NCBI RefSeq assembly: GCF_009711415.1
Contig: NZ_SMLZ01000105.1
Location: 1-64,000, forward strand
Length of the DNA stretch: 64,000 nt
Source: Roseibium denhamense
Lineage (GTDB): Bacteria > Pseudomonadota > Alphaproteobacteria > Rhizobiales > Stappiaceae
Direction: 5' to 3'
This document shows, in pieces, positions 1 through 64,000 of the stretch. The notes beneath the pieces were generated by a model that was not told the DNA's origin, ran no database searches, and was given only the letters and a program-made list of their open reading frames with translations. The position numbers were made by a program, and so were the translations under genes. Position 1 is the stretch's first letter; every line of letters starts with the position of its first letter.

Positions 1-102
1 GGGGGGGCAGGGGCGGGGCACCATCCGGCGATCAGCTCGATGAGATGTGGAAACAAGTCACGCCGGTTGAAGTTTCTCACATGCGCTGACAATACTCCGC
101 AC

Positions 103-948
103 ATGGACAAACGAGACCGTGCCGATCTATTCCGCGAGCGCCTCATGCTGGCCCTGCGCGAGCGCGACATGAACCGCAGCGAGCTGGCCCGCACGGCCCA
201 TCTCGACCGGTCGACCGTCTCGCAGCTTTTGTCGGATGACACACCGCGCCTGCCGAACGGGCAGGCTCTGGCCTCAATTGCGACGGCGCTCGGGGTTTCC
301 TCCGACTGGCTGCTCGGGCTCACGACCCATAAGGGCGCGGCGGCGGAAATCCTGGATCAGGCGGTTCAGGTGGCCGAGACGGAGCGCCATCCGGTCGATG
401 AGCATCTGCTTGCCTGGTACCGGGACGCGGTCGGCGTCAAGATCCGCCATGTGCCGGCCAATCTTCCCGATGTTCTGAAGACCGAGGCCGTGCTTTCCTA
501 CGAATATTCGGGCGAAACCTTCCGCACGCCCGGACAGGCGATCACCGGAACCCGGGATCAGCGCGCGCTGTTGCACCGGGCGGAAACGGACATGGAAATC
601 GCCTTGTCGAAAGAGGCTCTGGAAGGGTTCGCCCGCGGTGAGGGCTTGTGGATCGACTTGGCCGCCGATGTCCGCCGTGAGCAATTGCTTGTCATGGGGC
701 CGAATCTGGACGAGCTGTACCCTTCGCTCCGCTTGCATCTTTTTGGCGCGACCGACCGGTTCTCCGCGCCCTTCACCGTGTTCGGCAAGAAATGGGCCGC
801 GCTCTATCTCGGACAGCGGTATCTTGCCTTTTCAAACACCCGTCATGTCCAGCTCTTTTCCAGCCATTTCGACGATCTCGTCCGCCATGCGGTCGTCCGC
901 TCCCATGAGGCCGGCGAATTCGTGGTGAAGCTGGCAGACACGATTTGA
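103..948 (+). CDS. XRE-family helix-turn-helix transcriptional regulator
   Basis: 281 residues from the ATG at 103; the frame stays open upstream to 40, but the reading MDKRDRADLF gives a normal start for this family. Residues about 8-65 form a Cro/C1-type helix-turn-helix (ELARTAHLDRSTVSQLL as the recognition part, then the conserved LGVSSDWLLGL end). The remaining ~200 residues have no domain I recognise and presumably sense a ligand or mediate oligomerisation. It stands alone, with ~240 bp to a gene on the opposite strand, so its target cannot be inferred from context. Family assignment is firm; regulon unknown. Confidence 0.85.
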   Translation: MDKRDRADLFRERLMLALRERDMNRSELARTAHLDRSTVSQLLSDDTPRLPNGQALASIATALGVSSDWLLGLTTHKGAAAEILDQAVQVAETERHPVDEHLLAWYRDAVGVKIRHVPANLPDVLKTEAVLSYEYSGETFRTPGQAITGTRDQRALLHRAETDMEIALSKEALEGFARGEGLWIDLAADVRREQLLVMGPNLDELYPSLRLHLFGATDRFSAPFTVFGKKWAALYLGQRYLAFSNTRHVQLFSSHFDDLVRHAVVRSHEAGEFVVKLADTI

Positions 949-1189
949 GGCGGCCGTAAAGCCTCCGGTCCCGAGCGGGCCTGCGGGCCTTTCTGAATTT
1001 CTCGAAGTTTTGAGGTTAGAGCACCCTAATCACCTGAATCCGAAGTTCGCCCAACATAAAAGCATGCTCTGAACGGCCTTCAGTTTAACCAAGGTGACGA
1101 GCAGGTTTATGTTTCTCGTGTGGTTTTTGGGAATTGAAATTCGGTAAGGAGCTTGCCTCAAGTATGAAACAGATTTCAATTCTACCAGG

Positions 1190-2839
1190 CTAATGGTGCC
1201 CGCGGTGCGGGTTCTGCATGGCCTTGACGTCCGCGACCGTGTGGGCGGGGTCGAAACTGTCCGCTTGGGCCATCATCCAATAGGTTGAGTAGCCCGGAAT
1301 GGTGTGGCCGTCCTCCAGAAGGGCGCCGGGATGCAGCCAGGTGAGCGCCGCGCTGGCCGGCATGATCTCGCGCTGGCCTTCGCGCACATAAAAGTGCTCG
1401 GGCCGGAACTCGCGCGGATGGGCAAAGCCGGCCGCGGCCGTGAATTGCTGCAAGGCCTTGATCGTGTTGGCATGAAAATTCGCGACCCGCGCCGCCTTGT
1501 CCGGCACCACAAGGGCCTCCTGCCGCTTCTTGTCCTGTGTGGCGACCCCCGTCGGGCACTTGTTCGTGTGGCAGCTTTGCGACTGAATGCAGCCGACCGC
1601 AAACATGAAACCGCGCGCGCAGTTTACCCAATCGGTCCCGATGGCCATGGTGCCCGCGATGTCGAAGGCGCTGATCAGCTTTCCGCTTGCGCCGATCTTG
1701 ATATCCTCGCGCAGACCCGCGCCGACAAGGCAATTATGGGCGAATGACAGCCCCTGGCGCAGCGGTGTGCCGAGCCGGTTGGAGAATTCGACCGGAGCCG
1801 CGCCGGTTCCCCCTTCCGCGCCGTCGATCACGATGAAGTCCGGTTTGATGCCCGTGTCCAGCATCGCCTTGACGATGGCCATGAATTCCCAGCGGTGGCC
1901 GACACAAAGCTTGAAGCCGGCGGGTTTGCCGCCGGACAGATCCCGCAAGGTCTTGACGAATTGCAGCAGCTCCACCGGTGTTGAAAAGGCCGAATGGCCG
2001 GCCGGCGAGATGCAATCCTGGCCAAGGGGAATGCCGCGTGCCTCTGCAATCTCCTCGGTCACCTTCGCACCCGGCAGCACGCCGCCATGGCCAGGTTTTG
2101 CCCCCTGGCTCAGCTTGATCTCGATCATCTTGACCTGGGGATCGGCCGCCTGCTTGGCGAATTTGTCCGGATCGAACCCGCCATCTTCTGCCCGGCAGCC
2201 GAAATAGCCGCTGCCCAGTTCCCAGACCAGGTCGCCGCCGCCTTCGCGGTGGTACCGCGAGATGCTGCCTTCGCCGGTGTCGTGAAAGAAGTTGCCGCGT
2301 TTGGCCCCCGTGTTGAGCGCAAGGATCGCGTTCGCCGACAAGGACCCGAAACTCATGGCCGAGATGTTGAAGAGAGAAGCCGAGTAGGGCTGTTTGCAAT
2401 CCGGCCCGCCGATTGTCACCCGGAAGTCTTCATCGGCGTGCCTGCGCGGGCAGACCGAGTGGTTCACCCAGCTGTAGGAGCCGTCATAGACATCCTGCTC
2501 GGTGCCGAAGGGAAGCACATCCTCAATATTCTTGGCCCGGTCATAAACCATCGAGCGCCGCTCGCGGGAGAAGGGCTTTCCGTCCTGATTGCTTTCAAAG
2601 AAGTATTGCCGCAGCTCTGGGCGGATGGCCTCGAACAGGAACCGGAAATGCCCGACGACCGGATAGTTGCGCAGGACCGAGTGCCGGGTCTGCGTCAGGT
2701 CCAGCAGGCCGACGACTGACAATCCGGCAAAGACGATCAGCGGCCAGACGAAGTGGACACTGACAGACAGCATCAGGACAAAGCTGACGGCTGCCAGCAC
2801 AAGGCAGAGGATAAAAACGGTTTGGCGGGCCGGGAACAC
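1190..2839 (-). CDS. FMN-binding glutamate synthase family protein (membrane-anchored GltB-like)
   Basis: 549 residues with a GTG start at 2839 preceded by an AAGGAGA ribosome site. It matches the FMN/iron-sulphur central domain of the glutamate synthase large subunit: the flavin-site stretch GAEGGTGAAP, the segment KPGHGGVLPG, and three cysteines at about 417, 423 and 428 (C-x5-C-x4-C followed by PTG) as in the 3Fe-4S ligand loop. It lacks the N-terminal glutamine amidotransferase domain and the C-terminal beta-helix of true GltB. Instead, residues about 5-45 form one or two hydrophobic helices, so it is probably held at the inner membrane. No gltD-like partner is adjacent. The oxidoreductase substrate of this stand-alone family is not established, so it should not be named glutamate synthase outright. 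Confidence 0.85.
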   Translation of the reverse strand: MFPARQTVFILCLVLAAVSFVLMLSVSVHFVWPLIVFAGLSVVGLLDLTQTRHSVLRNYPVVGHFRFLFEAIRPELRQYFFESNQDGKPFSRERRSMVYDRAKNIEDVLPFGTEQDVYDGSYSWVNHSVCPRRHADEDFRVTIGGPDCKQPYSASLFNISAMSFGSLSANAILALNTGAKRGNFFHDTGEGSISRYHREGGGDLVWELGSGYFGCRAEDGGFDPDKFAKQAADPQVKMIEIKLSQGAKPGHGGVLPGAKVTEEIAEARGIPLGQDCISPAGHSAFSTPVELLQFVKTLRDLSGGKPAGFKLCVGHRWEFMAIVKAMLDTGIKPDFIVIDGAEGGTGAAPVEFSNRLGTPLRQGLSFAHNCLVGAGLREDIKIGASGKLISAFDIAGTMAIGTDWVNCARGFMFAVGCIQSQSCHTNKCPTGVATQDKKRQEALVVPDKAARVANFHANTIKALQQFTAAAGFAHPREFRPEHFYVREGQREIMPASAALTWLHPGALLEDGHTIPGYSTYWMMAQADSFDPAHTVADVKAMQNPHRGHH

Positions 2840-3601
2840 GGGACGCAGTCTCCTTGGAGTGGCTGGCTAGAGATAGTTTTGTCAGGGGCGGGCCAAAAAG
2901 GAAAGGGGCAGAGCGAATTAGGAGACCTGATGCCACAAGTGCTTGAGGATCTGTTCGCTGAAGAACCAAAGCACAGGCCGGTGGCTTTGCGCTGATACCG
3001 ACAATATGAGTATGGATGCTTCGGAACCCAGACCTAAAGCGACGGTTGTATTTGGGTCCAAGCGTGTGTGTTTTCAATTGCGATGTTTTAAGCGCGGGCA
3101 ATTGTTCCCCAGAGAAAACGGATTCCCAGGAGCCGGGCCGTTTGAAAAGTTTTTTTGGTCAGTTGCTTACTGGGGTAAGCGCCAGACGCTGATTCGTCAG
3201 TGGGCGTTGAGGGCGAGAGCGTTTTTTGCATAACCGGGGACGAAATGCCGCTGGTCGACAAAGCCCGTAGTGGTGAGCCGCAGCGCAAAAGGTGTGTTTC
3301 GCAATTTGGGATTGCGGGTCGGTTGGTTGAGTTGGGGCATGGCTTGCCTGTTTATGACAGTCCGGGTTCGCTTCGATTTTTATAAAGGGGCATGAACCGG
3401 CAAGGTTTGAATGCATTATTCTTAACTTGCGGGCCCGTTTGATCAAACCTTGCTTTGGGACGTGTTTATATTGTCTTTCAGGCGTTTTCTATCGGCCCGA
3501 TTATTGTTCAAAGTAACGCTTTGAGGGCCGTTCGCCAAAGGTCGGGGTTTTACGAGCCGAACACACCCCAAGCCCCTTCATTGATATGTTGGGAGTGACT
3601 A
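2840..3601. other. Intergenic region without a supported gene
   Basis: About 760 bases between two divergent genes. The short open frames here have arginine/cysteine-rich, low-complexity translations and no ribosome sites, so I annotate none. The last 250 bases are richer in A/T than the flanks and should hold the promoter of the downstream haloperoxidase. A perfect 12-bp palindrome (GTTTGATCAAAC) lies at 3437-3448, about 150 bp before that start, and could be an operator; no -35/-10 pair with normal spacing is obvious beside it. Confidence 0.5.
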
Positions 3602-5383
3602 ATGAGCCGTTCAAGAATTTCCTACGACGTGCGTGTTGCCGCGGCGGACCTAGCAAGGCACCGGACGCATCCGGTGCACAAGGCAAATGGCGATGAGCAG
3701 AGGTATGCGCCTGCGAACCATGCCCTGAGTTTCACAAAGGGACTTGAACACGATAAAGGCACGGGGCTGGTGGCGGACCCTGCTCATTATCTTGCATTCC
3801 GCAGAGCCATCGACGAAGGTTTGATCACAGCGTTTCAAGACGGCACTGTCCCCCCCGCCGGCGTCAAGGGCCGGCAATGGGAAGCTCCGACCGCAGGTGT
3901 TGTTACCGATTTGCAAGGGCCAGACGCCCAAGCCGTGACCATGGCACCGGCGCCTGCGATGGGAAGTGACGAGCTAGCCTATGAGATGGCCGAAGTCTAT
4001 GAGCTGGCTTTGCTGCGGGACGAGCATCTTGACACGTTTGAAGGTGGATTGACTGCCACCTCAAAGTTAGTGGCAAGTCTAAATAACCTGAACAAGATGC
4101 AATACACCGCTGATGGATTTCCAAGACGACCGCGCAAAAGCGGCGGAAAACACATCACGCCGCAACAGGCGTTCAGAGGGTCCTCTCCCGGTGTCGTCGA
4201 CGGGCCCTATTTGTCACAGTTCATGCTGATCGGAAATGGAAATGTTGAAGACGGCAGGATCGGCTACGGGCCGCAGCAGATAGATCAGCGCGTACCGGTT
4301 GCAGCGGAAAAAGACTGGATGACGGCCTGGGACGATTGGCTGGCGGTTCAAAATGGCGCAAATGTGAGGGACAACGATACGCTTTTTGACGCCAAGGCGC
4401 CGCGTAGGTTCATCAAAACGCCGAGGGACCTTGCGACCTATGTGCATGATGATGCGTTGTATCAGGCCTATTTGAATGCATGTCTCATCCTTCTTGGCAT
4501 GAGGGCTCCGCTCGATCCGGCATTCAAGCAGTTATCGGGGGCTGGCAGCCAGTCGAGCGGCTCTGCCTGGCAAGCCGGCGGCTTTGCTCTTTTCGGCGGT
4601 CCGCACATTTTGACATTAGTCACGGAAGTGGCTACCCGGGGCCTTAAGGCCGTGCGGTTCCAAAAGTTCAACAATCACATCCGTCTGCGTCCGGAGACCC
4701 TTGCCGGGCGGATCGAGAAGGCGAAGACAATCGACGATATCCATTTTGTAGGTCAGGAGGTATTTCAAGCCTTCGCACAGAAGCTTCAGCACACGATCAA
4801 GGCAGTCAAAAAAGCAAGCGGTAATGCACTTCTACCCATGGCGTTTCAGGAAGGCTCGCCAATGCACCCGGCCTATGGCGCCGGTCATGCGACTGTGGCC
4901 GGGGCGTGCGTTACTATATTGAAAGCGTTTTTCGACACCGGCGCCATTCTGGTCGACCGTAAGTATGAAACCCTGTCCGGGAAGGTCATAGAGGAGATCG
5001 CCTTCCGCACACCTGCCCGGAAGAACGCCGTCGTCTTCGAGGAAGTGACACCGGACGGCACGGTCCAGGAGCGGTTCTCTCTGAAACGGGATGACAAGCC
5101 GGTCGCCTTCCGGCCGGATGCTGATGGTGCCAACCTTGTTAAAGACAACAAGGGCGGTTTCCTGACCCTCGAAGGGGAGCTTAATAAGCTGGCGGCGAAC
5201 ATTTCCATTGGCCGAAACATGGCTGGAGTTCACTATTTTTCCGATTATTATGACAGCTTGCGCATGGGCGAGGAGATTGCCATCGGCATGCTCGAGGAAC
5301 AGGCATTGTGCTACATAACCGATCCGTTTGTAATGTCCATTCCAACCTTCGACGGCGATGTCGTCCGGATTGGCGGACGCTAA
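3602..5383 (+). CDS. Vanadium-dependent haloperoxidase (bromoperoxidase type)
   Basis: 593 residues, starting at ATG 3602 shortly after GGGAGTG. It is a PAP2-superfamily enzyme that would use vanadate and hydrogen peroxide to oxidise halides. The vanadate-binding residues of algal-type bromoperoxidases can be read with correct spacing: Lys355 and Arg363 (K-x7-R-P), His422 and His429 in HPAYGAGHA, and Arg538 with His544 in GRNMAGVHY. The position usually Ser in the PSGH motif is Ala here (YGAGH). No signal peptide is visible, unlike many secreted homologues. It is monocistronic, ending in a strong hairpin. Preferred halide cannot be read from sequence. Confidence 0.92.
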   Translation: MSRSRISYDVRVAAADLARHRTHPVHKANGDEQRYAPANHALSFTKGLEHDKGTGLVADPAHYLAFRRAIDEGLITAFQDGTVPPAGVKGRQWEAPTAGVVTDLQGPDAQAVTMAPAPAMGSDELAYEMAEVYELALLRDEHLDTFEGGLTATSKLVASLNNLNKMQYTADGFPRRPRKSGGKHITPQQAFRGSSPGVVDGPYLSQFMLIGNGNVEDGRIGYGPQQIDQRVPVAAEKDWMTAWDDWLAVQNGANVRDNDTLFDAKAPRRFIKTPRDLATYVHDDALYQAYLNACLILLGMRAPLDPAFKQLSGAGSQSSGSAWQAGGFALFGGPHILTLVTEVATRGLKAVRFQKFNNHIRLRPETLAGRIEKAKTIDDIHFVGQEVFQAFAQKLQHTIKAVKKASGNALLPMAFQEGSPMHPAYGAGHATVAGACVTILKAFFDTGAILVDRKYETLSGKVIEEIAFRTPARKNAVVFEEVTPDGTVQERFSLKRDDKPVAFRPDADGANLVKDNKGGFLTLEGELNKLAANISIGRNMAGVHYFSDYYDSLRMGEEIAIGMLEEQALCYITDPFVMSIPTFDGDVVRIGGR

Positions 5384-5390
5384 TACCTGG

Positions 5391-5417
5391 GCACCCGGCT
5401 GTTTGTCAGCCGGGTGC
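5391..5417. terminator. Bidirectional hairpin between convergent genes
   Basis: Perfect 11-bp inverted repeat (GCACCCGGCTG, loop TTTGT, then its complement) lying 7 bases after the haloperoxidase stop and about 30 bases beyond the 3' end of the converging glycosyltransferase gene. No long T tract follows on either strand, so it is either a weak terminator or an RNA-stabilising 3' hairpin. Confidence 0.65.
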
Positions 5418-5447
5418 TAGCTGGTGAATTGCGGGATCGGCAGCATG

Positions 5448-6793
5448 TCAGCTTGAGTTCTCATTCCTCAGAACTTGCATCAGCCTTTCAGCGGTGCCTT
5501 CGGTGCCGGGTTCGCCGGCCATGATGGCAGCTGCCGTCTCCGCGCTTTGCCTGTAAAGCGGATTTTTCAACCCGTCCAGGGCCTTGGCAAGGGCCGGGGG
5601 GGCAGTTTCTTCTGCGGGATCGGAGGCGGGCCGGCGTTGATTGCGCTCACCCGGTTGCCCCAGAAAGGCTGGTCGCCGAAAACCGGACACACAAGCGACG
5701 GCTTGCCCCAGCGCAGGGCCTCGTGCGTGGTTCCGGCCCCGCCATGATGCACAACGCCAAGGCAGCGCGGGAACAGCCAGCTATGCGGGGCCTTGTCGAG
5801 AAGGAAAACCTTCTGCGCCAGCGTGCCAGGCAGGTCCTGCCGTGTGAGCCCGCCCCAGCCGGTCGCCAGAATGGCGCGGTGCCCGCTCAAGATCAGGGCG
5901 TCCAGCACGGTTTTGGTGATAGCGGCCGGGTCCCGGCTCGGCATGGAGCCGAAGCCGAGATAAACCGGCGGCGCGCCCGCCTCCAAAAAAGCGCCAAGAT
6001 CCGGCGGCGGCCGGTAGGCGGAATCCGGTTCGGTAAACCAGTACCCGCAAGAGACTGCCTCCATCGGCCAGTCGCTTGGCGTTGGGACCAGGGCTCTGGA
6101 ATAGGCCTGCAGGGACAGGGCTTTGGAGCCATCCGGCATGTGCCCGTCGATCAGGGAACCGGGCAGGGCGCATTCGGCCGCGGCCTCCGCGCGGACCTGC
6201 TTGATCAGGGGCGCAAGGCCGAGGCGCATCAGCCATTTTCCCGCCCGGTAACTGAACCGGTTGAGCGTCCGACCAAGGTCCGGAAGGCCAAACAAACCGA
6301 TGGGAAACGCCCCGGTGGGCGCCATGATCGGTTGAAGTGCCGTCGGCAGGGCCGGTATGCCAAGGCGGCGGGCCGCCAGTGTTGTCACCGTGGCCTTGAG
6401 GTTGAACAGGATCAGGTCAGGCTTTTCCTCAAGGCAAATTCCCCAAAGCGCCTTTGCGACCTTGCTTTGCAGCGCCAGGGTCGCGCGGGCGGCCTTGTAC
6501 TTGCCGGAAAGGGAAAAGAGTGCGGCGCGGACATCCGCGTCCTGAAGCAAGGTCTGGTAGTTGATCGGGAGCGGCCGGGCCCGGGCTCCGGCAGCAGCAA
6601 TGCTGTCCTCAAACCCCTCTCCGGTGCTGATGACAACGTTAGCCCCAGCGTCTGTGAGTGCACGGGCCAGAGCCGTATAAGGCTGCACATCGCCTCGTGT
6701 CCCCAGTGAGGCGATCAGGATTTTGGGCCGGTTTCCAGACCGGGACTCTGGCGAGGCGTGCGGGGAAAAGGACATGGGATGCGGTGCGGCCAT
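5448..6793 (-). pseudogene. GT1-family glycosyltransferase, frameshifted near the C terminus
   Basis: Resembles sterol/UDP-glucosyltransferase-type GT1 enzymes: N-terminal GTRGDVQPY nucleotide-fold motif near residue 35, and the C-terminal donor-site signature HHGGAGTTHEAL plus VCPVFGDQPFW at about 350-385. The reading frame from 6793 stops at 5567 after 408 residues with a proline-rich tail unlike the family. The expected ending (ALAKALDGLKNPLYRQSAE... RLMQVLRNEN) continues in another frame down to 5448. The two frames meet at a run of seven G (5596-5602; C7 on the coding strand), and one more C would join them into a ~447-residue protein. This may be a real null allele, slippage/phase variation, or a sequencing error. 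Start could be 6793 or 6775. Confidence 0.8.
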
Positions 6794-7001
6794 TGGGGCG
6801 TGGACTGGTCTTTACGTGGCGCCTGACTTCGGACAATTCAACTCGGGGCTGCCAGCTTCCTTCTAAGCATGCCAAGATTGCCATTGAAACAAACAATGTC
6901 CAAAAAGGCATGCCGCACGGCACATTCCCGAGGGGCGCTATAGCTTTTTTCACTCCTGCGGGCTACGAACAGCGCGTGAGTATCCGGACTGAAAGGCGCT
7001 G

Positions 7002-7733
7002 ATGATCGCGCGGTGTGTAATATGGATTGGCATATGGCTTGCCGCTTTCTGCGGCCCGCTGCAAGCCGTTGACATCCTTCCTGTCGTTACAGAAGACTAC
7101 CCTCCTTACGAAATGGAAACGCCCCGGGAGGGTTTGCGCGGGTTCGACTATGAGGTCGCCGTGGAGGCCTTTGCCCGGATGGGATATGACGCGGATATCC
7201 AGTTCCTGCCCTGGAAGCGGGCGCTCAACGAGGCGGAGGCTGGAACTGCAGCCGGTATCCTCACCTGCGCACGCACAAGGGAGCGTGAAACATTCATTCT
7301 CTTTTCCGAGCCGATCAGTTCGTTCACCAGCGGTTTTTTCTACCGCGCCGGGCAGGGCGGTGACATACCAAACACGCTGGAAGACGTTGCCGGGCGCAGC
7401 GTTGCCTCCGTTACCGGCTATCAAAGCCTGGAGGAACTCAAAGAAGCCGGGGCAGATCCGGTGGAAGCACCGGCAACCGAAAACGCCCTTGGCATGCTGG
7501 CGGCCGGACGGTTCGATTTCTTCTATGCCGGCCGGGAAACCACGGATTTCCTGATCCGCCAGCTGGGTCTGTCCGGGCAGTTCGGCTTTTCGCCGGTGGC
7601 GGAACAGCCCTTTCACTTCTGCTTTTCCAAAAACTATCCGGGCGTGGAAACGCTCGTTGCGCAGTTCAATGCCGCCTTGCTGGACATGCAGGAAGACGGC
7701 ACGTATGACGCTATCCACGCCAAATACCGCTGA
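7002..7733 (+). CDS. Periplasmic solute-binding protein, family 3 type
   Basis: 243 residues. A signal peptide is clear (MIARC then a hydrophobic stretch, cleavage near GPLQA/VD at about 22). The mature part begins LPVVTEDYPPYE and has the RGFDYEVA stretch and the later FDFFYAGRE and KNYPG segments of small amino-acid-type binding proteins. No ABC permease or ATPase gene is adjacent, so it may serve a transporter encoded elsewhere or be a stand-alone sensor-type binding protein. A GAAAGGCG ribosome site precedes the ATG. Ligand unknown. Confidence 0.8.
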   Translation: MIARCVIWIGIWLAAFCGPLQAVDILPVVTEDYPPYEMETPREGLRGFDYEVAVEAFARMGYDADIQFLPWKRALNEAEAGTAAGILTCARTRERETFILFSEPISSFTSGFFYRAGQGGDIPNTLEDVAGRSVASVTGYQSLEELKEAGADPVEAPATENALGMLAAGRFDFFYAGRETTDFLIRQLGLSGQFGFSPVAEQPFHFCFSKNYPGVETLVAQFNAALLDMQEDGTYDAIHAKYR

Positions 7734-7792
7734 GACCGGTCCCATGGGCGATTGGTGTTAGGCCGTTTGCCACGGCCGGACGGAGTTTTTTG

Positions 7793-8215
7793 ATGCACAC
7801 CGCCTTTTCGATCACAACGCGCGGCCAGGGTCTTTACGAATTTACCCGCGAGGTTGCCGCCTGGGTCGATCAGACCGGTGTTACGGACGGCGTTTTGACC
7901 CTGTTTGTCCGGCACACGTCCTGCTCGCTCCTGATCCAGGAAAACGCGGACCCGGATGTGCAAGTGGATCTGAAGGCCTTTTTCCAGCGCCTTGTGCCGC
8001 CCACGACCGACCCGTCCATGAGCTATCTGATCCACACCTACGAGGGGCCGGACGACATGCCCGCCCATATCAAGGCCTCGGTTCTGCCCGTCTCCCTCTC
8101 TATTCCGCTGGTGGATGGCCGATTAGCGCTCGGCACCTGGCAGGGCCTTTACCTGTTTGAACACCGCGACCGCCCCCACCAGCGGCAGGTGGTGGCAAAG
8201 GTTCTGGCCGGGTAG
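7793..8215 (+). CDS. yjbQ: YjbQ family protein (UPF0047, secondary thiamine-phosphate synthase type)
   Basis: 140 residues from ATG 7793; a TTG three bases upstream is in frame but less likely. It carries the family's conserved blocks: TLFVRHTSCSLLIQENADPD in the middle and LGTWQGLYLFEHR near the C terminus. The family has a compact trimeric fold with a weak thiamine-phosphate synthase activity demonstrated for E. coli YjbQ; the physiological role is unsettled. It sits 59 bp after the solute-binding protein in the same direction and may share its transcript. Confidence 0.92.
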   Translation: MHTAFSITTRGQGLYEFTREVAAWVDQTGVTDGVLTLFVRHTSCSLLIQENADPDVQVDLKAFFQRLVPPTTDPSMSYLIHTYEGPDDMPAHIKASVLPVSLSIPLVDGRLALGTWQGLYLFEHRDRPHQRQVVAKVLAG

Positions 8216-8330
8216 GGGCAATGGCGTGTTGACGCGGTAGCTTATTGAACACAAGAACGATTAATCGCAGTTGGGTGCCATGGCGGTATCCGCTGCGAAC
8301 GATAGCTGCCGAAAAATAGGAAAAAATTCC

Positions 8331-8359
8331 TTGACACCGTAACGGTGATGTGGCATGGT
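8331..8359 (+). promoter_or_regulatory. Sigma70-like promoter with 13-bp palindromic operator
   Basis: Perfect -35 TTGACA at 8331-8336, a 17-base spacer and CATGGT at 8354-8359 as a partial -10. The odd palindrome CACCGT-A-ACGGTG at 8335-8347 overlaps the -35 and enters the spacer, the typical place for a repressor or a MerR-type activator. It would start a transcript near 8366 leading into the leader RNA and GTA genes. Inferred from sequence only. Confidence 0.55.
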
Positions 8360-8365
8360 TTTGTC

Positions 8366-8597
8366 ATGATCCCAAAACTGTGGTTGTGGCCGGGTGGTCG
8401 GCGAGGCTGGTGAGTGAGCTGACTGGTGTGGAGCCTCATGGTGGTTGCCCTTCCCGAAAGGATGGTGACGGCCTGAAGCGGTCTGGTCAGGCCAATCTCT
8501 TCACGCCCGTTTCCTTTAGGTCAGTCTAAGGCAGGGCCGCGCGGCGGGGATAAGTTTTGACGAAGGTTACATGAGCTGGCGCAAGCCGGCTTTTTTT
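8366..8597 (+). ncRNA. Candidate structured leader or small RNA upstream of the GTA cluster
   Basis: About 230 nt between the predicted promoter and an intrinsic terminator, with no convincing open frame. Stem-forming pairs include GAGGCT 8403-8408 with AGCCTC 8432-8437, CCTT/AAGG around 8449-8461, and a perfect 7-bp stem GGCCTGA 8470-8476 with TCAGGCC 8487-8493. It ends in a hairpin followed by seven T. I do not recognise the family: the signature loops of 4.5S RNA, tmRNA and RNase P are absent. It could be an independent sRNA or the attenuated 5' leader of the GTA operon. Confidence 0.45.
8574..8597 (+). terminator. Intrinsic terminator 1 upstream of TerS
   Basis: Seven-pair stem AGCTGGC/GCCGGCT (one G-U pair) capped by a GCAA tetraloop at 8581-8584 and followed by seven T at 8591-8597. 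It lies 68 bases before the TerS start, so a transcript from 8366 would tend to end here unless read through. Confidence 0.75.
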
Positions 8598-8599
8598 GT

Positions 8600-8629
8600 G
8601 CCCGGTTTCCGGTGAAAAACCGGGCTTTT
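8600..8629 (+). terminator. Intrinsic terminator 2 upstream of TerS
   Basis: Nine-pair perfect stem GCCCGGTTT 8600-8608 with AAACCGGGC 8617-8625, an 8-base loop and four T. It is only two bases downstream of the first terminator's T tract. Two in tandem just before a phage-like operon suggest insulation or attenuation. Confidence 0.65.
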
Positions 8630-8664
8630 GAGCGATGATCGGATTTTGGTGGGGAGGCGCGCCA

Positions 8665-9372
8665 ATGGGGGATAGGGATGCAAACTCCACGGTGCGTGAG
8701 CGGTTGTCCGGGCTCGGTCTTGCCGATGCGCTCCGCCTGGAAAAGGCCGAGGCGAAAAAACAAAAGCGGCGGGAGAAGGAGGCCCGGCGGGCGTGCCGGC
8801 AGGATGCCCGGCAAGGGGATGCCGAAAGGGGGGATGGCGATAGGCGCGGCGATTTGGACACTGTCGCCTCTGGCCCGGCAGGGACATCTGCCGCCGATAC
8901 GGTCCTCGCGCCGGAGGCAACAGTAGCGGTGCCTTTGCACCCGGACCGGAAGATGGTGTCCGAAGTTGCCTTGCCGGATCTGCCCGCAGCGGCGGAGGGC
9001 AAAGACCCGGAGGCCGGCCCCTTGAAACAGCTGCCCGGAGAAAGCACGGCTGAGATGATCACCCGGCTTTACCAGGCCTTCAGCGGCCAGATGGACCAGC
9101 TTGAAACCCGGCTGGCCGGGCTCTTGCCGGAAGCGGGCGGCATGGCCGACATCGATAAGACAGTGAAAACACTGGCAAGCCTTGCCAAGACGCTGACCGT
9201 GTTGATGGAGCTTCGGGACGCAAATGCGGCGGGGGTCCAGTCAGATACGCAGGCTGATGCCCAATCAGCTGCCCAGGCAGGCGGGGAGGAGAGTGAGTGT
9301 GACGACCCGGATGCGCTCCGTGCGGAGCTTGCGCGCCGCGTTCTCGGCCTTGGCGGACAAGGGGCAGGTTGA
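8665..9372 (+). CDS. GTA small terminase-like protein (g1)
   Basis: 235 residues from ATG 8665, chosen because GGAGG at 8652-8656 is well placed; an upstream in-frame ATG at 8635 lies almost inside the terminator. The first ~130 residues are charged and low-complexity, with a lysine/arginine-rich coiled part. The C-terminal half (ESTAEMITRLYQAF, then DIDKTVKTLASLAKTLTVLMEL and DDPDALRAELARRVL) resembles the conserved end of R. capsulatus GTA g1, the DNA-packaging TerS. Its end overlaps the TerL start by 74 bp. Assignment rests on position plus the C-terminal pattern. Confidence 0.7.
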   Translation: MGDRDANSTVRERLSGLGLADALRLEKAEAKKQKRREKEARRACRQDARQGDAERGDGDRRGDLDTVASGPAGTSAADTVLAPEATVAVPLHPDRKMVSEVALPDLPAAAEGKDPEAGPLKQLPGESTAEMITRLYQAFSGQMDQLETRLAGLLPEAGGMADIDKTVKTLASLAKTLTVLMELRDANAAGVQSDTQADAQSAAQAGGEESECDDPDALRAELARRVLGLGGQGAG

Positions 9373-10645
9373 ACCCGCGCTTGCGGCCCTGAGCGGGGCC
9401 GAGCTTGCGTTTTTGAAACATGACTGGCCGACCTTTGCCCATTCCCATCAGTTGCCCCCGGAAACGGACTGGGGCGTCTGGCTGATGATGGGCGGGCGTG
9501 GGGCCGGAAAGACACGGGCCGGGGCGGAATGGATCCGGGCGCGGGCCCTTGGCCACAGCTGGAGCGGCGCAGCGTTTGCCGGGCGGATCGCCCTGGTCGG
9601 GGAGACTTACGCCGATGTGCGCGAGGTGATGGTGGAAGGGGTGTCGGGGCTTCTGGCCATCCACCCCAAGGCCGAGCGTCCGCGCTGGATCCCGACGCGG
9701 CGGCGGCTGGAATGGCCGAGCGGCGCGGTGGCCCAGGCCTTTTCCTCCGAGGACCCGGAGGCCCTGCGCGGGCCGCAATTCGACATTGCCTGGTGCGATG
9801 AACTTGCCAAATGGCGTTATGCCGAGGAGACCTTCGACATGTTGCAGTTCGGCTTGAGACTGGGGGCGCGGCCGCGCCAGCTGGTAACGACCACCCCGAG
9901 GCCGGTCCCGCTGATCAAACGGCTGATGAAACAGGCCGGAACCGCCATTACCCAGGCGCCGACACGGGCCAATGCCCTGTTTCTGGCCCCCAGCTTTCTG
10001 GATGCGGTGGTCGGCCGGTATGCCGGGACACGCCTTGGCCGTCAGGAGCTGGACGGCGAGCTGATCGAGGACCGGCCGGATGCGCTCTGGTCCCGTGAGC
10101 GGCTGGAGACGATCCGGGTCGACACGGCGCCGGACGATCTGGTGCGGATCGTGATCGCGGTCGACCCGCCGGCCAGCGCAACCCGCACGTCCGATGCCTG
10201 CGGGATAGTGGCGGCGGGGCTGGCGGCAGATGGCAAGGCCTATGTTCTGGCCGACCGCAGCCGCCGTCCGGCAAGCCCCGGCGTCTGGGCGGCCGCTGCC
10301 ACCGGGCTGTGGCAGGGGCTGAAGGCGGACTGCCTGATTGCCGAGGTGAACCAGGGCGGCGACATGGTCGCAAGTGTCATCAAGAGCGCCGACCCGTCGG
10401 TGCCGGTCAAACAGGTGCGCGCCAGCCGGGGCAAGTTCTCCCGCGCCGAACCGGTCGCCATGCTCTACGACCAGGATAAGGTCCGCCATGTGGGCGCCTT
10501 TCCCGACCTGGAGGACGAGATGGCCGATTTCGGTCCCGGCGGCCTGACCACCGGCCGCTCCCCCGACCGCCTCGATGCGCTGGTCTGGGCCATCTCCGAA
10601 CTCATGCTCACTCCCAAGGCAGAACCCAAGGTCAGAGGCCTTTAG
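9299..10645 (+). CDS. GTA terminase large subunit (g2)
   Basis: 448 residues from GTG 9299, eight bases after GGAGGA; the frame is open further up to 9224 but without a ribosome site. DNA-packaging motor: Walker A GGRGAGKT at 65-72, Walker B ending in Asp167-Glu168 (IAWCDE), a coupling motif TTTPRP shortly after, and a C-terminal RNase H-fold nuclease starting IVIAVDPPAS with EVNQGGD later. Length and order match GTA/HK97-type TerL. Normally the portal gene follows directly; here a ~1 kb insertion intervenes. Confidence 0.95.
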   Translation: MTTRMRSVRSLRAAFSALADKGQVEPALAALSGAELAFLKHDWPTFAHSHQLPPETDWGVWLMMGGRGAGKTRAGAEWIRARALGHSWSGAAFAGRIALVGETYADVREVMVEGVSGLLAIHPKAERPRWIPTRRRLEWPSGAVAQAFSSEDPEALRGPQFDIAWCDELAKWRYAEETFDMLQFGLRLGARPRQLVTTTPRPVPLIKRLMKQAGTAITQAPTRANALFLAPSFLDAVVGRYAGTRLGRQELDGELIEDRPDALWSRERLETIRVDTAPDDLVRIVIAVDPPASATRTSDACGIVAAGLAADGKAYVLADRSRRPASPGVWAAAATGLWQGLKADCLIAEVNQGGDMVASVIKSADPSVPVKQVRASRGKFSRAEPVAMLYDQDKVRHVGAFPDLEDEMADFGPGGLTTGRSPDRLDALVWAISELMLTPKAEPKVRGL

Positions 10646-10679
10646 GGGGGCTTCTTGGTCAGATGTGTCTTTTCTTGGT

Positions 10680-10840
10680 GTCACCCCGGCCCTGAGCCGG
10701 GGCCCACTCGCCGCGCGGCTTGGAACGGTGGTGCTTGTATGAAGACTTGCGTCAGCGGATTGCCGGAAGGCAGTGCGCGCCCGGCGCTGCTCTGGAAACG
10801 AGTAGGCCCCGGATCTCCGCTTTGCTCCGTCCGGGGTGAC
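10680..10840 (+). repeat. Palindrome-ended dispersed repeat, copy R1
   Basis: 161 bp bounded by perfect 10-bp inverted termini (GTCACCCCGG at 10680-10689 and CCGGGGTGAC at 10831-10840), with an inner palindrome CCCCGGC/GCCGGGG at the left end. Its interior (10716-10792) recurs with roughly 80% identity in copy R2 at 11185, in the same orientation. It looks like a non-coding REP/MITE-like element. Confidence 0.75.
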
Positions 10841-10880
10841 AGGGTGGTGAAGCCTGTGCTCGGCCGAGGAGCAAAGCGTG

Positions 10881-11162
10881 TCAAAGGCCGACAGATAAAT
10901 CGAGCCAATCCGGATTGGACTTTTCGATCAGCTGGATCTTCCAGCTACGGCGCCATTTCTTGAGCCGCTTCTCCATGGCGATGGCTTCGTCGACATGGTG
11001 AAATGCCTCCGCAAAGACCAGCCGCGTCACGTTGTGTTTGTGGGTGAAGCTCGCAGCGTCGCCCCGCCGGTGCTGGTCTAGCCGGCGCGCTAAATCATTC
11101 GTGACCCCGACGTACAGGGTCCCATGCTTACGGCCTGCAAGAATATAGACGAAGTAAGCCAT
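10881..11162 (-). CDS. GIY-YIG nuclease family protein
   Basis: 93 residues from ATG 11162, with nine more possible upstream. It has the two halves of the GIY-YIG core (YFVYIL near residue 3 and LYVGVT near residue 16), then the conserved arginine-rich helix DLARRLDQHR and the glutamate-bearing AIAMEKRLKKWRR helix. It belongs to the small single-domain group of UPF0213-like predicted nucleases. It runs antisense to the GTA operon and lies 40 bp and 22 bp from two direct copies of the same repeat, so it appears to be cargo or agent of a small mobile unit inserted between TerL and portal genes. Confidence 0.88.
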   Translation of the reverse strand: MAYFVYILAGRKHGTLYVGVTNDLARRLDQHRRGDAASFTHKHNVTRLVFAEAFHHVDEAIAMEKRLKKWRRSWKIQLIEKSNPDWLDLSVGL

Positions 11163-11184
11163 TGCCCCGCGCAATTGCCCTCGT

Positions 11185-11312
11185 GTCACCCCGGGCGACG
11201 TTAGGAGACCCGGGGCCTACTCGCAAGGCGGCTTGTAACGGCGGTGCTTGTTTGACGTCTTGCGTCGGCGGATTACCGGGAGGCCGTGCACGCCCGGCGC
11301 TGCTCCGTCCGG
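11185..11312 (+). repeat. Palindrome-ended dispersed repeat, copy R2 (right end lost)
   Basis: Same orientation as R1: begins with GTCACCCCGG, has a larger inner palindrome CCCCGGG/CCCGGGG, then the shared interior to the CCGGCGCTGCTC segment. It jumps straight to CGTCCGG, missing about 30 bp found in R1 between two GCTC repeats, and lacks the GGTGAC right terminus. With R1 it brackets the GIY-YIG gene. Confidence 0.75.
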
Positions 11313-11360
11313 AATTGATGACAATCTGTGAAGGTTTGGCAAGGTTTCACCCATCGCTCC

Positions 11361-11466
11361 GTCATCCTCGGGCTTGACCCGAGGATCCATTCCGTTCCGT
11401 TGCCCCACGCAGGGCTGATTGAATGGAACGCTCACGGTATGGATCCCGCATCAAGTGCGGGATGAC
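11361..11466. repeat. Inverted pair of REP-like palindromes
   Basis: Left unit at 11361-11390 (GTCATCCTCGGG CTTGA CCCGAGGATCC type) and right unit at 11439-11466, which is the same motif in reverse orientation (GGATCCCGCATCAAGTGCGGGATGAC reads back as GTCATCCCGC...). About 48 bp separate them. Each unit is itself a hairpin. This motif class is a common extragenic palindrome in alphaproteobacteria; here it forms the right part of the insertion before the portal gene. Confidence 0.7.
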
Positions 11467-11632
11467 AGCGGAGGATGTGGTGGGCTCTCACCTTTCGCGG
11501 TTAACGGCCGTCAAAGCAGCGAGTTGATGACAGCTGCGGGGTAACGGCGGACGGCGTGTCGCCGGCGAATTGATTCAATGCCTCAACGGCTTGAGCCATA
11601 CCTTGAACACTCATGAAAAGGGCAGGAATATC

Positions 11633-12823
11633 ATGCGGTTAAGAGACGCCCTTGAATCGGTCTTTCGCCCAGATGCCGTGGCGGCAGTGGAGCAAAAAGC
11701 CTCGCGGGCCGGTGCGCTGCTGGCATTGCAGGGGCCGTCACAGCCCGTGTGGAGCCCGCGCGATTATGCAGCCCTTGCACGCGAAGGCTTTGCCAAAAAC
11801 CCCGTCGTTTACCGCGCGGTGCGGCTCGTATCGGAGGCCGCTGCCAGCGTGCCGCTGCTGCTCTTCGATGGTGCGGATGAGCTGGACGTGCACCCGCTTC
11901 TGGACTTGCTGGCCCGTCCGAACGGCCAGGAGGCGGGTGCCGATTTTCTGGAAGGTCTATACGGCCATTTGCTGGTGGCCGGAAATGCCTATCTCGAGCA
12001 GGTCCCGGTCAATGACCGGCCCCGCGAACTCTACTGCCTGCGCCCTGACCGGGTGAAAGTGGTGCCGGGGCCGGAAGGTTGGCCGGAAGCCTTTGACTAT
12101 ACGGTTGGCGGGCGCACCGTCCGGCTGAGCGGTACCGCAGACGAGGGGATCGCTCCGGTCCGGCACCTGAAGCTGTTTCATCCACTCAACGATCACTACG
12201 GGTTTGCGCCCGTGGAAGCAGCGCAAATGGCGCTGGATATTCACAATGCGGCGGCGGGCTGGAACAAGGCTTTGCTCGACAATGCGGCCCGCCCGTCCGG
12301 CGCGCTGATTTACGGGGCGGGCGATGCGCTCAATCTGTCGTCCGACCAGTTCGACCGCCTGAAAGCAGAACTGGAAGACGGCTATCAAGGCGCGCGCAAT
12401 GCCGGGCGGCCGCTGCTTCTGGAAGGCGGGCTCGACTGGAAGCCGATGGGCCTCACACCGAAGGACATGGATTTCATTGAGGCCAAGAACCAGGCGGCAC
12501 GGGAAATCGCGCTCGCCTTCGGGGTGCCACCGATGCTGCTCGGTATTCCGGGCGACAACACCTATTCAAATTATCAGGAGGCGGGACGGGCGCTTTGGCG
12601 CGGTGCGGTTCTGCCGCTGGTCCGCCGCACCGCCAGCCATCTGGCCGCCTGGCTCGGCCCGGCCTATGGCGGCCAGCTGAAACTGGTGCCGGATCTCGAT
12701 GCGATCGAGGCCCTGTCGGCGGAGCGCGAAACGCTTTGGCGCAGGGTCGGGGCCGCGGAGTTCCTCTCGGACGATGAAAAGCGGGCGGCCGTCGGCTATG
12801 GCCCGCGCCCGGAGGCAGACTGA
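11633..12823 (+). CDS. GTA/HK97-type portal protein (g3)
   Basis: 396 residues from ATG 11633 (MRLRDALESVF) with AAGGGCAGGA upstream; the frame continues up to 11570 without support. The dodecameric portal forms the DNA channel at the capsid vertex. The sequence shows the HK97 portal landmarks: FAKNPVVYRAVRLVSEAAASV, the LRPDRVKVVPG segment, HPLNDHYGFAPVEAAQMAL and the conserved AFGVPPMLLGIPGDNTYSNYQEA region near residue 300. It ends overlapping the next gene by one base (TGATG), so translation is coupled. Confidence 0.95.
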   Translation: MRLRDALESVFRPDAVAAVEQKASRAGALLALQGPSQPVWSPRDYAALAREGFAKNPVVYRAVRLVSEAAASVPLLLFDGADELDVHPLLDLLARPNGQEAGADFLEGLYGHLLVAGNAYLEQVPVNDRPRELYCLRPDRVKVVPGPEGWPEAFDYTVGGRTVRLSGTADEGIAPVRHLKLFHPLNDHYGFAPVEAAQMALDIHNAAAGWNKALLDNAARPSGALIYGAGDALNLSSDQFDRLKAELEDGYQGARNAGRPLLLEGGLDWKPMGLTPKDMDFIEAKNQAAREIALAFGVPPMLLGIPGDNTYSNYQEAGRALWRGAVLPLVRRTASHLAAWLGPAYGGQLKLVPDLDAIEALSAERETLWRRVGAAEFLSDDEKRAAVGYGPRPEAD

Positions 12824-13017
12824 TGGAGACCCTGGTGGACAGTGTCGTCACCCGCGGGGATCTCGCGCATCTGGCCCTGTTCTTGTGGGCGGCAACAGTG
12901 ACGGCCCTCAATCTGGCGCTGGTGCGCGAGCTCAGCCAGTCGAACCGGCGGTTTTCCGACTTCGTGAACGAGATTGCCCGGCTCAACCGGCGCCTTCAGG
13001 GGCTGACCGGCCGCTGA
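12823..13017 (+). CDS. GTA small membrane protein (g3.5 position)
   Basis: 64 residues. One transmembrane helix (residues about 13-33, LAHLALFLWAATVTALNLALV) followed by a charged amphipathic tail. Its size and location between portal and protease match orfg3.5 of the R. capsulatus GTA; function unknown. The start overlaps the portal stop by one base. Confidence 0.75.
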   Translation: METLVDSVVTRGDLAHLALFLWAATVTALNLALVRELSQSNRRFSDFVNEIARLNRRLQGLTGR

Positions 13018-13053
13018 CGCTAGCGGATTTTCAAACCAAACAAGGAGGTGTCC

Positions 13054-13248
13054 ATGAGCCTCGATGCAAACGTGACCGCACGGCCGCGCGCAAAACCCTG
13101 CGCGGCATCCGGAACTGAAAAGCGCTCGGCCAGCGGGCGCCGGGTCGAACATTTGCTGGTGTTCCGCGATTTTGCCGGAACGCTGTTTCATCTGGCGAGT
13201 GCGATCAATGTGCCGGAGGCCCGGCCCGTTCGGGAGACCCGCACATGA
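13054..13248 (+). CDS. Small basic protein of unknown function between g3.5 and protease
   Basis: 64 residues from ATG 13054 with a near-perfect AAGGAGGTG ribosome site at 13042-13050. The N-terminal half is basic (RPRAKPCAAS..KRSASGRR); the second half has a hydrophobic amphipathic segment (VEHLLVFRDFAGTLFHLASAI). The stop overlaps the protease start by four bases (ATGA), the coupling seen throughout this operon, which argues it is translated. I know no named family; it has no counterpart in the numbered R. capsulatus set that I recall. Confidence 0.6.
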   Translation: MSLDANVTARPRAKPCAASGTEKRSASGRRVEHLLVFRDFAGTLFHLASAINVPEARPVRETRT

Positions 13249-13679
13249 CTGCGCCAGCCGAACGGCCGGTCCGGTTTGCAGGTTATGCCAGCTTGTTCGA
13301 AACGCTTGACGGCGCCGGAGACCGGATCATGGCCGGGGCATTTCGCAAGAGCCTCAGACAGCGGGGGGTGTCGCGCACTGCGATGCTCTGGCAGCACGAT
13401 CCGGAACGCCCGATCGGGCGCTGGACCAGGCTGATCGAGACTGAGGACGGATTGTGGGCCGAGGGCGAGCTGACCACCGGAGTTGGATTGGCTGCGGAAG
13501 CCGCGCGCCTGCTTGCGGGCGGGGCGATGAACGGCCTGTCCATCGGTTTTAAGGCGCGCATGGCACAGCGCTCCGCCAACCGCCGCGAACGTTTATTGAG
13601 CGAGATCGACCTTTGGGAGATCTCGCTGGTGACCTTTCCGCAAATGGAGGAGGCGCGGGTGCGCTTTCTTTCAAACTGA
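13245..13679 (+). CDS. HK97-family prohead protease (g4)
   Basis: 144 residues. Herpesvirus-assemblin-fold protease that trims the capsid delta domain. Candidate catalytic residues are His51 in LWQHDPERPIG and Ser99 in MNGLSIGF, both in the family's conserved contexts, and RFAGYASLF at the N terminus is typical. It immediately precedes the capsid gene as in other HK97-like modules. Confidence 0.93.
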   Translation: MTAPAERPVRFAGYASLFETLDGAGDRIMAGAFRKSLRQRGVSRTAMLWQHDPERPIGRWTRLIETEDGLWAEGELTTGVGLAAEAARLLAGGAMNGLSIGFKARMAQRSANRRERLLSEIDLWEISLVTFPQMEEARVRFLSN

Positions 13680-13709
13680 TCCCACGATCCCCTTGCAAGG
13701 AGACCAGAC

Positions 13710-15074
13710 ATGACAGCGACTTCCGATACCGGTATGGCCGGCCTGGAAACCAAGGCTTTCGAGATCAAGGCGGACATGCCGGGATCCGCTCTGCCGCCCG
13801 TGCCGCCCATTTCGCAATTGCCGGGCTCGCCTGCGGCGCCTGCATCAGATGTCAACACAAGCGGCGCCGATGTGGCTCGCAGCTTCGACAGTTTTTTCCA
13901 GACGTTCGAGGCCTACCGCTCGGTGAATGATGCGCGGATCGCGGAGATCGAAAACCGGGGCAGCGCCGACATACTCACGCTTGAAAAGCTGGACCGGCTC
14001 GACAGTGCGCTGAATGCCACCCAAAGGCGGCTCGACGACCTCAGCCTGAAGACCCGACGGCCGCAATTGTCCGGCCATGAGACGCGCGCCTCCTCGCCCG
14101 CAGTGCTGGAGCATAAGGCCGCTTTCGAGGCCTATGTGCGCTCCGGCCGGGAGCAGATGTTGCGTCCGCTTGAACCCAAGGCCCTGGCGGCCGGATCCGA
14201 TCCCGACGGCGGATATCTGGTCCCCGAACAGACCGAAACGGAAATCATGCGGCGGCTCGCGCAGGTATCTCCCATAAGGGCAATCGCAGGCAGCCGTCAG
14301 GTGTCTTCGGCAACCTACAAAAAACCGTTTTCGGTCACCGGGCCCCAGGCAGGCTGGGTGGGGGAAACTGATGCCCGGCCGGAAACGAACGCGCCGCAAT
14401 TGGCTGAACTGACCTTTCCGGCGATGGAGCTTTACGCCATGCCGGCGGCCACCGCGACCTTGCTTGAGGATGCGGCCGTCAACATGGACCAGTGGATTGC
14501 CGAGGAAGTGGAAACCGCCTTTGCCGAGCAGGAAGGGGCGGCTTTCGTCAATGGCGATGGCGTGAACAAACCCACCGGCTTCCTGTCGGTCCCGCAAGTG
14601 GCTGAGACCAGCTGGGCCTGGGGATCGCTTGGCACGCTATCAACTGGCGAGGCCGGAGGGTTTCCAACGCTGGCACCTGCCGACAAGCTGATCGACCTGA
14701 TCTACACGCTCAAGAGCGGTTACCGGCAAAACGCACGCTTTGTCATGAACCGGAAGACGCAAGGCGAGGTGCGCAAGCTCAAGGATGCGGATGGAAATTA
14801 TCTCTGGCAGCCGCCAAGCGGGCCGGGCGCCAGCGCCACTTTGTTCAACTATCCGGTGACGGAAGCCGAAGACATGCCGAACATGGCGATTGATGCAACG
14901 GCCATCGCCTTTGGTGATTTCCGGCGCGGCTATCTGGTGGTTGACCGGATGGGCGTGCGGCTGCTGCGCGATCCGTATTCGGCCAAACCCTATGTGCTGT
15001 TTTACACCACCAAACGGGTCGGCGGCGGCGTTCAGGACTATGATGCCATCAAATTGCTGACCTTTTCAGCGTAA
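13710..15074 (+). CDS. HK97-fold major capsid protein (g5)
   Basis: 454 residues with AAGGAGA before the ATG. Residues ~1-125 are a flexible, partly coiled scaffold (delta) domain expected to be cut off by the protease. The capsid domain then starts near EHKAAFEAYVRSG, with the family signature GGYLVPEQTETEIMRRL and, later, FVMNRKTQGEVRKLKDADGNYLW and FGDFRRGYLVVDRMGVRLLRDPY. Length is normal and no damage is seen. A 248-bp spacer with a terminator-like hairpin follows, so capsid may be produced in excess over tail genes. Confidence 0.95.
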   Translation: MTATSDTGMAGLETKAFEIKADMPGSALPPVPPISQLPGSPAAPASDVNTSGADVARSFDSFFQTFEAYRSVNDARIAEIENRGSADILTLEKLDRLDSALNATQRRLDDLSLKTRRPQLSGHETRASSPAVLEHKAAFEAYVRSGREQMLRPLEPKALAAGSDPDGGYLVPEQTETEIMRRLAQVSPIRAIAGSRQVSSATYKKPFSVTGPQAGWVGETDARPETNAPQLAELTFPAMELYAMPAATATLLEDAAVNMDQWIAEEVETAFAEQEGAAFVNGDGVNKPTGFLSVPQVAETSWAWGSLGTLSTGEAGGFPTLAPADKLIDLIYTLKSGYRQNARFVMNRKTQGEVRKLKDADGNYLWQPPSGPGASATLFNYPVTEAEDMPNMAIDATAIAFGDFRRGYLVVDRMGVRLLRDPYSAKPYVLFYTTKRVGGGVQDYDAIKLLTFSA

Positions 15075-15272
15075 GGCAGCATTTTTTTACAGCGCTCGGC
15101 TGGCCGTGAAAGCGGCAGAAAAACAGTGGTTTACGAGATCTCTTATGGGAACTGAGAAGCCAATTTTCAATTGGCCGATGGTCTCGCAAGCTTCACGACA
15201 TCTTGCGTTGCAAGTCTTAACCTGCAGGCCCACATCCGTTCATGAACGATGAGGGTCGTTCCTCCCCTGACT

Positions 15273-15309
15273 GGCGCCGGGCTTCTTGAAGCTGCGGCGC
15301 CTTCTTTTT
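15273..15309 (+). terminator. Terminator-like hairpin between capsid and g6
   Basis: Seven-pair stem GGCGCCG 15273-15279 with CGGCGCC 15295-15301, extended by an inner GCTT/AAGC stem, then a T-rich tract at 15302-15309. It ends 13 bases before the g6 start. A second, weaker hairpin (GCCAATT/AATTGGC) is at 15159-15175. Partial termination here would raise capsid relative to connector and tail proteins. Confidence 0.6.
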
Positions 15310-15321
15310 GGGTGACGTTTC

Positions 15322-15891
15322 ATGACATCGACACGACTTTTGGAGCCGGCGGCAGAGCCCGTCGCGCTGGAGGATATGCGCGCGCATCTGCGCCTGACCT
15401 CCACCGAAGAGGACACAAGCCTTGCCGGCTACATCAAGGCCGCGCGCAGCCACATCGAACAGTCCACCCGAAGGGCGCTGATCGCCCAGGGCTGGCGCCT
15501 TTATCTGGATGCCTGGCCGGACGGACGGGTTGTGCGCCTGCCGGTCTCGCCGGTCCTGTCCATCGACCAGATCACGGTTTTTGATCTGGAGGGAACACCG
15601 GTCGCCTTGTCGCCAAACGACTGGACGCTGGACCGGTCACACCATCCCGAGCGGCTGAAAATCAAGCTTGGGGCCGGGCTGCCCGCAAGCAAGATGCTTG
15701 CAGCGGAGATTGATTTCACTGCCGGCTATGGGCCTGCGGCTGAGGATGTCCCGGAAGACTTCCGCCAGGCGATCCGAATGCTGGCCGGCCACTGGTTCGA
15801 GCACCGGGAAGCCGGAAGCGAGCTATCTGTGGCCACCCTGCCGCATGGGCTCGACCGGTTGTTGTCGACGGCACGGGTGCCGCTCCTATGA
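15322..15891 (+). CDS. GTA head-tail connector / phiE125 gp8-like protein (g6)
   Basis: 189 residues. Typical of the gp6/gp8 adaptor family: N-terminal EPVALEDMRAHLRLTSTEED followed by LAGYIKAARSHIEQSTRRALI and the LPVSPVLSIDQITVFD segment, then PEDFRQAIRMLAGHWFEHRE near the C terminus. It should form the ring below the portal. Its stop overlaps the g7 start by four bases. Confidence 0.88.
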   Translation: MTSTRLLEPAAEPVALEDMRAHLRLTSTEEDTSLAGYIKAARSHIEQSTRRALIAQGWRLYLDAWPDGRVVRLPVSPVLSIDQITVFDLEGTPVALSPNDWTLDRSHHPERLKIKLGAGLPASKMLAAEIDFTAGYGPAAEDVPEDFRQAIRMLAGHWFEHREAGSELSVATLPHGLDRLLSTARVPLL

Positions 15892-16208
15892 GCGCGGGCC
15901 GTTACAGGGTGCCGGTGGTCTTGCAAAAGCCGGTGGAAACGCGTCCTGCCGGCGGGTCGGTCACGGTCACCTACCAGACCATCGCCACGGCCTTTGCGTC
16001 CATCCGGCTCATCGGCCAGCAGGAGCGCTTTTCCGAAGAGCGGCAGACAAGCGGCAACACCTACGAAATCCGGCTGCGGCGCCGGTCCGGGCTGACCGGC
16101 GGCTGGCGCATCCTGACCGGGTTTCAGGAATTCCGGGTTCTGTCCGCAGCCGATGGCGACCAGCGGCGGCGGGAACTCGTCTGCCTGACCGAAGAGGTGA
16201 CGTCATGA
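15888..16208 (+). CDS. Head-tail adaptor / head closure protein (g7)
   Basis: 106 residues. Small beta-barrel stopper of the SPP1 gp16-like family: RYRVPVVLQKPVETRPAGGSVTVTY, then FASIRLIGQQERFSEERQ and WRILTGFQEFRVLSA. Overlaps genes on both sides by ATGA junctions, indicating tight coupling in the connector block. Confidence 0.85.
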   Translation: MSAGRYRVPVVLQKPVETRPAGGSVTVTYQTIATAFASIRLIGQQERFSEERQTSGNTYEIRLRRRSGLTGGWRILTGFQEFRVLSAADGDQRRRELVCLTEEVTS

Positions 16209-16621
16209 GCCTTCAAAACGTGCAGACGGCGCTCAGGGAAGCGCTGTTTTCGGTCCTTGAAGGGGACGGCACCTTGAGCGGACTGATCGGGTCCGGCGGG
16301 ATTTTCGATGCCGTTCCGCGTGCGCAGGCCTTTCCCTATCTGGTGCTGGAGGTTTTGGAAACAAAACCACTGCTGGCGGAGATCGCGGATGGGGCCGTTC
16401 ATGAGCTTGTCCTGAGCGTTTTCAGCCGCGGACCCAGCCGGGACGAGGCGGCAGATGCGGCCGGACGGGCGGCGGACATTCTCATGCACGGCCCGGTAAC
16501 TCTCTCCGGCCACCGGCTGGTCAATCTGACCCTGACCAATGTGGTGAGCCGCAAGTTGCGGGATGGGCGCGGGTTCCGTGCCGCTTGCGCGATCCGGGCG
16601 GTGACCGAGCCGCTGAATTGA
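16205..16621 (+). CDS. GTA DUF3168 tail-terminator-like protein (g8)
   Basis: 138 residues from ATG 16205, coupled to g7 by an ATGA overlap; a much longer upstream frame exists but would run through g6 and g7. DUF3168 pattern: VQTALREALFSVLEGDGTLSGLIG, AFPYLVLEVLETKPL and HRLVNLTLTNVVSRKLRDGRGFRAACAIRAVTE. In the family this acts as the tail terminator joining tail tube to head. Confidence 0.88.
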   Translation: MSLQNVQTALREALFSVLEGDGTLSGLIGSGGIFDAVPRAQAFPYLVLEVLETKPLLAEIADGAVHELVLSVFSRGPSRDEAADAAGRAADILMHGPVTLSGHRLVNLTLTNVVSRKLRDGRGFRAACAIRAVTEPLN

Positions 16622-16653
16622 GACGCCACAAGTAAGACACACGGGAGGCTGGG

Positions 16654-17067
16654 ATGGGCGCACAGCGTGGACGCGATCTTTTGCTGAAACTGGACCAGAC
16701 CGGGTCCGGCACATTCTTGACGGTTGCGGGGTTGCGCGCCCGTCAGGTGGCACTGAACGCCACCAGCATCGACATCACGACCGCCGACAGCGCGGGCCGC
16801 TGGCGCGAGTTGCTGGAAGGGGCGGGAACCCGCGCCGCCAGCTTGTCCGGCTCGGGCCTGTTCAAGGACAGTGCCAGCGATGCGGCTGTCCGCCAGGTGT
16901 TCTTCGATGGAGCAATCCGCTCCTGGCAGGTCGTCGTACCGGATTTTGGCATTCTGGAAGGACCTTTTCAGGTGACCGCCCTGGAATATGCCGGCCGTCA
17001 TGATGGCGAAGTGACGTTTGAACTTGCGCTGTCATCCGCCGGTGAAATCAGCTTCACGGCTGCATGA
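16654..17067 (+). CDS. Major tail (tube) protein, TP901-1 type (g9)
   Basis: 137 residues. Opens with the family's GRDLLLKLDQTGSGTFLTVAGLRARQVALNATSIDITTADSAGRWRELL pattern (here cited in part) and ends with the beta-rich FEGPFQVTALEYAGRHDGEVTFELALSSAG-like region. Forms the stacked tail-tube rings. Preceded by GGGAGGC at normal distance. Confidence 0.9.
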   Translation: MGAQRGRDLLLKLDQTGSGTFLTVAGLRARQVALNATSIDITTADSAGRWRELLEGAGTRAASLSGSGLFKDSASDAAVRQVFFDGAIRSWQVVVPDFGILEGPFQVTALEYAGRHDGEVTFELALSSAGEISFTAA

Positions 17068-17154
17068 GTTCGTGACCGAGATCAGCAGGCGGTCAATCGG
17101 GATCAATATGCCGCCCCAAGCTGATCGACAACTGACTGGTCGAGGGAGGGGAAA

Positions 17155-17511
17155 ATGGCAAATCGTATCCGGGGAGAGATTTCTGCTCAGCTGGATGGCC
17201 GCGCATGGACGCTGGTCTTGACGCTTGGCGCGCTGGCCGAACTGGAGGAGGCTTTCTCCTGTTCGTCGCTGTCCGAGCTTCTATCCAGGTTTTCCGCCGG
17301 GAACCTGTCTGCCCGGGACATGATCCGTCTTCTGGGGGCAGGTTTGCGCGGGGCAGGGCATGATGTTTCCGACGATCAGCTCGCCATGATGAAGGCGCCG
17401 GGTGGGGCGGCAGGCTTTGCCGCCATCACAGCCGATTTGCTCAGCGCAACCTTCGGCGATCCGCAGGAAAGCGGGGACCCGATGGATGAAACCGACGGAC
17501 AGGCTGCCTGA
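17155..17511 (+). CDS. GTA tail assembly chaperone-like protein (g10)
   Basis: 118 residues after GGGAGGGG. Starts NRIRGEISAQLDGRAWTLVL and has LGALAELEEAF and SARDMIRLLGAGLRGAG, the pattern of the GTA g10 / Phage_TAC_11 family. Helps assemble tape-measure and tube proteins. The stop shares one base with the next start (TGATG). Confidence 0.85.
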   Translation: MANRIRGEISAQLDGRAWTLVLTLGALAELEEAFSCSSLSELLSRFSAGNLSARDMIRLLGAGLRGAGHDVSDDQLAMMKAPGGAAGFAAITADLLSATFGDPQESGDPMDETDGQAA

Positions 17512-17714
17512 TGCTGCCCTGGCGATCGCTTCTGCACAGTGCCGTCAAGGACCTTCGCTGGAGCCCGGAGACGTTCTGGCGGGCAACCCCGTTTGAACTT
17601 GCGGCTGCCTTGAAGAAAGATCCGGGATTTTCGCCCATGTCTCGGGCGGATCTAGAGGCCCTGGAGCGGTCCGCAGGGGACGGCGGCTGCACACCAACGG
17701 ACACGATGCCATGA
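17511..17714 (+). CDS. Small tail assembly chaperone (g10.1, Phage_TAC_6 type)
   Basis: 67 residues. Contains the short signature DLRWSPETFWRATPFELAAAL followed by MSRADLEALER typical of the second small chaperone encoded between g10 and the tape measure. Coupled to its neighbours by 1- and 4-base overlaps. Too short for further analysis. Confidence 0.85.
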   Translation: MLPWRSLLHSAVKDLRWSPETFWRATPFELAAALKKDPGFSPMSRADLEALERSAGDGGCTPTDTMP

Positions 17715-18241
17715 CCGACACCCGTTTTGATCTCGCTGTGCCGCTTGAAGATCTTGCCGGTTTTCAGCGCCAGATGGATGGCCTCAACAAGTCGGCCGAA
17801 GCCTTTTCCCGCACATTGGCGGGCGGGCTGAAGGCCGCTGTTTTGGATGGAAAGTCTCTGGAAAGCGTCTTCAAGCGGATTGCCCTGTCCGCGTCGAGCC
17901 GCCTGATCGATCAGGCCCTGGCGCCGCTGAGCAATCTGGCCGGCCAGGCCTTGAGCGGCATTCTGCCGTTTGCAAAAGGCGGTGTTGTGTCGTCTCCGGC
18001 CCTGTTTGGCCTGCAGGACGGGATCGGGCTGATGGGCGAAGCGGGCGCAGAAGCGATCATGCCTCTAGCGCGCGGTGCGGACGGCCGCCTGGGCGTCCGG
18101 ACAGGCCAAAACGGCAATGGCGCGGGACCGCCTGTCCAGATCACTGTGGTTACGCGGGATGCGGAAAGCTTCGCCCGGTCTGAAACACAGGTCTCGGCAA
18201 TGGTGGCCCGCGCCGTCGGACGGGGACGACGCGGGCTCTAA
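17711..18241 (+). CDS. Short tail tape-measure protein (g11)
   Basis: 176 residues, short like GTA tape measures, which span very short tails. The N-terminal half is helical (FQRQMDGLNKSAEAFSRTLAGGLKAAV and SVFKRIALSASSRLIDQALAPLSNL). The C-terminal half has the FAKGGVVSSPALF and GLMGEAGAEAIMPL motifs that mark the end of lambda-type tape measures. Together with the next gene block it forms the tail tip. Confidence 0.88.
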   Translation: MTDTRFDLAVPLEDLAGFQRQMDGLNKSAEAFSRTLAGGLKAAVLDGKSLESVFKRIALSASSRLIDQALAPLSNLAGQALSGILPFAKGGVVSSPALFGLQDGIGLMGEAGAEAIMPLARGADGRLGVRTGQNGNGAGPPVQITVVTRDAESFARSETQVSAMVARAVGRGRRGL

Positions 18242-18263
18242 CACCGGCCTGAAAAGGAGGGGC

Positions 18264-18518
18264 TCAGGACACGGCGTTTTCAGCCGCCGCCAGCATGGCA
18301 GCAATCTGGTCTTTCAGGTGGAGCCGCTTCTTCTTCAGGTCTTCCAGAACCTCGTCGGATGCCGGCTGGATATCTGTCTCGATGCGGTGAACCTCGCGGT
18401 TGACCTCATGGTACTCCTCGGCCAGCCGGGCGAAGTGGGCATCATTCGTCTTCAGGGAATGCAGTGCTTCGGCTGCTTCCGGAAATTCTTCATGCAGTTC
18501 GTGTGGAACGTGGCTCAT
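18264..18518 (-). CDS. YdcH/DUF465 family protein
   Basis: 84 residues from ATG 18518 with AAGGAGG seven bases upstream. Residues 1-60 carry the DUF465 helical pattern: HEEFPEAAEALHSLKTNDAHFARLAEEYHEVNREVHRIE, then EDLKKKRLHLKDQIAAML (quoted in parts). The protein is a two-helix coiled coil, family function unknown. It is the only gene inside the GTA head-tail block read from the minus strand besides the GIY-YIG gene. The last 23 bp separate it from the g11 stop, so it is an insertion of a host-type gene. Confidence 0.88.
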   Translation of the reverse strand: MSHVPHELHEEFPEAAEALHSLKTNDAHFARLAEEYHEVNREVHRIETDIQPASDEVLEDLKKKRLHLKDQIAAMLAAAENAVS

Positions 18519-18613
18519 TCTTGCCTCCTTATGATGGCCCCAAACTGCCGTTCCAGCGCCTGCCGCACCTTGAGCCAGATCAATTGGAGCCGGTATTTGC
18601 ACCGGAGAGCATG

Positions 18614-19249
18614 ATGGACGGGTTCCTCGATGAACAATTCCCTGCCGGCGTCGCCTTTGGCGCGCTTGGCGGGCCGGAACGGCGGACTGAGGTCGTTGGG
18701 CTGGCGACAGGGTATGAAACCCGCAACGCGCGCTGGGCGGACAGCCGCCGCCGCTATGATGCGGCGACCGGAATCCGGTCCCTGGCGGATTTGAGGGACG
18801 TCGTCGCGTTCTTTGAAAAGGTGCGGGGGCGTCTCTACGGGTTCCGGTTCCGCGACCCGTTCGACCACAGCTCGACCAATACGGCGGCCTTGCCGAGTGC
18901 GTTTGACCAGTGGATCGGCGCGGGAGACGGGACGATTGACCGGTTCGCGCTGCGAAAGGCCTACGGCGCAGGAATTGCAGGGTATTCGCGGCTGATCCGC
19001 CTTCCCGATCCGTCGAGTGCCAAATGCGCCATCAACGGGCAGGAACTGGTCCGGGGGAGCGACTTCTCCGTTGATCCGGTAACCGGCGAGCTTGTCTTCA
19101 GCCTCCCGCCGCCAGCGGGGGAAGCCGTCACGGCGGGCTTCCTGTTTGACGTTCCGGTGCGCTTTGACACCGACCGGCTGGAACTCAGCCTTACCCATTT
19201 CGAAGCCGGGGACATTCCCTCCATCCCATTGATCGAAATCCGGATCTGA
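18614..19249 (+). CDS. GTA distal tail protein, DUF2460 (g12)
   Basis: 211 residues from ATG 18614; ATG 18611 is adjacent, but its GGAGAG ribosome site would be too close. DUF2460 hallmarks: FLDEQFPAGVAFGALGGPERRTEVV, YETRNARWADSRRRYD, YGFRFRDPFDH and the C-terminal VPVRFDTDRLELSL. Its upstream leader region overlaps the start of the antisense ydcH-type gene, so transcripts from that gene would be antisense to the GTA mRNA here. Confidence 0.92.
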   Translation: MDGFLDEQFPAGVAFGALGGPERRTEVVGLATGYETRNARWADSRRRYDAATGIRSLADLRDVVAFFEKVRGRLYGFRFRDPFDHSSTNTAALPSAFDQWIGAGDGTIDRFALRKAYGAGIAGYSRLIRLPDPSSAKCAINGQELVRGSDFSVDPVTGELVFSLPPPAGEAVTAGFLFDVPVRFDTDRLELSLTHFEAGDIPSIPLIEIRI

Positions 19250-19286
19250 TCAGGATTGCGATCCTCGACCCAGGCAGTTCTCATCC

Positions 19287-20177
19287 ATGAAACAGATTGA
19301 TCCCAGCCTTGCCGGGCATATTGCCGGGCGGGCGACCACTCTTGCCAGCTGCTGGATTGTACGGCGGCTGGATGGCACCGCGCTTGGCTTTACAGACCAT
19401 GACCGTCCGCTCGCGGTTTCCGGCACCCTTTGCCAGCCGCAGAACGCCTTGAGCGCGACAGCCGCCAAGGACGGGCCGGGCCTTGCCGTTGGCGGCAGTG
19501 AAATTGGCGGGGCGATCAGCAGTCCGGATCTGACCGATTCCGATCTGGAGCGCGGTCTTTGGGACAATGCCCGTGTCGACGTCTATCTCGTGAACTGGGA
19601 AAATCCGGACCAGACCCTGCTGCTGCGGCGTGCCATCATTGGCGAAGTGAATCGCAGCGGCAGCGCTTTTACCGCCGAATTGCGCGGTCTGTCGCATCTG
19701 CTGGAAAGCCGGCAGGGCCGTGTTTTCTCCCGCCGCTGCGATGCCGATCTCGGCGATCACCGCTGCAAGATTAACCTGAGTAATCCGGCCTATCAGACCG
19801 AAGCGCTGGTGACGGCCAGTGCGCCGGGATGGGTTCAGACCGGGCCCCTGTCAGGCTATCAGGATGGCTGGTTCACGGGCGGCAGGCTGACGGTCCTTGA
19901 CGGGGCTATCTCCGGATTTGCCTCCGAGATCGCGCTTGAACAGGCAGGGACTGCAGGCCCCGTCTTTTCGCTCTTCGAAGCAACCCCGGCAGCGCTGGAT
20001 GCCGGGACGCGCATCCGCGTCAGGGCAGGCTGCGACAAGATGCTGGCCACCTGCCGCAGCAAATTCGCCAATCACCTCAATTTTCAAGGATTCCCGCATA
20101 TGCCGGGCGCCGACTTTGTCCTGTCTTATCCAAACAGCAACACAGGCCGGAACGATGGCAGCCCTCTCGTCGACTGA
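19287..20177 (+). CDS. GTA hub protein, DUF2163/BR0599 family (g13)
   Basis: 296 residues. Contains the GFTDHDRPLAV opening, CQPQNAL, the RVDVYLVNWENPDQTLLLRRAIIGEV block, and the cysteine-rich segment SRRCDADLGDHRCK then GCDKMLATCRSKFANHLNFQGFPHMPG. Those cysteines are the ones reported to bind an iron-sulphur cluster in GTA and related siphophage hubs. Its end overlaps the next gene by 23 bp. Confidence 0.92.
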   Translation: MKQIDPSLAGHIAGRATTLASCWIVRRLDGTALGFTDHDRPLAVSGTLCQPQNALSATAAKDGPGLAVGGSEIGGAISSPDLTDSDLERGLWDNARVDVYLVNWENPDQTLLLRRAIIGEVNRSGSAFTAELRGLSHLLESRQGRVFSRRCDADLGDHRCKINLSNPAYQTEALVTASAPGWVQTGPLSGYQDGWFTGGRLTVLDGAISGFASEIALEQAGTAGPVFSLFEATPAALDAGTRIRVRAGCDKMLATCRSKFANHLNFQGFPHMPGADFVLSYPNSNTGRNDGSPLVD

Positions 20178-20634
20178 CAGCGCCACCACGGCATCTGTCC
20201 GGGCGCGCGCAGTGATCGCCGCAAGAGCCTGGATCGGAACCCCTTACCGGCATCAGGCAAGCTGCTTGGGGGCTGGAACAGACTGCCTGGGACTTGTGCG
20301 GGGCGTATGGCGCGCGCTCTACGGCGCAGAACCGGAAGAGATCCCGCCTTATTCGCCGGACTGGGCTGAGACAGGCGGCGGCGAAACGCTTCTGGCCGCC
20401 GGCCGGCGCTGGCTGGTGGAAACACCGCTGGCGGAGGCAAGGCCGGGCGACGTCCTCGTGTTCCGCTGGCGCGACAATTCCGCTGCCAAGCATACGGGCC
20501 TCTTGAGCGCGCCGTTGGGGCAAAGCCCGCACCTGATCCATGCTTATGAGCGGGCCGGTGTCATTGAATGTCCGCTGGTTCCGGCCTGGCAGCGCCGGAT
20601 TGCTGCCGTTTTTTCCTTTCCGGAGACCGATTGA
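20155..20634 (+). CDS. GTA NlpC/P60 cell-wall peptidase (g14)
   Basis: 159 residues from ATG 20155. Tail-tip peptidoglycan hydrolase: catalytic Cys44 in GTDCLGLVRG, His113 in AAKHTGLL, with the WIGTPYRHQASCLG and RPGDVLVFRW segments of the family. In GTAs it opens the wall for DNA entry. The frame is open upstream through g13 but the ATG after the conserved spacer fits the family length. Confidence 0.93.
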   Translation: MAALSSTDSATTASVRARAVIAARAWIGTPYRHQASCLGAGTDCLGLVRGVWRALYGAEPEEIPPYSPDWAETGGGETLLAAGRRWLVETPLAEARPGDVLVFRWRDNSAAKHTGLLSAPLGQSPHLIHAYERAGVIECPLVPAWQRRIAAVFSFPETD

Positions 20635-20636
20635 TC

Positions 20637-22949
20637 ATGGCAACGCTTCTACTTGCGGCAGGCGGGCAGGCCCTTGGCGGCGCCCTCGGCCTTGGTGGCC
20701 TTGGCGGCCTGCTTGGAAAGGCTGCCGGCGCATTGGCCGGTGGTGTTGTCGATCAGGCCCTGTTTGGCGGCAGCTCGAGAACTGTCGAAACGGGACGCTT
20801 GGCGGATCTGTCCGTTCAATCCTCAAGTGAAGGTGCCGCGCTTCCAAAAGTTTACGGCCGGGTGCGGCTGGCGGGGCAGGTGATCTGGGCCACACGTTTT
20901 GAAGAAGTGATCAGCGAGGAAGAACAGGGCGGTAAGGGCGGCGGCGGATCAAAAGTCACGGTCCGCTCCTATTCCTATTTCGGCAACTTTGCAGTCGGAG
21001 TTTGCGAAGGGGAAATCGCCCGGATCGGCCGGATCTGGGCCGACGGCAAACTGCTCGACACGCGCGCCCTTCAAATGCGGATCTATACCGGCAGTGGGGA
21101 CCAGCTGCCCGATCCGCTGTTGTCCGCCCTTCAGGAAACAGCGCCCGCCTATCGGGGGACGGCCTATGTTGTCTTTGAACGCCTTGCTCTGGAGCCGTTC
21201 GGAAACCGCCTGCCGCAGCTCAGTTTCGAAGTGATCCGGCCGGTGGAACCACTGGAGAACCAGATCCGGGCCGTGACGATCATTCCCGGCGCCGGAGAAT
21301 TTGCCTACGCGCCCCAAGTGGTCTCCGAAGTGCTCGGGCCGGGGCAACAGCGGCCGTTGAACCGCCATGTGGAGGCCGGTAGCAGCGACTGGACCGAGTC
21401 CATGGATGAGCTTCAGGCCCTGTGCCCGAACCTCAAACGAGTTGCGCTCGTCGTCGCCTGGTTCGGCGAGGATTTGAGAGCGGAACACTGCCGGATCCGG
21501 CCGAAGGTGGAGGACAACCTGACCCAGACCAGTGGCGGCAGCTGGTCGGTTGCGGGACTTAACCGGCAGTCCGCGGTGCCCGTTTCTGAGACTGATGGAC
21601 GCCCGTCCTATGGCGGAACACCGTCGGATTCCTCCGTCATTGCGGCGATACGCGACCTGAAGGACCGGGGCCTGGAGGTGATGCTCTACCCGTTCGTTCT
21701 CATGGATATTGCGCCTGGAAACAGCTTGCCCGGCCCGGATGGGGGAACCGGACAACCGGCCTTTCCCTGGCGCGGCCGGATCGTGGCCGGGCCGGACGCT
21801 GCTCAAAGCATATCCGCGTTCATGGGAACAGTGTCGGCGTCTGATTTCAGCACCGCACCCGGCAGCGTGGCCTATGCCGGACCGGACGAATGGACTTTCC
21901 GCCGTCACATTCTGCATATGGCAGCCCTTGCCAAGGCGGCCGGCGGCGTGGAGAGCCTTTTGATCGGGACTGAAATGCGCGGCCTGACCCGTGCGCAGGC
22001 CGGAAACGGGGTCTATCCCTTTGTTGACGCGCTCAAGGCGCTGGCCGCCGAGGTGCGGGCCCTTGTAGGGCCTGACACAAAGCTCTCCTATGCCGCGGAC
22101 TGGTCTGAATATGGCGCGCACCAAGTGTCGGCGGATGAACTCCGCTTTCCGCTTGATCCCTTATGGGCGGACCCTTCAATCGATTTCATCGGGATCGACA
22201 ACTATTTGCCGCTGACCGATCTTCGGGATGGCGCGGTCCCGGAGACACCGGATGATCTCGCGCTCTATCGGGACAGGATCGCGGCCGGTGAGTATTTCGA
22301 TTGGTATTATGCCAGCGATGCCGACCGTAAGGCCGGTGTGCGGACGCCCATCACCGATGGGGCATATGGCAAGCCTTGGGTCTACCGGGCCAAGGATCTT
22401 GAGGGGTTTTGGCAGAACGAGCATTTTGAACGGGTTGGCGGGGCCGAACTTGGGTCTGCAACCGCCTGGCAACCGGCCTCCAAACCGATCCGATTTACCG
22501 AACTCGGATTTCCGGCGGTTGATCGCGGCACCAACCAGCCGAATGTGTTTATCGATCCCAAATCCTCTGAGAGCATGCTGCCGCATTTCTCGCGCGGCGG
22601 GCGCGACGATGCCCTGCAGCGGCGGGCCCTTGAGGCCCATCTGAGCTGGTGGTCCGCCTCGCATCCGGTCCTGCCGCCGGGCACCAATCCGGTCTCGCCC
22701 GTTTATGGCGCGCCGATGGTTGATCCGGACGGGATTTACCTGTGGACCTGGGACGCGCGGCCGTTTCCAGCCTTTCCAACCTTCAAGGAGGTCTGGGCGG
22801 ACGGGGACAACTGGCAGCGCGGCCATTGGCTCACAGGCAGACTGGGTGGTCTCAGCCTGAGCGGACTGATCTCCGCGCTCCTGGCGGATTACGGGGTGCC
22901 GCCCGGGGATATTACGGTGTCCGGGCGGGACGGGGGCGTCGACGGCTAG
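20637..22949 (+). CDS. GTA giant baseplate/host-specificity protein, N-terminal part (g15, TIM-barrel)
   Basis: 770 residues from ATG 20637 to an amber TAG at 22947-22949. It has a glycine/alanine-rich N terminus, the phage tail hub region (SSEGAALPKVYGRVRLAGQVIW) and the GTA TIM-barrel-like domain: LVVAWFGEDLRAE, GRIVAGPD, VESLLIGTEMRGLT, FIGIDNYLPLTD, and YLWTWDARPFPAFP near the end. GTA g15 is normally one chain of about 1,300 residues; the missing part continues in the same frame straight after the TAG. The context GVDG-stop-VLSGPLAARD suggests a lost tyrosine codon (homologues commonly read VDGY here). Confidence 0.9.
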   Translation: MATLLLAAGGQALGGALGLGGLGGLLGKAAGALAGGVVDQALFGGSSRTVETGRLADLSVQSSSEGAALPKVYGRVRLAGQVIWATRFEEVISEEEQGGKGGGGSKVTVRSYSYFGNFAVGVCEGEIARIGRIWADGKLLDTRALQMRIYTGSGDQLPDPLLSALQETAPAYRGTAYVVFERLALEPFGNRLPQLSFEVIRPVEPLENQIRAVTIIPGAGEFAYAPQVVSEVLGPGQQRPLNRHVEAGSSDWTESMDELQALCPNLKRVALVVAWFGEDLRAEHCRIRPKVEDNLTQTSGGSWSVAGLNRQSAVPVSETDGRPSYGGTPSDSSVIAAIRDLKDRGLEVMLYPFVLMDIAPGNSLPGPDGGTGQPAFPWRGRIVAGPDAAQSISAFMGTVSASDFSTAPGSVAYAGPDEWTFRRHILHMAALAKAAGGVESLLIGTEMRGLTRAQAGNGVYPFVDALKALAAEVRALVGPDTKLSYAADWSEYGAHQVSADELRFPLDPLWADPSIDFIGIDNYLPLTDLRDGAVPETPDDLALYRDRIAAGEYFDWYYASDADRKAGVRTPITDGAYGKPWVYRAKDLEGFWQNEHFERVGGAELGSATAWQPASKPIRFTELGFPAVDRGTNQPNVFIDPKSSESMLPHFSRGGRDDALQRRALEAHLSWWSASHPVLPPGTNPVSPVYGAPMVDPDGIYLWTWDARPFPAFPTFKEVWADGDNWQRGHWLTGRLGGLSLSGLISALLADYGVPPGDITVSGRDGGVDG

Positions 22950-24512
22950 GTGTTGAGCGGGCCGTTAGCGGCCCGCGACGTTCTGGAACCGCTTCTTGAT
23001 GCCTTTGGCGGGATCGCCTCTGACCGCGGCACGCATATTCACATCGGCAGGTCCGTTCCTCTTGCGGTCAAGAGCCTGGCCGGACCGGATTTCGCCATGC
23101 CGGAGGCGGGCGGTGATTCTGTGGTGCGCCAGGTGCGCGCGCAGTCGGGGGAGCTTCCGGGCGAGGTGCGTCTGGGCGCCTGGGACATTTTCGGCGCTTA
23201 CCAAAAACGGCTGGCCGCCTCCCGCCGCCTGGAAGGGGGGAGCCTCGATATTCAGACCATCGACCTTCCCGCCAGCAGCAGTCCGGACCGCATGCAGATC
23301 GAGGCCGATCGCAAACTGAACCGGCTCTGGCGGGACCGCGAACGGATCACCTTTGAAACCGGGATCGATCAGATCGCTCTCGAGCCGGGTGATGTCGTCG
23401 AGCTGTCAAGCCTTCCCGGCCGCACAGCGGCCGAACCTCTACTGGTCAGGTTGACAGCTGTTGAGGATACGGACCGGCGCCGGTTCGAGGCGGTGCGCAC
23501 CGGCCAGGACTTGGCAACGGGCGCCCCGGTGCCCTTGCCGGGTCAGCCCTACCGTCCCGGTGACCCGAGCCCGCCAGCGGCCCTCTTTCTGGATCTGCCC
23601 AAACTTCGGGATGACGATCCGGATGATCATGTGCGGCTGGCAGCCTTCGCAAAACCCTGGCCGGGCGGTCTACAGGTCTTGCGCTCCCCGGCCAGTACCG
23701 GTTTTGAGCCGCTCCTGACCGTGCCGGTGCCAGCTGTCATGGGCATCACCCTGACGGAACTTATGCCCGGGCCGCTCTGGGTACTGGACCGGCGGGCGGT
23801 ATTGGATGTCAAGCTTTTTGGCGGGACGCTCACAAGCCTGCCGCTGGAAACGGTGCTTGCCGGGCGCAACGCACTTGCCGTGCGCTGCAGGAGTGGCGGC
23901 TTTGAAATCCTTCAATTCACGACAGCCGATCTCATCGCACCGTCAACCTACCGGCTCAGTGGTCTGTTGCGGGGGCAGAAGGGGACCGAACCCGAAATGC
24001 AGGCCGGTGCTGATCCGCAGGCCGATACCGTGGTGCTGTCGGACGGCCGTAATCCCCTGGTCCCGTTGGACACGGACGCCTCTGGCCTTACGTTCCATTA
24101 CCGGCTGTTGCCCCAAGGAGCCGCGCTGGATGATCCCTCGGCGCTTGCGCTCACCCATCGGAGCAACCAGCGCGCCGCGCGGCCGCTCGCCCCCATCCAT
24201 ATCCGCGCGCGCCGGGAGGCCGCAGGAATCCGGCTGTCCTGGATCCGGCAGACACGCACCGGGGGCGACAGCTGGGAGCAGGCGGAGGTTCCACTTGGCG
24301 AGGAAAGCGAAGCCTATGACATCCGGATCTTGTCTTCGGGCGGTGGAGCTGTTTTGCGGGCCTTAAGCTCCGGCAGCCCGTCAGTGCTTTATCCGGAAGA
24401 CGATATCACGGCGGATTTCGGGGCCGTGCCAACGCACCTGAGCGTGGCCGTGGCGCAAGTGTCGCCGCGCGCAGGCCGGGGCGATGAACGAAAGGCGGTT
24501 CTTCATGTCTGA
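22950..24512 (+). CDS. GTA giant baseplate protein, C-terminal part (g15)
   Basis: 520 residues in the same frame as the preceding part, beginning at the codon after TAG (GTG 22950, with TTG 22953 next). Includes the phage-tail-3-like domain (ARDVLEPLLDAFGG, IHIGRS) and the C-terminal beta-rich region with STYRLSGLLRGQKGTEPEM, a recognisable g15 motif. No ribosome site precedes 22950, so separate translation would depend on re-initiation or amber read-through. The combined length with the N-terminal part is 1,291 codons including the stop, equal to an intact g15. Confidence 0.88.
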   Translation: MLSGPLAARDVLEPLLDAFGGIASDRGTHIHIGRSVPLAVKSLAGPDFAMPEAGGDSVVRQVRAQSGELPGEVRLGAWDIFGAYQKRLAASRRLEGGSLDIQTIDLPASSSPDRMQIEADRKLNRLWRDRERITFETGIDQIALEPGDVVELSSLPGRTAAEPLLVRLTAVEDTDRRRFEAVRTGQDLATGAPVPLPGQPYRPGDPSPPAALFLDLPKLRDDDPDDHVRLAAFAKPWPGGLQVLRSPASTGFEPLLTVPVPAVMGITLTELMPGPLWVLDRRAVLDVKLFGGTLTSLPLETVLAGRNALAVRCRSGGFEILQFTTADLIAPSTYRLSGLLRGQKGTEPEMQAGADPQADTVVLSDGRNPLVPLDTDASGLTFHYRLLPQGAALDDPSALALTHRSNQRAARPLAPIHIRARREAAGIRLSWIRQTRTGGDSWEQAEVPLGEESEAYDIRILSSGGGAVLRALSSGSPSVLYPEDDITADFGAVPTHLSVAVAQVSPRAGRGDERKAVLHV

Positions 24513-25236
24513 AACAACCCGTATGCACCTGCCGCTGCTGGCGGCGGCTCAGGCGCAAAAACATGTCACTCACAACGAAGCCTTGTTGCGGCTTGATGCC
24601 CTCAGCCATCCGGTGATCGTGAGCCAATCCCTGACCTTGCCGCCCGTGAACCCCAGCGAGGGGGACTTGTATCTCCTGCCGGCAGGGAGCACCGGAGACT
24701 GGCTCGGCCATGATGATGAGATTGCCGAATGGCGGAATGGGGTCTGGGAGTTCTATCTTCCCTTCGAGGGACTGTCGTTGGCCGTCTCCGGTCAGACTTC
24801 AGGACTAACCCGCAAGGACGGGACTTGGTTGCAAACAGGGGCCCTGATCAGCGAAGACCGTGTGCTGGCCCGCTCCGGCTTCGGCGCTGAAAGCCGCCAC
24901 CAGGTGATCGAGGCCGAGCTTGCCGGGCTCTCAGGCGCAGTCGCCGAGACCGGTCCGCTGATCCCGGACCGGGCAATCGTTTTCTGCGTTTCCTTGCGTG
25001 TCGCGGATTCGGTCACCGGGGCAACCTCATTTGATTGCGGTCTGGACGGTGAGCCGTCGAAATTCGGCGGGTCTCTGGGAACAGCGCCAGGGGCGAGCAA
25101 TCTGGGCGTGATTGGACCAACGGCCTTTTACGCGCCAACGCCGGTACGCGTCACGGCAAATGGCGGTTCATTTACCGGCGGCTCTGTCCGTCTTGCCGTG
25201 CATTGTTTTGTGCCAACGGCACCGGACACGGCCTGA
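24505..25236 (+). CDS. DUF2793 tail-fibre-like protein
   Basis: 243 residues from ATG 24505 (an in-frame ATG lies at 24484), overlapping the g15 end by 8 bp. DUF2793 occupies the first ~110 residues: LPLLAAAQAQKHVTHNEALLRLDAL, EGDLYLLPAGSTGDW and EWRNGVWEFYLPFEG. DUF2793 occurs in GTA-associated fibres. The C-terminal ~100 residues form a beta-rich section that would carry receptor contact. Confidence 0.85.
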   Translation: MSETTRMHLPLLAAAQAQKHVTHNEALLRLDALSHPVIVSQSLTLPPVNPSEGDLYLLPAGSTGDWLGHDDEIAEWRNGVWEFYLPFEGLSLAVSGQTSGLTRKDGTWLQTGALISEDRVLARSGFGAESRHQVIEAELAGLSGAVAETGPLIPDRAIVFCVSLRVADSVTGATSFDCGLDGEPSKFGGSLGTAPGASNLGVIGPTAFYAPTPVRVTANGGSFTGGSVRLAVHCFVPTAPDTA

Positions 25237-25252
25237 TCGTCCGTTGGAGACC

Positions 25253-25723
25253 TTAAGGGCGAATGTAAGTTGATCCGTTCCAGCGCCAGAGATTCTCGCC
25301 CAGCCAGATATCCTGCAGCCCATTGGGGCCCATGTCGCCAAGCGCGACGGCGCCAGCCACGAAGACTTCCAGCGCACGAACATAGTCTCCCGCGCCAGGT
25401 GCGCTGCCCGTAGGCTCGTCATAATGCCAGACATGCAAGGTGCAGTTTTGGGCGCCGCAGAAATCCCGGTGTTGCCGAAGCACGAAAATCGCCGGGTTCC
25501 CCGGGTCGCCATCAATGTCAGCTGTTGCCGTCAAGAACGGTGGATTGGACCAGTCGATGTTTTGACCAGTTATCTGCACGAAATCGCGGTTGTAGAACTG
25601 CGCGAGCCAGGAAACTTCCCACCGGGACTGTGGTTTTTGGAATTCCAGCGCTGCCGCTGACACAGGCGCCGGGCTTATTGACAGGGCAAAAACAAACAGA
25701 AGCAGTCTGCAAATCACGGTCAT
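25253..25723 (-). CDS. Secreted protein of unknown function
   Basis: 156 residues from ATG 25723 (eight more upstream are possible). A good signal peptide (MTVICRLLLFVFALSISPAPVSA) is followed by a mature region rich in Trp, Asn and Gly. TADIDGDPGNPAIFVLR and ALGDMGPNGLQDIWLGEN resemble single FG-GAP/VCBS-like blade turns. Two cysteines (DFCGAQNCTLHVW) may form a disulphide. It points against the GTA operon, tail to tail with the fibre gene. No named family recognised. Confidence 0.65.
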   Translation of the reverse strand: MTVICRLLLFVFALSISPAPVSAAALEFQKPQSRWEVSWLAQFYNRDFVQITGQNIDWSNPPFLTATADIDGDPGNPAIFVLRQHRDFCGAQNCTLHVWHYDEPTGSAPGAGDYVRALEVFVAGAVALGDMGPNGLQDIWLGENLWRWNGSTYIRP

Positions 25724-25846
25724 CGGTTTGCTCCCAATGCTGGTCACTCAAACACTATCGCAATCGCTCATTCAAAGTTCAACAGGATCGTCTCACGCAT
25801 GCGGTTTGGAGCAGTCCTTTCCAAGTGAAGGTCAGGAGGAAACGAT

Positions 25847-26719
25847 ATGAAAGTGAGTGACCAGGGGCTCGCCTTTCTGGCGGCGCATGAGGGTTTCGTG
25901 TCCAGGGGATATCTGGATCCGGCCGGGATTGTCACCATCGGCTATGGCTTCACCATGCGCAGCCGGGTGTTTTCGTCCTGGTGGCGGCAAAGGACGGGAC
26001 AGAGCTTGAGAGTGGGGGACAGTCTTGCCCGCACAGACGCCAACAAGCTCCTTTTGAAACTCCTGGAAGAAGAATATGCCCCGCCGGTCCTGCGCCGGTT
26101 TCATCGGCTGTCACAACCTCAGTTCGACGCCTGTGTGTCCGTTGTCTATAATCTGGGCGCCGGGGCGCTGGGCTGGCGCTGGGCGCAGGCTCTGGCAGAC
26201 GGGCTGACGGCGAAGGCGGCAAGCTTGCTGCGCAAAACCGGAACGAGAGCGGGCGGGCGTGTGCTCAAGGGCCTTGTCCGGCGCAGAGCCGCCGAGGCCC
26301 GGTTGATCGAGACCGGAGACTACCGGATGTCCAAACCGCCTCTTCAGTCCTGCGATGATGTCCGCCAACTTCAGAGGAACTTGCAAAAACTCAGTTTCGA
26401 TCCTGGGCCGCTTGACGGCATTTGCGGGCCCATGACGCATGCCGCAATCACCGCGTTCCAAAAAGCACATCCGCCGCTTGTCGTGGACGGTGTTGCCGGA
26501 CCGGCGACCATGGCGACGTTGAAACGGGCTCTTGAAACACGTGCGGGCCAAGCCTTCACGGGAGCCGCCGCGCTCCTGTCTGGAGGGGTATGCGTGTCGT
26601 CCGGTGTGCCGTCTCACCTTGCTGCCATGGCGACAGGCCTCGTTGGCGGGCTCGGCTGCGGGCTACTGGTCCTATGGCTCTACCGGGGCCATCTACTCGC
26701 CCGCATCCCCTCCGGCTGA
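25847..26719 (+). CDS. GH24 lysozyme-type endolysin with peptidoglycan-binding domain and C-terminal membrane helix
   Basis: 290 residues with AGGAGGA before the ATG. Residues 1-160 are a lysozyme: Glu in LAAHEGF, IVTIGYGFT, and QFDACVSVVYNLGAGALGW. Residues ~165-230 are a PG_binding_1 domain (CDDVRQLQRNLQKLSFDPGPLDGICGP, then AAITAFQKAHP and DGVAGPATMATL). Residues ~240-285 are a hydrophobic stretch (ATGLVGGLGCGLLVLWLY). The C-terminal anchor is unusual for a soluble endolysin. With the small membrane protein behind it, it forms a lysis cassette at the end of the GTA cluster. Confidence 0.88.
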   Translation: MKVSDQGLAFLAAHEGFVSRGYLDPAGIVTIGYGFTMRSRVFSSWWRQRTGQSLRVGDSLARTDANKLLLKLLEEEYAPPVLRRFHRLSQPQFDACVSVVYNLGAGALGWRWAQALADGLTAKAASLLRKTGTRAGGRVLKGLVRRRAAEARLIETGDYRMSKPPLQSCDDVRQLQRNLQKLSFDPGPLDGICGPMTHAAITAFQKAHPPLVVDGVAGPATMATLKRALETRAGQAFTGAAALLSGGVCVSSGVPSHLAAMATGLVGGLGCGLLVLWLYRGHLLARIPSG

Positions 26720-26770
26720 CCGCCAAGCCTTAAGTTCCCTTCAAACCACTCAACCTTAGGAGAAGCTGTC

Positions 26771-26977
26771 ATGCACGGCTGGAAAACACTTGTCTTCAAC
26801 GGAACGGTCGGCCTTACGGCCTTGTGCGCGGAAGTGTTGAGTTATCTGGAAGCCGCCGACTGGCACAGTGTCTTGCCTGAAGGACAGGCTGCGCTGGTGA
26901 TTGCCGCCCTTGGCTTTGCGAACATTCTTCTCCGGCATGTGACCACGGGCCCTGCCGGGTGGAAGCGTCCGCATTGA
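26771..26977 (+). CDS. Holin-like small membrane protein
   Basis: 68 residues with two hydrophobic segments (LVFNGTVGLTALCAEVLSYL and ALVIAALGFANILLRHV) and a basic tail. It starts 51 bp after the endolysin stop, preceded by TAGGAGAAG. The size, topology and position suggest a holin releasing the endolysin. Small phage membrane proteins evolve fast, so the call rests mainly on context. Confidence 0.6.
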   Translation: MHGWKTLVFNGTVGLTALCAEVLSYLEAADWHSVLPEGQAALVIAALGFANILLRHVTTGPAGWKRPH

Positions 26978-27005
26978 CCAAACCGGCAGCGTTTTTTGCT
27001 GTTCA

Positions 27006-27030
27006 TCAGGCGGTGTTTTATGCTGCCTGA
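27006..27030. terminator. Hairpin between convergent holin and EAL genes
   Basis: Eight-pair stem TCAGGCGG 27006-27013 with CTGCCTGA 27023-27030 (one G-U pair), loop of nine. No T run follows. It may mark the 3' end of the lysis transcript. Confidence 0.4.
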
Positions 27031-27102
27031 CGGACAATGCCCGTACCTGTGGGAGCCCGGGGCTTCTCAATTAAAACAGGCTCGAAGTCCGCAGCTGGCG
27101 GC

Positions 27103-28779
27103 CTACCGGACGAGCGGAAACAGCTTGCCGAGCCGCTCGGTTTCCGGGATCCGGCGCTTCATGGCCTTTTCAAGCAAGTAGAGGGAAAAATCCTGGATCG
27201 GCATCGGCTTTGCAAAAAAGTAGCCCTGGCCAAAGTCGACACTGCGGTTTCGGAGCGCAGCCAGCTGTTCCATGGTTTCGATGCCTTCGGCGCACACGCT
27301 GATGCCTTGGGCGGAGGCGAGATCAAGAATGACGTTGATGAAGGCGCTGCGGGCCGTATCGGAATTGTGCGTCAGATCGTCGATAAACATCTTGTCGATC
27401 TTAATAAGGTCCGGTTTGAGCGCTTTGACCTGGGCCAGATTGGAGTAACCGGTCCCGAAATCATCAATGGCAATCGAGCAGCCGATACTCCTCAGATATT
27501 CAAGCGACTTGGCAATGCTCGTGCCCGCCCGGATCCCGGTTTCCAGGATTTCGCAGCTCAGGCTGATCTTGGCATCAGCGGCAAGCTTGAACACGGGGGA
27601 TCCGATCACCGTCTGGATCCGGTCATCTTCAAGATCGGCCTGGAAGAAATTGACGGCGACCTTGAAGCCCGGACGTCCTGCCAGGAGCGGGCTCAGGTCC
27701 TTGAGCGCCTTTTTGATGATGATCTCGGTAAATTCCCAGGTCAGGCCGAGCTCCTGGATGGTGGCTATGAACTGATCCGGATAGAGTTTCCCGTACTCGT
27801 CCTCAAAGCGGGCGAGCACTTCGCAGCCCTGGCACTCCATGGCCTCCAGGGTCATGATCGGCTGGTAGTAGGGCACAAAGCCAGCGCCTCCACGGGCAAC
27901 CGCCCGCCGGATGCGTCCCGCCGGACTGCGCATCTTGTGAACGATACGGTTCACCCGTTGCGATACCAAAAAACCGGTGATGCAGCTGAACAGGAAGAAG
28001 ATTGTCAGCGGCCACTTGTTCTCCCAAAGAACCGTGACCGAGCTGATCATGGTCAGATAGCAAAGGCTGATGGACCCGTCCGAACAGGCGCGGGCATAGA
28101 TGTTTCCAACCATTGGGCCAAAATCGTTTTTGTAAGCCGTGAGCAAATCTGGATTGCCGCTTGCCTGACTGCGGATCTTGTCCGGATCACCCGGATCGGC
28201 CACGTAGAACTGATCGTCTTCCGCAACCGCAAGATTGCCCGTTCTGGTAAACGAGACGCCGTATGACCCCTTTTTGACAACGGTAAGGGTATAGAGCCCT
28301 TCAATCGCCGAAATCGGGCGGTTGTACCAGGTCACCCGGTCGTCCGTTGAAAACAGCCCGCGGGTAGGATCGCCAAGATCAATCGGCGGATCAAACGCGC
28401 CGAAAACGGACGAACACTGGGCGTGGGTCGTCTCTGCACCGAAGTACCAGATGTTTGAAATACTGTTTTCGTGGAAAACGATGGTATTGAGCCGGCGCAG
28501 GTGATCCGGGCCGCAATCGGCGGGCCGTATCGATTCAAGCTGCGCGTAAAGACGGTCGCCGTCCTCCAGGCTCTGAACCCACTTGTTTAACAGCTCTGTT
28601 GTCTGACTTTTGAGCGTTGCCTTGCCTTGAACCGATATTACGGTCCATGCAACGAGCATCATGAGCGCCACGGTTGCTATTCCGGCGCCTAATCCATGCA
28701 GTGTAGGGCTTTTTGTTTGCACAGAACGATTGTCTGTCACTGATTTACCCGTTTGCGTTTCATCGGGCACTATGGACAT
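27103..28779 (-). CDS. CSS-motif/EAL-domain cyclic-di-GMP phosphodiesterase
   Basis: 558 residues. Membrane helix at about 30-50, periplasmic CSS-motif sensor domain (Cys in ADCGPDHLRRL and the CSS triplet in AQCSSVFG, probably a redox-switchable disulphide), second helix near 265-290 and a C-terminal EAL domain from about 310. Key EAL-domain catalytic residues are present (IDDFGTGYSN, IKIDK, AEGIE, GQGYFFAKP), but the name-giving motif reads EVL rather than EAL (CEVLARFED) and NFF replaces NLS. Likely an active or weakened c-di-GMP hydrolase controlled by periplasmic thiol state. Monocistronic. Confidence 0.9.
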   Translation of the reverse strand: MSIVPDETQTGKSVTDNRSVQTKSPTLHGLGAGIATVALMMLVAWTVISVQGKATLKSQTTELLNKWVQSLEDGDRLYAQLESIRPADCGPDHLRRLNTIVFHENSISNIWYFGAETTHAQCSSVFGAFDPPIDLGDPTRGLFSTDDRVTWYNRPISAIEGLYTLTVVKKGSYGVSFTRTGNLAVAEDDQFYVADPGDPDKIRSQASGNPDLLTAYKNDFGPMVGNIYARACSDGSISLCYLTMISSVTVLWENKWPLTIFFLFSCITGFLVSQRVNRIVHKMRSPAGRIRRAVARGGAGFVPYYQPIMTLEAMECQGCEVLARFEDEYGKLYPDQFIATIQELGLTWEFTEIIIKKALKDLSPLLAGRPGFKVAVNFFQADLEDDRIQTVIGSPVFKLAADAKISLSCEILETGIRAGTSIAKSLEYLRSIGCSIAIDDFGTGYSNLAQVKALKPDLIKIDKMFIDDLTHNSDTARSAFINVILDLASAQGISVCAEGIETMEQLAALRNRSVDFGQGYFFAKPMPIQDFSLYLLEKAMKRRIPETERLGKLFPLVR

Positions 28780-28924
28780 CGCATGTTAAGACGACGTCAA
28801 CTGGTCTGATCAAGATCAACAGATTTCGCATTAAAATCGCGTTTTTATGCATGAAAAGAGGGGCTCGGCCGCCAAATTTGCGGCGAAAGCGTTAGATCAT
28901 GACAGGAAGATGTACCATTTCAGA

Positions 28925-30178
28925 TCAAACGGCACCAACCACGCCGCCAAGGCGCTCGACCACCCACCATACGGACAGAATCGATATTGCGGCGAGGATG
29001 CCGAACCGGGCGGGATTGAGTGCCGGTTTGGCAAGTTCCCGGACCATGTAAACGAGGGTGAGCGTGACCCCCAAAATGATCAGCTGGCCAACCTCAATAC
29101 CGATGTTGAAGGCGAGCAGTGCGGGGATCAAATCCGGTGCGGTCCGTCCGAGAATGTCACTTAGGACGAAGGAAAAACCGAGGCCGTGCAACAGGCCGAT
29201 GCCTGTGAAGACAAGGATGGACCCTGACTTTCTCACCATGGCGGCGACGGCCGCATAAAGAACAGACGCTGCGATTGCGGTTTCAACCGCCGGGATAAAC
29301 CAGGGCCAGCTTGGCGTTGCGCCCAGGAAAGTTGCGATCAGTGTAACCGAATGACCGAGTGTAAAAGCCGTGACCAGAAAAATCAGTTTGCGGGTCGCTC
29401 CGACGCCAAGCGCAAGGGCCACCACCAGAAGGACGTGGTCCAGCCCCTCCAGGATATGCAGCATCCCTTGATAGACAAAATGACCGAATGTGGTCAGCCG
29501 CGATCCGTCCATAAGGGCGGGCGTTTCCAGCTGTCCCGGTGCAACCGAGGAGACGGGCGGATCGGCGCGGGCGTCGAGAAGATGATTGTCAATCTCAATG
29601 CCTGGACCGGGCAGAAGCGGCGCGTAGCCGGACTGGATCGACAAGATCCCACCCGTATCGTTGCTTGTCAGCCGGAGTGCGTAGTCAATGACGGCTTCGC
29701 CGAATACCGGGTCTGCCCCGGCGGACGGTAACGAGAGCGTGGCTTGAGCATCACTGAGCGATGCAAGGTCCTGATCGGGGCGCTGCGCATGAACCACAAA
29801 CCCGGTGATTTCGGCCGGCAGGTCGAGACCGGCCTGCGAAAAGACGAGGGCTCTTTCCAACCGGTTTTCGAAGTCGCGGCTGTCTCTTTGGATGGCGTGA
29901 GTATCAAGCCGGTAGCGGCTCCCGGTGCTTGTTGTCTCGACCGAAAGGAAAGGAGAGACGAGCGGCACTTGGTCGACCTGGGCCCGGCCGACAAGATCTG
30001 AAAAAACCAGGGGCGCAGGAACCCGCACATAGGCAACAAGTCCGCCGTTTCCTTCGGCGATCAGGATTGTGCGGACCTTGGTGCCTTCTGCAAAGTGCGC
30101 GAACGCGGATGGCTGCAGACAACCAACCGCAGCTGTAAGCGTGACCACAAGACTGAAGACAATGCGGGCAAAGGTCAT
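28925..30178 (-). CDS. HupE/UreJ family membrane protein
   Basis: 417 residues. Signal peptide (LVVTLTAAVGCLQPSAFA), a ~200-residue periplasmic beta-rich domain, then six or so membrane helices beginning with FVYQGMLHILEGLDHVLLVVALALG, followed by TAFTLGHSVTLIATFLG and LHGLGFSFVL. The histidine/aspartate motif HILEGLDH is characteristic of HupE/UreJ_2 proteins, implicated in metal (nickel/cobalt) or hydrogenase/urease-related functions in the founding members. No urease or hydrogenase gene lies nearby, so the substrate is open. Confidence 0.85.
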   Translation of the reverse strand: MTFARIVFSLVVTLTAAVGCLQPSAFAHFAEGTKVRTILIAEGNGGLVAYVRVPAPLVFSDLVGRAQVDQVPLVSPFLSVETTSTGSRYRLDTHAIQRDSRDFENRLERALVFSQAGLDLPAEITGFVVHAQRPDQDLASLSDAQATLSLPSAGADPVFGEAVIDYALRLTSNDTGGILSIQSGYAPLLPGPGIEIDNHLLDARADPPVSSVAPGQLETPALMDGSRLTTFGHFVYQGMLHILEGLDHVLLVVALALGVGATRKLIFLVTAFTLGHSVTLIATFLGATPSWPWFIPAVETAIAASVLYAAVAAMVRKSGSILVFTGIGLLHGLGFSFVLSDILGRTAPDLIPALLAFNIGIEVGQLIILGVTLTLVYMVRELAKPALNPARFGILAAISILSVWWVVERLGGVVGAV

Positions 30179-30543
30179 GGAGCCACTTCCGGACGTTGGC
30201 TGCGCGGGCGCAGGTCTTGCCCGGCGTCACTCCGGACAGTCTGAGCTTACAGCCTCAAATCCGGCAGCCCAAGGCATTTGCACATCTCAAACGGGATTTG
30301 CGGCTGGTGCGGTCCGCAGTCTGTTTGGTCCGCCGCAGAGCAGCGTTAAGGCAGAGCGCGCTGAGCGCTCAGCGCGATCATGACCAGGTTCGAGCCTTTA
30401 CGTCATCACTTTAAGAATACGGCGGTTTTTGAGCCGGAAGGGCTGACCTTGCGTCATGAAGATTTGTTGAAGTCTCCTGACAGAATGCTGTCAGGAGGGG
30501 CTTGATAAGGTGATCCCTGTCACAGCTTCAACGGAGACATTCC
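30179..30543. promoter_or_regulatory. Divergent intergenic region with two palindromes
   Basis: About 365 bases between the HupE-like and VOC genes. It holds a 20-bp perfect palindrome at 30357-30376 (CGCGCTGAGC and its complement) and a second inverted repeat at 30475-30498 (CTCCTGACA, six-base loop GAATGC, TGTCAGGAG). The latter is 46 bases before the VOC start, where an operator for the downstream WYL regulator would be expected. No gene is seen. Confidence 0.55.
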
Positions 30544-30927
30544 ATGACTTTCATGCCCGATCACTTCACCGTCTGGATGGAGATTCCTGTCACCAACCTG
30601 GACCAAGCGATCAGCTTTTATAATAAAGTATTCAAAACGGAGCTTAGACTTGTCACCGATATGGGACCCAATCCCTTTGCAATGTTCCCGGTCAAGGAAG
30701 ACGCCAGTGGCGTTGCAGGCCATCTTTACCCCGGAAAACCGGCGCCCAGAGGCACCGGCCCGACCGTTCATCTCCTGTGTCCCGACACTTTGGAAGAAAC
30801 GATGGAACGGTTTGCAGAATCGGGAGGGACGATCATCTCCGACCCGATTGCCATCCCGACCGGCCGTTTTGCCTATGGGGAGGATCCGGACGGAAACTCG
30901 ATCGGCCTTTTCATTTTCAACAGCTGA
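30544..30927 (+). CDS. VOC (glyoxalase/bleomycin-resistance fold) family protein
   Basis: 127 residues. One VOC unit: HFTVWMEIPVTNLDQAISFYNKVF at the N terminus, GPTVHLLCPDTLEETMERFAESGG in the middle and YGEDPDGNSIGLF at the end, with the usual His/Glu metal-site positions partly kept. Substrate unknown. It is 12 bp upstream of a YafY-type regulator and surely co-transcribed, so it may be the effector gene of that regulator. Confidence 0.85.
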   Translation: MTFMPDHFTVWMEIPVTNLDQAISFYNKVFKTELRLVTDMGPNPFAMFPVKEDASGVAGHLYPGKPAPRGTGPTVHLLCPDTLEETMERFAESGGTIISDPIAIPTGRFAYGEDPDGNSIGLFIFNS

Positions 30928-30939
30928 TGGACGGGCCCC

Positions 30940-31641
30940 ATGAGGCGGGCGGACCGGTTGTTCCAGATCGTTCAGTACTTGCGCGGCGGCCGGCTCGTCC
31001 GGGCGCGGCAGCTGTCCGAATGGCTGGAAGTCTCGGAGCGGACCATCTACCGCGATGTTGCCGATTTGCAGGCCTCGGGCGTTCCCGTCGAGGGGGCGGC
31101 CGGGGTCGGCTATCTGCTGCGCGACGGCTATGATCTGCCACCGCTCATGTTCACGCGCGATGAAATCGTTGCTCTTCTGGCCGGTGCCCGGTTGATCCGG
31201 GCCTGGGGCGGGGCGGCAATGGCGCGGGCCGCTGAAGAGGCCATGATCAAGATCGATGCTGTTTTGCCCGAAAAAATACGGGTGAAGCAAAACGAGGTCG
31301 AGATCCACGCGTTCGCGCCGGAGATGACACCGCAGACAAGGGCCCATCTCGACTTTCTGGAGGCGGCGGCCGATAGCCGCAAACGGCTCGCGATTGCCTA
31401 TTCCGATGCCCAGGGCGATCCGACAGACCGGATTGTGCGGCCGCTCGGTCTCTGGTTCTGGGGCAAGGTCTGGACCTTGGTCGGCTGGTGCGAATTGCGC
31501 CAGGATTTCCGCATGTTCCGGGTCGACCGGATGAGCGACATCCGCGAAACCGGTGACCGGTTCGAGCCGGAACCGGGTAAGACGCTCAAGGACTTTTACC
31601 TTGCGATGGAACAGGAAGGGTATCCGCAGCACGGCGCTTAA
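30940..31641 (+). CDS. YafY-type transcriptional regulator (HTH_11 plus WYL)
   Basis: 233 residues. An N-terminal winged helix (RADRLFQIVQYLRGGRLVRARQLSEWLEVSERTIYRDV in parts) is followed by LPPLMFTRDEIVAL and a WYL domain, with RIVRPLGLWFWGKVWTLVGWCELRQDFRMFRVDRM containing the WTLVGWCE variant of the motif. WYL domains sense ligands or nucleotides. It probably controls its own VOC operon through the upstream inverted repeat. The 3' end overlaps the converging LacI gene by 56 bp. Confidence 0.9.
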   Translation: MRRADRLFQIVQYLRGGRLVRARQLSEWLEVSERTIYRDVADLQASGVPVEGAAGVGYLLRDGYDLPPLMFTRDEIVALLAGARLIRAWGGAAMARAAEEAMIKIDAVLPEKIRVKQNEVEIHAFAPEMTPQTRAHLDFLEAAADSRKRLAIAYSDAQGDPTDRIVRPLGLWFWGKVWTLVGWCELRQDFRMFRVDRMSDIRETGDRFEPEPGKTLKDFYLAMEQEGYPQHGA

Positions 31642-32677
31642 CGCGTGCCGCCTGCTCTTGACTGGACGGGATGTTCATCGGTGTGACAATCTGAATATCG
31701 CTCTGGCTGAGGGCGGGCGGTTCGCCAATTCCTTGAAAAGCGAGAATATGGCGGAAGGCCGCGAGCATGTCTTCTTGAAGATCATGATAAAGTGCAATTG
31801 TGAGCTGCCTGGATTCTAGCAGCCCCAGATTGTCCTCATCCAGGTCATGGGCTATGAAGACGCTGGGCGTTTGTCCCGCTTTTTGAAGCGCATCAAGGAT
31901 GGCAAGATTTCCGCCGCCCATAGAATAAACGCCATCAACCGGTTGGGACGAACCGACGAGATCGGCGACCTTGCGGGCCGTGTTCATGTTGAGGCCGCCG
32001 CCTCCGCTGGCATCGATGAGCTTAATTTGCGGCCGCCTTTCCACTAGGTGGGTCTTGAAGCCCTGAAACCGCTCTTCTTCGCCCTGAAAACTGTGCTGGC
32101 TTAAAGTGGTGAGGACTGTCTGTGCGTTCTTGTCCAGCCATTGGTCCATTAGATAAGCCGCAGTTTGCCCGGCTCTTGTGTTGTTGAGCCCGGCATAGGC
32201 GACCCGCGCCGATCCAGGACAATCCGTGAATACGGTCACGACCGGAATGTTTTGCCCGGAAAGCGTGGCAATCGCGTCACGGACCGGCCCCGCGTCCTGT
32301 GCCTTCAAACAAACGCCTTGGGAACCACGTTTTCGCACCCGGCGCAGTTCTGCCGCGCATGCTTCTGGCGACAGGCGTTCAAAGAAGGAGAACCTCGGCC
32401 GGATGGCCAGGGGAGCCAGACGCGACAGGCCGGCATGTACTGCCTTTTCGATTTCCCGGCTGAACCGGGCAGGAGCTTCGACAATAATATCGATGAAAAT
32501 CCGGCGGCCCCGCGCGGCCAGCTGACCTTCCTGGCGCATCAGTTCGTCGATGGCATCCCGGACACGCCGTCTGGTTTGCGGACTGACATTTGCTCGGTCG
32601 TTTAACACACGATCGACCGTCGCTGTGCTCAAACCGGATTGGAGCGCAATCTCCTTGATCGGGAACCTATGTGTCAT
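31586..32677 (-). CDS. LacI-family transcriptional regulator
   Basis: 363 residues from ATG 32677 (MTHRFPIKEIALQSGLS); the frame is open up to 32974 but upstream codons overlap the divergent gene. The DNA-binding helix-turn-helix and hinge read IALQSGLSTATVDRVLNDRANVSPQTRRRV, quoted here in short parts. The periplasmic-binding-protein-like effector domain follows (IPVVTVFTDCP, YAGLNNTRAGQTAAYLM, DGVYSMGGGN, IAHDLDEDN). It is divergent from the PhyH gene with 84 bp between starts, so it very likely regulates it. Ligand probably a sugar-like molecule, unproven. Confidence 0.9.
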   Translation of the reverse strand: MTHRFPIKEIALQSGLSTATVDRVLNDRANVSPQTRRRVRDAIDELMRQEGQLAARGRRIFIDIIVEAPARFSREIEKAVHAGLSRLAPLAIRPRFSFFERLSPEACAAELRRVRKRGSQGVCLKAQDAGPVRDAIATLSGQNIPVVTVFTDCPGSARVAYAGLNNTRAGQTAAYLMDQWLDKNAQTVLTTLSQHSFQGEEERFQGFKTHLVERRPQIKLIDASGGGGLNMNTARKVADLVGSSQPVDGVYSMGGGNLAILDALQKAGQTPSVFIAHDLDEDNLGLLESRQLTIALYHDLQEDMLAAFRHILAFQGIGEPPALSQSDIQIVTPMNIPSSQEQAARVKRRAADTLPVPSQGKSP

Positions 32678-32761
32678 TTGATGGATTCTTGATGGTTTTT
32701 CACCGTCTGCGCAAGCCCGTCTGCTGGTAGTCTCTTTGCAATATGATTTTGGGAGGACATC

Positions 32762-33940
32762 ATGGATCAACAGCCAGCCCTGACAGGGTACTTCGATGAC
32801 ACGAGCTGCGATCTCGGCGCGTTCAAGGCATTGGTGTCGCAGCAGCTCGAGGCTGGTCTTGTGCCACATGCCGCGCGGATCGAGGCCAACATTCCGATTT
32901 ATGACATTGGCGATCTGAGTGACCGGCTTAACGGAGAGACAACAAGACGCCGTCTCATGGCGGAGTGGGCTCATGTTTTCCGGAGCCTGTCCGGCGTGAT
33001 TGTATTGAAAGGCGCGTTCGAAAATCTAGCCGCAATTGATGCCGCAACCGGCATCTACAATCAGATCATCGCCGAGGAAAAAGCCCAAAGTGGCGGTGGC
33101 GCTGATCATTTCGCAGCCGCTGGAGCCAACGACCGGATTTGGAATTCTCTTGAAAAGCTGTGTCTTGCAGCCCCCGATGTCTTTGCGGACTACTTTGCAA
33201 ACTTGGCACTCGATGCTGTTTGCGAGGCCTGGCTTGGGCCTAATTACCAAACGACGGCCCAGATCAATCTCGTCCGGCCTGGCGGTGCGGCACAAAAGGC
33301 CCATCGGGACTATCATCTGGGCTTTCAGAGCGCTGAAGACTGCGCCCGTTATCCGGCGCATGTGCACGATCTGTCACCGGTGATGACGCTTCAAGGGGCT
33401 GTTGCCCATACCGACATGCCGATTGTAAGTGGCCCGACGAAGTTGTTGCCGTTTTCTCAGCTGTACCGGCCCGGATATGCGGCCTACCGCCTGGAACCAT
33501 TCAGGGCGTTTTTTGAGGACAACTATGTTCAGGTGCCGCTCGAAAAAGGGGATGCGGTTTTCTTCAACCCGGCTCTGTTCCACGCAGCTGGTGCGAATAC
33601 CAGCGCAGATGTCCAGCGCATGGCTAACCTGTTGCAGGTCTCTTCGGCATTCGGCCGCACCATGGAGACTGTGGATCGCGACAAGATGTGCCGCGCCCTT
33701 TATCCGGTTCTTCTGCGCAAGCACGAGATCAGCGCCCTGTCTGAACCGTTGCTTGAGGCTGCCGCATCCTGTTGCGCAGAAGGTTATTCCTTCCCGACCA
33801 ATCTGGACATGGATCCACCCGTTGGCGGACTTGCGCCCGAAACGCAGAAACAGCTGATGATGCGGGCGCTGCGTGAGGCTCTTCCAGCCGAAGACTTTGA
33901 AGCTCTGCTCGACCGGCAGAACGCACGAAGGCGGTCATGA
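32762..33940 (+). CDS. Phytanoyl-CoA dioxygenase (PhyH) family protein
   Basis: 392 residues after GGGAGGAC. Non-haem iron(II)/2-oxoglutarate oxygenase: iron ligands His181 and Asp183 (HRDYH), distal His274 (FHAAGANTS) and 2-oxoglutarate-binding Arg286 (VQRMAN) are spaced as in the family. The N-terminal ~100 residues and C-terminal tail are family-specific. Divergent LacI-type control suggests use in catabolism or modification of a small inducing molecule. The substrate cannot be told. Confidence 0.87.
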   Translation: MDQQPALTGYFDDTSCDLGAFKALVSQQLEAGLVPHAARIEANIPIYDIGDLSDRLNGETTRRRLMAEWAHVFRSLSGVIVLKGAFENLAAIDAATGIYNQIIAEEKAQSGGGADHFAAAGANDRIWNSLEKLCLAAPDVFADYFANLALDAVCEAWLGPNYQTTAQINLVRPGGAAQKAHRDYHLGFQSAEDCARYPAHVHDLSPVMTLQGAVAHTDMPIVSGPTKLLPFSQLYRPGYAAYRLEPFRAFFEDNYVQVPLEKGDAVFFNPALFHAAGANTSADVQRMANLLQVSSAFGRTMETVDRDKMCRALYPVLLRKHEISALSEPLLEAAASCCAEGYSFPTNLDMDPPVGGLAPETQKQLMMRALREALPAEDFEALLDRQNARRRS

Positions 33941-33947
33941 AGGGGGC

Positions 33948-34697
33948 TCAAGGAAGGGCGGCGTAGCCGCTGCCGAAAATTTCACGCACAAGTTTGCGCT
34001 TCATGGCGCGTTCGTAATCGTCAAAACCATTGGCGACTTCAACGAATGCGCCAGCCCCCCGGATGACTTCTTCTGCGTAGTAGTCGACGGTGAGCCTGCC
34101 GGGTTCCTCAATGACCAGGCCGTTGACTGTAATATTTGTGAAGTCAAATGCCTTATAGGCGTTTTGGGGTCCAAAACCCGCATTGTTGACGCCATCACCG
34201 GCGACATCAACGACCTGTCGGGCACAGCGCTGCGGTGCGGATTTCATCTGAACGGCGGCAAATCCAAGGGCATAGCCCAGCGCAGTCGGAAACTCGTTGT
34301 ACGCGCGCTGTTTGCGGCGCAGTTGGGCCGCCGCCAGCTGGGCAGCGCCTGCGCCATCGATGAATTGCCAGTCGAGTTGCATGGATTGCTGATACCGGCC
34401 GCTCCACTCAAAGGCATTTAGATAAATGCCGCCGACCGTTTCGATGGCACCGACCACTTCGGGGTCGGTGAGCGCTGCGGCAAGCCCCTCCATCTGCAGG
34501 GTGTATTCGGCTTCGTCAACGCTGGCGGAGCTGTCCATGGCAAGCACAAGTGCCAGCGCGCAGGCGTTCGCCTGGGCACCCGGCAGGATCAGCAGTGCAG
34601 AAGCGGCGAGAGCAGAAAGGCTCCAGCGAAAGACGCGCGCATCGTGCCTGCGCGGCTCAGCGTGGCGGACTGCCGGACTTTGGAAAACGCGCAACAT
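33948..34697 (-). CDS. DUF1194 secreted von Willebrand A-like protein
   Basis: 249 residues from ATG 34697 (MLRVFQSPAV); the frame extends upstream to 34844 without support. Signal sequence (LSALAASALLILPGAQANA) then a VWA fold with the metal-site motif MDSSASVD, TALGYALGFAAVQM and VVDVAGDGVNNAG. DUF1194 proteins are periplasmic or secreted with unknown partners. It converges on the PhyH gene (8-bp gap) and diverges from the fructoside cluster. Confidence 0.87.
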   Translation of the reverse strand: MLRVFQSPAVRHAEPRRHDARVFRWSLSALAASALLILPGAQANACALALVLAMDSSASVDEAEYTLQMEGLAAALTDPEVVGAIETVGGIYLNAFEWSGRYQQSMQLDWQFIDGAGAAQLAAAQLRRKQRAYNEFPTALGYALGFAAVQMKSAPQRCARQVVDVAGDGVNNAGFGPQNAYKAFDFTNITVNGLVIEEPGRLTVDYYAEEVIRGAGAFVEVANGFDDYERAMKRKLVREIFGSGYAALP

Positions 34698-34834
34698 GGC
34701 AGAAAAGGTAGCAGGTGAGCACGGACTTCGGAAGAGCCCGGCCATAACCGTCCCATCCGAGCCGGGTTGTTGCACTGCAACGCATTTTCCGGCAACACTT
34801 GGAAAGATTCTGGAAACTGGGGCAAGCTTGGGGC

Positions 34835-36379
34835 ATGTACGCATCCCACGGATTTTTGAGATCGGACATTGGCGATGTTGATGTTGTCTACCACGATGGC
34901 ATGTTTCATCTTTTCCATCTCGTCCTGCCGAACCACGACTTTATTGCCCATGCGGTAAGCCCGGATGCCATGAGCTGGCGGCGGGTCAAGAACGCTCTTT
35001 TTGTCGGTGATCCCGGTGATTGGGATGACGATATGCTGTGGACCATGCATGTCTCCACGGATCCTGAGCGGAAGGGCGCTTGGCGGATGTTTTACACCGG
35101 GCTTGCACGCGCCGAGTTCGGCCGCGTCCAGAGGGTCGGGCTTGCCCGCTCCCGCGATCTTTATCATTGGGACCGGAGCACGTCGCAGACCTATCCGCTG
35201 GAAATCCCCGGTCCGCATTATGAGAGCTCCATCCATGAAGGCCGTCATTGGGTGAGCTTCCGGGACCCGTTTTTTTTCAAGGATCCCGAGACGCATGAGC
35301 GGTACTTGCTCAGCTCCGCCCGGATCAAGGACGGCCCGATCATCCGGCGCGGGTGTGTCGGCCTTGCCCGCGAAGAGGCGCCGGACCAGTTCGTGTTTGA
35401 AGCACCGTTGCACCGGCCCGGTCTTTATGACGATGTCGAAGTGCCGAACCTCTTCAAGCTTGGTGAGCGCTATTACCTGCTCGGTTCGATCCGCGAAGAC
35501 ATCAAGATCCACTATTGGTACGCAGACAGCTTTGGCGGACCGTACGAAAACTTCTTCGACAATGTGCTCCTGCCGTCGGGCAACTACGCGGGGCGGATCT
35601 GCGAGACGCCGGACGCGATTCTCCTGTTCAACTTCTTTTCCAAGACCGAATACATCTACGGTCGTGAAGTGGTGAAGAAGCTGCTGCCGCCACCCAAGGA
35701 GCTGGTGACCGATGAAGCCGGACGGCTCAAGGTAAAGTCTTACAGCGCCTTCAACGATCTGGTGACCCACCGCGAGATCATCACGGCCTCTTATCAATGC
35801 CGTCTCCTCTACGCCAATCCGCATGCCTCTGCCATTGACAGACCGGACGGTTTGCATCTCGCCTGCCGGAGCGGTTACGAGGCATTTCTGCTGCCGGGGG
35901 ACCATCTGGATTTCCGCCTAAAGGCGCAACTCATGTTGGAGGGATCCGGCAAGACCGGTCTGGTCCTGCGGATGAATGAGGATTGGGACGGATATTATCT
36001 GTCGCTCGATCTTGTGAATGGCATCGCCCAGATCCGCGCCTGGGGGGCCAATCCGACCCCTGAATTCGAACATGCGTTCCGGTATCAGCCCCTCCAGGAG
36101 GCCCACTTCCGGGGCAGCAACCAGGGGCCATGGCAGATCGAAGTGGTGGCCCACGGCATGTATCTGGAGCTCTCGATTGACGGGTTCGTGGTGCTGAGCC
36201 TGGTGGATGACAGTTTCATTGAAGGCGGTGTCGGCTTTTACACGGAGAGCGCAGCTGTCTGCCTGAAGGATCTGGAAATCGAAAGCCTCAGCCGCCCCGT
36301 GACGGAAGGGGCTGCCGAACGGGTCTATTCGACCGCACTCCCCCCTTTGGAAGACGAGAGGTTTCCGCCGGATGGGTGA
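34835..36379 (+). CDS. GH32/GH43-like beta-fructosidase-superfamily hydrolase
   Basis: 514 residues from ATG 34835 (twelve more possible from TTG 34799). Five-bladed propeller signs: DIGDVDVVYHDGMFHLFHL at the start supplies the nucleophile-region Asp, the stabiliser motif FRDPF has Arg143-Asp144, and EVPNLF has the candidate acid Glu202. A C-terminal beta-sandwich (about 345-510, with GLVLRMNEDWDGYYLSLDL) completes the GH32 layout. The canonical WMNDPNG is absent. No signal peptide, so it acts in the cytoplasm. Overlaps the phosphatase gene by 8 bp, linking it to fructoside turnover. Confidence 0.8.
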   Translation: MYASHGFLRSDIGDVDVVYHDGMFHLFHLVLPNHDFIAHAVSPDAMSWRRVKNALFVGDPGDWDDDMLWTMHVSTDPERKGAWRMFYTGLARAEFGRVQRVGLARSRDLYHWDRSTSQTYPLEIPGPHYESSIHEGRHWVSFRDPFFFKDPETHERYLLSSARIKDGPIIRRGCVGLAREEAPDQFVFEAPLHRPGLYDDVEVPNLFKLGERYYLLGSIREDIKIHYWYADSFGGPYENFFDNVLLPSGNYAGRICETPDAILLFNFFSKTEYIYGREVVKKLLPPPKELVTDEAGRLKVKSYSAFNDLVTHREIITASYQCRLLYANPHASAIDRPDGLHLACRSGYEAFLLPGDHLDFRLKAQLMLEGSGKTGLVLRMNEDWDGYYLSLDLVNGIAQIRAWGANPTPEFEHAFRYQPLQEAHFRGSNQGPWQIEVVAHGMYLELSIDGFVVLSLVDDSFIEGGVGFYTESAAVCLKDLEIESLSRPVTEGAAERVYSTALPPLEDERFPPDG

Positions 36380-37115
36380 ACAGCCGGTCACCGATGTCTG
36401 GCTTCTTGTCAGCGATATAGACGATACGCTGACCGGGGATCAGGCCGCTCTGGAGCAGCTTTGTGCGGCGTTGGCAGCCCGTTCTCAAACCTTGAAGGTC
36501 GCGTTGAACTCAAGCCGCCCGGCCGCAAGTGTCGACCAAACTTTGTCGGAATATTTTCCGGCAGGCTTTAAGCCGGACGCCGTGATTACGGGACTTGGAA
36601 CAGAAGTCCGGATTGCTGGAAGATCCCTTGAAACCTGGACCCGGCAGTTTGAGGACTGGCCGGACGAGAACATTCGCGATTATGTCCGCCGTCTCGGGTT
36701 TCAGCCGCATGACGACATCTATCAAACAGGCGGCAAGGCGAGTTTCACTGTTCAAGGACGCACAGCCGCCGAGAAGGTGATGAGCGGGTTGAAGGGCGAG
36801 GGATTTGAGTTCAAGTCGATCTTTTCCGGGACCAGCGATCTCGACATTCTAGCGCCAGGCGCTGGAAAAGATGCGGCAATGCGCCATCTAGCTGAGCATC
36901 TGGGCATCCCGCTGGCGCGGACCATCGCAGCCGGCGACAGCGGCAATGATCTTGCTCTGTTTCAAGCCGCCAGGCGCGCGATTGCCGTTGGCAATGCGCG
37001 GGAAGAGCTGGTCAACAAGATGCCGGTTCACAAGACGTATCATGCAACAGCGCCCCATGCGGGTGGTGTTGCCGAAGGGCTGATCGCCTATGGCCTTTTG
37101 CCAAAGGCACCGTAA
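36372..37115 (+). CDS. HAD-superfamily sucrose-/mannosylfructose-phosphate phosphatase
   Basis: 247 residues. S6PP-type HAD enzyme: motif I DIDDTLTGD (nucleophile and acid Asp), motif II LNSSRP, cap region, Lys in GKASFTV-like segment, and motif IV AAGDSGNDLAL. Its length equals the Agrobacterium MfppA class. It would dephosphorylate the product of the adjacent glycosyltransferase. Order hydrolase-phosphatase-synthase with overlap and a 78-bp gap indicates one operon. Whether the sugar is sucrose or mannosylfructose is not decidable here. Confidence 0.88.
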   Translation: MGEQPVTDVWLLVSDIDDTLTGDQAALEQLCAALAARSQTLKVALNSSRPAASVDQTLSEYFPAGFKPDAVITGLGTEVRIAGRSLETWTRQFEDWPDENIRDYVRRLGFQPHDDIYQTGGKASFTVQGRTAAEKVMSGLKGEGFEFKSIFSGTSDLDILAPGAGKDAAMRHLAEHLGIPLARTIAAGDSGNDLALFQAARRAIAVGNAREELVNKMPVHKTYHATAPHAGGVAEGLIAYGLLPKAP

Positions 37116-37193
37116 CAAGGCCAACTGCCGCAAAAGGCAGCCGGACAACCGCCTGGGATTATGGAGACGACACGCACTAAAGGTAGGACCACG

Positions 37194-38489
37194 ATGCTAA
37201 AACAAAATATCGGCTCGCTTCTGATGATCTCCCTTCACGGATATGTCGCGGGATCGCCGGAGCTAGGCAAGCCGGACACCGGAGGCCAGGTCGTGTTCGT
37301 ACTGGAATTGGCCAAGCGGTTTGCCCGGCTCGGCTACCGTGTGGATGTCATGACCCGCCAGTTTGAGGATCAGCCTGCCGAAGACATCATCAACGACAAT
37401 CTGCGCGTGGTGCGGATTCCCTTCGGCGGGAAGGATTTCATCCGCAAGGAAGACATGCACGACTGGTACGGCGACTTCGTCACCAATGCCCTGGCGATGA
37501 TCCGTCACCGCGGCTTGCAGTATGATGTGATCAACAGTCATTACTGGGATGCCGGCATTTCCGGGCAAAAGATCGCCGAAGAACTCCAGATTCCGCACGT
37601 CCACACGCCGCACTCTCTCGGATGGTGGAAGGAGCACGACATGGAAGGCGCAAGCGCGGAAGAAATGGCCGGTTACCGGTTTGAAGAGCGGATCCAGAAG
37701 GAGTTTGTGCTGTACCGGAACTGCGACCACGTGATTGCAACAACGGAGCAGCAGACCGACCTGATCGTCGAACAGTACCAGCTGCCCAAGGAGCATATCA
37801 GCATGATCCCGCCGGGGATCGATGAGGGCCGGTTCATGCCCGCCACCCCGGCCAAGGTTCAGGCGGCAAGGGCCAAGCACGACATTAGGGAGACCGATGT
37901 CTATGTGGTTGGCCGGGCAGCTGAGAACAAAGGCTATGACCTGATCATCGAGGCGCTGCCGAGCCTGGTGAAGCTGCAGCCTGAAGCCCGGCTGGTTCTT
38001 GCCGCCGGAGCGAATTCGGACAGCGACAATGCGTTGCTGGACCAATGGAAGCAACGGGCGGCGGAACTGGGTGTCTCAGACAGGATCAGCTGGCGTGGTT
38101 ATGTGGCCGATGAGGATCTTGCGGACTTTTACAGGGCCCCTGGAATTTTCGCGCTGCCATCGCGCTACGAACCATTCGGCATGACCGCTGTTGAGGCAAT
38201 GGCCTGCGGAACACCCACAGTCGTGACCATCCATGGCGGCCTGTTCGACCAGATCGAGTTCGGCCGTCATGCCTTGGTGGCTGATCCGAAGCGTCCGGAA
38301 GAGTTCGCCGCCATGCTCAACATGCCTCTGCAATATAACTGGGTGCGCGAGACGCTGACGGTAGAAGGCGCCCGGTTTGCCCGCCGCGTGTTCGGCTGGA
38401 CCGGTATTGCGCGGCGGACGCTGCAAGTTTTCGAGCAGTTCAAGGGCCGCTACGATGATCTGCAGGCCGACGAGCTGGTGCTGACCTGA
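37194..38489 (+). CDS. GT4 sucrose-/mannosylfructose-phosphate synthase-type glycosyltransferase
   Basis: 431 residues from ATG 37194 after AGGTAGGA; the frame opens at 37161. Contains LMISLHGYVA..GKPDTGGQVVFVLELA, SHYWDAG, HTPHSLGWWK, MIPPGIDEGRF, and the donor-site block SRYEPFGMTAVEAMACGTPTVVT, the GT4 glycosyl-transfer motif with two glutamates. Closest pattern I recall is alphaproteobacterial mannosylfructose-phosphate synthase MfpsA, close kin to sucrose-phosphate synthase. It would transfer a hexose from a nucleotide sugar to fructose 6-phosphate, making an osmolyte precursor. Confidence 0.87.
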   Translation: MLKQNIGSLLMISLHGYVAGSPELGKPDTGGQVVFVLELAKRFARLGYRVDVMTRQFEDQPAEDIINDNLRVVRIPFGGKDFIRKEDMHDWYGDFVTNALAMIRHRGLQYDVINSHYWDAGISGQKIAEELQIPHVHTPHSLGWWKEHDMEGASAEEMAGYRFEERIQKEFVLYRNCDHVIATTEQQTDLIVEQYQLPKEHISMIPPGIDEGRFMPATPAKVQAARAKHDIRETDVYVVGRAAENKGYDLIIEALPSLVKLQPEARLVLAAGANSDSDNALLDQWKQRAAELGVSDRISWRGYVADEDLADFYRAPGIFALPSRYEPFGMTAVEAMACGTPTVVTIHGGLFDQIEFGRHALVADPKRPEEFAAMLNMPLQYNWVRETLTVEGARFARRVFGWTGIARRTLQVFEQFKGRYDDLQADELVLT

Positions 38490-38539
38490 CATGAACCGAG
38501 CGGCGTTGCGGAAACGCTTAAGAGCTGCCGGTTAGATGT

Positions 38540-39685
38540 TTAGGATATTCGTGGCTCCAGGGTGATGCTGACGGGCCGGTGGTCACTCAGCATCCCTTTT
38601 CCGAACAGGGCCTCGGTTTCCTCGAAGGCCAGATGTTCGACCAGTCCGGATTTCGATTTCGCGACCAAAGGGCTGGTTCCCGACCGCGTGAGGGCCTGTG
38701 TAAACAGGATGTGGTCGAGCAGAATGAACTCGCTGCGCGCCGGATCGATGGGATCCTTGAACCGCGCCGTCCATCTCAGTTCATCCGGTTGGTCGAACAG
38801 AGCATGGTTGAGGTATTTGCGGGCGAAAAACACCTCGCCTTGCAAATTGCTGATAAGATCGTGGAGCAAATACTGCTTTTCCATCAATTCCTTGCCCGGG
38901 CCATCATTCAGATCACCCACAACGAAGAGCGATGGATCGGCCTCCTGCGAGAACCGGTGATCGATATAGGCCCTAATGTAACTGGCTTCTGAGCTCAGCT
39001 TTACCCGGGCCTCATGCGCCTTGGCCATGAACCGTCGGATAGTTTTGCTGGACTTGATGTAGTCGTCGAAATCCTCGTCCGCTTTTCTCTTGCGCGGACT
39101 TTCGCCGGTAAACTTGCTTTTCAGGTGCGCGCCAATCACTTCGTGCTGAGCGCCGCCGAACTGGAATCTCAGGACCTGTGGTTCCCGGTAGAATTCATGA
39201 TTGAGCCGCTTTGAGACAGGGACGTCCTTGACCCCGCCAACCGTTTCCAGCCGCGGCGCGGCCACTTTCCACTTGCCCTTGATCGAAATGCTGTCATCGG
39301 CCTCAGCGGCAAAGGTCCGCCAGGTGGTGATAGGAAGGAGGTCCGGTGAAATTCTGTCTGCCACGGCCTTGCGCACCAGGAACCAGAGCCATTGCCGTCC
39401 CTCGACAAAATAGTTTTCACCTGCTGGCCGGGTGACAAGGTCATAATCGGGAAGTATTTTTTCGGTGAAGCCTCTCATCTCGTCTTCGCCCTTCGGGGCT
39501 TCGCACAAGAAGAGTATATCCGGTTGCATCCGCTCAATCAGGGCTGCGACACCGGCAAGCCGGTTCTCGGCCTCCGCCATGCTGGGCACCTTGTGCGGAA
39601 AAACATGCTGTCCGGGTTGATATTTGCCGCTGACAACGCCCCAGGAGCTGTCCAGCCACTCTGTATTCCACATGGTAAGTTTCAT
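38540..39685 (-). CDS. Endonuclease/exonuclease/phosphatase family protein
   Basis: 381 residues from ATG 39685 with AGGGGCGG upstream (17 extra codons possible). DNase I-like fold: LTMWNTEWL, the metal-binding Glu in FLCEAPKGEDE, HLKSKF, VVGDLNDGPG and the C-terminal SDHRPVSITL with catalytic Asp-His. No signal peptide. It could be a nuclease or a phosphoesterase; the family alone does not settle it. It converges on the fructoside cluster with a 50-bp gap and is divergent from the feuN-like gene. Confidence 0.85.
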   Translation of the reverse strand: MKLTMWNTEWLDSSWGVVSGKYQPGQHVFPHKVPSMAEAENRLAGVAALIERMQPDILFLCEAPKGEDEMRGFTEKILPDYDLVTRPAGENYFVEGRQWLWFLVRKAVADRISPDLLPITTWRTFAAEADDSISIKGKWKVAAPRLETVGGVKDVPVSKRLNHEFYREPQVLRFQFGGAQHEVIGAHLKSKFTGESPRKRKADEDFDDYIKSSKTIRRFMAKAHEARVKLSSEASYIRAYIDHRFSQEADPSLFVVGDLNDGPGKELMEKQYLLHDLISNLQGEVFFARKYLNHALFDQPDELRWTARFKDPIDPARSEFILLDHILFTQALTRSGTSPLVAKSKSGLVEHLAFEETEALFGKGMLSDHRPVSITLEPRIS

Positions 39686-39916
39686 GTTGCCGCCCCTTGC
39701 TTGCCATGGGATTTTCGTGCCGGGAACCGTATGCAATCATGTTTCAACATCACTTGCAAATATACGTGTTTTGCGGGCTGGGTACACTAATAAGGTGTGT
39801 GCTGGGTGTGGCGGGTAAGCCTTTGGATCACTGGCATGAACCGGCGGTTCAGCTTGCGTTCATCTGCAATTGGCTACACCCTTGCCCAAGACTTACCTCG
39901 AACCTTCGGATTCGCC

Positions 39917-40171
39917 GTGAAACACTTGATTGCCATCCTTCTGTTTACCCTTGTGACGGCTGTTCCAGCCTCCGCTGCCTGCCTGTCGGCTGGCCAAATG
40001 CGCGAGGCCGTTGCCAGTGGTCAGGCAGCACCGCTTGGGGCTGTTGCCGGACAGGCCGGTGGCGAAATCGTAAAGGCGCAGCTCTGCCAGCAGGGCGGCC
40101 GCTACGTTTATGTCCTGTCCGTCTTGAAGGGCGGAAAGGTCACAAAAGTCACGGTCAACGCGAGCCGGTAA
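39917..40171 (+). CDS. Small periplasmic FeuN-like protein
   Basis: 84 residues from GTG 39917, or 111 from ATG 39836; neither has a good ribosome site. The signal peptide VKHLIAILLFTLVTAVPASA is followed by a mature part with two cysteines (ACLSAGQMREAV, KAQLCQQGG) and a PepSY-like end YVYVLSVLKGGKVTKVTVNA. In Sinorhizobium meliloti a periplasmic inhibitor of this size, FeuN, is encoded just upstream of feuP-feuQ; position, size and export match. It would restrain the sensor kinase encoded downstream. Assignment inferred from context. Confidence 0.65.
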   Translation: MKHLIAILLFTLVTAVPASAACLSAGQMREAVASGQAAPLGAVAGQAGGEIVKAQLCQQGGRYVYVLSVLKGGKVTKVTVNASR

Positions 40172-40235
40172 GACGTTCTTGCCAAGCCGGTTGCCCGGGA
40201 CGGCACCGGGCCTTAGAGATTGAAGAAAATCCAAT

Positions 40236-40904
40236 ATGCGAATTCTTGTTGTTGAAGATGATGCGGATCTGAACCGCCAGCTGGTAACCGCCCTGGAAGA
40301 AGCCGGTTACGTGGTCGACAGCGCGACGGACGGCGAGGATGGCCATTTTCTGGGGGACACCGAGCCTTACGATGCGGTGGTGCTCGACCTTGGCCTTCCA
40401 ACGCTCGATGGCCTGTCTGTCCTTGAGAACTGGCGCCGGGATGGCCGGACCATGCCGGTCCTCATTCTGACCGCGCGCGACAGGTGGTCGGACAAGGTCG
40501 CCGGTATTGATGCCGGCGCGGATGACTATGTCGCCAAACCCTTTCATATGGAGGAGGTTCTGGCACGGGTGCGCGCGCTTGTACGCCGTGCGGCAGGCCA
40601 TGCCTCCAACGAACTCACCTGCGGGGCGGTCCGGCTCGACCTGAGATCGGGGCGGGTGACGCGCGATGGCACACCGGTCAAACTGACCTCACATGAATAC
40701 CGGCTGCTGTCCTACCTGTTGCATCACCAGGGCAAGGTGATTTCGAGAACCGAGTTGACAGAGCACCTTTATGATCAGGATTTCGACCGGGATTCCAACA
40801 CAGTCGAGGTTTTTGTCGGCCGTCTGCGCAAAAAGATCGGGTCGGATATGATCGAGACCGTCCGGGGGCTCGGCTACCGATTGGGAGATGCCAGTGACGG
40901 CTGA
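40236..40904 (+). CDS. feuP: OmpR-family response regulator, FeuP-like
   Basis: 222 residues. Receiver domain with phosphoacceptor Asp51 in VVLDLGLPTLDG, conserved Thr/Lys in ILTARD and KPFHMEE, and a winged-helix effector domain from about 125 (LTSHEYRLLSYLL, SNTVEVFVGRLRKKIG, ETVRGLGYRL). Its last 17 bp overlap the kinase gene. With the FeuN-like gene before and cytochrome c maturation genes after, the layout matches rhizobial feuNPQ, which controls cyclic glucan export genes in S. meliloti. The symbol is by synteny. Confidence 0.85.
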   Translation: MRILVVEDDADLNRQLVTALEEAGYVVDSATDGEDGHFLGDTEPYDAVVLDLGLPTLDGLSVLENWRRDGRTMPVLILTARDRWSDKVAGIDAGADDYVAKPFHMEEVLARVRALVRRAAGHASNELTCGAVRLDLRSGRVTRDGTPVKLTSHEYRLLSYLLHHQGKVISRTELTEHLYDQDFDRDSNTVEVFVGRLRKKIGSDMIETVRGLGYRLGDASDG

Positions 40905-42357
40905 TCCAGTTGGGGGCAAGGTTTCTACCGGTACCAGGCAACCTGAAGAAACGGCCCCGTCACCAACGGTGAAGACACGGCGGCAGTCTCTTGCGGGCCG
41001 CCTCGTTATGGTCGCCTCGATCTGGTCCACTCTGGCCTTGGCCCTTGCCGGTGTGTTTCTGGTCAGTCTTTATCAAAGGGCAAGCGAGCGCGCATTCGAC
41101 GCGCAGCTCCAGATCCATGCAATTGCCTTGATCTCCGCGATGCTGCAGGATGAAGAGGAAGTCACCCGGAGCATCGTTCCAACGGTGCGGCAGCCGACCT
41201 ATGAGGGCGATCCACGGTTTTCCTTGCCCCTGTCCGGCTGGTACTGGACTGTGCGCAGGGCGGACACGGACGAAGTGCTTTACAGCTCCGAATCCCTTGT
41301 TGGCGATCCGCTCATCGTTCCCCACCTTGAGGAAGGCGCGGATGAGGCTGTTGCGTTCACGACCGGTCCGACAGGGGATGAACTCCGGATTTTGCAGCAG
41401 CGCGTCTCTATTGCGGAAGTGTCCTACGTGATTGCTGTTGGGGCTGCGACCGCCAGTTTCTGGGCGGATATCAACGAATTTGCGCGCATGGTCGCGGTAA
41501 CGCTCTGTATTGTGGGGATTGGTTTGATCCTCGCGGTATTCCTTCAGGTGCGCATTGGTCTGAGGCCGCTTCAGCGTCTCCGCCAGTCGCTATCCGCTGT
41601 CCGTCACGGCGAGGCGGAGCGGATTGATGAATCCCTGCCCAGGGAAATCGCCCCGCTTGCCGTTGAACTGAATGGCTTGATCGTCTCCAACAAGGAAATC
41701 GTGGAGCGGGCCCGCACGCATGTGGGCAACCTTGCGCATGGTCTGAAGACGCCCTTGTCCGTCATTTCCAACGAGGCGCGGGCATCGGGCGGCCCGCTGG
41801 CCGACAAGGTGTCCGAACAGGCCGGTATCATGTCGACGCAGATCCAGCACCATCTGGAACGCGCCCGCATGGCGGCGCAGCGGCGGGTGATCGGCGTCTC
41901 TTGTGAAACAGAACCGGTCTTGGCGCGCCTCATCCGCGCTATGGAGAAGATCTACCGCGACAAGCATCTGGATATCAGCTTCGAGCAGGAGGCGCCGCTG
42001 CGGTTTCGCGGTGAAGCCCAGGACCTTGAGGAAATGACCGGTAATCTGATCGACAACGCCTGCAAATGGGCGTCCCGAGAAGTATCCGTCACCTGCCAAC
42101 CGGTAAGCGGTGGAGCTGGAGGCCGGGAGATGCTGGCCATTGTCGTGGAGGATGACGGACCGGGTCTCACGCCGGAACAGCGGGCCGAGGCGGTCAAACG
42201 CGGCCGGCGGCTCGATGAAACCGTTCCTGGAACCGGTTTGGGGCTTTCCATTGTGGCTGACCTTGCAGCGCTTTATGGCGGGCATTTTGAACTTGGAAGC
42301 TCGGAAGCGGGCGGGCTGCAAGCCCGGCTGACACTTCCAGCGCTCGGACGTGAATAG
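40888..42357 (+). CDS. feuQ: HAMP sensor histidine kinase, FeuQ-like
   Basis: 489 residues. N-terminal cytoplasmic tail, helix at about 32-55, a ~130-residue periplasmic sensor, second helix near 198-220, HAMP, then a dimerisation helix with phospho-His284 (NLAHGLKTPLSVI) and ATPase boxes NLIDNACKWA, VEDDGPGL and GTGLGLSIVADL. PhoQ-like architecture. The periplasmic loop is the expected site of contact with the small FeuN-like protein. Kinase family sure; feuQ name by synteny. Confidence 0.85.
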   Translation: MPVTADPVGGKVSTGTRQPEETAPSPTVKTRRQSLAGRLVMVASIWSTLALALAGVFLVSLYQRASERAFDAQLQIHAIALISAMLQDEEEVTRSIVPTVRQPTYEGDPRFSLPLSGWYWTVRRADTDEVLYSSESLVGDPLIVPHLEEGADEAVAFTTGPTGDELRILQQRVSIAEVSYVIAVGAATASFWADINEFARMVAVTLCIVGIGLILAVFLQVRIGLRPLQRLRQSLSAVRHGEAERIDESLPREIAPLAVELNGLIVSNKEIVERARTHVGNLAHGLKTPLSVISNEARASGGPLADKVSEQAGIMSTQIQHHLERARMAAQRRVIGVSCETEPVLARLIRAMEKIYRDKHLDISFEQEAPLRFRGEAQDLEEMTGNLIDNACKWASREVSVTCQPVSGGAGGREMLAIVVEDDGPGLTPEQRAEAVKRGRRLDETVPGTGLGLSIVADLAALYGGHFELGSSEAGGLQARLTLPALGRE

Positions 42358-42538
42358 CGCGTGAATAAGCAAAGGCTTACGTTTTCCGGCATGGCGTTTT
42401 AGCTTAAGCGCAGCGTATTTTGTGACGCATATCACAGCCGGTTGATTGGCCAACGGCCAAGTTCGGCCACAAATTGCATCTACTCCTGTCATATCGATTC
42501 TGATGTGCCAGGCATCTGATTTTGAGGAGCTTTTGAGC

Positions 42539-42976
42539 ATGCGTCGTCGCAGCGCCATCTGCCTTGTTCTCGCCGCCGTTTTGGGTGGCTGTTCAACTTC
42601 GACCGGAGCAGGCGGCCTCGGCGGATGGGGATCTTCCTTGCAGGATCCGAGCGCCGACGGGACTGGCTCGGAGGCCAACACAGCCATTTCCGTTCTCGTG
42701 AACAACGAATTTGGCGATGCACTCAATCCGTCCGACCGCAGGGCTGCGGAGAATGCCCAAAACCGGGCCTTGCGGGCGCGGGGCGTGGGCGTTTCGGTGG
42801 CTTGGCAAAATGACCGGACCGGCCGCAGCGGTCAGGTCCGCCCGGGCCCGGTCTACCGTGTCAATGACACGGAATGCCGGGAGTTTACCCACCAGATGGT
42901 TCTGCAGGGGCGCACGCTTCAGGCCCGCGGCACCGCGTGCGAAGTGGCCCGTGGCAAGTGGGAAATCATCGGCTGA
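42539..42976 (+). CDS. 17-kDa surface-antigen-type lipoprotein
   Basis: 145 residues from ATG 42539 after GAGGAG; the frame is open upstream to 42446. Lipoprotein signal MRRRSAICLVLAAVLGGC with lipobox LGGC at about 15-18. The C-terminal RT0821/Lpp0805-type domain holds ALNPSDRRAAENAQNRAL, VYRVNDTECREFTH and GTACEVARGKWEII with two cysteines. Outer-membrane or periplasmic; function unknown. It follows the kinase by 180 bp and has its own likely promoter. Confidence 0.85.
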   Translation: MRRRSAICLVLAAVLGGCSTSTGAGGLGGWGSSLQDPSADGTGSEANTAISVLVNNEFGDALNPSDRRAAENAQNRALRARGVGVSVAWQNDRTGRSGQVRPGPVYRVNDTECREFTHQMVLQGRTLQARGTACEVARGKWEIIG

Positions 42977-43037
42977 TTGCCGCCGCTGTCAGGGGCTAGA
43001 CGTGATCGCCCGGTCCCGCCAGACGCCAAATTTCCAG

Positions 43038-44885
43038 TCAAAGTCCAATGCGCTGGTCTCGCGTTCCCCGGTCAATGCTGGCCAGCGTGGCTTCCATCGC
43101 CGCTTTTAACGCCGGAACGATTGCGTCTGCCGGATGCTTCTCGTCAATCTGGAAGAACTCCGCCGACACGAACCACGGCGGGGCTGACTGTCCAAGCGTG
43201 AGTTTCGGTGTCGCGCCGCCAAAACGGAGAACCGGGACATTAAGGATGCCGGCCATGTCCGCCGTGCTTGAATTTGGGGCAATCACCAGATCGCAGGCAG
43301 CCGTCAAAGCCGCTGCGCCGATGAGGTCATCCAGAAGATCCAAACCGGAGAGGGCGGTGAAGTTGCCACTACCAGCGTTGGACAGTAGCTCCAACTCCGC
43401 ATGGGTTGCCGTGTATTGCAGTTTGACGAAAACAGCACTGTCCGTTTGAAGGATCGGGCAGACCTGCTCCGCGCTCAGGTAATATCTCGCCCGGTAGGTC
43501 TCCAGAAGCCTTGAGCGCCAGGCAATCCCGACAAGGGGCTTGTCCCGTGCGCCGTCGATCCTAGCCAGCAACTCCTGTGCTCTTAATGTGTCAATCCGAT
43601 AAGGGCATTCAGCGCGATTGGTGAACGAGGCAAGGGTGGGCCGTTGCAGGCCCGCCAGATCGGACAGGCAGATCACGGCATCATAGTCACGTGCTTCTTC
43701 CGGTTGAGCGGGATCAGCGTCTGGGAACGCTCTGCAGATGACCTCTGGCAAAGCCGCCTGAAAAAAGGTTTTGAAACGCGGTTCGACTTCAAGAATGACA
43801 TTGCTGACCCGGTCTTTGATCTCAAGCAGGACAGGTGCGGATTGAAGCGTGTCACCGAGGCCCTGATCGGCCCAGACCAGCAGGGTTTTCACAGGTTGGT
43901 TGGTCCATTCCGGGGCATTATAAATCCGCCGCTTGAGCCCGGATCCGTCGGCATCAAACCGTGCCTTGTAGTACGTCCAGGCCCGCTCCAGATCCCCGGT
44001 TGAAAAACACGCTTCCGCCAGCGTGAGCCGTGCCTCCGGCCAACGGCCGTTTGCAGCCCGGTCCAGTTTATCCAGAAGAAGCCGCGCGTCTTCGATCCGG
44101 CCCAGCTTGAGCAGAAGGCCGGCATAGGTCAGTTGCCAGCTCATCTCCCGTGGATTTGCCCGGCAGGCACGCTCGGCAAACGGCATGGCTTCCTCATAGC
44201 GCGCAACCAGAAACAACAGCCGGGCAAATTCGTGCTGAACAGCGGGATTGTTAGGAAAGGCACCGGCATGTTTGGCAAACCCGGCGGCCGCCAGATCCGG
44301 CTGGCCATTCATAGCGCGGCATTGCGCCAGACGGATCAGGTTATCCGGGTTTGCCGGATCGGTTTTCGCCGCTGACGTGAAATGGACCAGAGCGTCCTCA
44401 AGACGCGACTGGTGCATCAGCACGGATCCGAGTTTCCGGTGAAGGTCCGCGTTTGCCGGGTCTTCCGACAAGAGCGTGCGGAAAAGATGCTCTGCTTCTT
44501 CCAGACGATTGCTCTTTGTCAGAGCCAGGCCCTTTACGTCCCGGGCCGTGATGTTCAAGGAGTCTCGTTGGAGAGCGGCCTCTGCTACGGCCAGTACGGA
44601 AGCTGGGGAGTGTTCGGCTGCCAGCATTGCCTGAGCCAGATTTGCCCTGAATTGAGCCGACTTTGGAGCGAGTTTGACGGCGGATTTCAGGTGGTCAACC
44701 GCCTTGTTTGGCTTTCCCGACTGGAGAAAACTCATACCGGCAAGATTGAGCGTTGCCGGGTCCTTCGGCGCGAGTTTCAGGACAGATTTGTAGAGCTTTT
44801 GTGCTTTTTCAAAATTGCCGGCTTGATGAAAGGCGATGGCTTGCCGCAGCCTGGTTTCCGCCATTTGCATGGGGTGCGCTCGCAT
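43038..44885 (-). CDS. TPR protein with C-terminal GT9/GT41-like glycosyltransferase domain
   Basis: 615 residues; start at ATG 44885, with ATG 44870 and 44864 as alternatives. Residues ~10-290 contain about seven tetratricopeptide repeats (for example FEKAQKLYKSVLKLAPKDPATLNLAG). Residues ~330-600 contain LLVWADQGLGDTLQSAPVL, LVGIAWRSR, and VIAPNSSTADMAGILNVPVL, which match the nucleotide-sugar fold of heptosyl/O-GlcNAc-type transferases. Such proteins act in glycan or flagellin modification elsewhere; no acceptor gene is nearby. The gene breaks the otherwise syntenic feuQ-ccmI block and runs opposite to it. Confidence 0.8.
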   Translation of the reverse strand: MRAHPMQMAETRLRQAIAFHQAGNFEKAQKLYKSVLKLAPKDPATLNLAGMSFLQSGKPNKAVDHLKSAVKLAPKSAQFRANLAQAMLAAEHSPASVLAVAEAALQRDSLNITARDVKGLALTKSNRLEEAEHLFRTLLSEDPANADLHRKLGSVLMHQSRLEDALVHFTSAAKTDPANPDNLIRLAQCRAMNGQPDLAAAGFAKHAGAFPNNPAVQHEFARLLFLVARYEEAMPFAERACRANPREMSWQLTYAGLLLKLGRIEDARLLLDKLDRAANGRWPEARLTLAEACFSTGDLERAWTYYKARFDADGSGLKRRIYNAPEWTNQPVKTLLVWADQGLGDTLQSAPVLLEIKDRVSNVILEVEPRFKTFFQAALPEVICRAFPDADPAQPEEARDYDAVICLSDLAGLQRPTLASFTNRAECPYRIDTLRAQELLARIDGARDKPLVGIAWRSRLLETYRARYYLSAEQVCPILQTDSAVFVKLQYTATHAELELLSNAGSGNFTALSGLDLLDDLIGAAALTAACDLVIAPNSSTADMAGILNVPVLRFGGATPKLTLGQSAPPWFVSAEFFQIDEKHPADAIVPALKAAMEATLASIDRGTRDQRIGL

Positions 44886-45163
44886 CCTTGGTATCCTTGT
44901 GCCCGCTCCAGACAGGCCATCTCTGTCTTTCCTTGGGCATGTTGGCTAAGGAAGCTTTTGCGGACCTGTATCGGCTGGCGGACGGCGGAACGCCTCCCGA
45001 AAATCTGCGCGGCGGCTGTATGATTGCGGCGATATGATGGAAGCGTCTGCAAGCGCTCCGAATTTCCTGAGCCGATTCAACCGGGTATCGGCACTCTACA
45101 TAATTGATTAAGGCTTGTGCGTATAAGATCCATCGTTAAAGAAACCGATGGTCGGCGCCTTGA

Positions 45164-46636
45164 ATGGAATACTCTGAGCAGCTCGAGAACAAGATCAAAA
45201 CCTATTTGGGCAGCCTTAGTCCGAAGGCGGTTGAAGCGCTTGTCCGCAATCTGGAGCGCGCCAAGGCTCAACGGAACGCCGAACCGCACCTAACCATGAT
45301 TCTGGCGGCAGCCCTTGAGCTTTTGCGCGGGCCGTCGTTCGACGCGCCGGACATGCCGGGCGGTGCGCAGCGCAGGGGTCAAATCCAGCGCATGTTTTTC
45401 GCGCCGCTCGATGAGTTCCTGATCAACGAGTTTCTGCCATCCCGGCAGGAAGGCCGCATTCACCGCGGCTATCTGGACAAGGTCTGGAAGTGGCTTGGCC
45501 GGGACGTCATGGCTAGTGATGTCCGGATGGTGCTGGAGCAGGCGGGAAATGCCGCGGTCAGCGGTGAACGGATCGACAGCCTGGTTCAGGCGTTACGGAC
45601 CCGGTCCGTCGATGCGATCGGCGAGGCACTGCGGCGAGGGGACACCTCGGAAAAAGAACACCGGCGCATGGGCATAGAACTGGGCGGCGGGCGCGGGATT
45701 GCGGAAGTCCGCGACATTCAGAAGATTTTCGGCGCCGAACGGTGGCTGGTTCCCTTGCTCAACACGATTCCAGACCGGATCAATGAGCACCGTCTCAAAC
45801 GCGATCATGATGTCCTGCGGCTTGTCGACAAATGTTCGGTCCGCTTTCCCGATCATGTTCCGGTGCTGGCATCCGCGCTCGTGGAACGGGCTGAAGCGCC
45901 AGCTGCTCTGTGTACATTCGCTGGCCGGCTGACAGGCGACAGTGACCCAAAAACAATCGCAAATTCCCAGTTCTCGCCCTTTGTCGACGTGGTCATGAGC
46001 GAGGCGGAGCGGTTGCAGATCCTTGCGCTGGAACATCGTCAGCACAATCCGGATCCCGTTGCCTTCTCACAGGCACTTTCGGAATACCATGCGTTGGTTC
46101 GCGGTGTTGAACGGGACATGGATCTGTCCGTTACTGGAAAGTGGCAGCAGCAGTTGTCCGGCACAAAGCGCACTATCTCCGATGTGGTGACCCGCGAGCT
46201 CAACAGTGCCCATGGCGCTATCCGCCGGGCATTGCAGGTTCCGAAGCTCAAGGCCGACGGAACTCCGGACATTGATCAGACCGCGATAAACGATGCGGTT
46301 CGTGCCTTGCGCGTTGTCACCATGGCGCGCAACGCCTCCGAAACGCTGGCGGTCAACGATGTCAGCAAGCGGACCCGCCAAGCGGTGGAGCAGACACTTG
46401 AGATTCTGACCCGGTCCCTGATCGCCGATCTTGAAAAGGCACGTGGGCCTCAAGTGGACCAGCAACAGGCTGCTGCCGATGCCGCTATCTTATTGTCGGA
46501 AATATATTTCGGTGAGGACTATGCGGCGCAACTCCGGCGCAGCCGGCAGTCCGCAGCTACCAAGGCTAAAAACTCCGGAGTGATTCCGAGTAACCCGGAA
46601 CGCAAGCTTGTGTCTTCGGTCCTGAAACGGGCGTAA
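45164..46636 (+). CDS. Conserved-looking protein of unknown function
   Basis: 490 residues, cytoplasmic, no signal or membrane segment. Almost all-helical and charged. The N-terminal part has LSPKAVEALVRNLERAK and a segment FFAPLDEFLINEFLPSRQEGRIHRGYLDKVWKWLGRDVM. The middle has DKCSVRFPDHVPVLASALVER. The C terminus has repeated alpha-helices (VRALRVVTMARNASETL, QTLEILTRSLIADLEKARG, AAILLSEIYFGEDY). I recognise no catalytic motif or named family. No operon partner: 125 bp before ccmI and opposite to the TPR gene. Normal codon use argues it is real. Confidence 0.75.
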   Translation: MEYSEQLENKIKTYLGSLSPKAVEALVRNLERAKAQRNAEPHLTMILAAALELLRGPSFDAPDMPGGAQRRGQIQRMFFAPLDEFLINEFLPSRQEGRIHRGYLDKVWKWLGRDVMASDVRMVLEQAGNAAVSGERIDSLVQALRTRSVDAIGEALRRGDTSEKEHRRMGIELGGGRGIAEVRDIQKIFGAERWLVPLLNTIPDRINEHRLKRDHDVLRLVDKCSVRFPDHVPVLASALVERAEAPAALCTFAGRLTGDSDPKTIANSQFSPFVDVVMSEAERLQILALEHRQHNPDPVAFSQALSEYHALVRGVERDMDLSVTGKWQQQLSGTKRTISDVVTRELNSAHGAIRRALQVPKLKADGTPDIDQTAINDAVRALRVVTMARNASETLAVNDVSKRTRQAVEQTLEILTRSLIADLEKARGPQVDQQQAAADAAILLSEIYFGEDYAAQLRRSRQSAATKAKNSGVIPSNPERKLVSSVLKRA

Positions 46637-46761
46637 CGCGCGTTTTTTTCCAGGCATCCGGAAGGTCATTTTCAACCGCTCACAGGATTGGGGCGGCGCG
46701 ACCGCCGGTCACATCCGGTTTGTCTTGATTTTGCCCCGAAGGAATTGTCTAACGTCCAGTC

Positions 46762-47907
46762 ATGATGTTGTGGATTTTGATTGCTGTGCTGACAGCTGGC
46801 GCAGCCTTGGCGGTGCTGATACCGCTCCGGCGTCCGGTCGAGCATGCGTCTGACCGGCGGGCCGATCAGGCTGTTTACAAAGAACAGCTTGCGGCGATTG
46901 ATGCGGAACTGAAACGCGGCCTGATTGACGCTGAGGCGGCCGAAGCTGCCCGGACCGAGACAGCGCGCCGTCTACTGGCTGCCGCGGAAGCGGAAAAAGA
47001 GACGACAGCAGTGTCGAGCAGCCGGTACCGGGTGCGGGCAGCGCAGCTTCTTGCCATCTGCTTCACACCGGTAGCAGCGCTTGGCCTTTACATGGTGCTT
47101 GGATCTCCCGATCTGCCGGATCAACCGCTGGCGGGCCGCCTCAATGCTCCCATGGAAAATCAGTCGGTCGACGTTCTGGTGGCCCAGGTCGAACGGCATC
47201 TTGCTGACAATCCGGAAGATGGGCAGGGCTGGGCGGTGATAGCGCCCGTCTATATGTCGATGGGCCAGCCGCTACGATCCGCCCAGGCCTATGCGAACGC
47301 ATTGAGGTTGCTGGGGCCGAATGCTGAATGGTTTACGGAGCTGGGGGAGGCCCTGACCGTTGCTAATGAGGGAATGATAACGTCTGACGCGAGATCAGCA
47401 TTTGAGCAGGCCGTGGAACTCGACAGTGCGCCGGTCAAGCCGCGTTTCTTTCTGGCTCTTGCCTTAAGCCAGGAGGGCAAGGCGGAGGCGGCTGCCGAAG
47501 CGTGGACCAGCCTTCTGGATGGCGCGGACGAGCGCGCTGCATGGGTTCCCGTGGCGCGCGCAGAGCTTGCAAAGCTGCGCGGGGAAGCTCCCCCGTCCGA
47601 AACAGGCCCGGCAGTAGAGCAACCGGCCGGCCCGACCGCGGAGGATGTTGCAGCAGCTGGCGAAATGATGCCAGATGAACGTGAGGTCATGATCCGCAGC
47701 ATGGTGTCCGGACTGGCGGCCAGAATTGACCAAAATGGGGGCTCCGAGGCGGAGTGGTCTCAATTGATCCGCTCCTACATGGTTCTTGGCGACCAGGGAA
47801 AGGCCGAGGCAACCCTCAAGTCTGCCGAAGAGGCTTTGGCCAATAACCCGGACGCCCTGTCGGGAGTTCGCAACACCGCCAGTAAGCTTGGACTGACCGG
47901 ATCATAA
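46762..47907 (+). CDS. ccmI: Cytochrome c maturation protein CcmI (CycH)
   Basis: 381 residues. N-terminal helix LWILIAVLTAGAALAVLIPL, then DQAVYKEQLAAIDAELKRGLIDAEAAEAARTETARRLL, the hallmark CcmI-1 coiled region, a second helix near 93-112, and periplasmic TPR repeats (GWAVIAPVYMSMGQPLRSAQAYANALRL). CcmI delivers apocytochrome c to the haem lyase. First gene of ccmI-E-F-H, spacing 59, 30 and 4 bp. Confidence 0.93.
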   Translation: MMLWILIAVLTAGAALAVLIPLRRPVEHASDRRADQAVYKEQLAAIDAELKRGLIDAEAAEAARTETARRLLAAAEAEKETTAVSSSRYRVRAAQLLAICFTPVAALGLYMVLGSPDLPDQPLAGRLNAPMENQSVDVLVAQVERHLADNPEDGQGWAVIAPVYMSMGQPLRSAQAYANALRLLGPNAEWFTELGEALTVANEGMITSDARSAFEQAVELDSAPVKPRFFLALALSQEGKAEAAAEAWTSLLDGADERAAWVPVARAELAKLRGEAPPSETGPAVEQPAGPTAEDVAAAGEMMPDEREVMIRSMVSGLAARIDQNGGSEAEWSQLIRSYMVLGDQGKAEATLKSAEEALANNPDALSGVRNTASKLGLTGS

Positions 47908-47966
47908 TTGGTGTGCCTGGCTGAAGTGAGGGATGCCGGCCGGCATAGAGAGGACGAAAGACGTAG

Positions 47967-48413
47967 ATGACACGGAAGCAGAGGCGCTTGACCCTGATCG
48001 GATCGGCTGGAGCTGTCCTGGCTGTAGCTCTTGGGCTGATTCTCTTTGCCTTGAGCGATCAGATCGTGTTCTTCCAGAGCCCTACCGATATAACTCAAAA
48101 CGAGCTGCCTGCGGGTCAGCGCATCCGTCTGGGCGGACTGGTGGAAGAAGGGTCCGTGGTCCGCTCGGATGACGCAAAGGTGAGCTTTCGCGTCACCGAC
48201 ATGGAAAATGTGATCCCCGTGACCTACAAAGGAATTTTGCCGGACCTTTTCCGTGAAGGGCAAGGGATTGTCACGGAAGGCGTGGTCAATGCCAATGGTG
48301 TTTTTGTTGCTGATACCGTGCTTGCAAAACACGACGAGAATTATATGCCCAAGGAAGTTACCGAGGCGCTGAAGGACAAGGGGCATTGGCAGGGCGATGA
48401 AGCTGCCCAGTAA
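47967..48413 (+). CDS. ccmE: Cytochrome c maturation haem chaperone CcmE (CycJ)
   Basis: 148 residues. Membrane anchor at about 8-28, beta-barrel OB-like domain, and the haem-binding motif [12 protein letters not shown] with the covalent haem ligand His122 and axial Tyr126. Carries haem from CcmC to CcmF in the periplasm. The ccmABCD and thioredoxin-like ccmG genes are not in this window, as usual for the split rhizobial arrangement. Confidence 0.97.
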
Positions 48414-48443
48414 ATTTCGAACCGGATAGGACACGTCTCATCA

Positions 48444-50432
48444 ATGGTCATTGAATTCGGGCATTTTGCCCTTGTACTGGCTTTCATACTGACACTGGTG
48501 CAATCCGTGGTGCCCATCTGGGGTGCCCTGACCGGTGACACACGGCTGATGGCGACAGCCTCCCCGGTTGCGCAGGCCCAGTTCATTCTGGTGCTGGTGT
48601 CATTCATTGTGCTGACCGGCGCCTATCTCAATTCGGATTTTTCGGTCGTCAATGTGTGGGAGAACTCCCATTCGGCCAAACCGCTGCTCTACAAGTTCAC
48701 CGGTGTTTGGGGCAACCATGAAGGCTCTATGCTGCTTTGGGTCCTCATTCTCGTGTTTTTCAGCGCCCTGGTTGGCTTATTCGGCGGGAATCTTCCGGCG
48801 GACCTGAGAGCGACAACCTTGTCGGTGCAAAGCTGGGTCACGGCCGGTTTCGTTTTGTTCATCCTGGCCACATCCAACCCGTTTAACCGGATCCCCAACC
48901 CGCCAATCGAAGGCAATGACCTCAATCCGATCCTCCAGGACATCGGCCTCGCAATTCACCCGCCGCTGCTTTACGTCGGTTATGTCGGGTTCTCGATTGT
49001 CTTCTCCTTCGCGGTTGCCGCGCTCATCTTGGGGCGCACGGACGCGGCTTGGGCAAGATGGGTCCGGCCCTGGACGCTGCTTGCCTGGTGCTTCCTGACA
49101 CTCGGCATCGCCATGGGGTCCTACTGGGCCTATTACGAGCTTGGCTGGGGCGGCTGGTGGTTCTGGGACCCGGTTGAAAACGCGTCCTTCATGCCCTGGC
49201 TTGCGGGCACCGCACTTCTGCATTCGGCCATCGTGATGGAAAAACGCGAGGCCCTGAAAGTGTGGACCGTGCTCCTGGCCATCTCCACCTTCTCGTTGTC
49301 GCTGCTGGGCGCGTTCCTGGTCCGCTCCGGTGTCTTGACCTCCGTCCATGCGTTTGCCACGGATCCGGCCCGGGGTGTCTTCATCCTGGTGCTCTTGTGC
49401 ATCTTTATCGGCGGATCTCTGGCGCTTTATGCGTGGCGGGCACCCATGCTCAAGCAGGGTGGTTTGTTTGCCCCGATCAGCCGGGAAGGCGGTCTTGTCC
49501 TGAACAACCTGTTCCTGACAGCGGCAACCGCGGCCGTTCTGGTTGGAACGCTTTATCCACTCGTTCTGGACGCACTCACAGGTGAGAAGATCTCCGTTGG
49601 CGAGCCGTTTTTCAACCTGACCTTCGGCCCCCTTATGGTGCCGCTCTTGATGGCTGTTCCTTTTGGTCCGGTCCTGTCCTGGAAGCGCGGAGACCTACTC
49701 GCCGCGACGCAACGGTTATATGTGGCATTGGGCCTGGCGCTCCTCGTGGTCCTGTTCACCTTCTGGCTCTGGGGCATGGAGCGCGTTCTGGCGCCACTCG
49801 GGATCGGTCTTGCCGTTTGGGTGATGGCCGGCGCCGTGTCGGAAATCGTCACACGCGTGAAATTTTTCGAGATCGGCCTGAAGCGCGGCTTCTCTCGGCT
49901 CGCCGGTTTGCCCGGCTCGGCCTGGGGTACGGCCGTGGCGCATTTTGGGGTTGGCGTGACCGTACTTGGCATTGTGACCGCAACCGCGTTTGAATATGAA
50001 CGCATTGAGACCATGCGGGCGGGCGATACGGTCACGGTATCGGACTACCAGGTGACATTTGACGGCGCGGCTCCCCGGCGTGGGCCGAACTACACGGAAG
50101 ATGTCGGGCACTTCACCATCCGCAAGGGCGGGGTGACGGTTGCCGAGCTGGATCCGTCGAAGCGGTTCTACACGGCACGTCAGATGCCGACGACCGAAGC
50201 GGGAATCTACACCACCGGTTTCAGCCAGGTCTACTTGTCCCTTGGGGAAAGCAGGGGGGATGGCGCCATGGATGTCCGGGTCTATTTCAAACCACTGATC
50301 ACACTGATCTGGATTGGCTGCGTGATCATGGCGATTGGGGCGGTTCTGTCCATGGCCGACCGGCGTTTGCGGGTTGGTGCACCGAAACCTGCGGCAAAAC
50401 GGCGGCGGACGTCTGCCGTTCCAGCGGAGTAG
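48444..50432 (+). CDS. ccmF: Haem lyase component CcmF (CycK)
   Basis: 662 residues with about fifteen membrane helices. The WWD domain reads [19 protein letters not shown] at about 235-255, and conserved haem-ligand histidines lie in [10 protein letters not shown] and LLHSAIV. The C-terminal periplasmic region carries [16 protein letters not shown]. It attaches haem to apocytochrome c with CcmH/I. Complete and of normal length. Confidence 0.97.
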
Positions 50433-50436
50433 CACT

Positions 50437-50916
50437 ATGATCAGGTCCCTGCTGAGCGCGCTCACGATCTTGCTGGCAGCGCTTCTCGTCCCGGCGCATG
50501 CGATCGCGCCGGACGAGATCCTGGAAGACCCTGCGCTTGAGCAGCGGGCGCGCGCGCTTTCGACCGAGCTGCGTTGCATGGTATGCCAGAACCAGTCAAT
50601 CGACGACAGCGATGCGCCACTCGCCAAGGATCTGCGCGTGCTGGTGCGCGAACGTCTGGTTGCTGGAGACAGCGACAGCGAAGTGATCGATTACCTTGTT
50701 TCGCGCTATGGCGAGTTCGTGCTCCTGAAGCCCCGGTTTGCCTGGCACACCTTGTTCCTTTGGGCGGCCGGTCCTCTAGCTCTGATTGCCGGCATCATCG
50801 CGATTGTTTTCCTGGTCCGGCGCCGGGGCAAGGGGTATGCGGAAAAGGTGGTTGCCCCGTCCGGTCTGTCCAGCGAGGAACAGAAAAAGCTGCAGGAGCT
50901 GCTGGACCGGGATTAA
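50437..50916 (+). CDS. ccmH: Cytochrome c maturation thiol-oxidoreductase CcmH (CycL)
   Basis: 159 residues from ATG 50437, four bases after the ccmF stop. Signal sequence ([14 protein letters not shown]), the LRCxxCQN redox motif with Cys47 and Cys50 ([17 protein letters not shown]), [15 protein letters not shown], and a C-terminal helix [21 protein letters not shown]. It reduces apocytochrome cysteines. Last gene of the operon. Confidence 0.95.
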
Positions 50917-51135
50917 AGCGTTTCGCGTTCAATCGAGCTCAAAGTGCTTCGTCTTTTGCGTTGACATGGTCAATTCCAGGAAGCCAAAGACGCATCTGAC
51001 CAAAAGCGGTTTGCTGTAGGCTTTGGACATCTCTTTGAAGGTGTGTTCACACGCTCAGCACCAATGCGTGACTTGCATGACATACCCGCATGCTTACCTC
51101 TGGATCTGATTTGATGATCTGCTGGAGGGAAAGCC

Positions 51136-52371
51136 ATGGCACAACGGCCTTTGAAACTGGAATTTGACGGGTCGCACGGCGCGAAACTTGCCGCTCGTCT
51201 GGATCTGCCAGCCGGAAAAATCCGGGCCTTTGCGCTGTTTGCCCATTGCTTTACGTGCTCCAAGGATATTCCAGCCGCACGCCATATCGCAGGTGCGCTG
51301 GCAGGCGAGGGCATTGCGGTTCTCCGGTTTGATTTCACAGGTCTTGGCGGCAGCGGCGGCGATTTTTCCTCCACTGGCTTCTCCTCCAATGTCGAGGATC
51401 TGAAACACGCGGCGGAATTTCTGCGTCAAAATTATCAGGCCCCGCAGATCCTGATCGGGCATTCTCTGGGTGGTGCGGCCGTTCTGGCTGTTGCCGGGAG
51501 CATTCCCGAGGCCCGCGCTGTCGTGACAATTGGTGCCCCTTCCGATGCGGATCACGTGATCCATAACTTTGCCGGATCTGTCGAAGAGATTCGGGAGAAG
51601 GGCGAAGGGAAAGTTGATCTGGCCGGCAGGCCCTTCACCATCCGCCGGGAGTTCCTGGAAGACCTGGAAGCACAAACCGTCCGCGACAAAGCGTCAAAAC
51701 TCGGCAAGGCGCTGCTCGTCATGCATGCGCCTTTGGACGAAACAGTCGGGATCGACAACGCCACGAACATCTTTGTCGCAGCCAAACATCCCAAAAGCTT
51801 TGTATCACTGGACAAAGCCGATCACTTGCTCAGCCGCAGCGAGGATGCCGCCTATGCGGCGCGGGTGATCGCGGGCTGGGTCAGCGGATATCTGGACGCG
51901 GTTCCGGGGGACGAGGCGGTTGCCACCGGGCAGGGCGTTGACGTTGTCGAAACGGGTCAGGGAAAATTCCAGGCGATGGTCGCCAGCGGCCGACATCATT
52001 TGATTGCCGACGAGCCGGAAAGTTACGGCGGCCTCGATAGCGGGCCATCGCCCTATGAGTATTTGTCAGCTGCCCTCGGTGCTTGCACTGTCATGACCCT
52101 GCGCATGTATGCCGACCGGAAAAATCTTGCGGTCGACCGGATCGGCACCAGGGTCCTGCATGACAAGGTTCATGCCGCTGATTGCATGGATTGCGCTGAC
52201 GAAGTCCGGGAAAAAGGCGGGCGGATCGACCGGTTTGAGCGTTTGATCACCCTTGAAGGCGATCTTGACGGCGCCACCCGCGCCCGGATGCTGGAGATCG
52301 CCGATAAATGCCCGGTCCACAAAACACTGGAGGCAGGAGCGGCCATCATCACGCGTGAGGCCGATATTTAA
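51136..52371 (+). CDS. Bifunctional alpha/beta hydrolase-OsmC fusion protein
   Basis: 411 residues. Residues 1-255 are an alpha/beta hydrolase: nucleophile Ser110 in GHSLGG, acid Asp in MHAPLDETVG, His in DKADHLLS. Residues 265-411 are an OsmC/Ohr-type peroxidase domain with cysteines 317 (ALGACTVMT) and 392 (DKCPVHKTL). The pairing is a known natural fusion in proteobacteria, presumably linking (per)ester cleavage with peroxide reduction; the substrate is unknown. Preceded by GGAGGGAAAGCC at 51123. Not part of the ccm operon (220-bp gap). Confidence 0.92.
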   Translation: MAQRPLKLEFDGSHGAKLAARLDLPAGKIRAFALFAHCFTCSKDIPAARHIAGALAGEGIAVLRFDFTGLGGSGGDFSSTGFSSNVEDLKHAAEFLRQNYQAPQILIGHSLGGAAVLAVAGSIPEARAVVTIGAPSDADHVIHNFAGSVEEIREKGEGKVDLAGRPFTIRREFLEDLEAQTVRDKASKLGKALLVMHAPLDETVGIDNATNIFVAAKHPKSFVSLDKADHLLSRSEDAAYAARVIAGWVSGYLDAVPGDEAVATGQGVDVVETGQGKFQAMVASGRHHLIADEPESYGGLDSGPSPYEYLSAALGACTVMTLRMYADRKNLAVDRIGTRVLHDKVHAADCMDCADEVREKGGRIDRFERLITLEGDLDGATRARMLEIADKCPVHKTLEAGAAIITREADI

Positions 52372-52390
52372 GGCACGAAACTTTCAGTGA

Positions 52391-53482
52391 TCAGGCAGCC
52401 TGGGCCGCCAGCGTGGACAGGCGGATCTTCATGAAGGACAATAGCCTGCGGGCATCGCGGGCGGACAATGTCTGGTAGTCGTTCAACCATTTTTCCGCAG
52501 TGCTTGAAGGCTGCTTGTTGTGCACGGCCCTGGCCTTGCTCAAGGCAGCGTAATCCGCATCCTCAACACCCATGGCCCGGCACAGAACCGCAACGCCTGT
52601 CGCGTCGTAGCGGACCATCACGTTGGTAATGTATTTCTGCTCCAGTCCCGCCATTTCCGACAGAAGAAAGCAGATATCGAAAAGGTTGTTGGACAGTGCG
52701 AGCTGTGTGATGGCCTTGCCGAGTGTGCGTTGACCGGCGCGGATTTCCTTCAACGTCGCCTTGGCATTGATCCGTGTCGCCTTGCGCTCAAGCTTTGAGC
52801 TCGTGACCGCCCTGCTTGCCTTTTGGAACAGGTCGTGGATAAGGGTTTCGTTCTGTTCCTTCAGCTGACGGATCTTGGCCTGCTGGGCCTCCGGCATACT
52901 TCCGATCAGCTTTTCGTAATCGGCCTCGGTTATGTCGGAGCGCTCCATCATGGCATCACGGATCTTTTCATCCGCGCCTGACAGCTTGATCAGCAGCCGT
53001 GAGCCCCATTCTGAAATCTCTGCGCCAGGGTTGGCCGCCACAGACTGTTTCACCGGGCTTTCGCCGCGCTCAAGAAGCACGTCGGTGACTTTGGATTCCA
53101 GGTTCTCCCGCTTGGAGATTGCGAGAAGGTGGCCCTGGCCCATGGTCTTGGCCAGCCGCATGATGTCGGACGTATCCAGAGCATTCGACGAGGTCAGCAT
53201 CGGCCGGGCGATATCGATTTCTTCCTTAGCAAGCGCATAGGCAAGTTTTTGGGATGTTGTGTCGATCGGAGCCAGTTTTTCAGAAATCTGCTGTTTTTGG
53301 TCCTCGTCCATTGTTGGCAGCATGTTTTCCAGAACGGTGTTGAAGAGCGTGATCTCTTCGGTCTGGTAGCTCTCGGCCCCGGACACGAACAGCTCGGTCA
53401 CATGTTCGACCAGCTGATGGCGTTTTTCCGGGGTGCTGTCTTTGGCGAGTTCGAGGATATCATTCAGCATTTTGACTGCCAC
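52391..53482 (-). CDS. DUF2336 domain protein, paralogue 1
   Basis: 363 residues (start 53482, or 53470). Helical-repeat protein with the DUF2336 pattern: AVKMLNDILELAKDSTPEKRHQLVEHVTELF in parts, DIMRLAKTMGQGHLLAISKRENL, and SPVKQSVAANPGAEIS. The HEAT-like N-terminal repeats are followed by a charged helical C-terminal domain. It is about one-third identical by eye to the next paralogue, with GQGHLLA and YDATGVAVLCRAMGV shared in form. Cytoplasmic, function unknown; some DUF2336 proteins occur near stress or cell-cycle genes. Confidence 0.87.
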   Translation of the reverse strand: MAVKMLNDILELAKDSTPEKRHQLVEHVTELFVSGAESYQTEEITLFNTVLENMLPTMDEDQKQQISEKLAPIDTTSQKLAYALAKEEIDIARPMLTSSNALDTSDIMRLAKTMGQGHLLAISKRENLESKVTDVLLERGESPVKQSVAANPGAEISEWGSRLLIKLSGADEKIRDAMMERSDITEADYEKLIGSMPEAQQAKIRQLKEQNETLIHDLFQKASRAVTSSKLERKATRINAKATLKEIRAGQRTLGKAITQLALSNNLFDICFLLSEMAGLEQKYITNVMVRYDATGVAVLCRAMGVEDADYAALSKARAVHNKQPSSTAEKWLNDYQTLSARDARRLLSFMKIRLSTLAAQAA

Positions 53483-53587
53483 TTGTTTGTTTCGAGCGAA
53501 ACTTAACGCACAGACAGTTACTGTTTGGATAAGTTCGAATACAAAATGCGCAGCATTTGAATTTGAACTGTAAAAAATAACAATTTT

Positions 53588-53616
53588 TTGGGCTTATTCG
53601 GTCCGGTTAAGCCCAA
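53588..53616. repeat. Inverted repeat in AT-rich gap between DUF2336 genes
   Basis: Perfect 9-bp arms TTGGGCTTA and TAAGCCCAA with an 11-base loop, in the 260-bp AT-rich spacer. T residues follow only on the plus strand, so it is not a good terminator for the upstream minus-strand gene; it may be an operator or 3' stabiliser. Confidence 0.4.
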
Positions 53617-53742
53617 TTTTGCGCGCTTAGATGTCAATTATGTCTATATTTTTCTGTAAAACTGACAGGGTGTGTTGTCTTGTGACGTTGGGAAAGTTTT
53701 GGCGGTCTGGCCAGGTGGATTGCCGTTCCGGTTGTGCGGAAA

Positions 53743-54741
53743 TCAGGCTGCCTGTTCCTGGTTGCCGACGCGGAGTTTCACTTTCATCAAAGCCAAAAGG
53801 CGGCGCGCATCGGTTTCATCCAGCATGTGGTAGTTGGTCAGCCACTTGCTGCCGGTGCTTTCCGGAAACTTGAGATGCTTGCACCGCTCCTTGCAAATGG
53901 CCTGATATTCTTTCGCACCGATTCCGGTTGCCCGGCAGACCGTGGCAATACCGGTGGAATCGTAGCGCACCATGAGATTGTGGACGTATTTCATGTCCAG
54001 GCCGGAGAAGAAGCTCAAAAGCGCGACCGCGTCGAGAAGGTTGTGCTCGACGGCCATCTGGTAGACGGCCTTGTTCAAGGTGGTTTTTTTCATCCGGATG
54101 CCTTGCAGCCATGCCTTGGCACTGATCCGGGCGGGGCGGCGTTGCAATTCGCTGCCAGCTGGAATTTCGCCGTCATCCTTGAAGAGGTCTTCGATCAGTT
54201 CCTCATTTGACTTGCGGAGATGGCGTATCCGTTCGCCGAGTTGCTTCGGCATCTCCTTGACCAGCATCTCGAAGTCGTCTTCGGAAATGTCGGCGCCGAG
54301 GTTCGCAGCGACCGTATGGCGGACCTCCTTGTTGCCGCGCTTGACCAGAATTTTGCTGATGTTGTTGCTGATATGCTCACGGCGGGCGAGGGCAAGCAGA
54401 TGGCCCTGGTCCATGTTCTGGGCAATGTCTGCAAGATCCGCATCGGTTAAGGATTTGGAGCGTTCCAGGATCGATTTTGCAACGGGCAGGTCGTCCTTGG
54501 CCATGCTGGCAGCCAGTTTTGCGGACAAGGCAGGCACGTCCGCAAGCGCTTGCGACATGCTTTCACGCGCATTCAGGGACAGTGAATCATAAACGCCTTC
54601 CAGCATGGAATTGAGTAGTGCTGCCTGGTCGGAATCTGCAGCATGGGGGCGTGCGGCGAGGAGCCCGGTCACGTGGTCGGCGAGCTGGTGTTTCTTTTCC
54701 GAAGAACTGGCTTTGGCAAGTTTTAGAAGAGACTCGTCCAT
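53743..54741 (-). CDS. DUF2336 domain protein, paralogue 2
   Basis: 332 residues. Same architecture as its downstream neighbour: LLKLAKASSSEKKHQLADHVTGLLAARP, ADIAQNMDQGHLLALARREHI, KEVRHTVAANLGADIS, and C-terminal MKYVHNLMVRYDSTGIATVCRATGIG and LDETDARRLLALMKVKLR (parallel to DARRLLSFMKIRLS in paralogue 1). The shared C-terminal LMK/FMK motif suggests a recent duplication kept as a pair. Separated by 260 bp, so perhaps independently transcribed. Confidence 0.87.
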   Translation of the reverse strand: MDESLLKLAKASSSEKKHQLADHVTGLLAARPHAADSDQAALLNSMLEGVYDSLSLNARESMSQALADVPALSAKLAASMAKDDLPVAKSILERSKSLTDADLADIAQNMDQGHLLALARREHISNNISKILVKRGNKEVRHTVAANLGADISEDDFEMLVKEMPKQLGERIRHLRKSNEELIEDLFKDDGEIPAGSELQRRPARISAKAWLQGIRMKKTTLNKAVYQMAVEHNLLDAVALLSFFSGLDMKYVHNLMVRYDSTGIATVCRATGIGAKEYQAICKERCKHLKFPESTGSKWLTNYHMLDETDARRLLALMKVKLRVGNQEQAA

Positions 54742-54867
54742 GGCCCGACTTTAACGCGAAAGAGTTACCAAATTGGCTTTACAGGATGTCAAAGATAATG
54801 CCGAATTTGTCTTAACGCCAAGTTTGTGGCCATTGACGTGCGCTTTGTGTGTTGTACATCCACGGCC

Positions 54868-55530
54868 ATGACGACGCTTCCGATCCTCTATTCATTCCGC
54901 CGTTGCCCCTATGCCATGCGGGCCCGTCTTGCGCTTTTGTCCAGCGGCATGACGGTAGAACTGCGCGAAATCGTTTTGCGGGACAAGGCACCGGAGTTTC
55001 TGGAAACCTCACCCTCCGGCACCGTTCCCTGCCTGACGAATGAAGGCCGGGTCATTGATGAAAGCCTAGACATCATGCTGTGGACCCTTGAGCAGCACGA
55101 TCCCGAGGGGTGGTTGCAGCCGGCAGGCGGCACTCTTGATGAGATGATCGCGTTGATCAGTACGTGTGATGGACCGTTCAAGCGTCATCTGGACCGGTAC
55201 AAGTATGACACACGGTATGCGGACGCAGATCCGGTCGTGGAGCGGACTGCAGCGTCGGAGTTCCTGCTTTCATTGGAGGAGCGCTTGAAAGGCCAGCCAT
55301 GGCTGTTCGGCCCGAAGGCGTCGCTGGCCGATTTCGCGATCCTTCCTTTTGTACGGCAATTCGCCAATGCCGACCGTGCATGGTTCGACGCCGAAGACTG
55401 GCCGGCCTTGAAAGAATGGCTGTCCGGCTTCGAAACATCCGGCCAGTTTCAAGCCATCATGCCGAAATGGTCCAAATGGCATGCCGGAAACGCACCGGTA
55501 TTCTTCCCGCTAGAACAAGCAGTTACCTAA
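54868..55530 (+). CDS. Glutathione S-transferase family protein
   Basis: 220 residues from ATG 54868. Thioredoxin-fold N-terminal domain with YSFRRCPYAMRARLAL (Cys active-site type CPYA, as in omega/glutaredoxin-like GSTs), SPSGTVPCL and DESLDIMLW, then the helical C-terminal domain with KASLADFAILPFVRQFAN. Likely a cysteine-type thiol transferase. Monocistronic between the DUF2336 pair and degP. Confidence 0.88.
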   Translation: MTTLPILYSFRRCPYAMRARLALLSSGMTVELREIVLRDKAPEFLETSPSGTVPCLTNEGRVIDESLDIMLWTLEQHDPEGWLQPAGGTLDEMIALISTCDGPFKRHLDRYKYDTRYADADPVVERTAASEFLLSLEERLKGQPWLFGPKASLADFAILPFVRQFANADRAWFDAEDWPALKEWLSGFETSGQFQAIMPKWSKWHAGNAPVFFPLEQAVT

Positions 55531-55677
55531 GTTCTTTCACAGCTTACCAAATTGTAATCCGCCCGACAGGCAGCTGTAAGGCAGCGTTTCCTATCTTCAA
55601 ATCGAACAGGAGCGCGCAAGTCTCCGTGTGCGTTCTGCAAGTGACCTTCAACGAGACTGTCGAAAAAGGATTTGAAT

Positions 55678-57201
55678 ATGGAAAATGGTCGGTCAGTTTC
55701 CGTCTTGCGCCGCCACCGTGCCAAATTACTGGCCGGTGCCTTGGCTCTCGGCACCGCGGGCATTCTCACCGCGCAGACCGTAATCCCGAGCCAGCTGGCT
55801 CTTGCCGAGCCGGTTCGTGTTGATGCGGCCGCCCCTGCTGATTTCTCTGATGTTGTGCGCACCGTAAGCCCGGCTGTTGTCAGCGTCCGGGTCAAGCAGG
55901 CGGCCGAACCGCGCATGATGAACTTCGGCGGCAACGACAGGTTCCGCGACTTTTTCGAGGACCTGCCCAACGGGCATCCGTTTGAACGCTTCTTCCGGGA
56001 ATTTGGCGAGCGCGGCGATGAAGGCCGGTCCCAGCGCCGGGCACCGCGCCAGTTCGGCATGTCCCAGGGCTCAGGCTTCTTTATCTCCGCAGACGGCTTT
56101 GTCGTCACAAACCAGCATGTGATTGACAAGGGCACGGAATTCACCGTGATTGGTCAGGATGGCGAAGAATATGCCGCGACCCTGATCGGCGCTGACAAGC
56201 GCACCGACCTTGCGTTGCTGAAGGTCGAAGCCGATGAAGACTTCACCTATGTCGATTTTGCGGACGATGCTCCGGAAGTGGGCGAATGGACCGTTGCCAT
56301 CGGCAACCCGTTCGGCCTTGGCGGCTCTGTGACAGCAGGGATCGTATCGGCGCGCGGCCGTGATATCGGTGCCGGTCCTTACGATGACTTCATCCAGATT
56401 GATGCGCCGGTCAACCGCGGCAACTCCGGTGGCCCTGCGTTTAACATGAATGGCGAAGTAATCGGCGTGAATGCCGCGATCTTCTCACCGTCCGGCGGCA
56501 ATGTGGGCATCGCTTTCGCGATCCCGGCATCCACCGCCCAGGACGTGATCATGGAGCTGAAGGATGGCGGGACGGTCGTTCGTGGCTGGCTTGGCGTTCA
56601 GATCCAGAATGTGACCGATGATATCGCTGAAAGCCTCGGGCTTGACGAAGCGCGCGGCGCGATCGTTGCCGAAGCTCAGGAAGGCAGCCCCGCTGAAAAG
56701 GCAGGTCTGCGCTCCGGCGATACCATCCTGGCGGTTGACGGATCGGTCGTCGACGGTCCGCGCGATCTGTCCAAGATCATTGCGGCCTTCGAGCCTGACA
56801 CGGATGTCGACATCACGGTCTGGCGCGACGGACGTGAGACAGACATTACCGTGACCTTGGGCCGCTTGCAGGATCAGGAACAGGCCTCCGTTGCCCCTGC
56901 GGTGGAAGAAACCAAGACCAGCCTGGATGACCTCGGCCTGGTGCTGACAACCAAGGCTGAAGCCGGGCTGGGCGGTGACGGCGTCGTCATTACCGATGTT
57001 GATCCTGATGGGCCAGCCGCTGAAAAGCGCTTGTCCGCAGGGGATGTCATCCTCGAAGTTGCCGGTATGAAGGTATCGTCTCCGGGCGATGTCCAGGACG
57101 CCTTGAAGAAGGCGGAAGATGAGGGCCGCAAAGCCGTCCTCTTCCGGGTGGAAAGCAACAACAACACGCGGTTCGTCGCCTTGCCGATCAACCTCGCCTG
57201 A
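55678..57201 (+). CDS. degP: DegP/Do-type periplasmic serine protease
   Basis: 507 residues from ATG 55678, seven bases after AAAAAGGA. Signal anchor (LLAGALALGTAGILTAQTV), trypsin-like domain with His147 (TNQHV), Asp177 (RTDLALLK) and Ser250 (GNSGGPAF), then two PDZ domains (GWLGVQIQNVTDDIAESLGL from about 300; DLGLVLTTKAEAGL onward). Chaperone-protease for misfolded envelope proteins. It sits between cyc/ccm genes and a two-component pair, as in rhizobia. Confidence 0.96.
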   Translation: MENGRSVSVLRRHRAKLLAGALALGTAGILTAQTVIPSQLALAEPVRVDAAAPADFSDVVRTVSPAVVSVRVKQAAEPRMMNFGGNDRFRDFFEDLPNGHPFERFFREFGERGDEGRSQRRAPRQFGMSQGSGFFISADGFVVTNQHVIDKGTEFTVIGQDGEEYAATLIGADKRTDLALLKVEADEDFTYVDFADDAPEVGEWTVAIGNPFGLGGSVTAGIVSARGRDIGAGPYDDFIQIDAPVNRGNSGGPAFNMNGEVIGVNAAIFSPSGGNVGIAFAIPASTAQDVIMELKDGGTVVRGWLGVQIQNVTDDIAESLGLDEARGAIVAEAQEGSPAEKAGLRSGDTILAVDGSVVDGPRDLSKIIAAFEPDTDVDITVWRDGRETDITVTLGRLQDQEQASVAPAVEETKTSLDDLGLVLTTKAEAGLGGDGVVITDVDPDGPAAEKRLSAGDVILEVAGMKVSSPGDVQDALKKAEDEGRKAVLFRVESNNNTRFVALPINLA

Positions 57202-57384
57202 ATTCGGATGCCGGATCCCCCGGTCCGGCTCCGATAGGCAAGGCCGGTCTGCCCTCTGCCCCCAACCCCGACAGACCGGTTTTGTCTTTTCCGGCTGGCA
57301 GCAGCACTCTCACATCCATTGCTGCTGCCAGCCCGCTCTTTTCTCACCATTTCCAATCTCAGCAGCACAAGGTAATAAGAAGAC

Positions 57385-58071
57385 ATGTTGAGAATTCTTG
57401 TGATCGAAGATGACCCGGAAGCCGCAGGCTACCTCGTGAAGGGCTTGAGCGAACTCGGGCACACCGCCGACAAGGCCGGAGATGGTGAAACAGGCCTGCA
57501 GATGGCGCTCGACAGCCGGTACGACATTCTGATCGTGGACCGGATGCTGCCGCGTCTCGACGGCCTGTCCGTGATCCAGCAGTTGCGCCAGGCCGCAAAT
57601 CACACACCGGTCCTGATCCTCTCGGCTTTGGGCCAGGTCGACGACCGGGTTAAGGGATTGAAAGCGGGGGGCGACGATTACCTGCCCAAGCCGTATGCCT
57701 TCACCGAGCTGCAGGCACGGGTCGAAGCGCTGGCCCGCCGTCCGAAATCGGCCAGCCAGGTCGAAACGACATACACGGTCGGCAATCTGACCCTCGACCG
57801 CATGGCCCATTCCTGCAAGCGCGGAGATGTGGAAATCCCGCTCCAGCCCCGCGAGTTCAGGCTTTTGGAATATCTCATGCAAAATGCCGGTCAGGTCGTG
57901 ACCCGGACCATGCTTCTGGAAAATGTCTGGGAGTACCATTTTGATCCGCAAACCAACGTGATTGACGTTCACATTTCCCGTTTGCGCAGCAAGATCGACA
58001 AGGGTTTCGATACGCCCTTGCTCCACACGATCCGGGGCGCGGGATACACCATTCGTGACACGGCTCACTAG
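57385..58071 (+). CDS. OmpR-family response regulator
   Basis: 228 residues. Receiver domain with phosphoacceptor Asp52 (LIVDRMLPRLDG), ILSALG, and Lys in LPKPYAFTEL; winged helix from about 130 (LQPREFRLLEYLMQN, TNVIDVHISRLRSKID, TIRGAGYTIRD). It overlaps the kinase start by 17 bp. Its upstream position after degP suggests an envelope-stress link; the target genes are unknown. Confidence 0.9.
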   Translation: MLRILVIEDDPEAAGYLVKGLSELGHTADKAGDGETGLQMALDSRYDILIVDRMLPRLDGLSVIQQLRQAANHTPVLILSALGQVDDRVKGLKAGGDDYLPKPYAFTELQARVEALARRPKSASQVETTYTVGNLTLDRMAHSCKRGDVEIPLQPREFRLLEYLMQNAGQVVTRTMLLENVWEYHFDPQTNVIDVHISRLRSKIDKGFDTPLLHTIRGAGYTIRDTAH

Positions 58072-59509
58072 ATACACACGCACGACAGCCTTCAAGCTGT
58101 CCCTGCTGTACCTTGGCGTCTTTACGGTCCTGTCTGCAGGGCTGCTCTACTATGTTGCCCGCAATACCGATCATCTGATGTCCGAGCAGGTGGTGCAGAC
58201 CGTTGACGCGGAGCTCAAGGGCCTCTCCGATATTTATGTGCGCGGTGGTGTGCGCGCGGTTGTCGAAACAATCGACCGCCGTTCCCGTCATCCGGACGCC
58301 AGCTTGTATCTCCTGACCGACTTTGCCGGAAACGCACTTGTTGGCAACATCGCGCGCCTGCCCACCATGGTTCTTGAGGAGGCGGATGGCGGCCTGCGCC
58401 GGGTCCGCTACACGCGCATGGGTCCGGATGTGGAGGATATCGAGCGCCAGGCCATGGTGCGCACATTCGAGCTGCGCGGCGGTTACCGGCTGCTGGTCGG
58501 CCGGGATCTTGGTGATCAGCTCCGTTTCTCCAACCTGCTCGGAAATGCCTTGCGGGTCTGGCTGATCGGCGTTGTCGTTATGGGCGTCATGACCTGGGTG
58601 TTCGTAAGCCGCCGGGTCATGAAGCGGATCGATGAAATGTCGGCCACCAGCCGGACGATCATGAATGGCGACCTGTCCGGCCGTCTGACGGTCCGCGGAA
58701 ATGACGACGAGTTCGACCGCCTTGCCGTCAACCTGAATGCCATGCTCGGCCGGATCGAGCTGTTGATGCAGTCGATGCGGGATGTGACCGACAATATTGC
58801 GCATGATCTCAAGACACCGCTCACCCGCCTGCAGACCCGCGTGGAAACCGCGCTTCGCGAGGCCAAGGGGGAGGACGGGTACCGTGAGGCGCTGGAATCG
58901 GTTCTCGATGACGGGGACCACCTTTTGCGCATCTTCAATGCCCTTTTGCGGATCGCCCGGATTGAATCCATGGCGCCCGGAGCGGACATGGAGCCTTCAG
59001 ACCTGAAGGCCCTTGTTCTGGAAATCGCGGACCTCTATGAGCCGCTCCTTGAAGACGAGGGCGGTCATTTCGAGATAGACGTGTCCGATGGTCTGAAGAC
59101 CGTTTGCAACAAGGATCTGATCAGCCAGGCGCTGGTGAACCTGATTGAAAACGCCCTCAAATACGGCCACCCTGAAAACGGGTCGTTGATTGTCAGCCTG
59201 TCCGCCAAATCAGACGGCGGCCGGATCGTGCTTTCAGTGTCCGACAATGGTCCTGGAATTCCCGAGGCGGAACAGGACCGTGTGAAAGACCGCTTCGTTC
59301 GTCTGGATGACAGCCGGACAGAACCCGGGACGGGCCTTGGATTGAGCCTCGTCAAGGCGGTTGCACGCTTGCATGGCGGAGAGTTGCGCTTCAAGAATGA
59401 GGCACCGGGCCTGACTGCTTCGATTGATTTGGAGCAGGCGCCTGGCCAGGACGGGAGCGATCATGAGCGGCACGACGGATCAGACAAAACCGGAATCCCC
59501 ACGGCCTGA
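58055..59509 (+). CDS. HAMP sensor histidine kinase
   Basis: 484 residues from GTG 58055; the frame also opens earlier inside the regulator gene. Helix at about 13-35, periplasmic sensor ~130 residues, second helix near 160-185, HAMP, phospho-His250 in DNIAHDLKTPLTRLQ, and ATPase boxes NLIENALKYG, VSDNGPGIP and GTGLGLSLVKAV. Its end overlaps glnE by 47 bp, so kinase and glnE are co-transcribed. Confidence 0.9.
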   Translation: MTRLTRYTRTTAFKLSLLYLGVFTVLSAGLLYYVARNTDHLMSEQVVQTVDAELKGLSDIYVRGGVRAVVETIDRRSRHPDASLYLLTDFAGNALVGNIARLPTMVLEEADGGLRRVRYTRMGPDVEDIERQAMVRTFELRGGYRLLVGRDLGDQLRFSNLLGNALRVWLIGVVVMGVMTWVFVSRRVMKRIDEMSATSRTIMNGDLSGRLTVRGNDDEFDRLAVNLNAMLGRIELLMQSMRDVTDNIAHDLKTPLTRLQTRVETALREAKGEDGYREALESVLDDGDHLLRIFNALLRIARIESMAPGADMEPSDLKALVLEIADLYEPLLEDEGGHFEIDVSDGLKTVCNKDLISQALVNLIENALKYGHPENGSLIVSLSAKSDGGRIVLSVSDNGPGIPEAEQDRVKDRFVRLDDSRTEPGTGLGLSLVKAVARLHGGELRFKNEAPGLTASIDLEQAPGQDGSDHERHDGSDKTGIPTA

Positions 59510-62468
59510 CACGGGCGGTGCGGGAGATCTGGCGGACCGTATCGCAACGGTCCCCCTTGCTCCGGACGCTGAGCGGGCGCAGCTTTTCCTGAAAGACCTC
59601 CTGGACCATCCGGCTGCGGGAACTGAGCTGTCCGCACTCATGAGCCGCACGCCGGATCTGGAAGGGTTTCTGCTCGGGATCATCGGCAATTCGCCTTATC
59701 TTCGGGACCTTATGCTGACCGACCCCGCGCGTCTTGTGGCGATCTTGAGCGATGCGCCCGAAAGCAGGCTCAGCCGGATCCTTGCTGAAGCAGAAGCGGC
59801 CCGCGCCGAAGACGAGGCCGACATCATGAAGGTGTTGCGCCTGTTGAAGCAGGACCTTGCGCTGACGCTTGGATTGGCGGATATCGCAGGCGCTATTGGG
59901 CTCAACCGCGTCACCCATGCTCTGGCGGGTTTCGCCGACGCCTCTTTGACGGCGGCCATTCGCTTTTGCCTGGATGACCTCACCCGCAGAAACCGCTTCC
60001 AGCCAAAAGACCCAGAGCGGCCGGAAATTGGCAGCGGGCTGATTGTTCTGGCCATGGGAAAGCATGGCGCCAATGAACTCAATTACTCCTCAGATATCGA
60101 CCTGATCGTTCTCTATGATCCGGCCATTGCTCCCATGGCCGGGTCAGCGGAAGCGCCGGTCGAATTCGTCCGTTTGACCCGGCGCCTGGTCAAGATCATG
60201 CAGGACCGGACAGCCGATGGATATGTCTTCAGGACCGATTTGCGTTTGCGTCCGGATCCCGGTGCAACACCGCTGGCCATGTCGGTTCCGGCAGCGCTTG
60301 TCTACTATGAGTCGCTTGGCCAGAATTGGGAACGCGCGGCGCTGATCAAGGCACGTGCCTGCGCAGGCGACATTGAGGCAGGCAACGCCTTTCTCCACGA
60401 GATCGGACCCTTTATCTGGCGCAAATATCTCGACTTTGCCGCGATTGCCGATGTGCAATCCATCAAGCGCCAGATCCACATGCACAAGGGGCATAGCGTG
60501 ATTGCGGTTGCCGGCCATAATGTGAAGCTGGGCCGGGGCGGGATCCGTGAAGTCGAGTTTTTCGTGCAGACCCAGCAATTGATCGCAGGCGGGCGCAATC
60601 CGGCCCTGCGCGGGCGCCGGACTTTGGACATGCTGGACGGTTTGCTGGACGCCGATTGGATCCGCCCGCGGGCGCGGGACGAGCTCAGCGAGGCCTACCG
60701 TTTTCTGCGTACGGTAGAACACCGCATCCAGATGCTGAATGATGAGCAGACCCAGCTTCTGCCCAAGGACGAGGACGGGCTGATGCGTGTCGCCGCGCTT
60801 ATGGGCTACGACACGCTGAAGGCGTTCGAAGCGGTTTATATGACCCACCTCAAGAACGTCCAAAGCCACTATGCGGACCTGTTTGAAGATGAGCCGGGCC
60901 TGTCATCCGATCTCGGAAATCTGGTTTTTACCGGGGATGATCACGACCCGGACACTTTGGAAACCCTGGCAAGGCTCGGGTTCAAACAGCCGGGCGATGC
61001 AGCAGCCATCGTCAAGTCCTGGCATTTCGGACGGTATCCATCCACCCGCTCCACCAAGGCACGGGAAATCCTGACCGAAATGCACCCGGCTCTGATCGGC
61101 GCCCTGGCGGCGACTGACAATGCCGATGCAGCGCTTCGCGCATTTGATGCGTTCTTGGCCAAACTGCCTGCGGGTGTGCAGCTGTTTTCGCTGTTGCGGT
61201 CGAACCCGCACCTCCTGACCTTGCTGGCAACGGCGATGGGGGCGGCACCGCGAATGGCCGATACGGTGTCGAAGCGCGTGCATGTTCTTGATGCCGTTCT
61301 GGATCCGGCCTTTTTCGGGGCTATGCCGAGCGTGCGCGAGTTTCGCGTGGGCCTCGATCGCACGCTGTCGCAAGCCCGGTTTTATGAAGAAGCCCTGGAC
61401 CGGGCCCGCATCTTTACTCAGGAACAGCAGTTTCTTATTGGCCTGCGACTTATCTCCGATACGCTGTCCTCCGGCCGTGTGGGCTATGCACTGGCCCGGC
61501 TGGCCGAAGTGGTGGTGGAACGGATCCTGTCCCAGGTCATCGCCCATGTCGGCGAAACCCATGGAGTGGTGCCCGGCGGCAATGTTGCCGTGCTTGCCAT
61601 GGGCAAACTGGGCGGCCGGGAAATGACAGCTGCCTCGGACCTCGATCTCATCCTGCTTTACGAAGCCCCAGAAGATGTGAAACAATCCGATGGCCGCCGG
61701 CCCATGCCGGTCTCGCAATATTACACCCGCCTGACCCAGCGGCTTGTCACGGCCCTGTCCGCGCCGACCGCCGAGGGCACTCTTTACGAGGTTGATTTCA
61801 GGCTGCGGCCCTCCGGAAATGCCGGGCCGCTTGCAACCAACCTGGATGGGTTTATCGCCTATCAGAAGAACGATGCATGGACCTGGGAACATATGGCTTT
61901 GACGCGGGCGCGGGTGATTGCGGCCTCATCGCCGGAGTTTTCCGAGAAGATAAGGCACAGCATTTGCCATACCCTGACGAGCCAGCGTGACCGGCCAGTG
62001 CTTGCCGACGATGTCCGGTCCATGCGGGCCAAAATCGAGAAAGAAAAGGGCACAAAGGACATCTGGGACCTGAAACAGGTGGCCGGCGGCCTGGTTGACA
62101 TTGAATTCATTGCGCAGTTCCTGCTGCTCGCCAACGGGCGGGGGCATCCAGAGATCATTACCCAGGCAACGGACGATGCGCTTACGATCCTGCGCGAATC
62201 CGGTTTCCTGAGCGTTGGTGACGCGGAAGTTCTACTGGAGGCGCTGGGTCTGTATCAAAGGCTTACACAGGTCTTGCGCATGGCCCTTGACGGAAAGTTC
62301 GAGCCGCGGGACGCCCCGGGCGGGGTTCTCGATCTTCTGGTTCAGGCGTCCGGAAGTCCGACATTCAGCCGGCTGGAAGCCGATTTGGCTGACCGGCAGC
62401 GCCAGGTGCGGACCGTCTTTGAGCGGCTTGTCGGACCCGTTGAGACTGTCGATACCAGCAGAGATTGA
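59463..62468 (+). CDS. glnE: Bifunctional glutamine-synthetase adenylyltransferase/deadenylase
   Basis: 1,001 residues from ATG 59463 (13 more codons possible). Two nucleotidyltransferase domains: NELNYSSDIDLIVLYD at about 205-220 (deadenylylase half) and REMTAASDLDLILLYE at about 719-734 (adenylylase half), each with the paired Asp metal site, and the following helical bundles (GLRLISDTLSSGRVGYALARL and RVAALMGY). It controls GlnA activity in response to PII. Overlaps the upstream kinase. Confidence 0.96.
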   Translation: MSGTTDQTKPESPRPDTGGAGDLADRIATVPLAPDAERAQLFLKDLLDHPAAGTELSALMSRTPDLEGFLLGIIGNSPYLRDLMLTDPARLVAILSDAPESRLSRILAEAEAARAEDEADIMKVLRLLKQDLALTLGLADIAGAIGLNRVTHALAGFADASLTAAIRFCLDDLTRRNRFQPKDPERPEIGSGLIVLAMGKHGANELNYSSDIDLIVLYDPAIAPMAGSAEAPVEFVRLTRRLVKIMQDRTADGYVFRTDLRLRPDPGATPLAMSVPAALVYYESLGQNWERAALIKARACAGDIEAGNAFLHEIGPFIWRKYLDFAAIADVQSIKRQIHMHKGHSVIAVAGHNVKLGRGGIREVEFFVQTQQLIAGGRNPALRGRRTLDMLDGLLDADWIRPRARDELSEAYRFLRTVEHRIQMLNDEQTQLLPKDEDGLMRVAALMGYDTLKAFEAVYMTHLKNVQSHYADLFEDEPGLSSDLGNLVFTGDDHDPDTLETLARLGFKQPGDAAAIVKSWHFGRYPSTRSTKAREILTEMHPALIGALAATDNADAALRAFDAFLAKLPAGVQLFSLLRSNPHLLTLLATAMGAAPRMADTVSKRVHVLDAVLDPAFFGAMPSVREFRVGLDRTLSQARFYEEALDRARIFTQEQQFLIGLRLISDTLSSGRVGYALARLAEVVVERILSQVIAHVGETHGVVPGGNVAVLAMGKLGGREMTAASDLDLILLYEAPEDVKQSDGRRPMPVSQYYTRLTQRLVTALSAPTAEGTLYEVDFRLRPSGNAGPLATNLDGFIAYQKNDAWTWEHMALTRARVIAASSPEFSEKIRHSICHTLTSQRDRPVLADDVRSMRAKIEKEKGTKDIWDLKQVAGGLVDIEFIAQFLLLANGRGHPEIITQATDDALTILRESGFLSVGDAEVLLEALGLYQRLTQVLRMALDGKFEPRDAPGGVLDLLVQASGSPTFSRLEADLADRQRQVRTVFERLVGPVETVDTSRD

Positions 62469-62474
62469 TGCAGA

Positions 62475-64000
62475 TCACGCCGCCATCGGCAGTGTGAAGC
62501 TGACCGTCGTTCCTTTTTTCAGTTCCGACTGGATTGTCAGGCTGCCGCCGTGCAGTTCGACGAGCGAGCGGGCAATAGCCAGTCCCAGTCCTGATCCCTG
62601 GTGGGTTTTCGTGAACTGGTTCTCGACTTGAACGAAAGGCTGGGCAAGCCGTTCAATGTCGCGCTCGGAGATGCCGATACCGGTGTCGGTAACTTCAAAG
62701 CGCAACTTGTCACCCCGTGGGCGGGCCTTCAGGGTTACCGTGCCGTTGTCCGGCGTGAATTTGACGGCATTGGCCAGAAGGTTCAGGAGGATCTGCTTGA
62801 GCGCACGCTTGTCAGCGTGAATCATGAGATTGTCCGGCACATCGGCAGATACTGAGATGTTTTTCTCGGTCGCGGCGCCGGTGACGATCCGGCCCGCATC
62901 GGCGGCGGCTTCCGATGCGCTAAGGACTTCCGTTTCGATGGTCATCCGGCCAGCCTCGATCTTTGACATATCCAGGATGTCATTGATCACGTTGAGGAGA
63001 TACGTGCCGGAGGAATAGATGTCCTTGCAGTAGTCGGAATACCGGTCCTGCCCAAGCGGGCCGAACATTTCTTGGGTCATGATGTCGGAGAAGCCGATAA
63101 TCGCATTCAGCGGTGTTCTCAGCTCATGGGAAATGTTCGCCAGGAACTCCGACTTGGACTGGTTGGCAGCTTCCGCGCGGGTTTTTTCTTCCTGATACTT
63201 GTCTGCAAGGTCCACGAGCTGGCGGGCTTGAACTTCCAGCGTCTGGCGGGATTTTTGAAGGTCAGCCACAGTATTCTTGAGCCGTTTTTCCGACTCCATA
63301 AGCTTTTCTTCGTGCTTCTTCAGCGCGGTAATGTCCGTGCCGACGGAGACGAAGCCGCCGTCCTTTGTGCGGCGCTCTGAAATTTGGAGCCAGCGGCCAT
63401 CTTCCAGCTGGGCCTCGTAGGAGCCTTCCGGCGAGCCGCCGCGCTGGGTCACGGTGAGCCGCTGGGGCGCAACTTCCGCATTGGATGCGGCTGCCATGAC
63501 CGTCTGGTAGGGCGTGCCCGGCTTGATGACCGTATTCGGCAGGCTGTGCAGCGCCTGGTAATTGGAATTGCAGATGATCAGTTCGTTCTTGGAATTCCAG
63601 AGAACAAAGGCTTCCGAAATCGTCTCGATGGCGTCGCGCAGCCGGAGATCCGCCATCCGGCTTTGTTCGGCCAGCTTATGCTGCTCGGTGATGTCGATGC
63701 AGATCCCGATCAGGTGCGGCTCTGCGCGGCCCGGTTCCGACTGGATCTCGCCACGTGCGCGCAGCCAGACCCAGGACCCGTCAGCGTGACGCATCCGGAA
63801 GGTTTCATCGACCAGAGTTTCACCGCTTTCCAGAAGGTGCTCGGCAAGGCCGAGAAGGTCGATGTCATCGGGATGGGTGATGTCATCCACATCCGCAAAG
63901 CTGAGGATGTCATCCTTTGGCGTGCGCCCAAGCATTTCATACAGCGAAGAGGACCAGAACATGCGGCCGCGGGACAGGTCCCAGTCAAAGAGGCCGCAGC
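62475..64000 (-). CDS. PAS-domain sensor histidine kinase (5' end beyond window)
   Basis: Partial: the frame continues past 64000 with typical PAS residues GLFDWDLSRGRMFWSSS, so ATG 63962 is an internal Met. Visible part: PAS with PAC end (WLRARGEIQSEPGRAEPHLIGICIDITEQ in parts), a second PAS (ISEAFVLWNSKNELIICN), a coiled coil, a HisKA domain with phospho-His in ISHELRTPLNAIIGF, and ATPase boxes NLLANAVKFT, VTDTGIGI and GSGLGLAIARS. No membrane segment in view. It converges on glnE with a six-base gap. Target unknown. Confidence 0.9.
   Translation of the reverse strand, partial: CGLFDWDLSRGRMFWSSSLYEMLGRTPKDDILSFADVDDITHPDDIDLLGLAEHLLESGETLVDETFRMRHADGSWVWLRARGEIQSEPGRAEPHLIGICIDITEQHKLAEQSRMADLRLRDAIETISEAFVLWNSKNELIICNSNYQALHSLPNTVIKPGTPYQTVMAAASNAEVAPQRLTVTQRGGSPEGSYEAQLEDGRWLQISERRTKDGGFVSVGTDITALKKHEEKLMESEKRLKNTVADLQKSRQTLEVQARQLVDLADKYQEEKTRAEAANQSKSEFLANISHELRTPLNAIIGFSDIMTQEMFGPLGQDRYSDYCKDIYSSGTYLLNVINDILDMSKIEAGRMTIETEVLSASEAAADAGRIVTGAATEKNISVSADVPDNLMIHADKRALKQILLNLLANAVKFTPDNGTVTLKARPRGDKLRFEVTDTGIGISERDIERLAQPFVQVENQFTKTHQGSGLGLAIARSLVELHGGSLTIQSELKKGTTVSFTLPMAA

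Follow-up and report, generated by a model that had tools for sequence, protein, structure and literature searches.

Cells that produce GTAs lyse, and why GTAs persist all the same has yet to be explained (Redfield and Soucy 2018, PMC6209664; Kogay et al. 2024, PMC10883770). In the model of Redfield and Soucy 2018, GTA-positive populations do not withstand invasion by GTA-negative cells, and Kogay et al. 2024 consider whether alphaproteobacterial lineages with pseudogenized GTA clusters might be cheaters. The protein of interest here is the megatron, which in RcGTA is described as comprising an iris/penetration part (residues 1-46), an adhesin-like part (47-229), a peripheral domain (230-744), a central domain (745-984) that binds the distal tail protein and a fibre-binding domain (985-1304) (Bardy et al. 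2020, PMC7296036). We analysed a stretch of 64,000 nucleotides from Roseibium denhamense, hereafter the window, which holds an RcGTA-type cluster whose megatron gene, g15, is divided by a single in-frame TAG. Our analysis suggests that a recent nonsense mutation has probably inactivated g15 in the otherwise intact GTA of this Roseibium species. The divided gene has the following parts:

20637..22949, + strand, N-terminal piece of g15, 770 codons up to the TAG, with a GTA_TIM domain
22947..22949, + strand, premature TAG at about residue 794 of the RcGTA megatron, within the central domain (745-984)
22950..24512, + strand, C-terminal piece of g15, 520 codons from GTG, with Phage-tail_3 and Rcc01698_C domains

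Read directly from the window, the TAG occupies 22947-22949 in the sequence ...GGCTAGGTG..., and a scan of the frame identified it as the sole interruption between 20568 and 24512. The mechanical ORF start at 20568 gives 793 amino acids up to the TAG; because residue 1 of the RcGTA megatron aligns to ATG 20637, homology sets the start there, and the N-terminal piece has 770 codons. From this ATG to 24512 the sequence is thus one frame of 770 + 520 codons, the second part running from GTG 22950 directly after the TAG. The two pieces correspond to residues 1-789 and 797-1295, respectively, of a single 1304-residue PDB chain (6tba_8A), in agreement with an earlier note on this DNA that had recognized the split gene as gp15 and the TAG as parting frames of 770 and 520 residues. 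The intact megatron of an RcGTA-type GTA is not encoded here, owing to the in-frame TAG, and provided that the base is real a conserved structural gene of the cluster has been disabled, as in pseudogenized GTAs. Within a 484-kb sample of the source genome (G000; 331 genes, simple predictor), 16 same-frame neighbour pairs are separated by one stop, the g15 pair included; among the others, those with a good coding signal to either side of the stop appear by eye to be mostly ordinary gene pairs in which a start soon follows the stop.

Since the TAG corresponds to about residue 794 and the central domain starts at 745, the break falls about 50 residues into that domain. Translation of g15 would stop after 770 residues, and the truncated product would retain the iris, adhesin-like and peripheral (TIM-barrel) parts together with approximately the first fifth of the central domain, while lacking the remainder of the central domain, responsible for distal-tail-protein binding in RcGTA, and the entire fibre-binding domain. 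With these parts missing, no functional particles would be expected; to judge from the domain map, a chain ending at the TAG should be unable to build a working baseplate.

The codon at this position is a sense codon in relatives. Among 30 other homologous places in 22 genomes (a further copy in G016 without the locus was left out), 29 could be aligned, and the column reads Y14 L4 F4 I3 W3 V1, that is, hydrophobic or aromatic in 29/29 and never a stop. The five nearest relatives (~60% identity) all have Tyr, in line with the Tyr-to-TAG change read from the context in the earlier note, and Leu or Ile is found in five Roseibium orthologues that are more distant. A protein search of viral contigs (80 loci kept of 597; best identity 60%) gave an IMG/VR column of Y51 F21 L5 H1 gap1 (79 residues counted, 80 loci), with Y, F or L in 77/79. 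An exact pattern around the TAG, with N at one base, had 0 matches in the viral contigs, a collection from which records near G000 may be omitted, and the C-terminal piece found four relatives at <=49% identity in the genome contig collection. One candidate for a natural split, G028, was rejected: the recognisable region of residues 1-553 is missing there, yet the frame crosses the TAG site.

These alignments bear on the reading that the megatron is made in two pieces, translation stopping at the TAG and restarting at the adjoining GTG 22950, with the two chains assembling, which we regard as very unlikely. The GTG follows the TAG immediately, a GGGGG 13 bases upstream pairs with the anti-Shine-Dalgarno sequence at -8.6 kcal/mol, an energy attained by 6 of the 75 start-like codons that lie in frame within g15, GTG 22950 included, and both halves are still recognisable; however, the spacing is long and the G run belongs to Gly codons. 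Furthermore, the break lies inside the central domain rather than between domains, and no gene boundary occurs at the TAG site in the relatives aligned, including the 80 IMG/VR loci. Homologues that end here and are followed by a separate second gene, the arrangement named in the earlier note as a refutation, were absent from those aligned across the site, the rows of the genus included. Re-initiation as proposed in the earlier note is possible but would divide one structural domain. The corresponding picture, in which the stop is fixed, the GTA stays active and its baseplate is built from two chains, one N-terminal (cell wall/pore) and the other central/fibre-binding, is, in our estimate, just as improbable.

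Amber suppression, read-through or recoding, yielding some full-length protein, would account for a frame that stays open for 520 codons past the TAG, but we consider it the least credible of the readings. No CUA anticodon is present among the 41 tRNAs of G000 (ARAGORN, 30 + 11), tRNA-Tyr occurs once, and TAG is an ordinary stop in this genome, ending 58/317 predicted genes with a stop in the 484-kb sample. A conserved recoding site is absent: the megatron stops of five other species lie at other codons, and both TAA and TAG occur among them. Neither of the signs that would point to recoding, the same stop in relatives or a suppressor tRNA, was found among the aligned relatives and the 41 tRNAs, and this option of the earlier note is accordingly disfavoured.

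The remainder of the cluster was compared in two ways. The window was searched with ORFs from two relatives, G004 and G014, and g2-g14, the DUF2793 gene and the lysozyme-type gene of the window were compared with up to 15 Roseibium relatives, g1 and g3.5 lying outside this tally. The head-tail genes g2 to g15 are present in the order and numbering usual for RcGTA, g15 being matched to RcGTA in PDB.

9299..10645, + strand, g2 large terminase, no break seen
11570..12823, + strand, g3 portal, no break seen; the true start is probably a few codons inside
13245..13679, + strand, g4 prohead protease, no break seen
13710..15074, + strand, g5 major capsid protein, no break seen
15235..15312, + strand, hairpin element resembling a terminator, located between g5 and g6 and conserved in near relatives
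15322..15891, + strand, g6 adaptor, no break seen
15888..19249, + strand, g7, g8, g9 (tail tube), g10, g11 (tape measure) and g12 (DUF2460, distal tail), neither stop nor frameshift in comparison with up to 15 relatives
19287..20177, + strand, g13 hub, no break seen
20155..20634, + strand, g14 NlpC/P60-type peptidase, no break seen
24484..25236, + strand, DUF2793 protein overlapping the end of g15, with some tail-fibre PHROG matches, no break seen
25847..26719, + strand, phage-lysozyme/endolysin-type gene, no break seen

No internal stop or frameshift was found elsewhere in g2-g14 or the two downstream genes, so that the earlier description of the rest of the cluster as intact holds as far as these comparisons reach. 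Three apparent lesions were discarded: a g4 stop in tblastn lies upstream of the likely real ATG 13245 and is most likely non-coding, a frame jump before g6 in tblastn most likely falls within a non-coding element, outside the likely genes, and the g3 stops of relatives are located before the likely start. The gene at 7793-8209 of the window adjoins the cluster in both relatives compared, G004 and G014, as expected of vertical inheritance at a fixed locus, and the best reading is that the G000 cluster is a real, vertically inherited Roseibium GTA. Separately, in G022 (L044/L045) the DUF2793 gene adjoining g15 is interrupted in frame by a stop, at position 183 of 250 in the alignment.

The element between g5 and g6 consists of two hairpins; the second is rich in GC and precedes a T run, and the fold z of the element is -1.93 (5/200 shuffles equally stable). 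Among 15 relatives it is near-complete at ~85% in G003, G004 and G008, represented by its first part in G007 and by short matches only in G014 and G057, and undetected in nine; Rfam gave 0 matches across the window, this element included. The Caulobacter GTA is known to use anti-termination to pass internal terminators. In G007, the element is interrupted by an insertion of ~57.8 kb, one end of which carries a phage-type integrase gene (L139 ~16756-16767 and L040 ~18985; G007 C1, ~2144985-2202767), placing g5 and g6 57.9 kb apart. The 12-mer CTCCCCAGACTG is found at both junctions, and AGGTGCGGCGG repeats lie close to both ends. This conserved element of the GTA is a possible attachment site.

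Across a genus set of 45 Roseibium genomes, one per species, the megatron is present in 17. One full-length orthologous megatron frame is found in 14 of these; the other three are G000 with its TAG, G007 with a frameshift, and G001, in which the gene is split over two contigs and cannot be judged. A capsid orthologue (>=70% identity) occurs in the same 17 genomes, three others having distant capsids only, and DUF6456 (PF20057), which we take to be a domain of the GafA/GafZ activators, occurs in exactly the same 17 and is absent from the 28 others. Since capsid, megatron and DUF6456 share the same 17/45 genomes, the cluster and the activator-type gene appear to be kept or lost together; G000 retains both, its activator-type DUF6456 gene standing at a contig edge with an open frame of 183 aa. 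The 28 remaining genomes have no megatron match, close capsid orthologue or DUF6456 gene. On a tree of one gene, rpoB, from the 45 genomes (midpoint-rooted on a fragment, with two sequences at 30 and 45% coverage), parsimony gives weak support for at least four changes of GTA state. Several Roseibium genomes (L114-L124 and others) carry further megatron genes elsewhere, mostly at 44-47% identity, which probably belong to other phage-like clusters; no second megatron gene was found in G000.

The main competitor of a nonsense mutation is a sequencing or assembly error, under which the gene would be intact in the organism and the GTA might be functional; we judge this unlikely, though clearly less so than the two readings discussed above. 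It would take one base in a draft of 116 contigs, and the cluster has no other break that we found. Against it, the 4.81-Mb genome has a completeness of 100 and a contamination of 0.09, the TAG lies ~22.9 kb from the nearer end of contig C39 (124,778 bases), and rpoB, a gene of similar length, shows a stop in 0/150 best rows of the order and 0/45 rows of the genus, so errors of this sort look rare in the collection. The TAG base is probably real. The megatron itself was found in 212/297 genomes of the order, and seven of its best 150 rows were flagged with a stop. One of them, a TGA in G025, was dropped because no stop lies inside the alignment, the next stop of the frame coming at the end of the match. 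The other six are internal, at query positions 275, 491, 675, 771 (the G000 stop), 944 and 1015, four being TAG and two TAA. Each order survey was confined to the best 150 rows, with some genomes occurring twice and frameshifts uncounted. The difference between megatron and rpoB (6 vs 0 of 150) has p ~0.015 in a one-sided Fisher test done by hand; because rpoB is essential, it controls for sequencing error and not for tolerance of loss. Terminase had a stop in 1/150 best rows, a control that does not show preferential breakage of g15, since the lengths compared are 448 vs 1291 residues. Among the matches listed, the g15 stop is the sole stop in G191 and G138; G154 has two stops near the end of g13 besides that in g15, G034 has only partial matches to g8 and g11 with g2 outside the stretch, and the clusters of G268 and G025 are cut by contig ends. 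An internal stop occurs in 1/80 and a frame change in 2/80 of the IMG/VR megatron loci. The distribution of these lesions is one of scattered nulls. Amber is also the likeliest nonsense type in G000 g15, since TAG makes up 165/327 of its one-step stops.

The age of the stop was approached through the terminal branch of G000, which with topology fixed measures 0.240 for g15N, 0.575 for g15C and 0.219 for g2-g14. Of 16 genomes, G000 has the highest g15C to g2-g14 ratio, 2.6, but the frame-intact G045 and G016 reach ~2.3; similarly, g15C of G000 differs at 7/98 columns that are invariant elsewhere (G016 10/101, G045 7/98). Because the g15N rate in G000 is ordinary and the frame has no second lesion, we infer that the stop is young. 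That g15C shows no clear decay is what a young null would give, but a functional second piece or a sequencing error would explain it just as well. Overall, of the four options offered in the earlier note, a null mutation is the best supported.

Our results arrange the genus in a graded series: a full-length megatron frame is present in 14 species, a lone nonsense codon with no other break found in one, and severe damage in another; one more is not assessable, and 28 gave no match to the megatron and have neither a close capsid orthologue nor a DUF6456 gene. If real, the TAG marks an early stage of loss and allows one to ask whether non-producing lines still receive DNA. Like G000, G007 has an orthologous cluster with a disrupted g15 (an apparent frameshift); unlike G000, it has a further apparent stop in g13 and the integrase-bearing insertion between g5 and g6, and looks like a later stage of GTA loss. 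GTA pseudogenization has already been published, and G000 adds a clean new case of it; the available part of Kogay et al. 2024 (PMC10883770) names neither Roseibium nor a megatron nonsense allele, and no title among the top-ranked literature matches concerned a GTA lesion in Roseibium, which is not proof of absence. In comparison with the RcGTA megatron Rcc01698 (g15; PDB 6tba/6teh, Rhodobacter capsulatus), the Roseibium gene has the like position after g14 and the like domain content, but is divided by a premature stop at about RcGTA residue 794. With the pseudogenized GTAs, as described in PMC10883770, it shares a disabling mutation in a GTA and relatives without any GTA; by contrast with them, a single nonsense codon is the sole lesion found in G000, and the activator-type gene is present.
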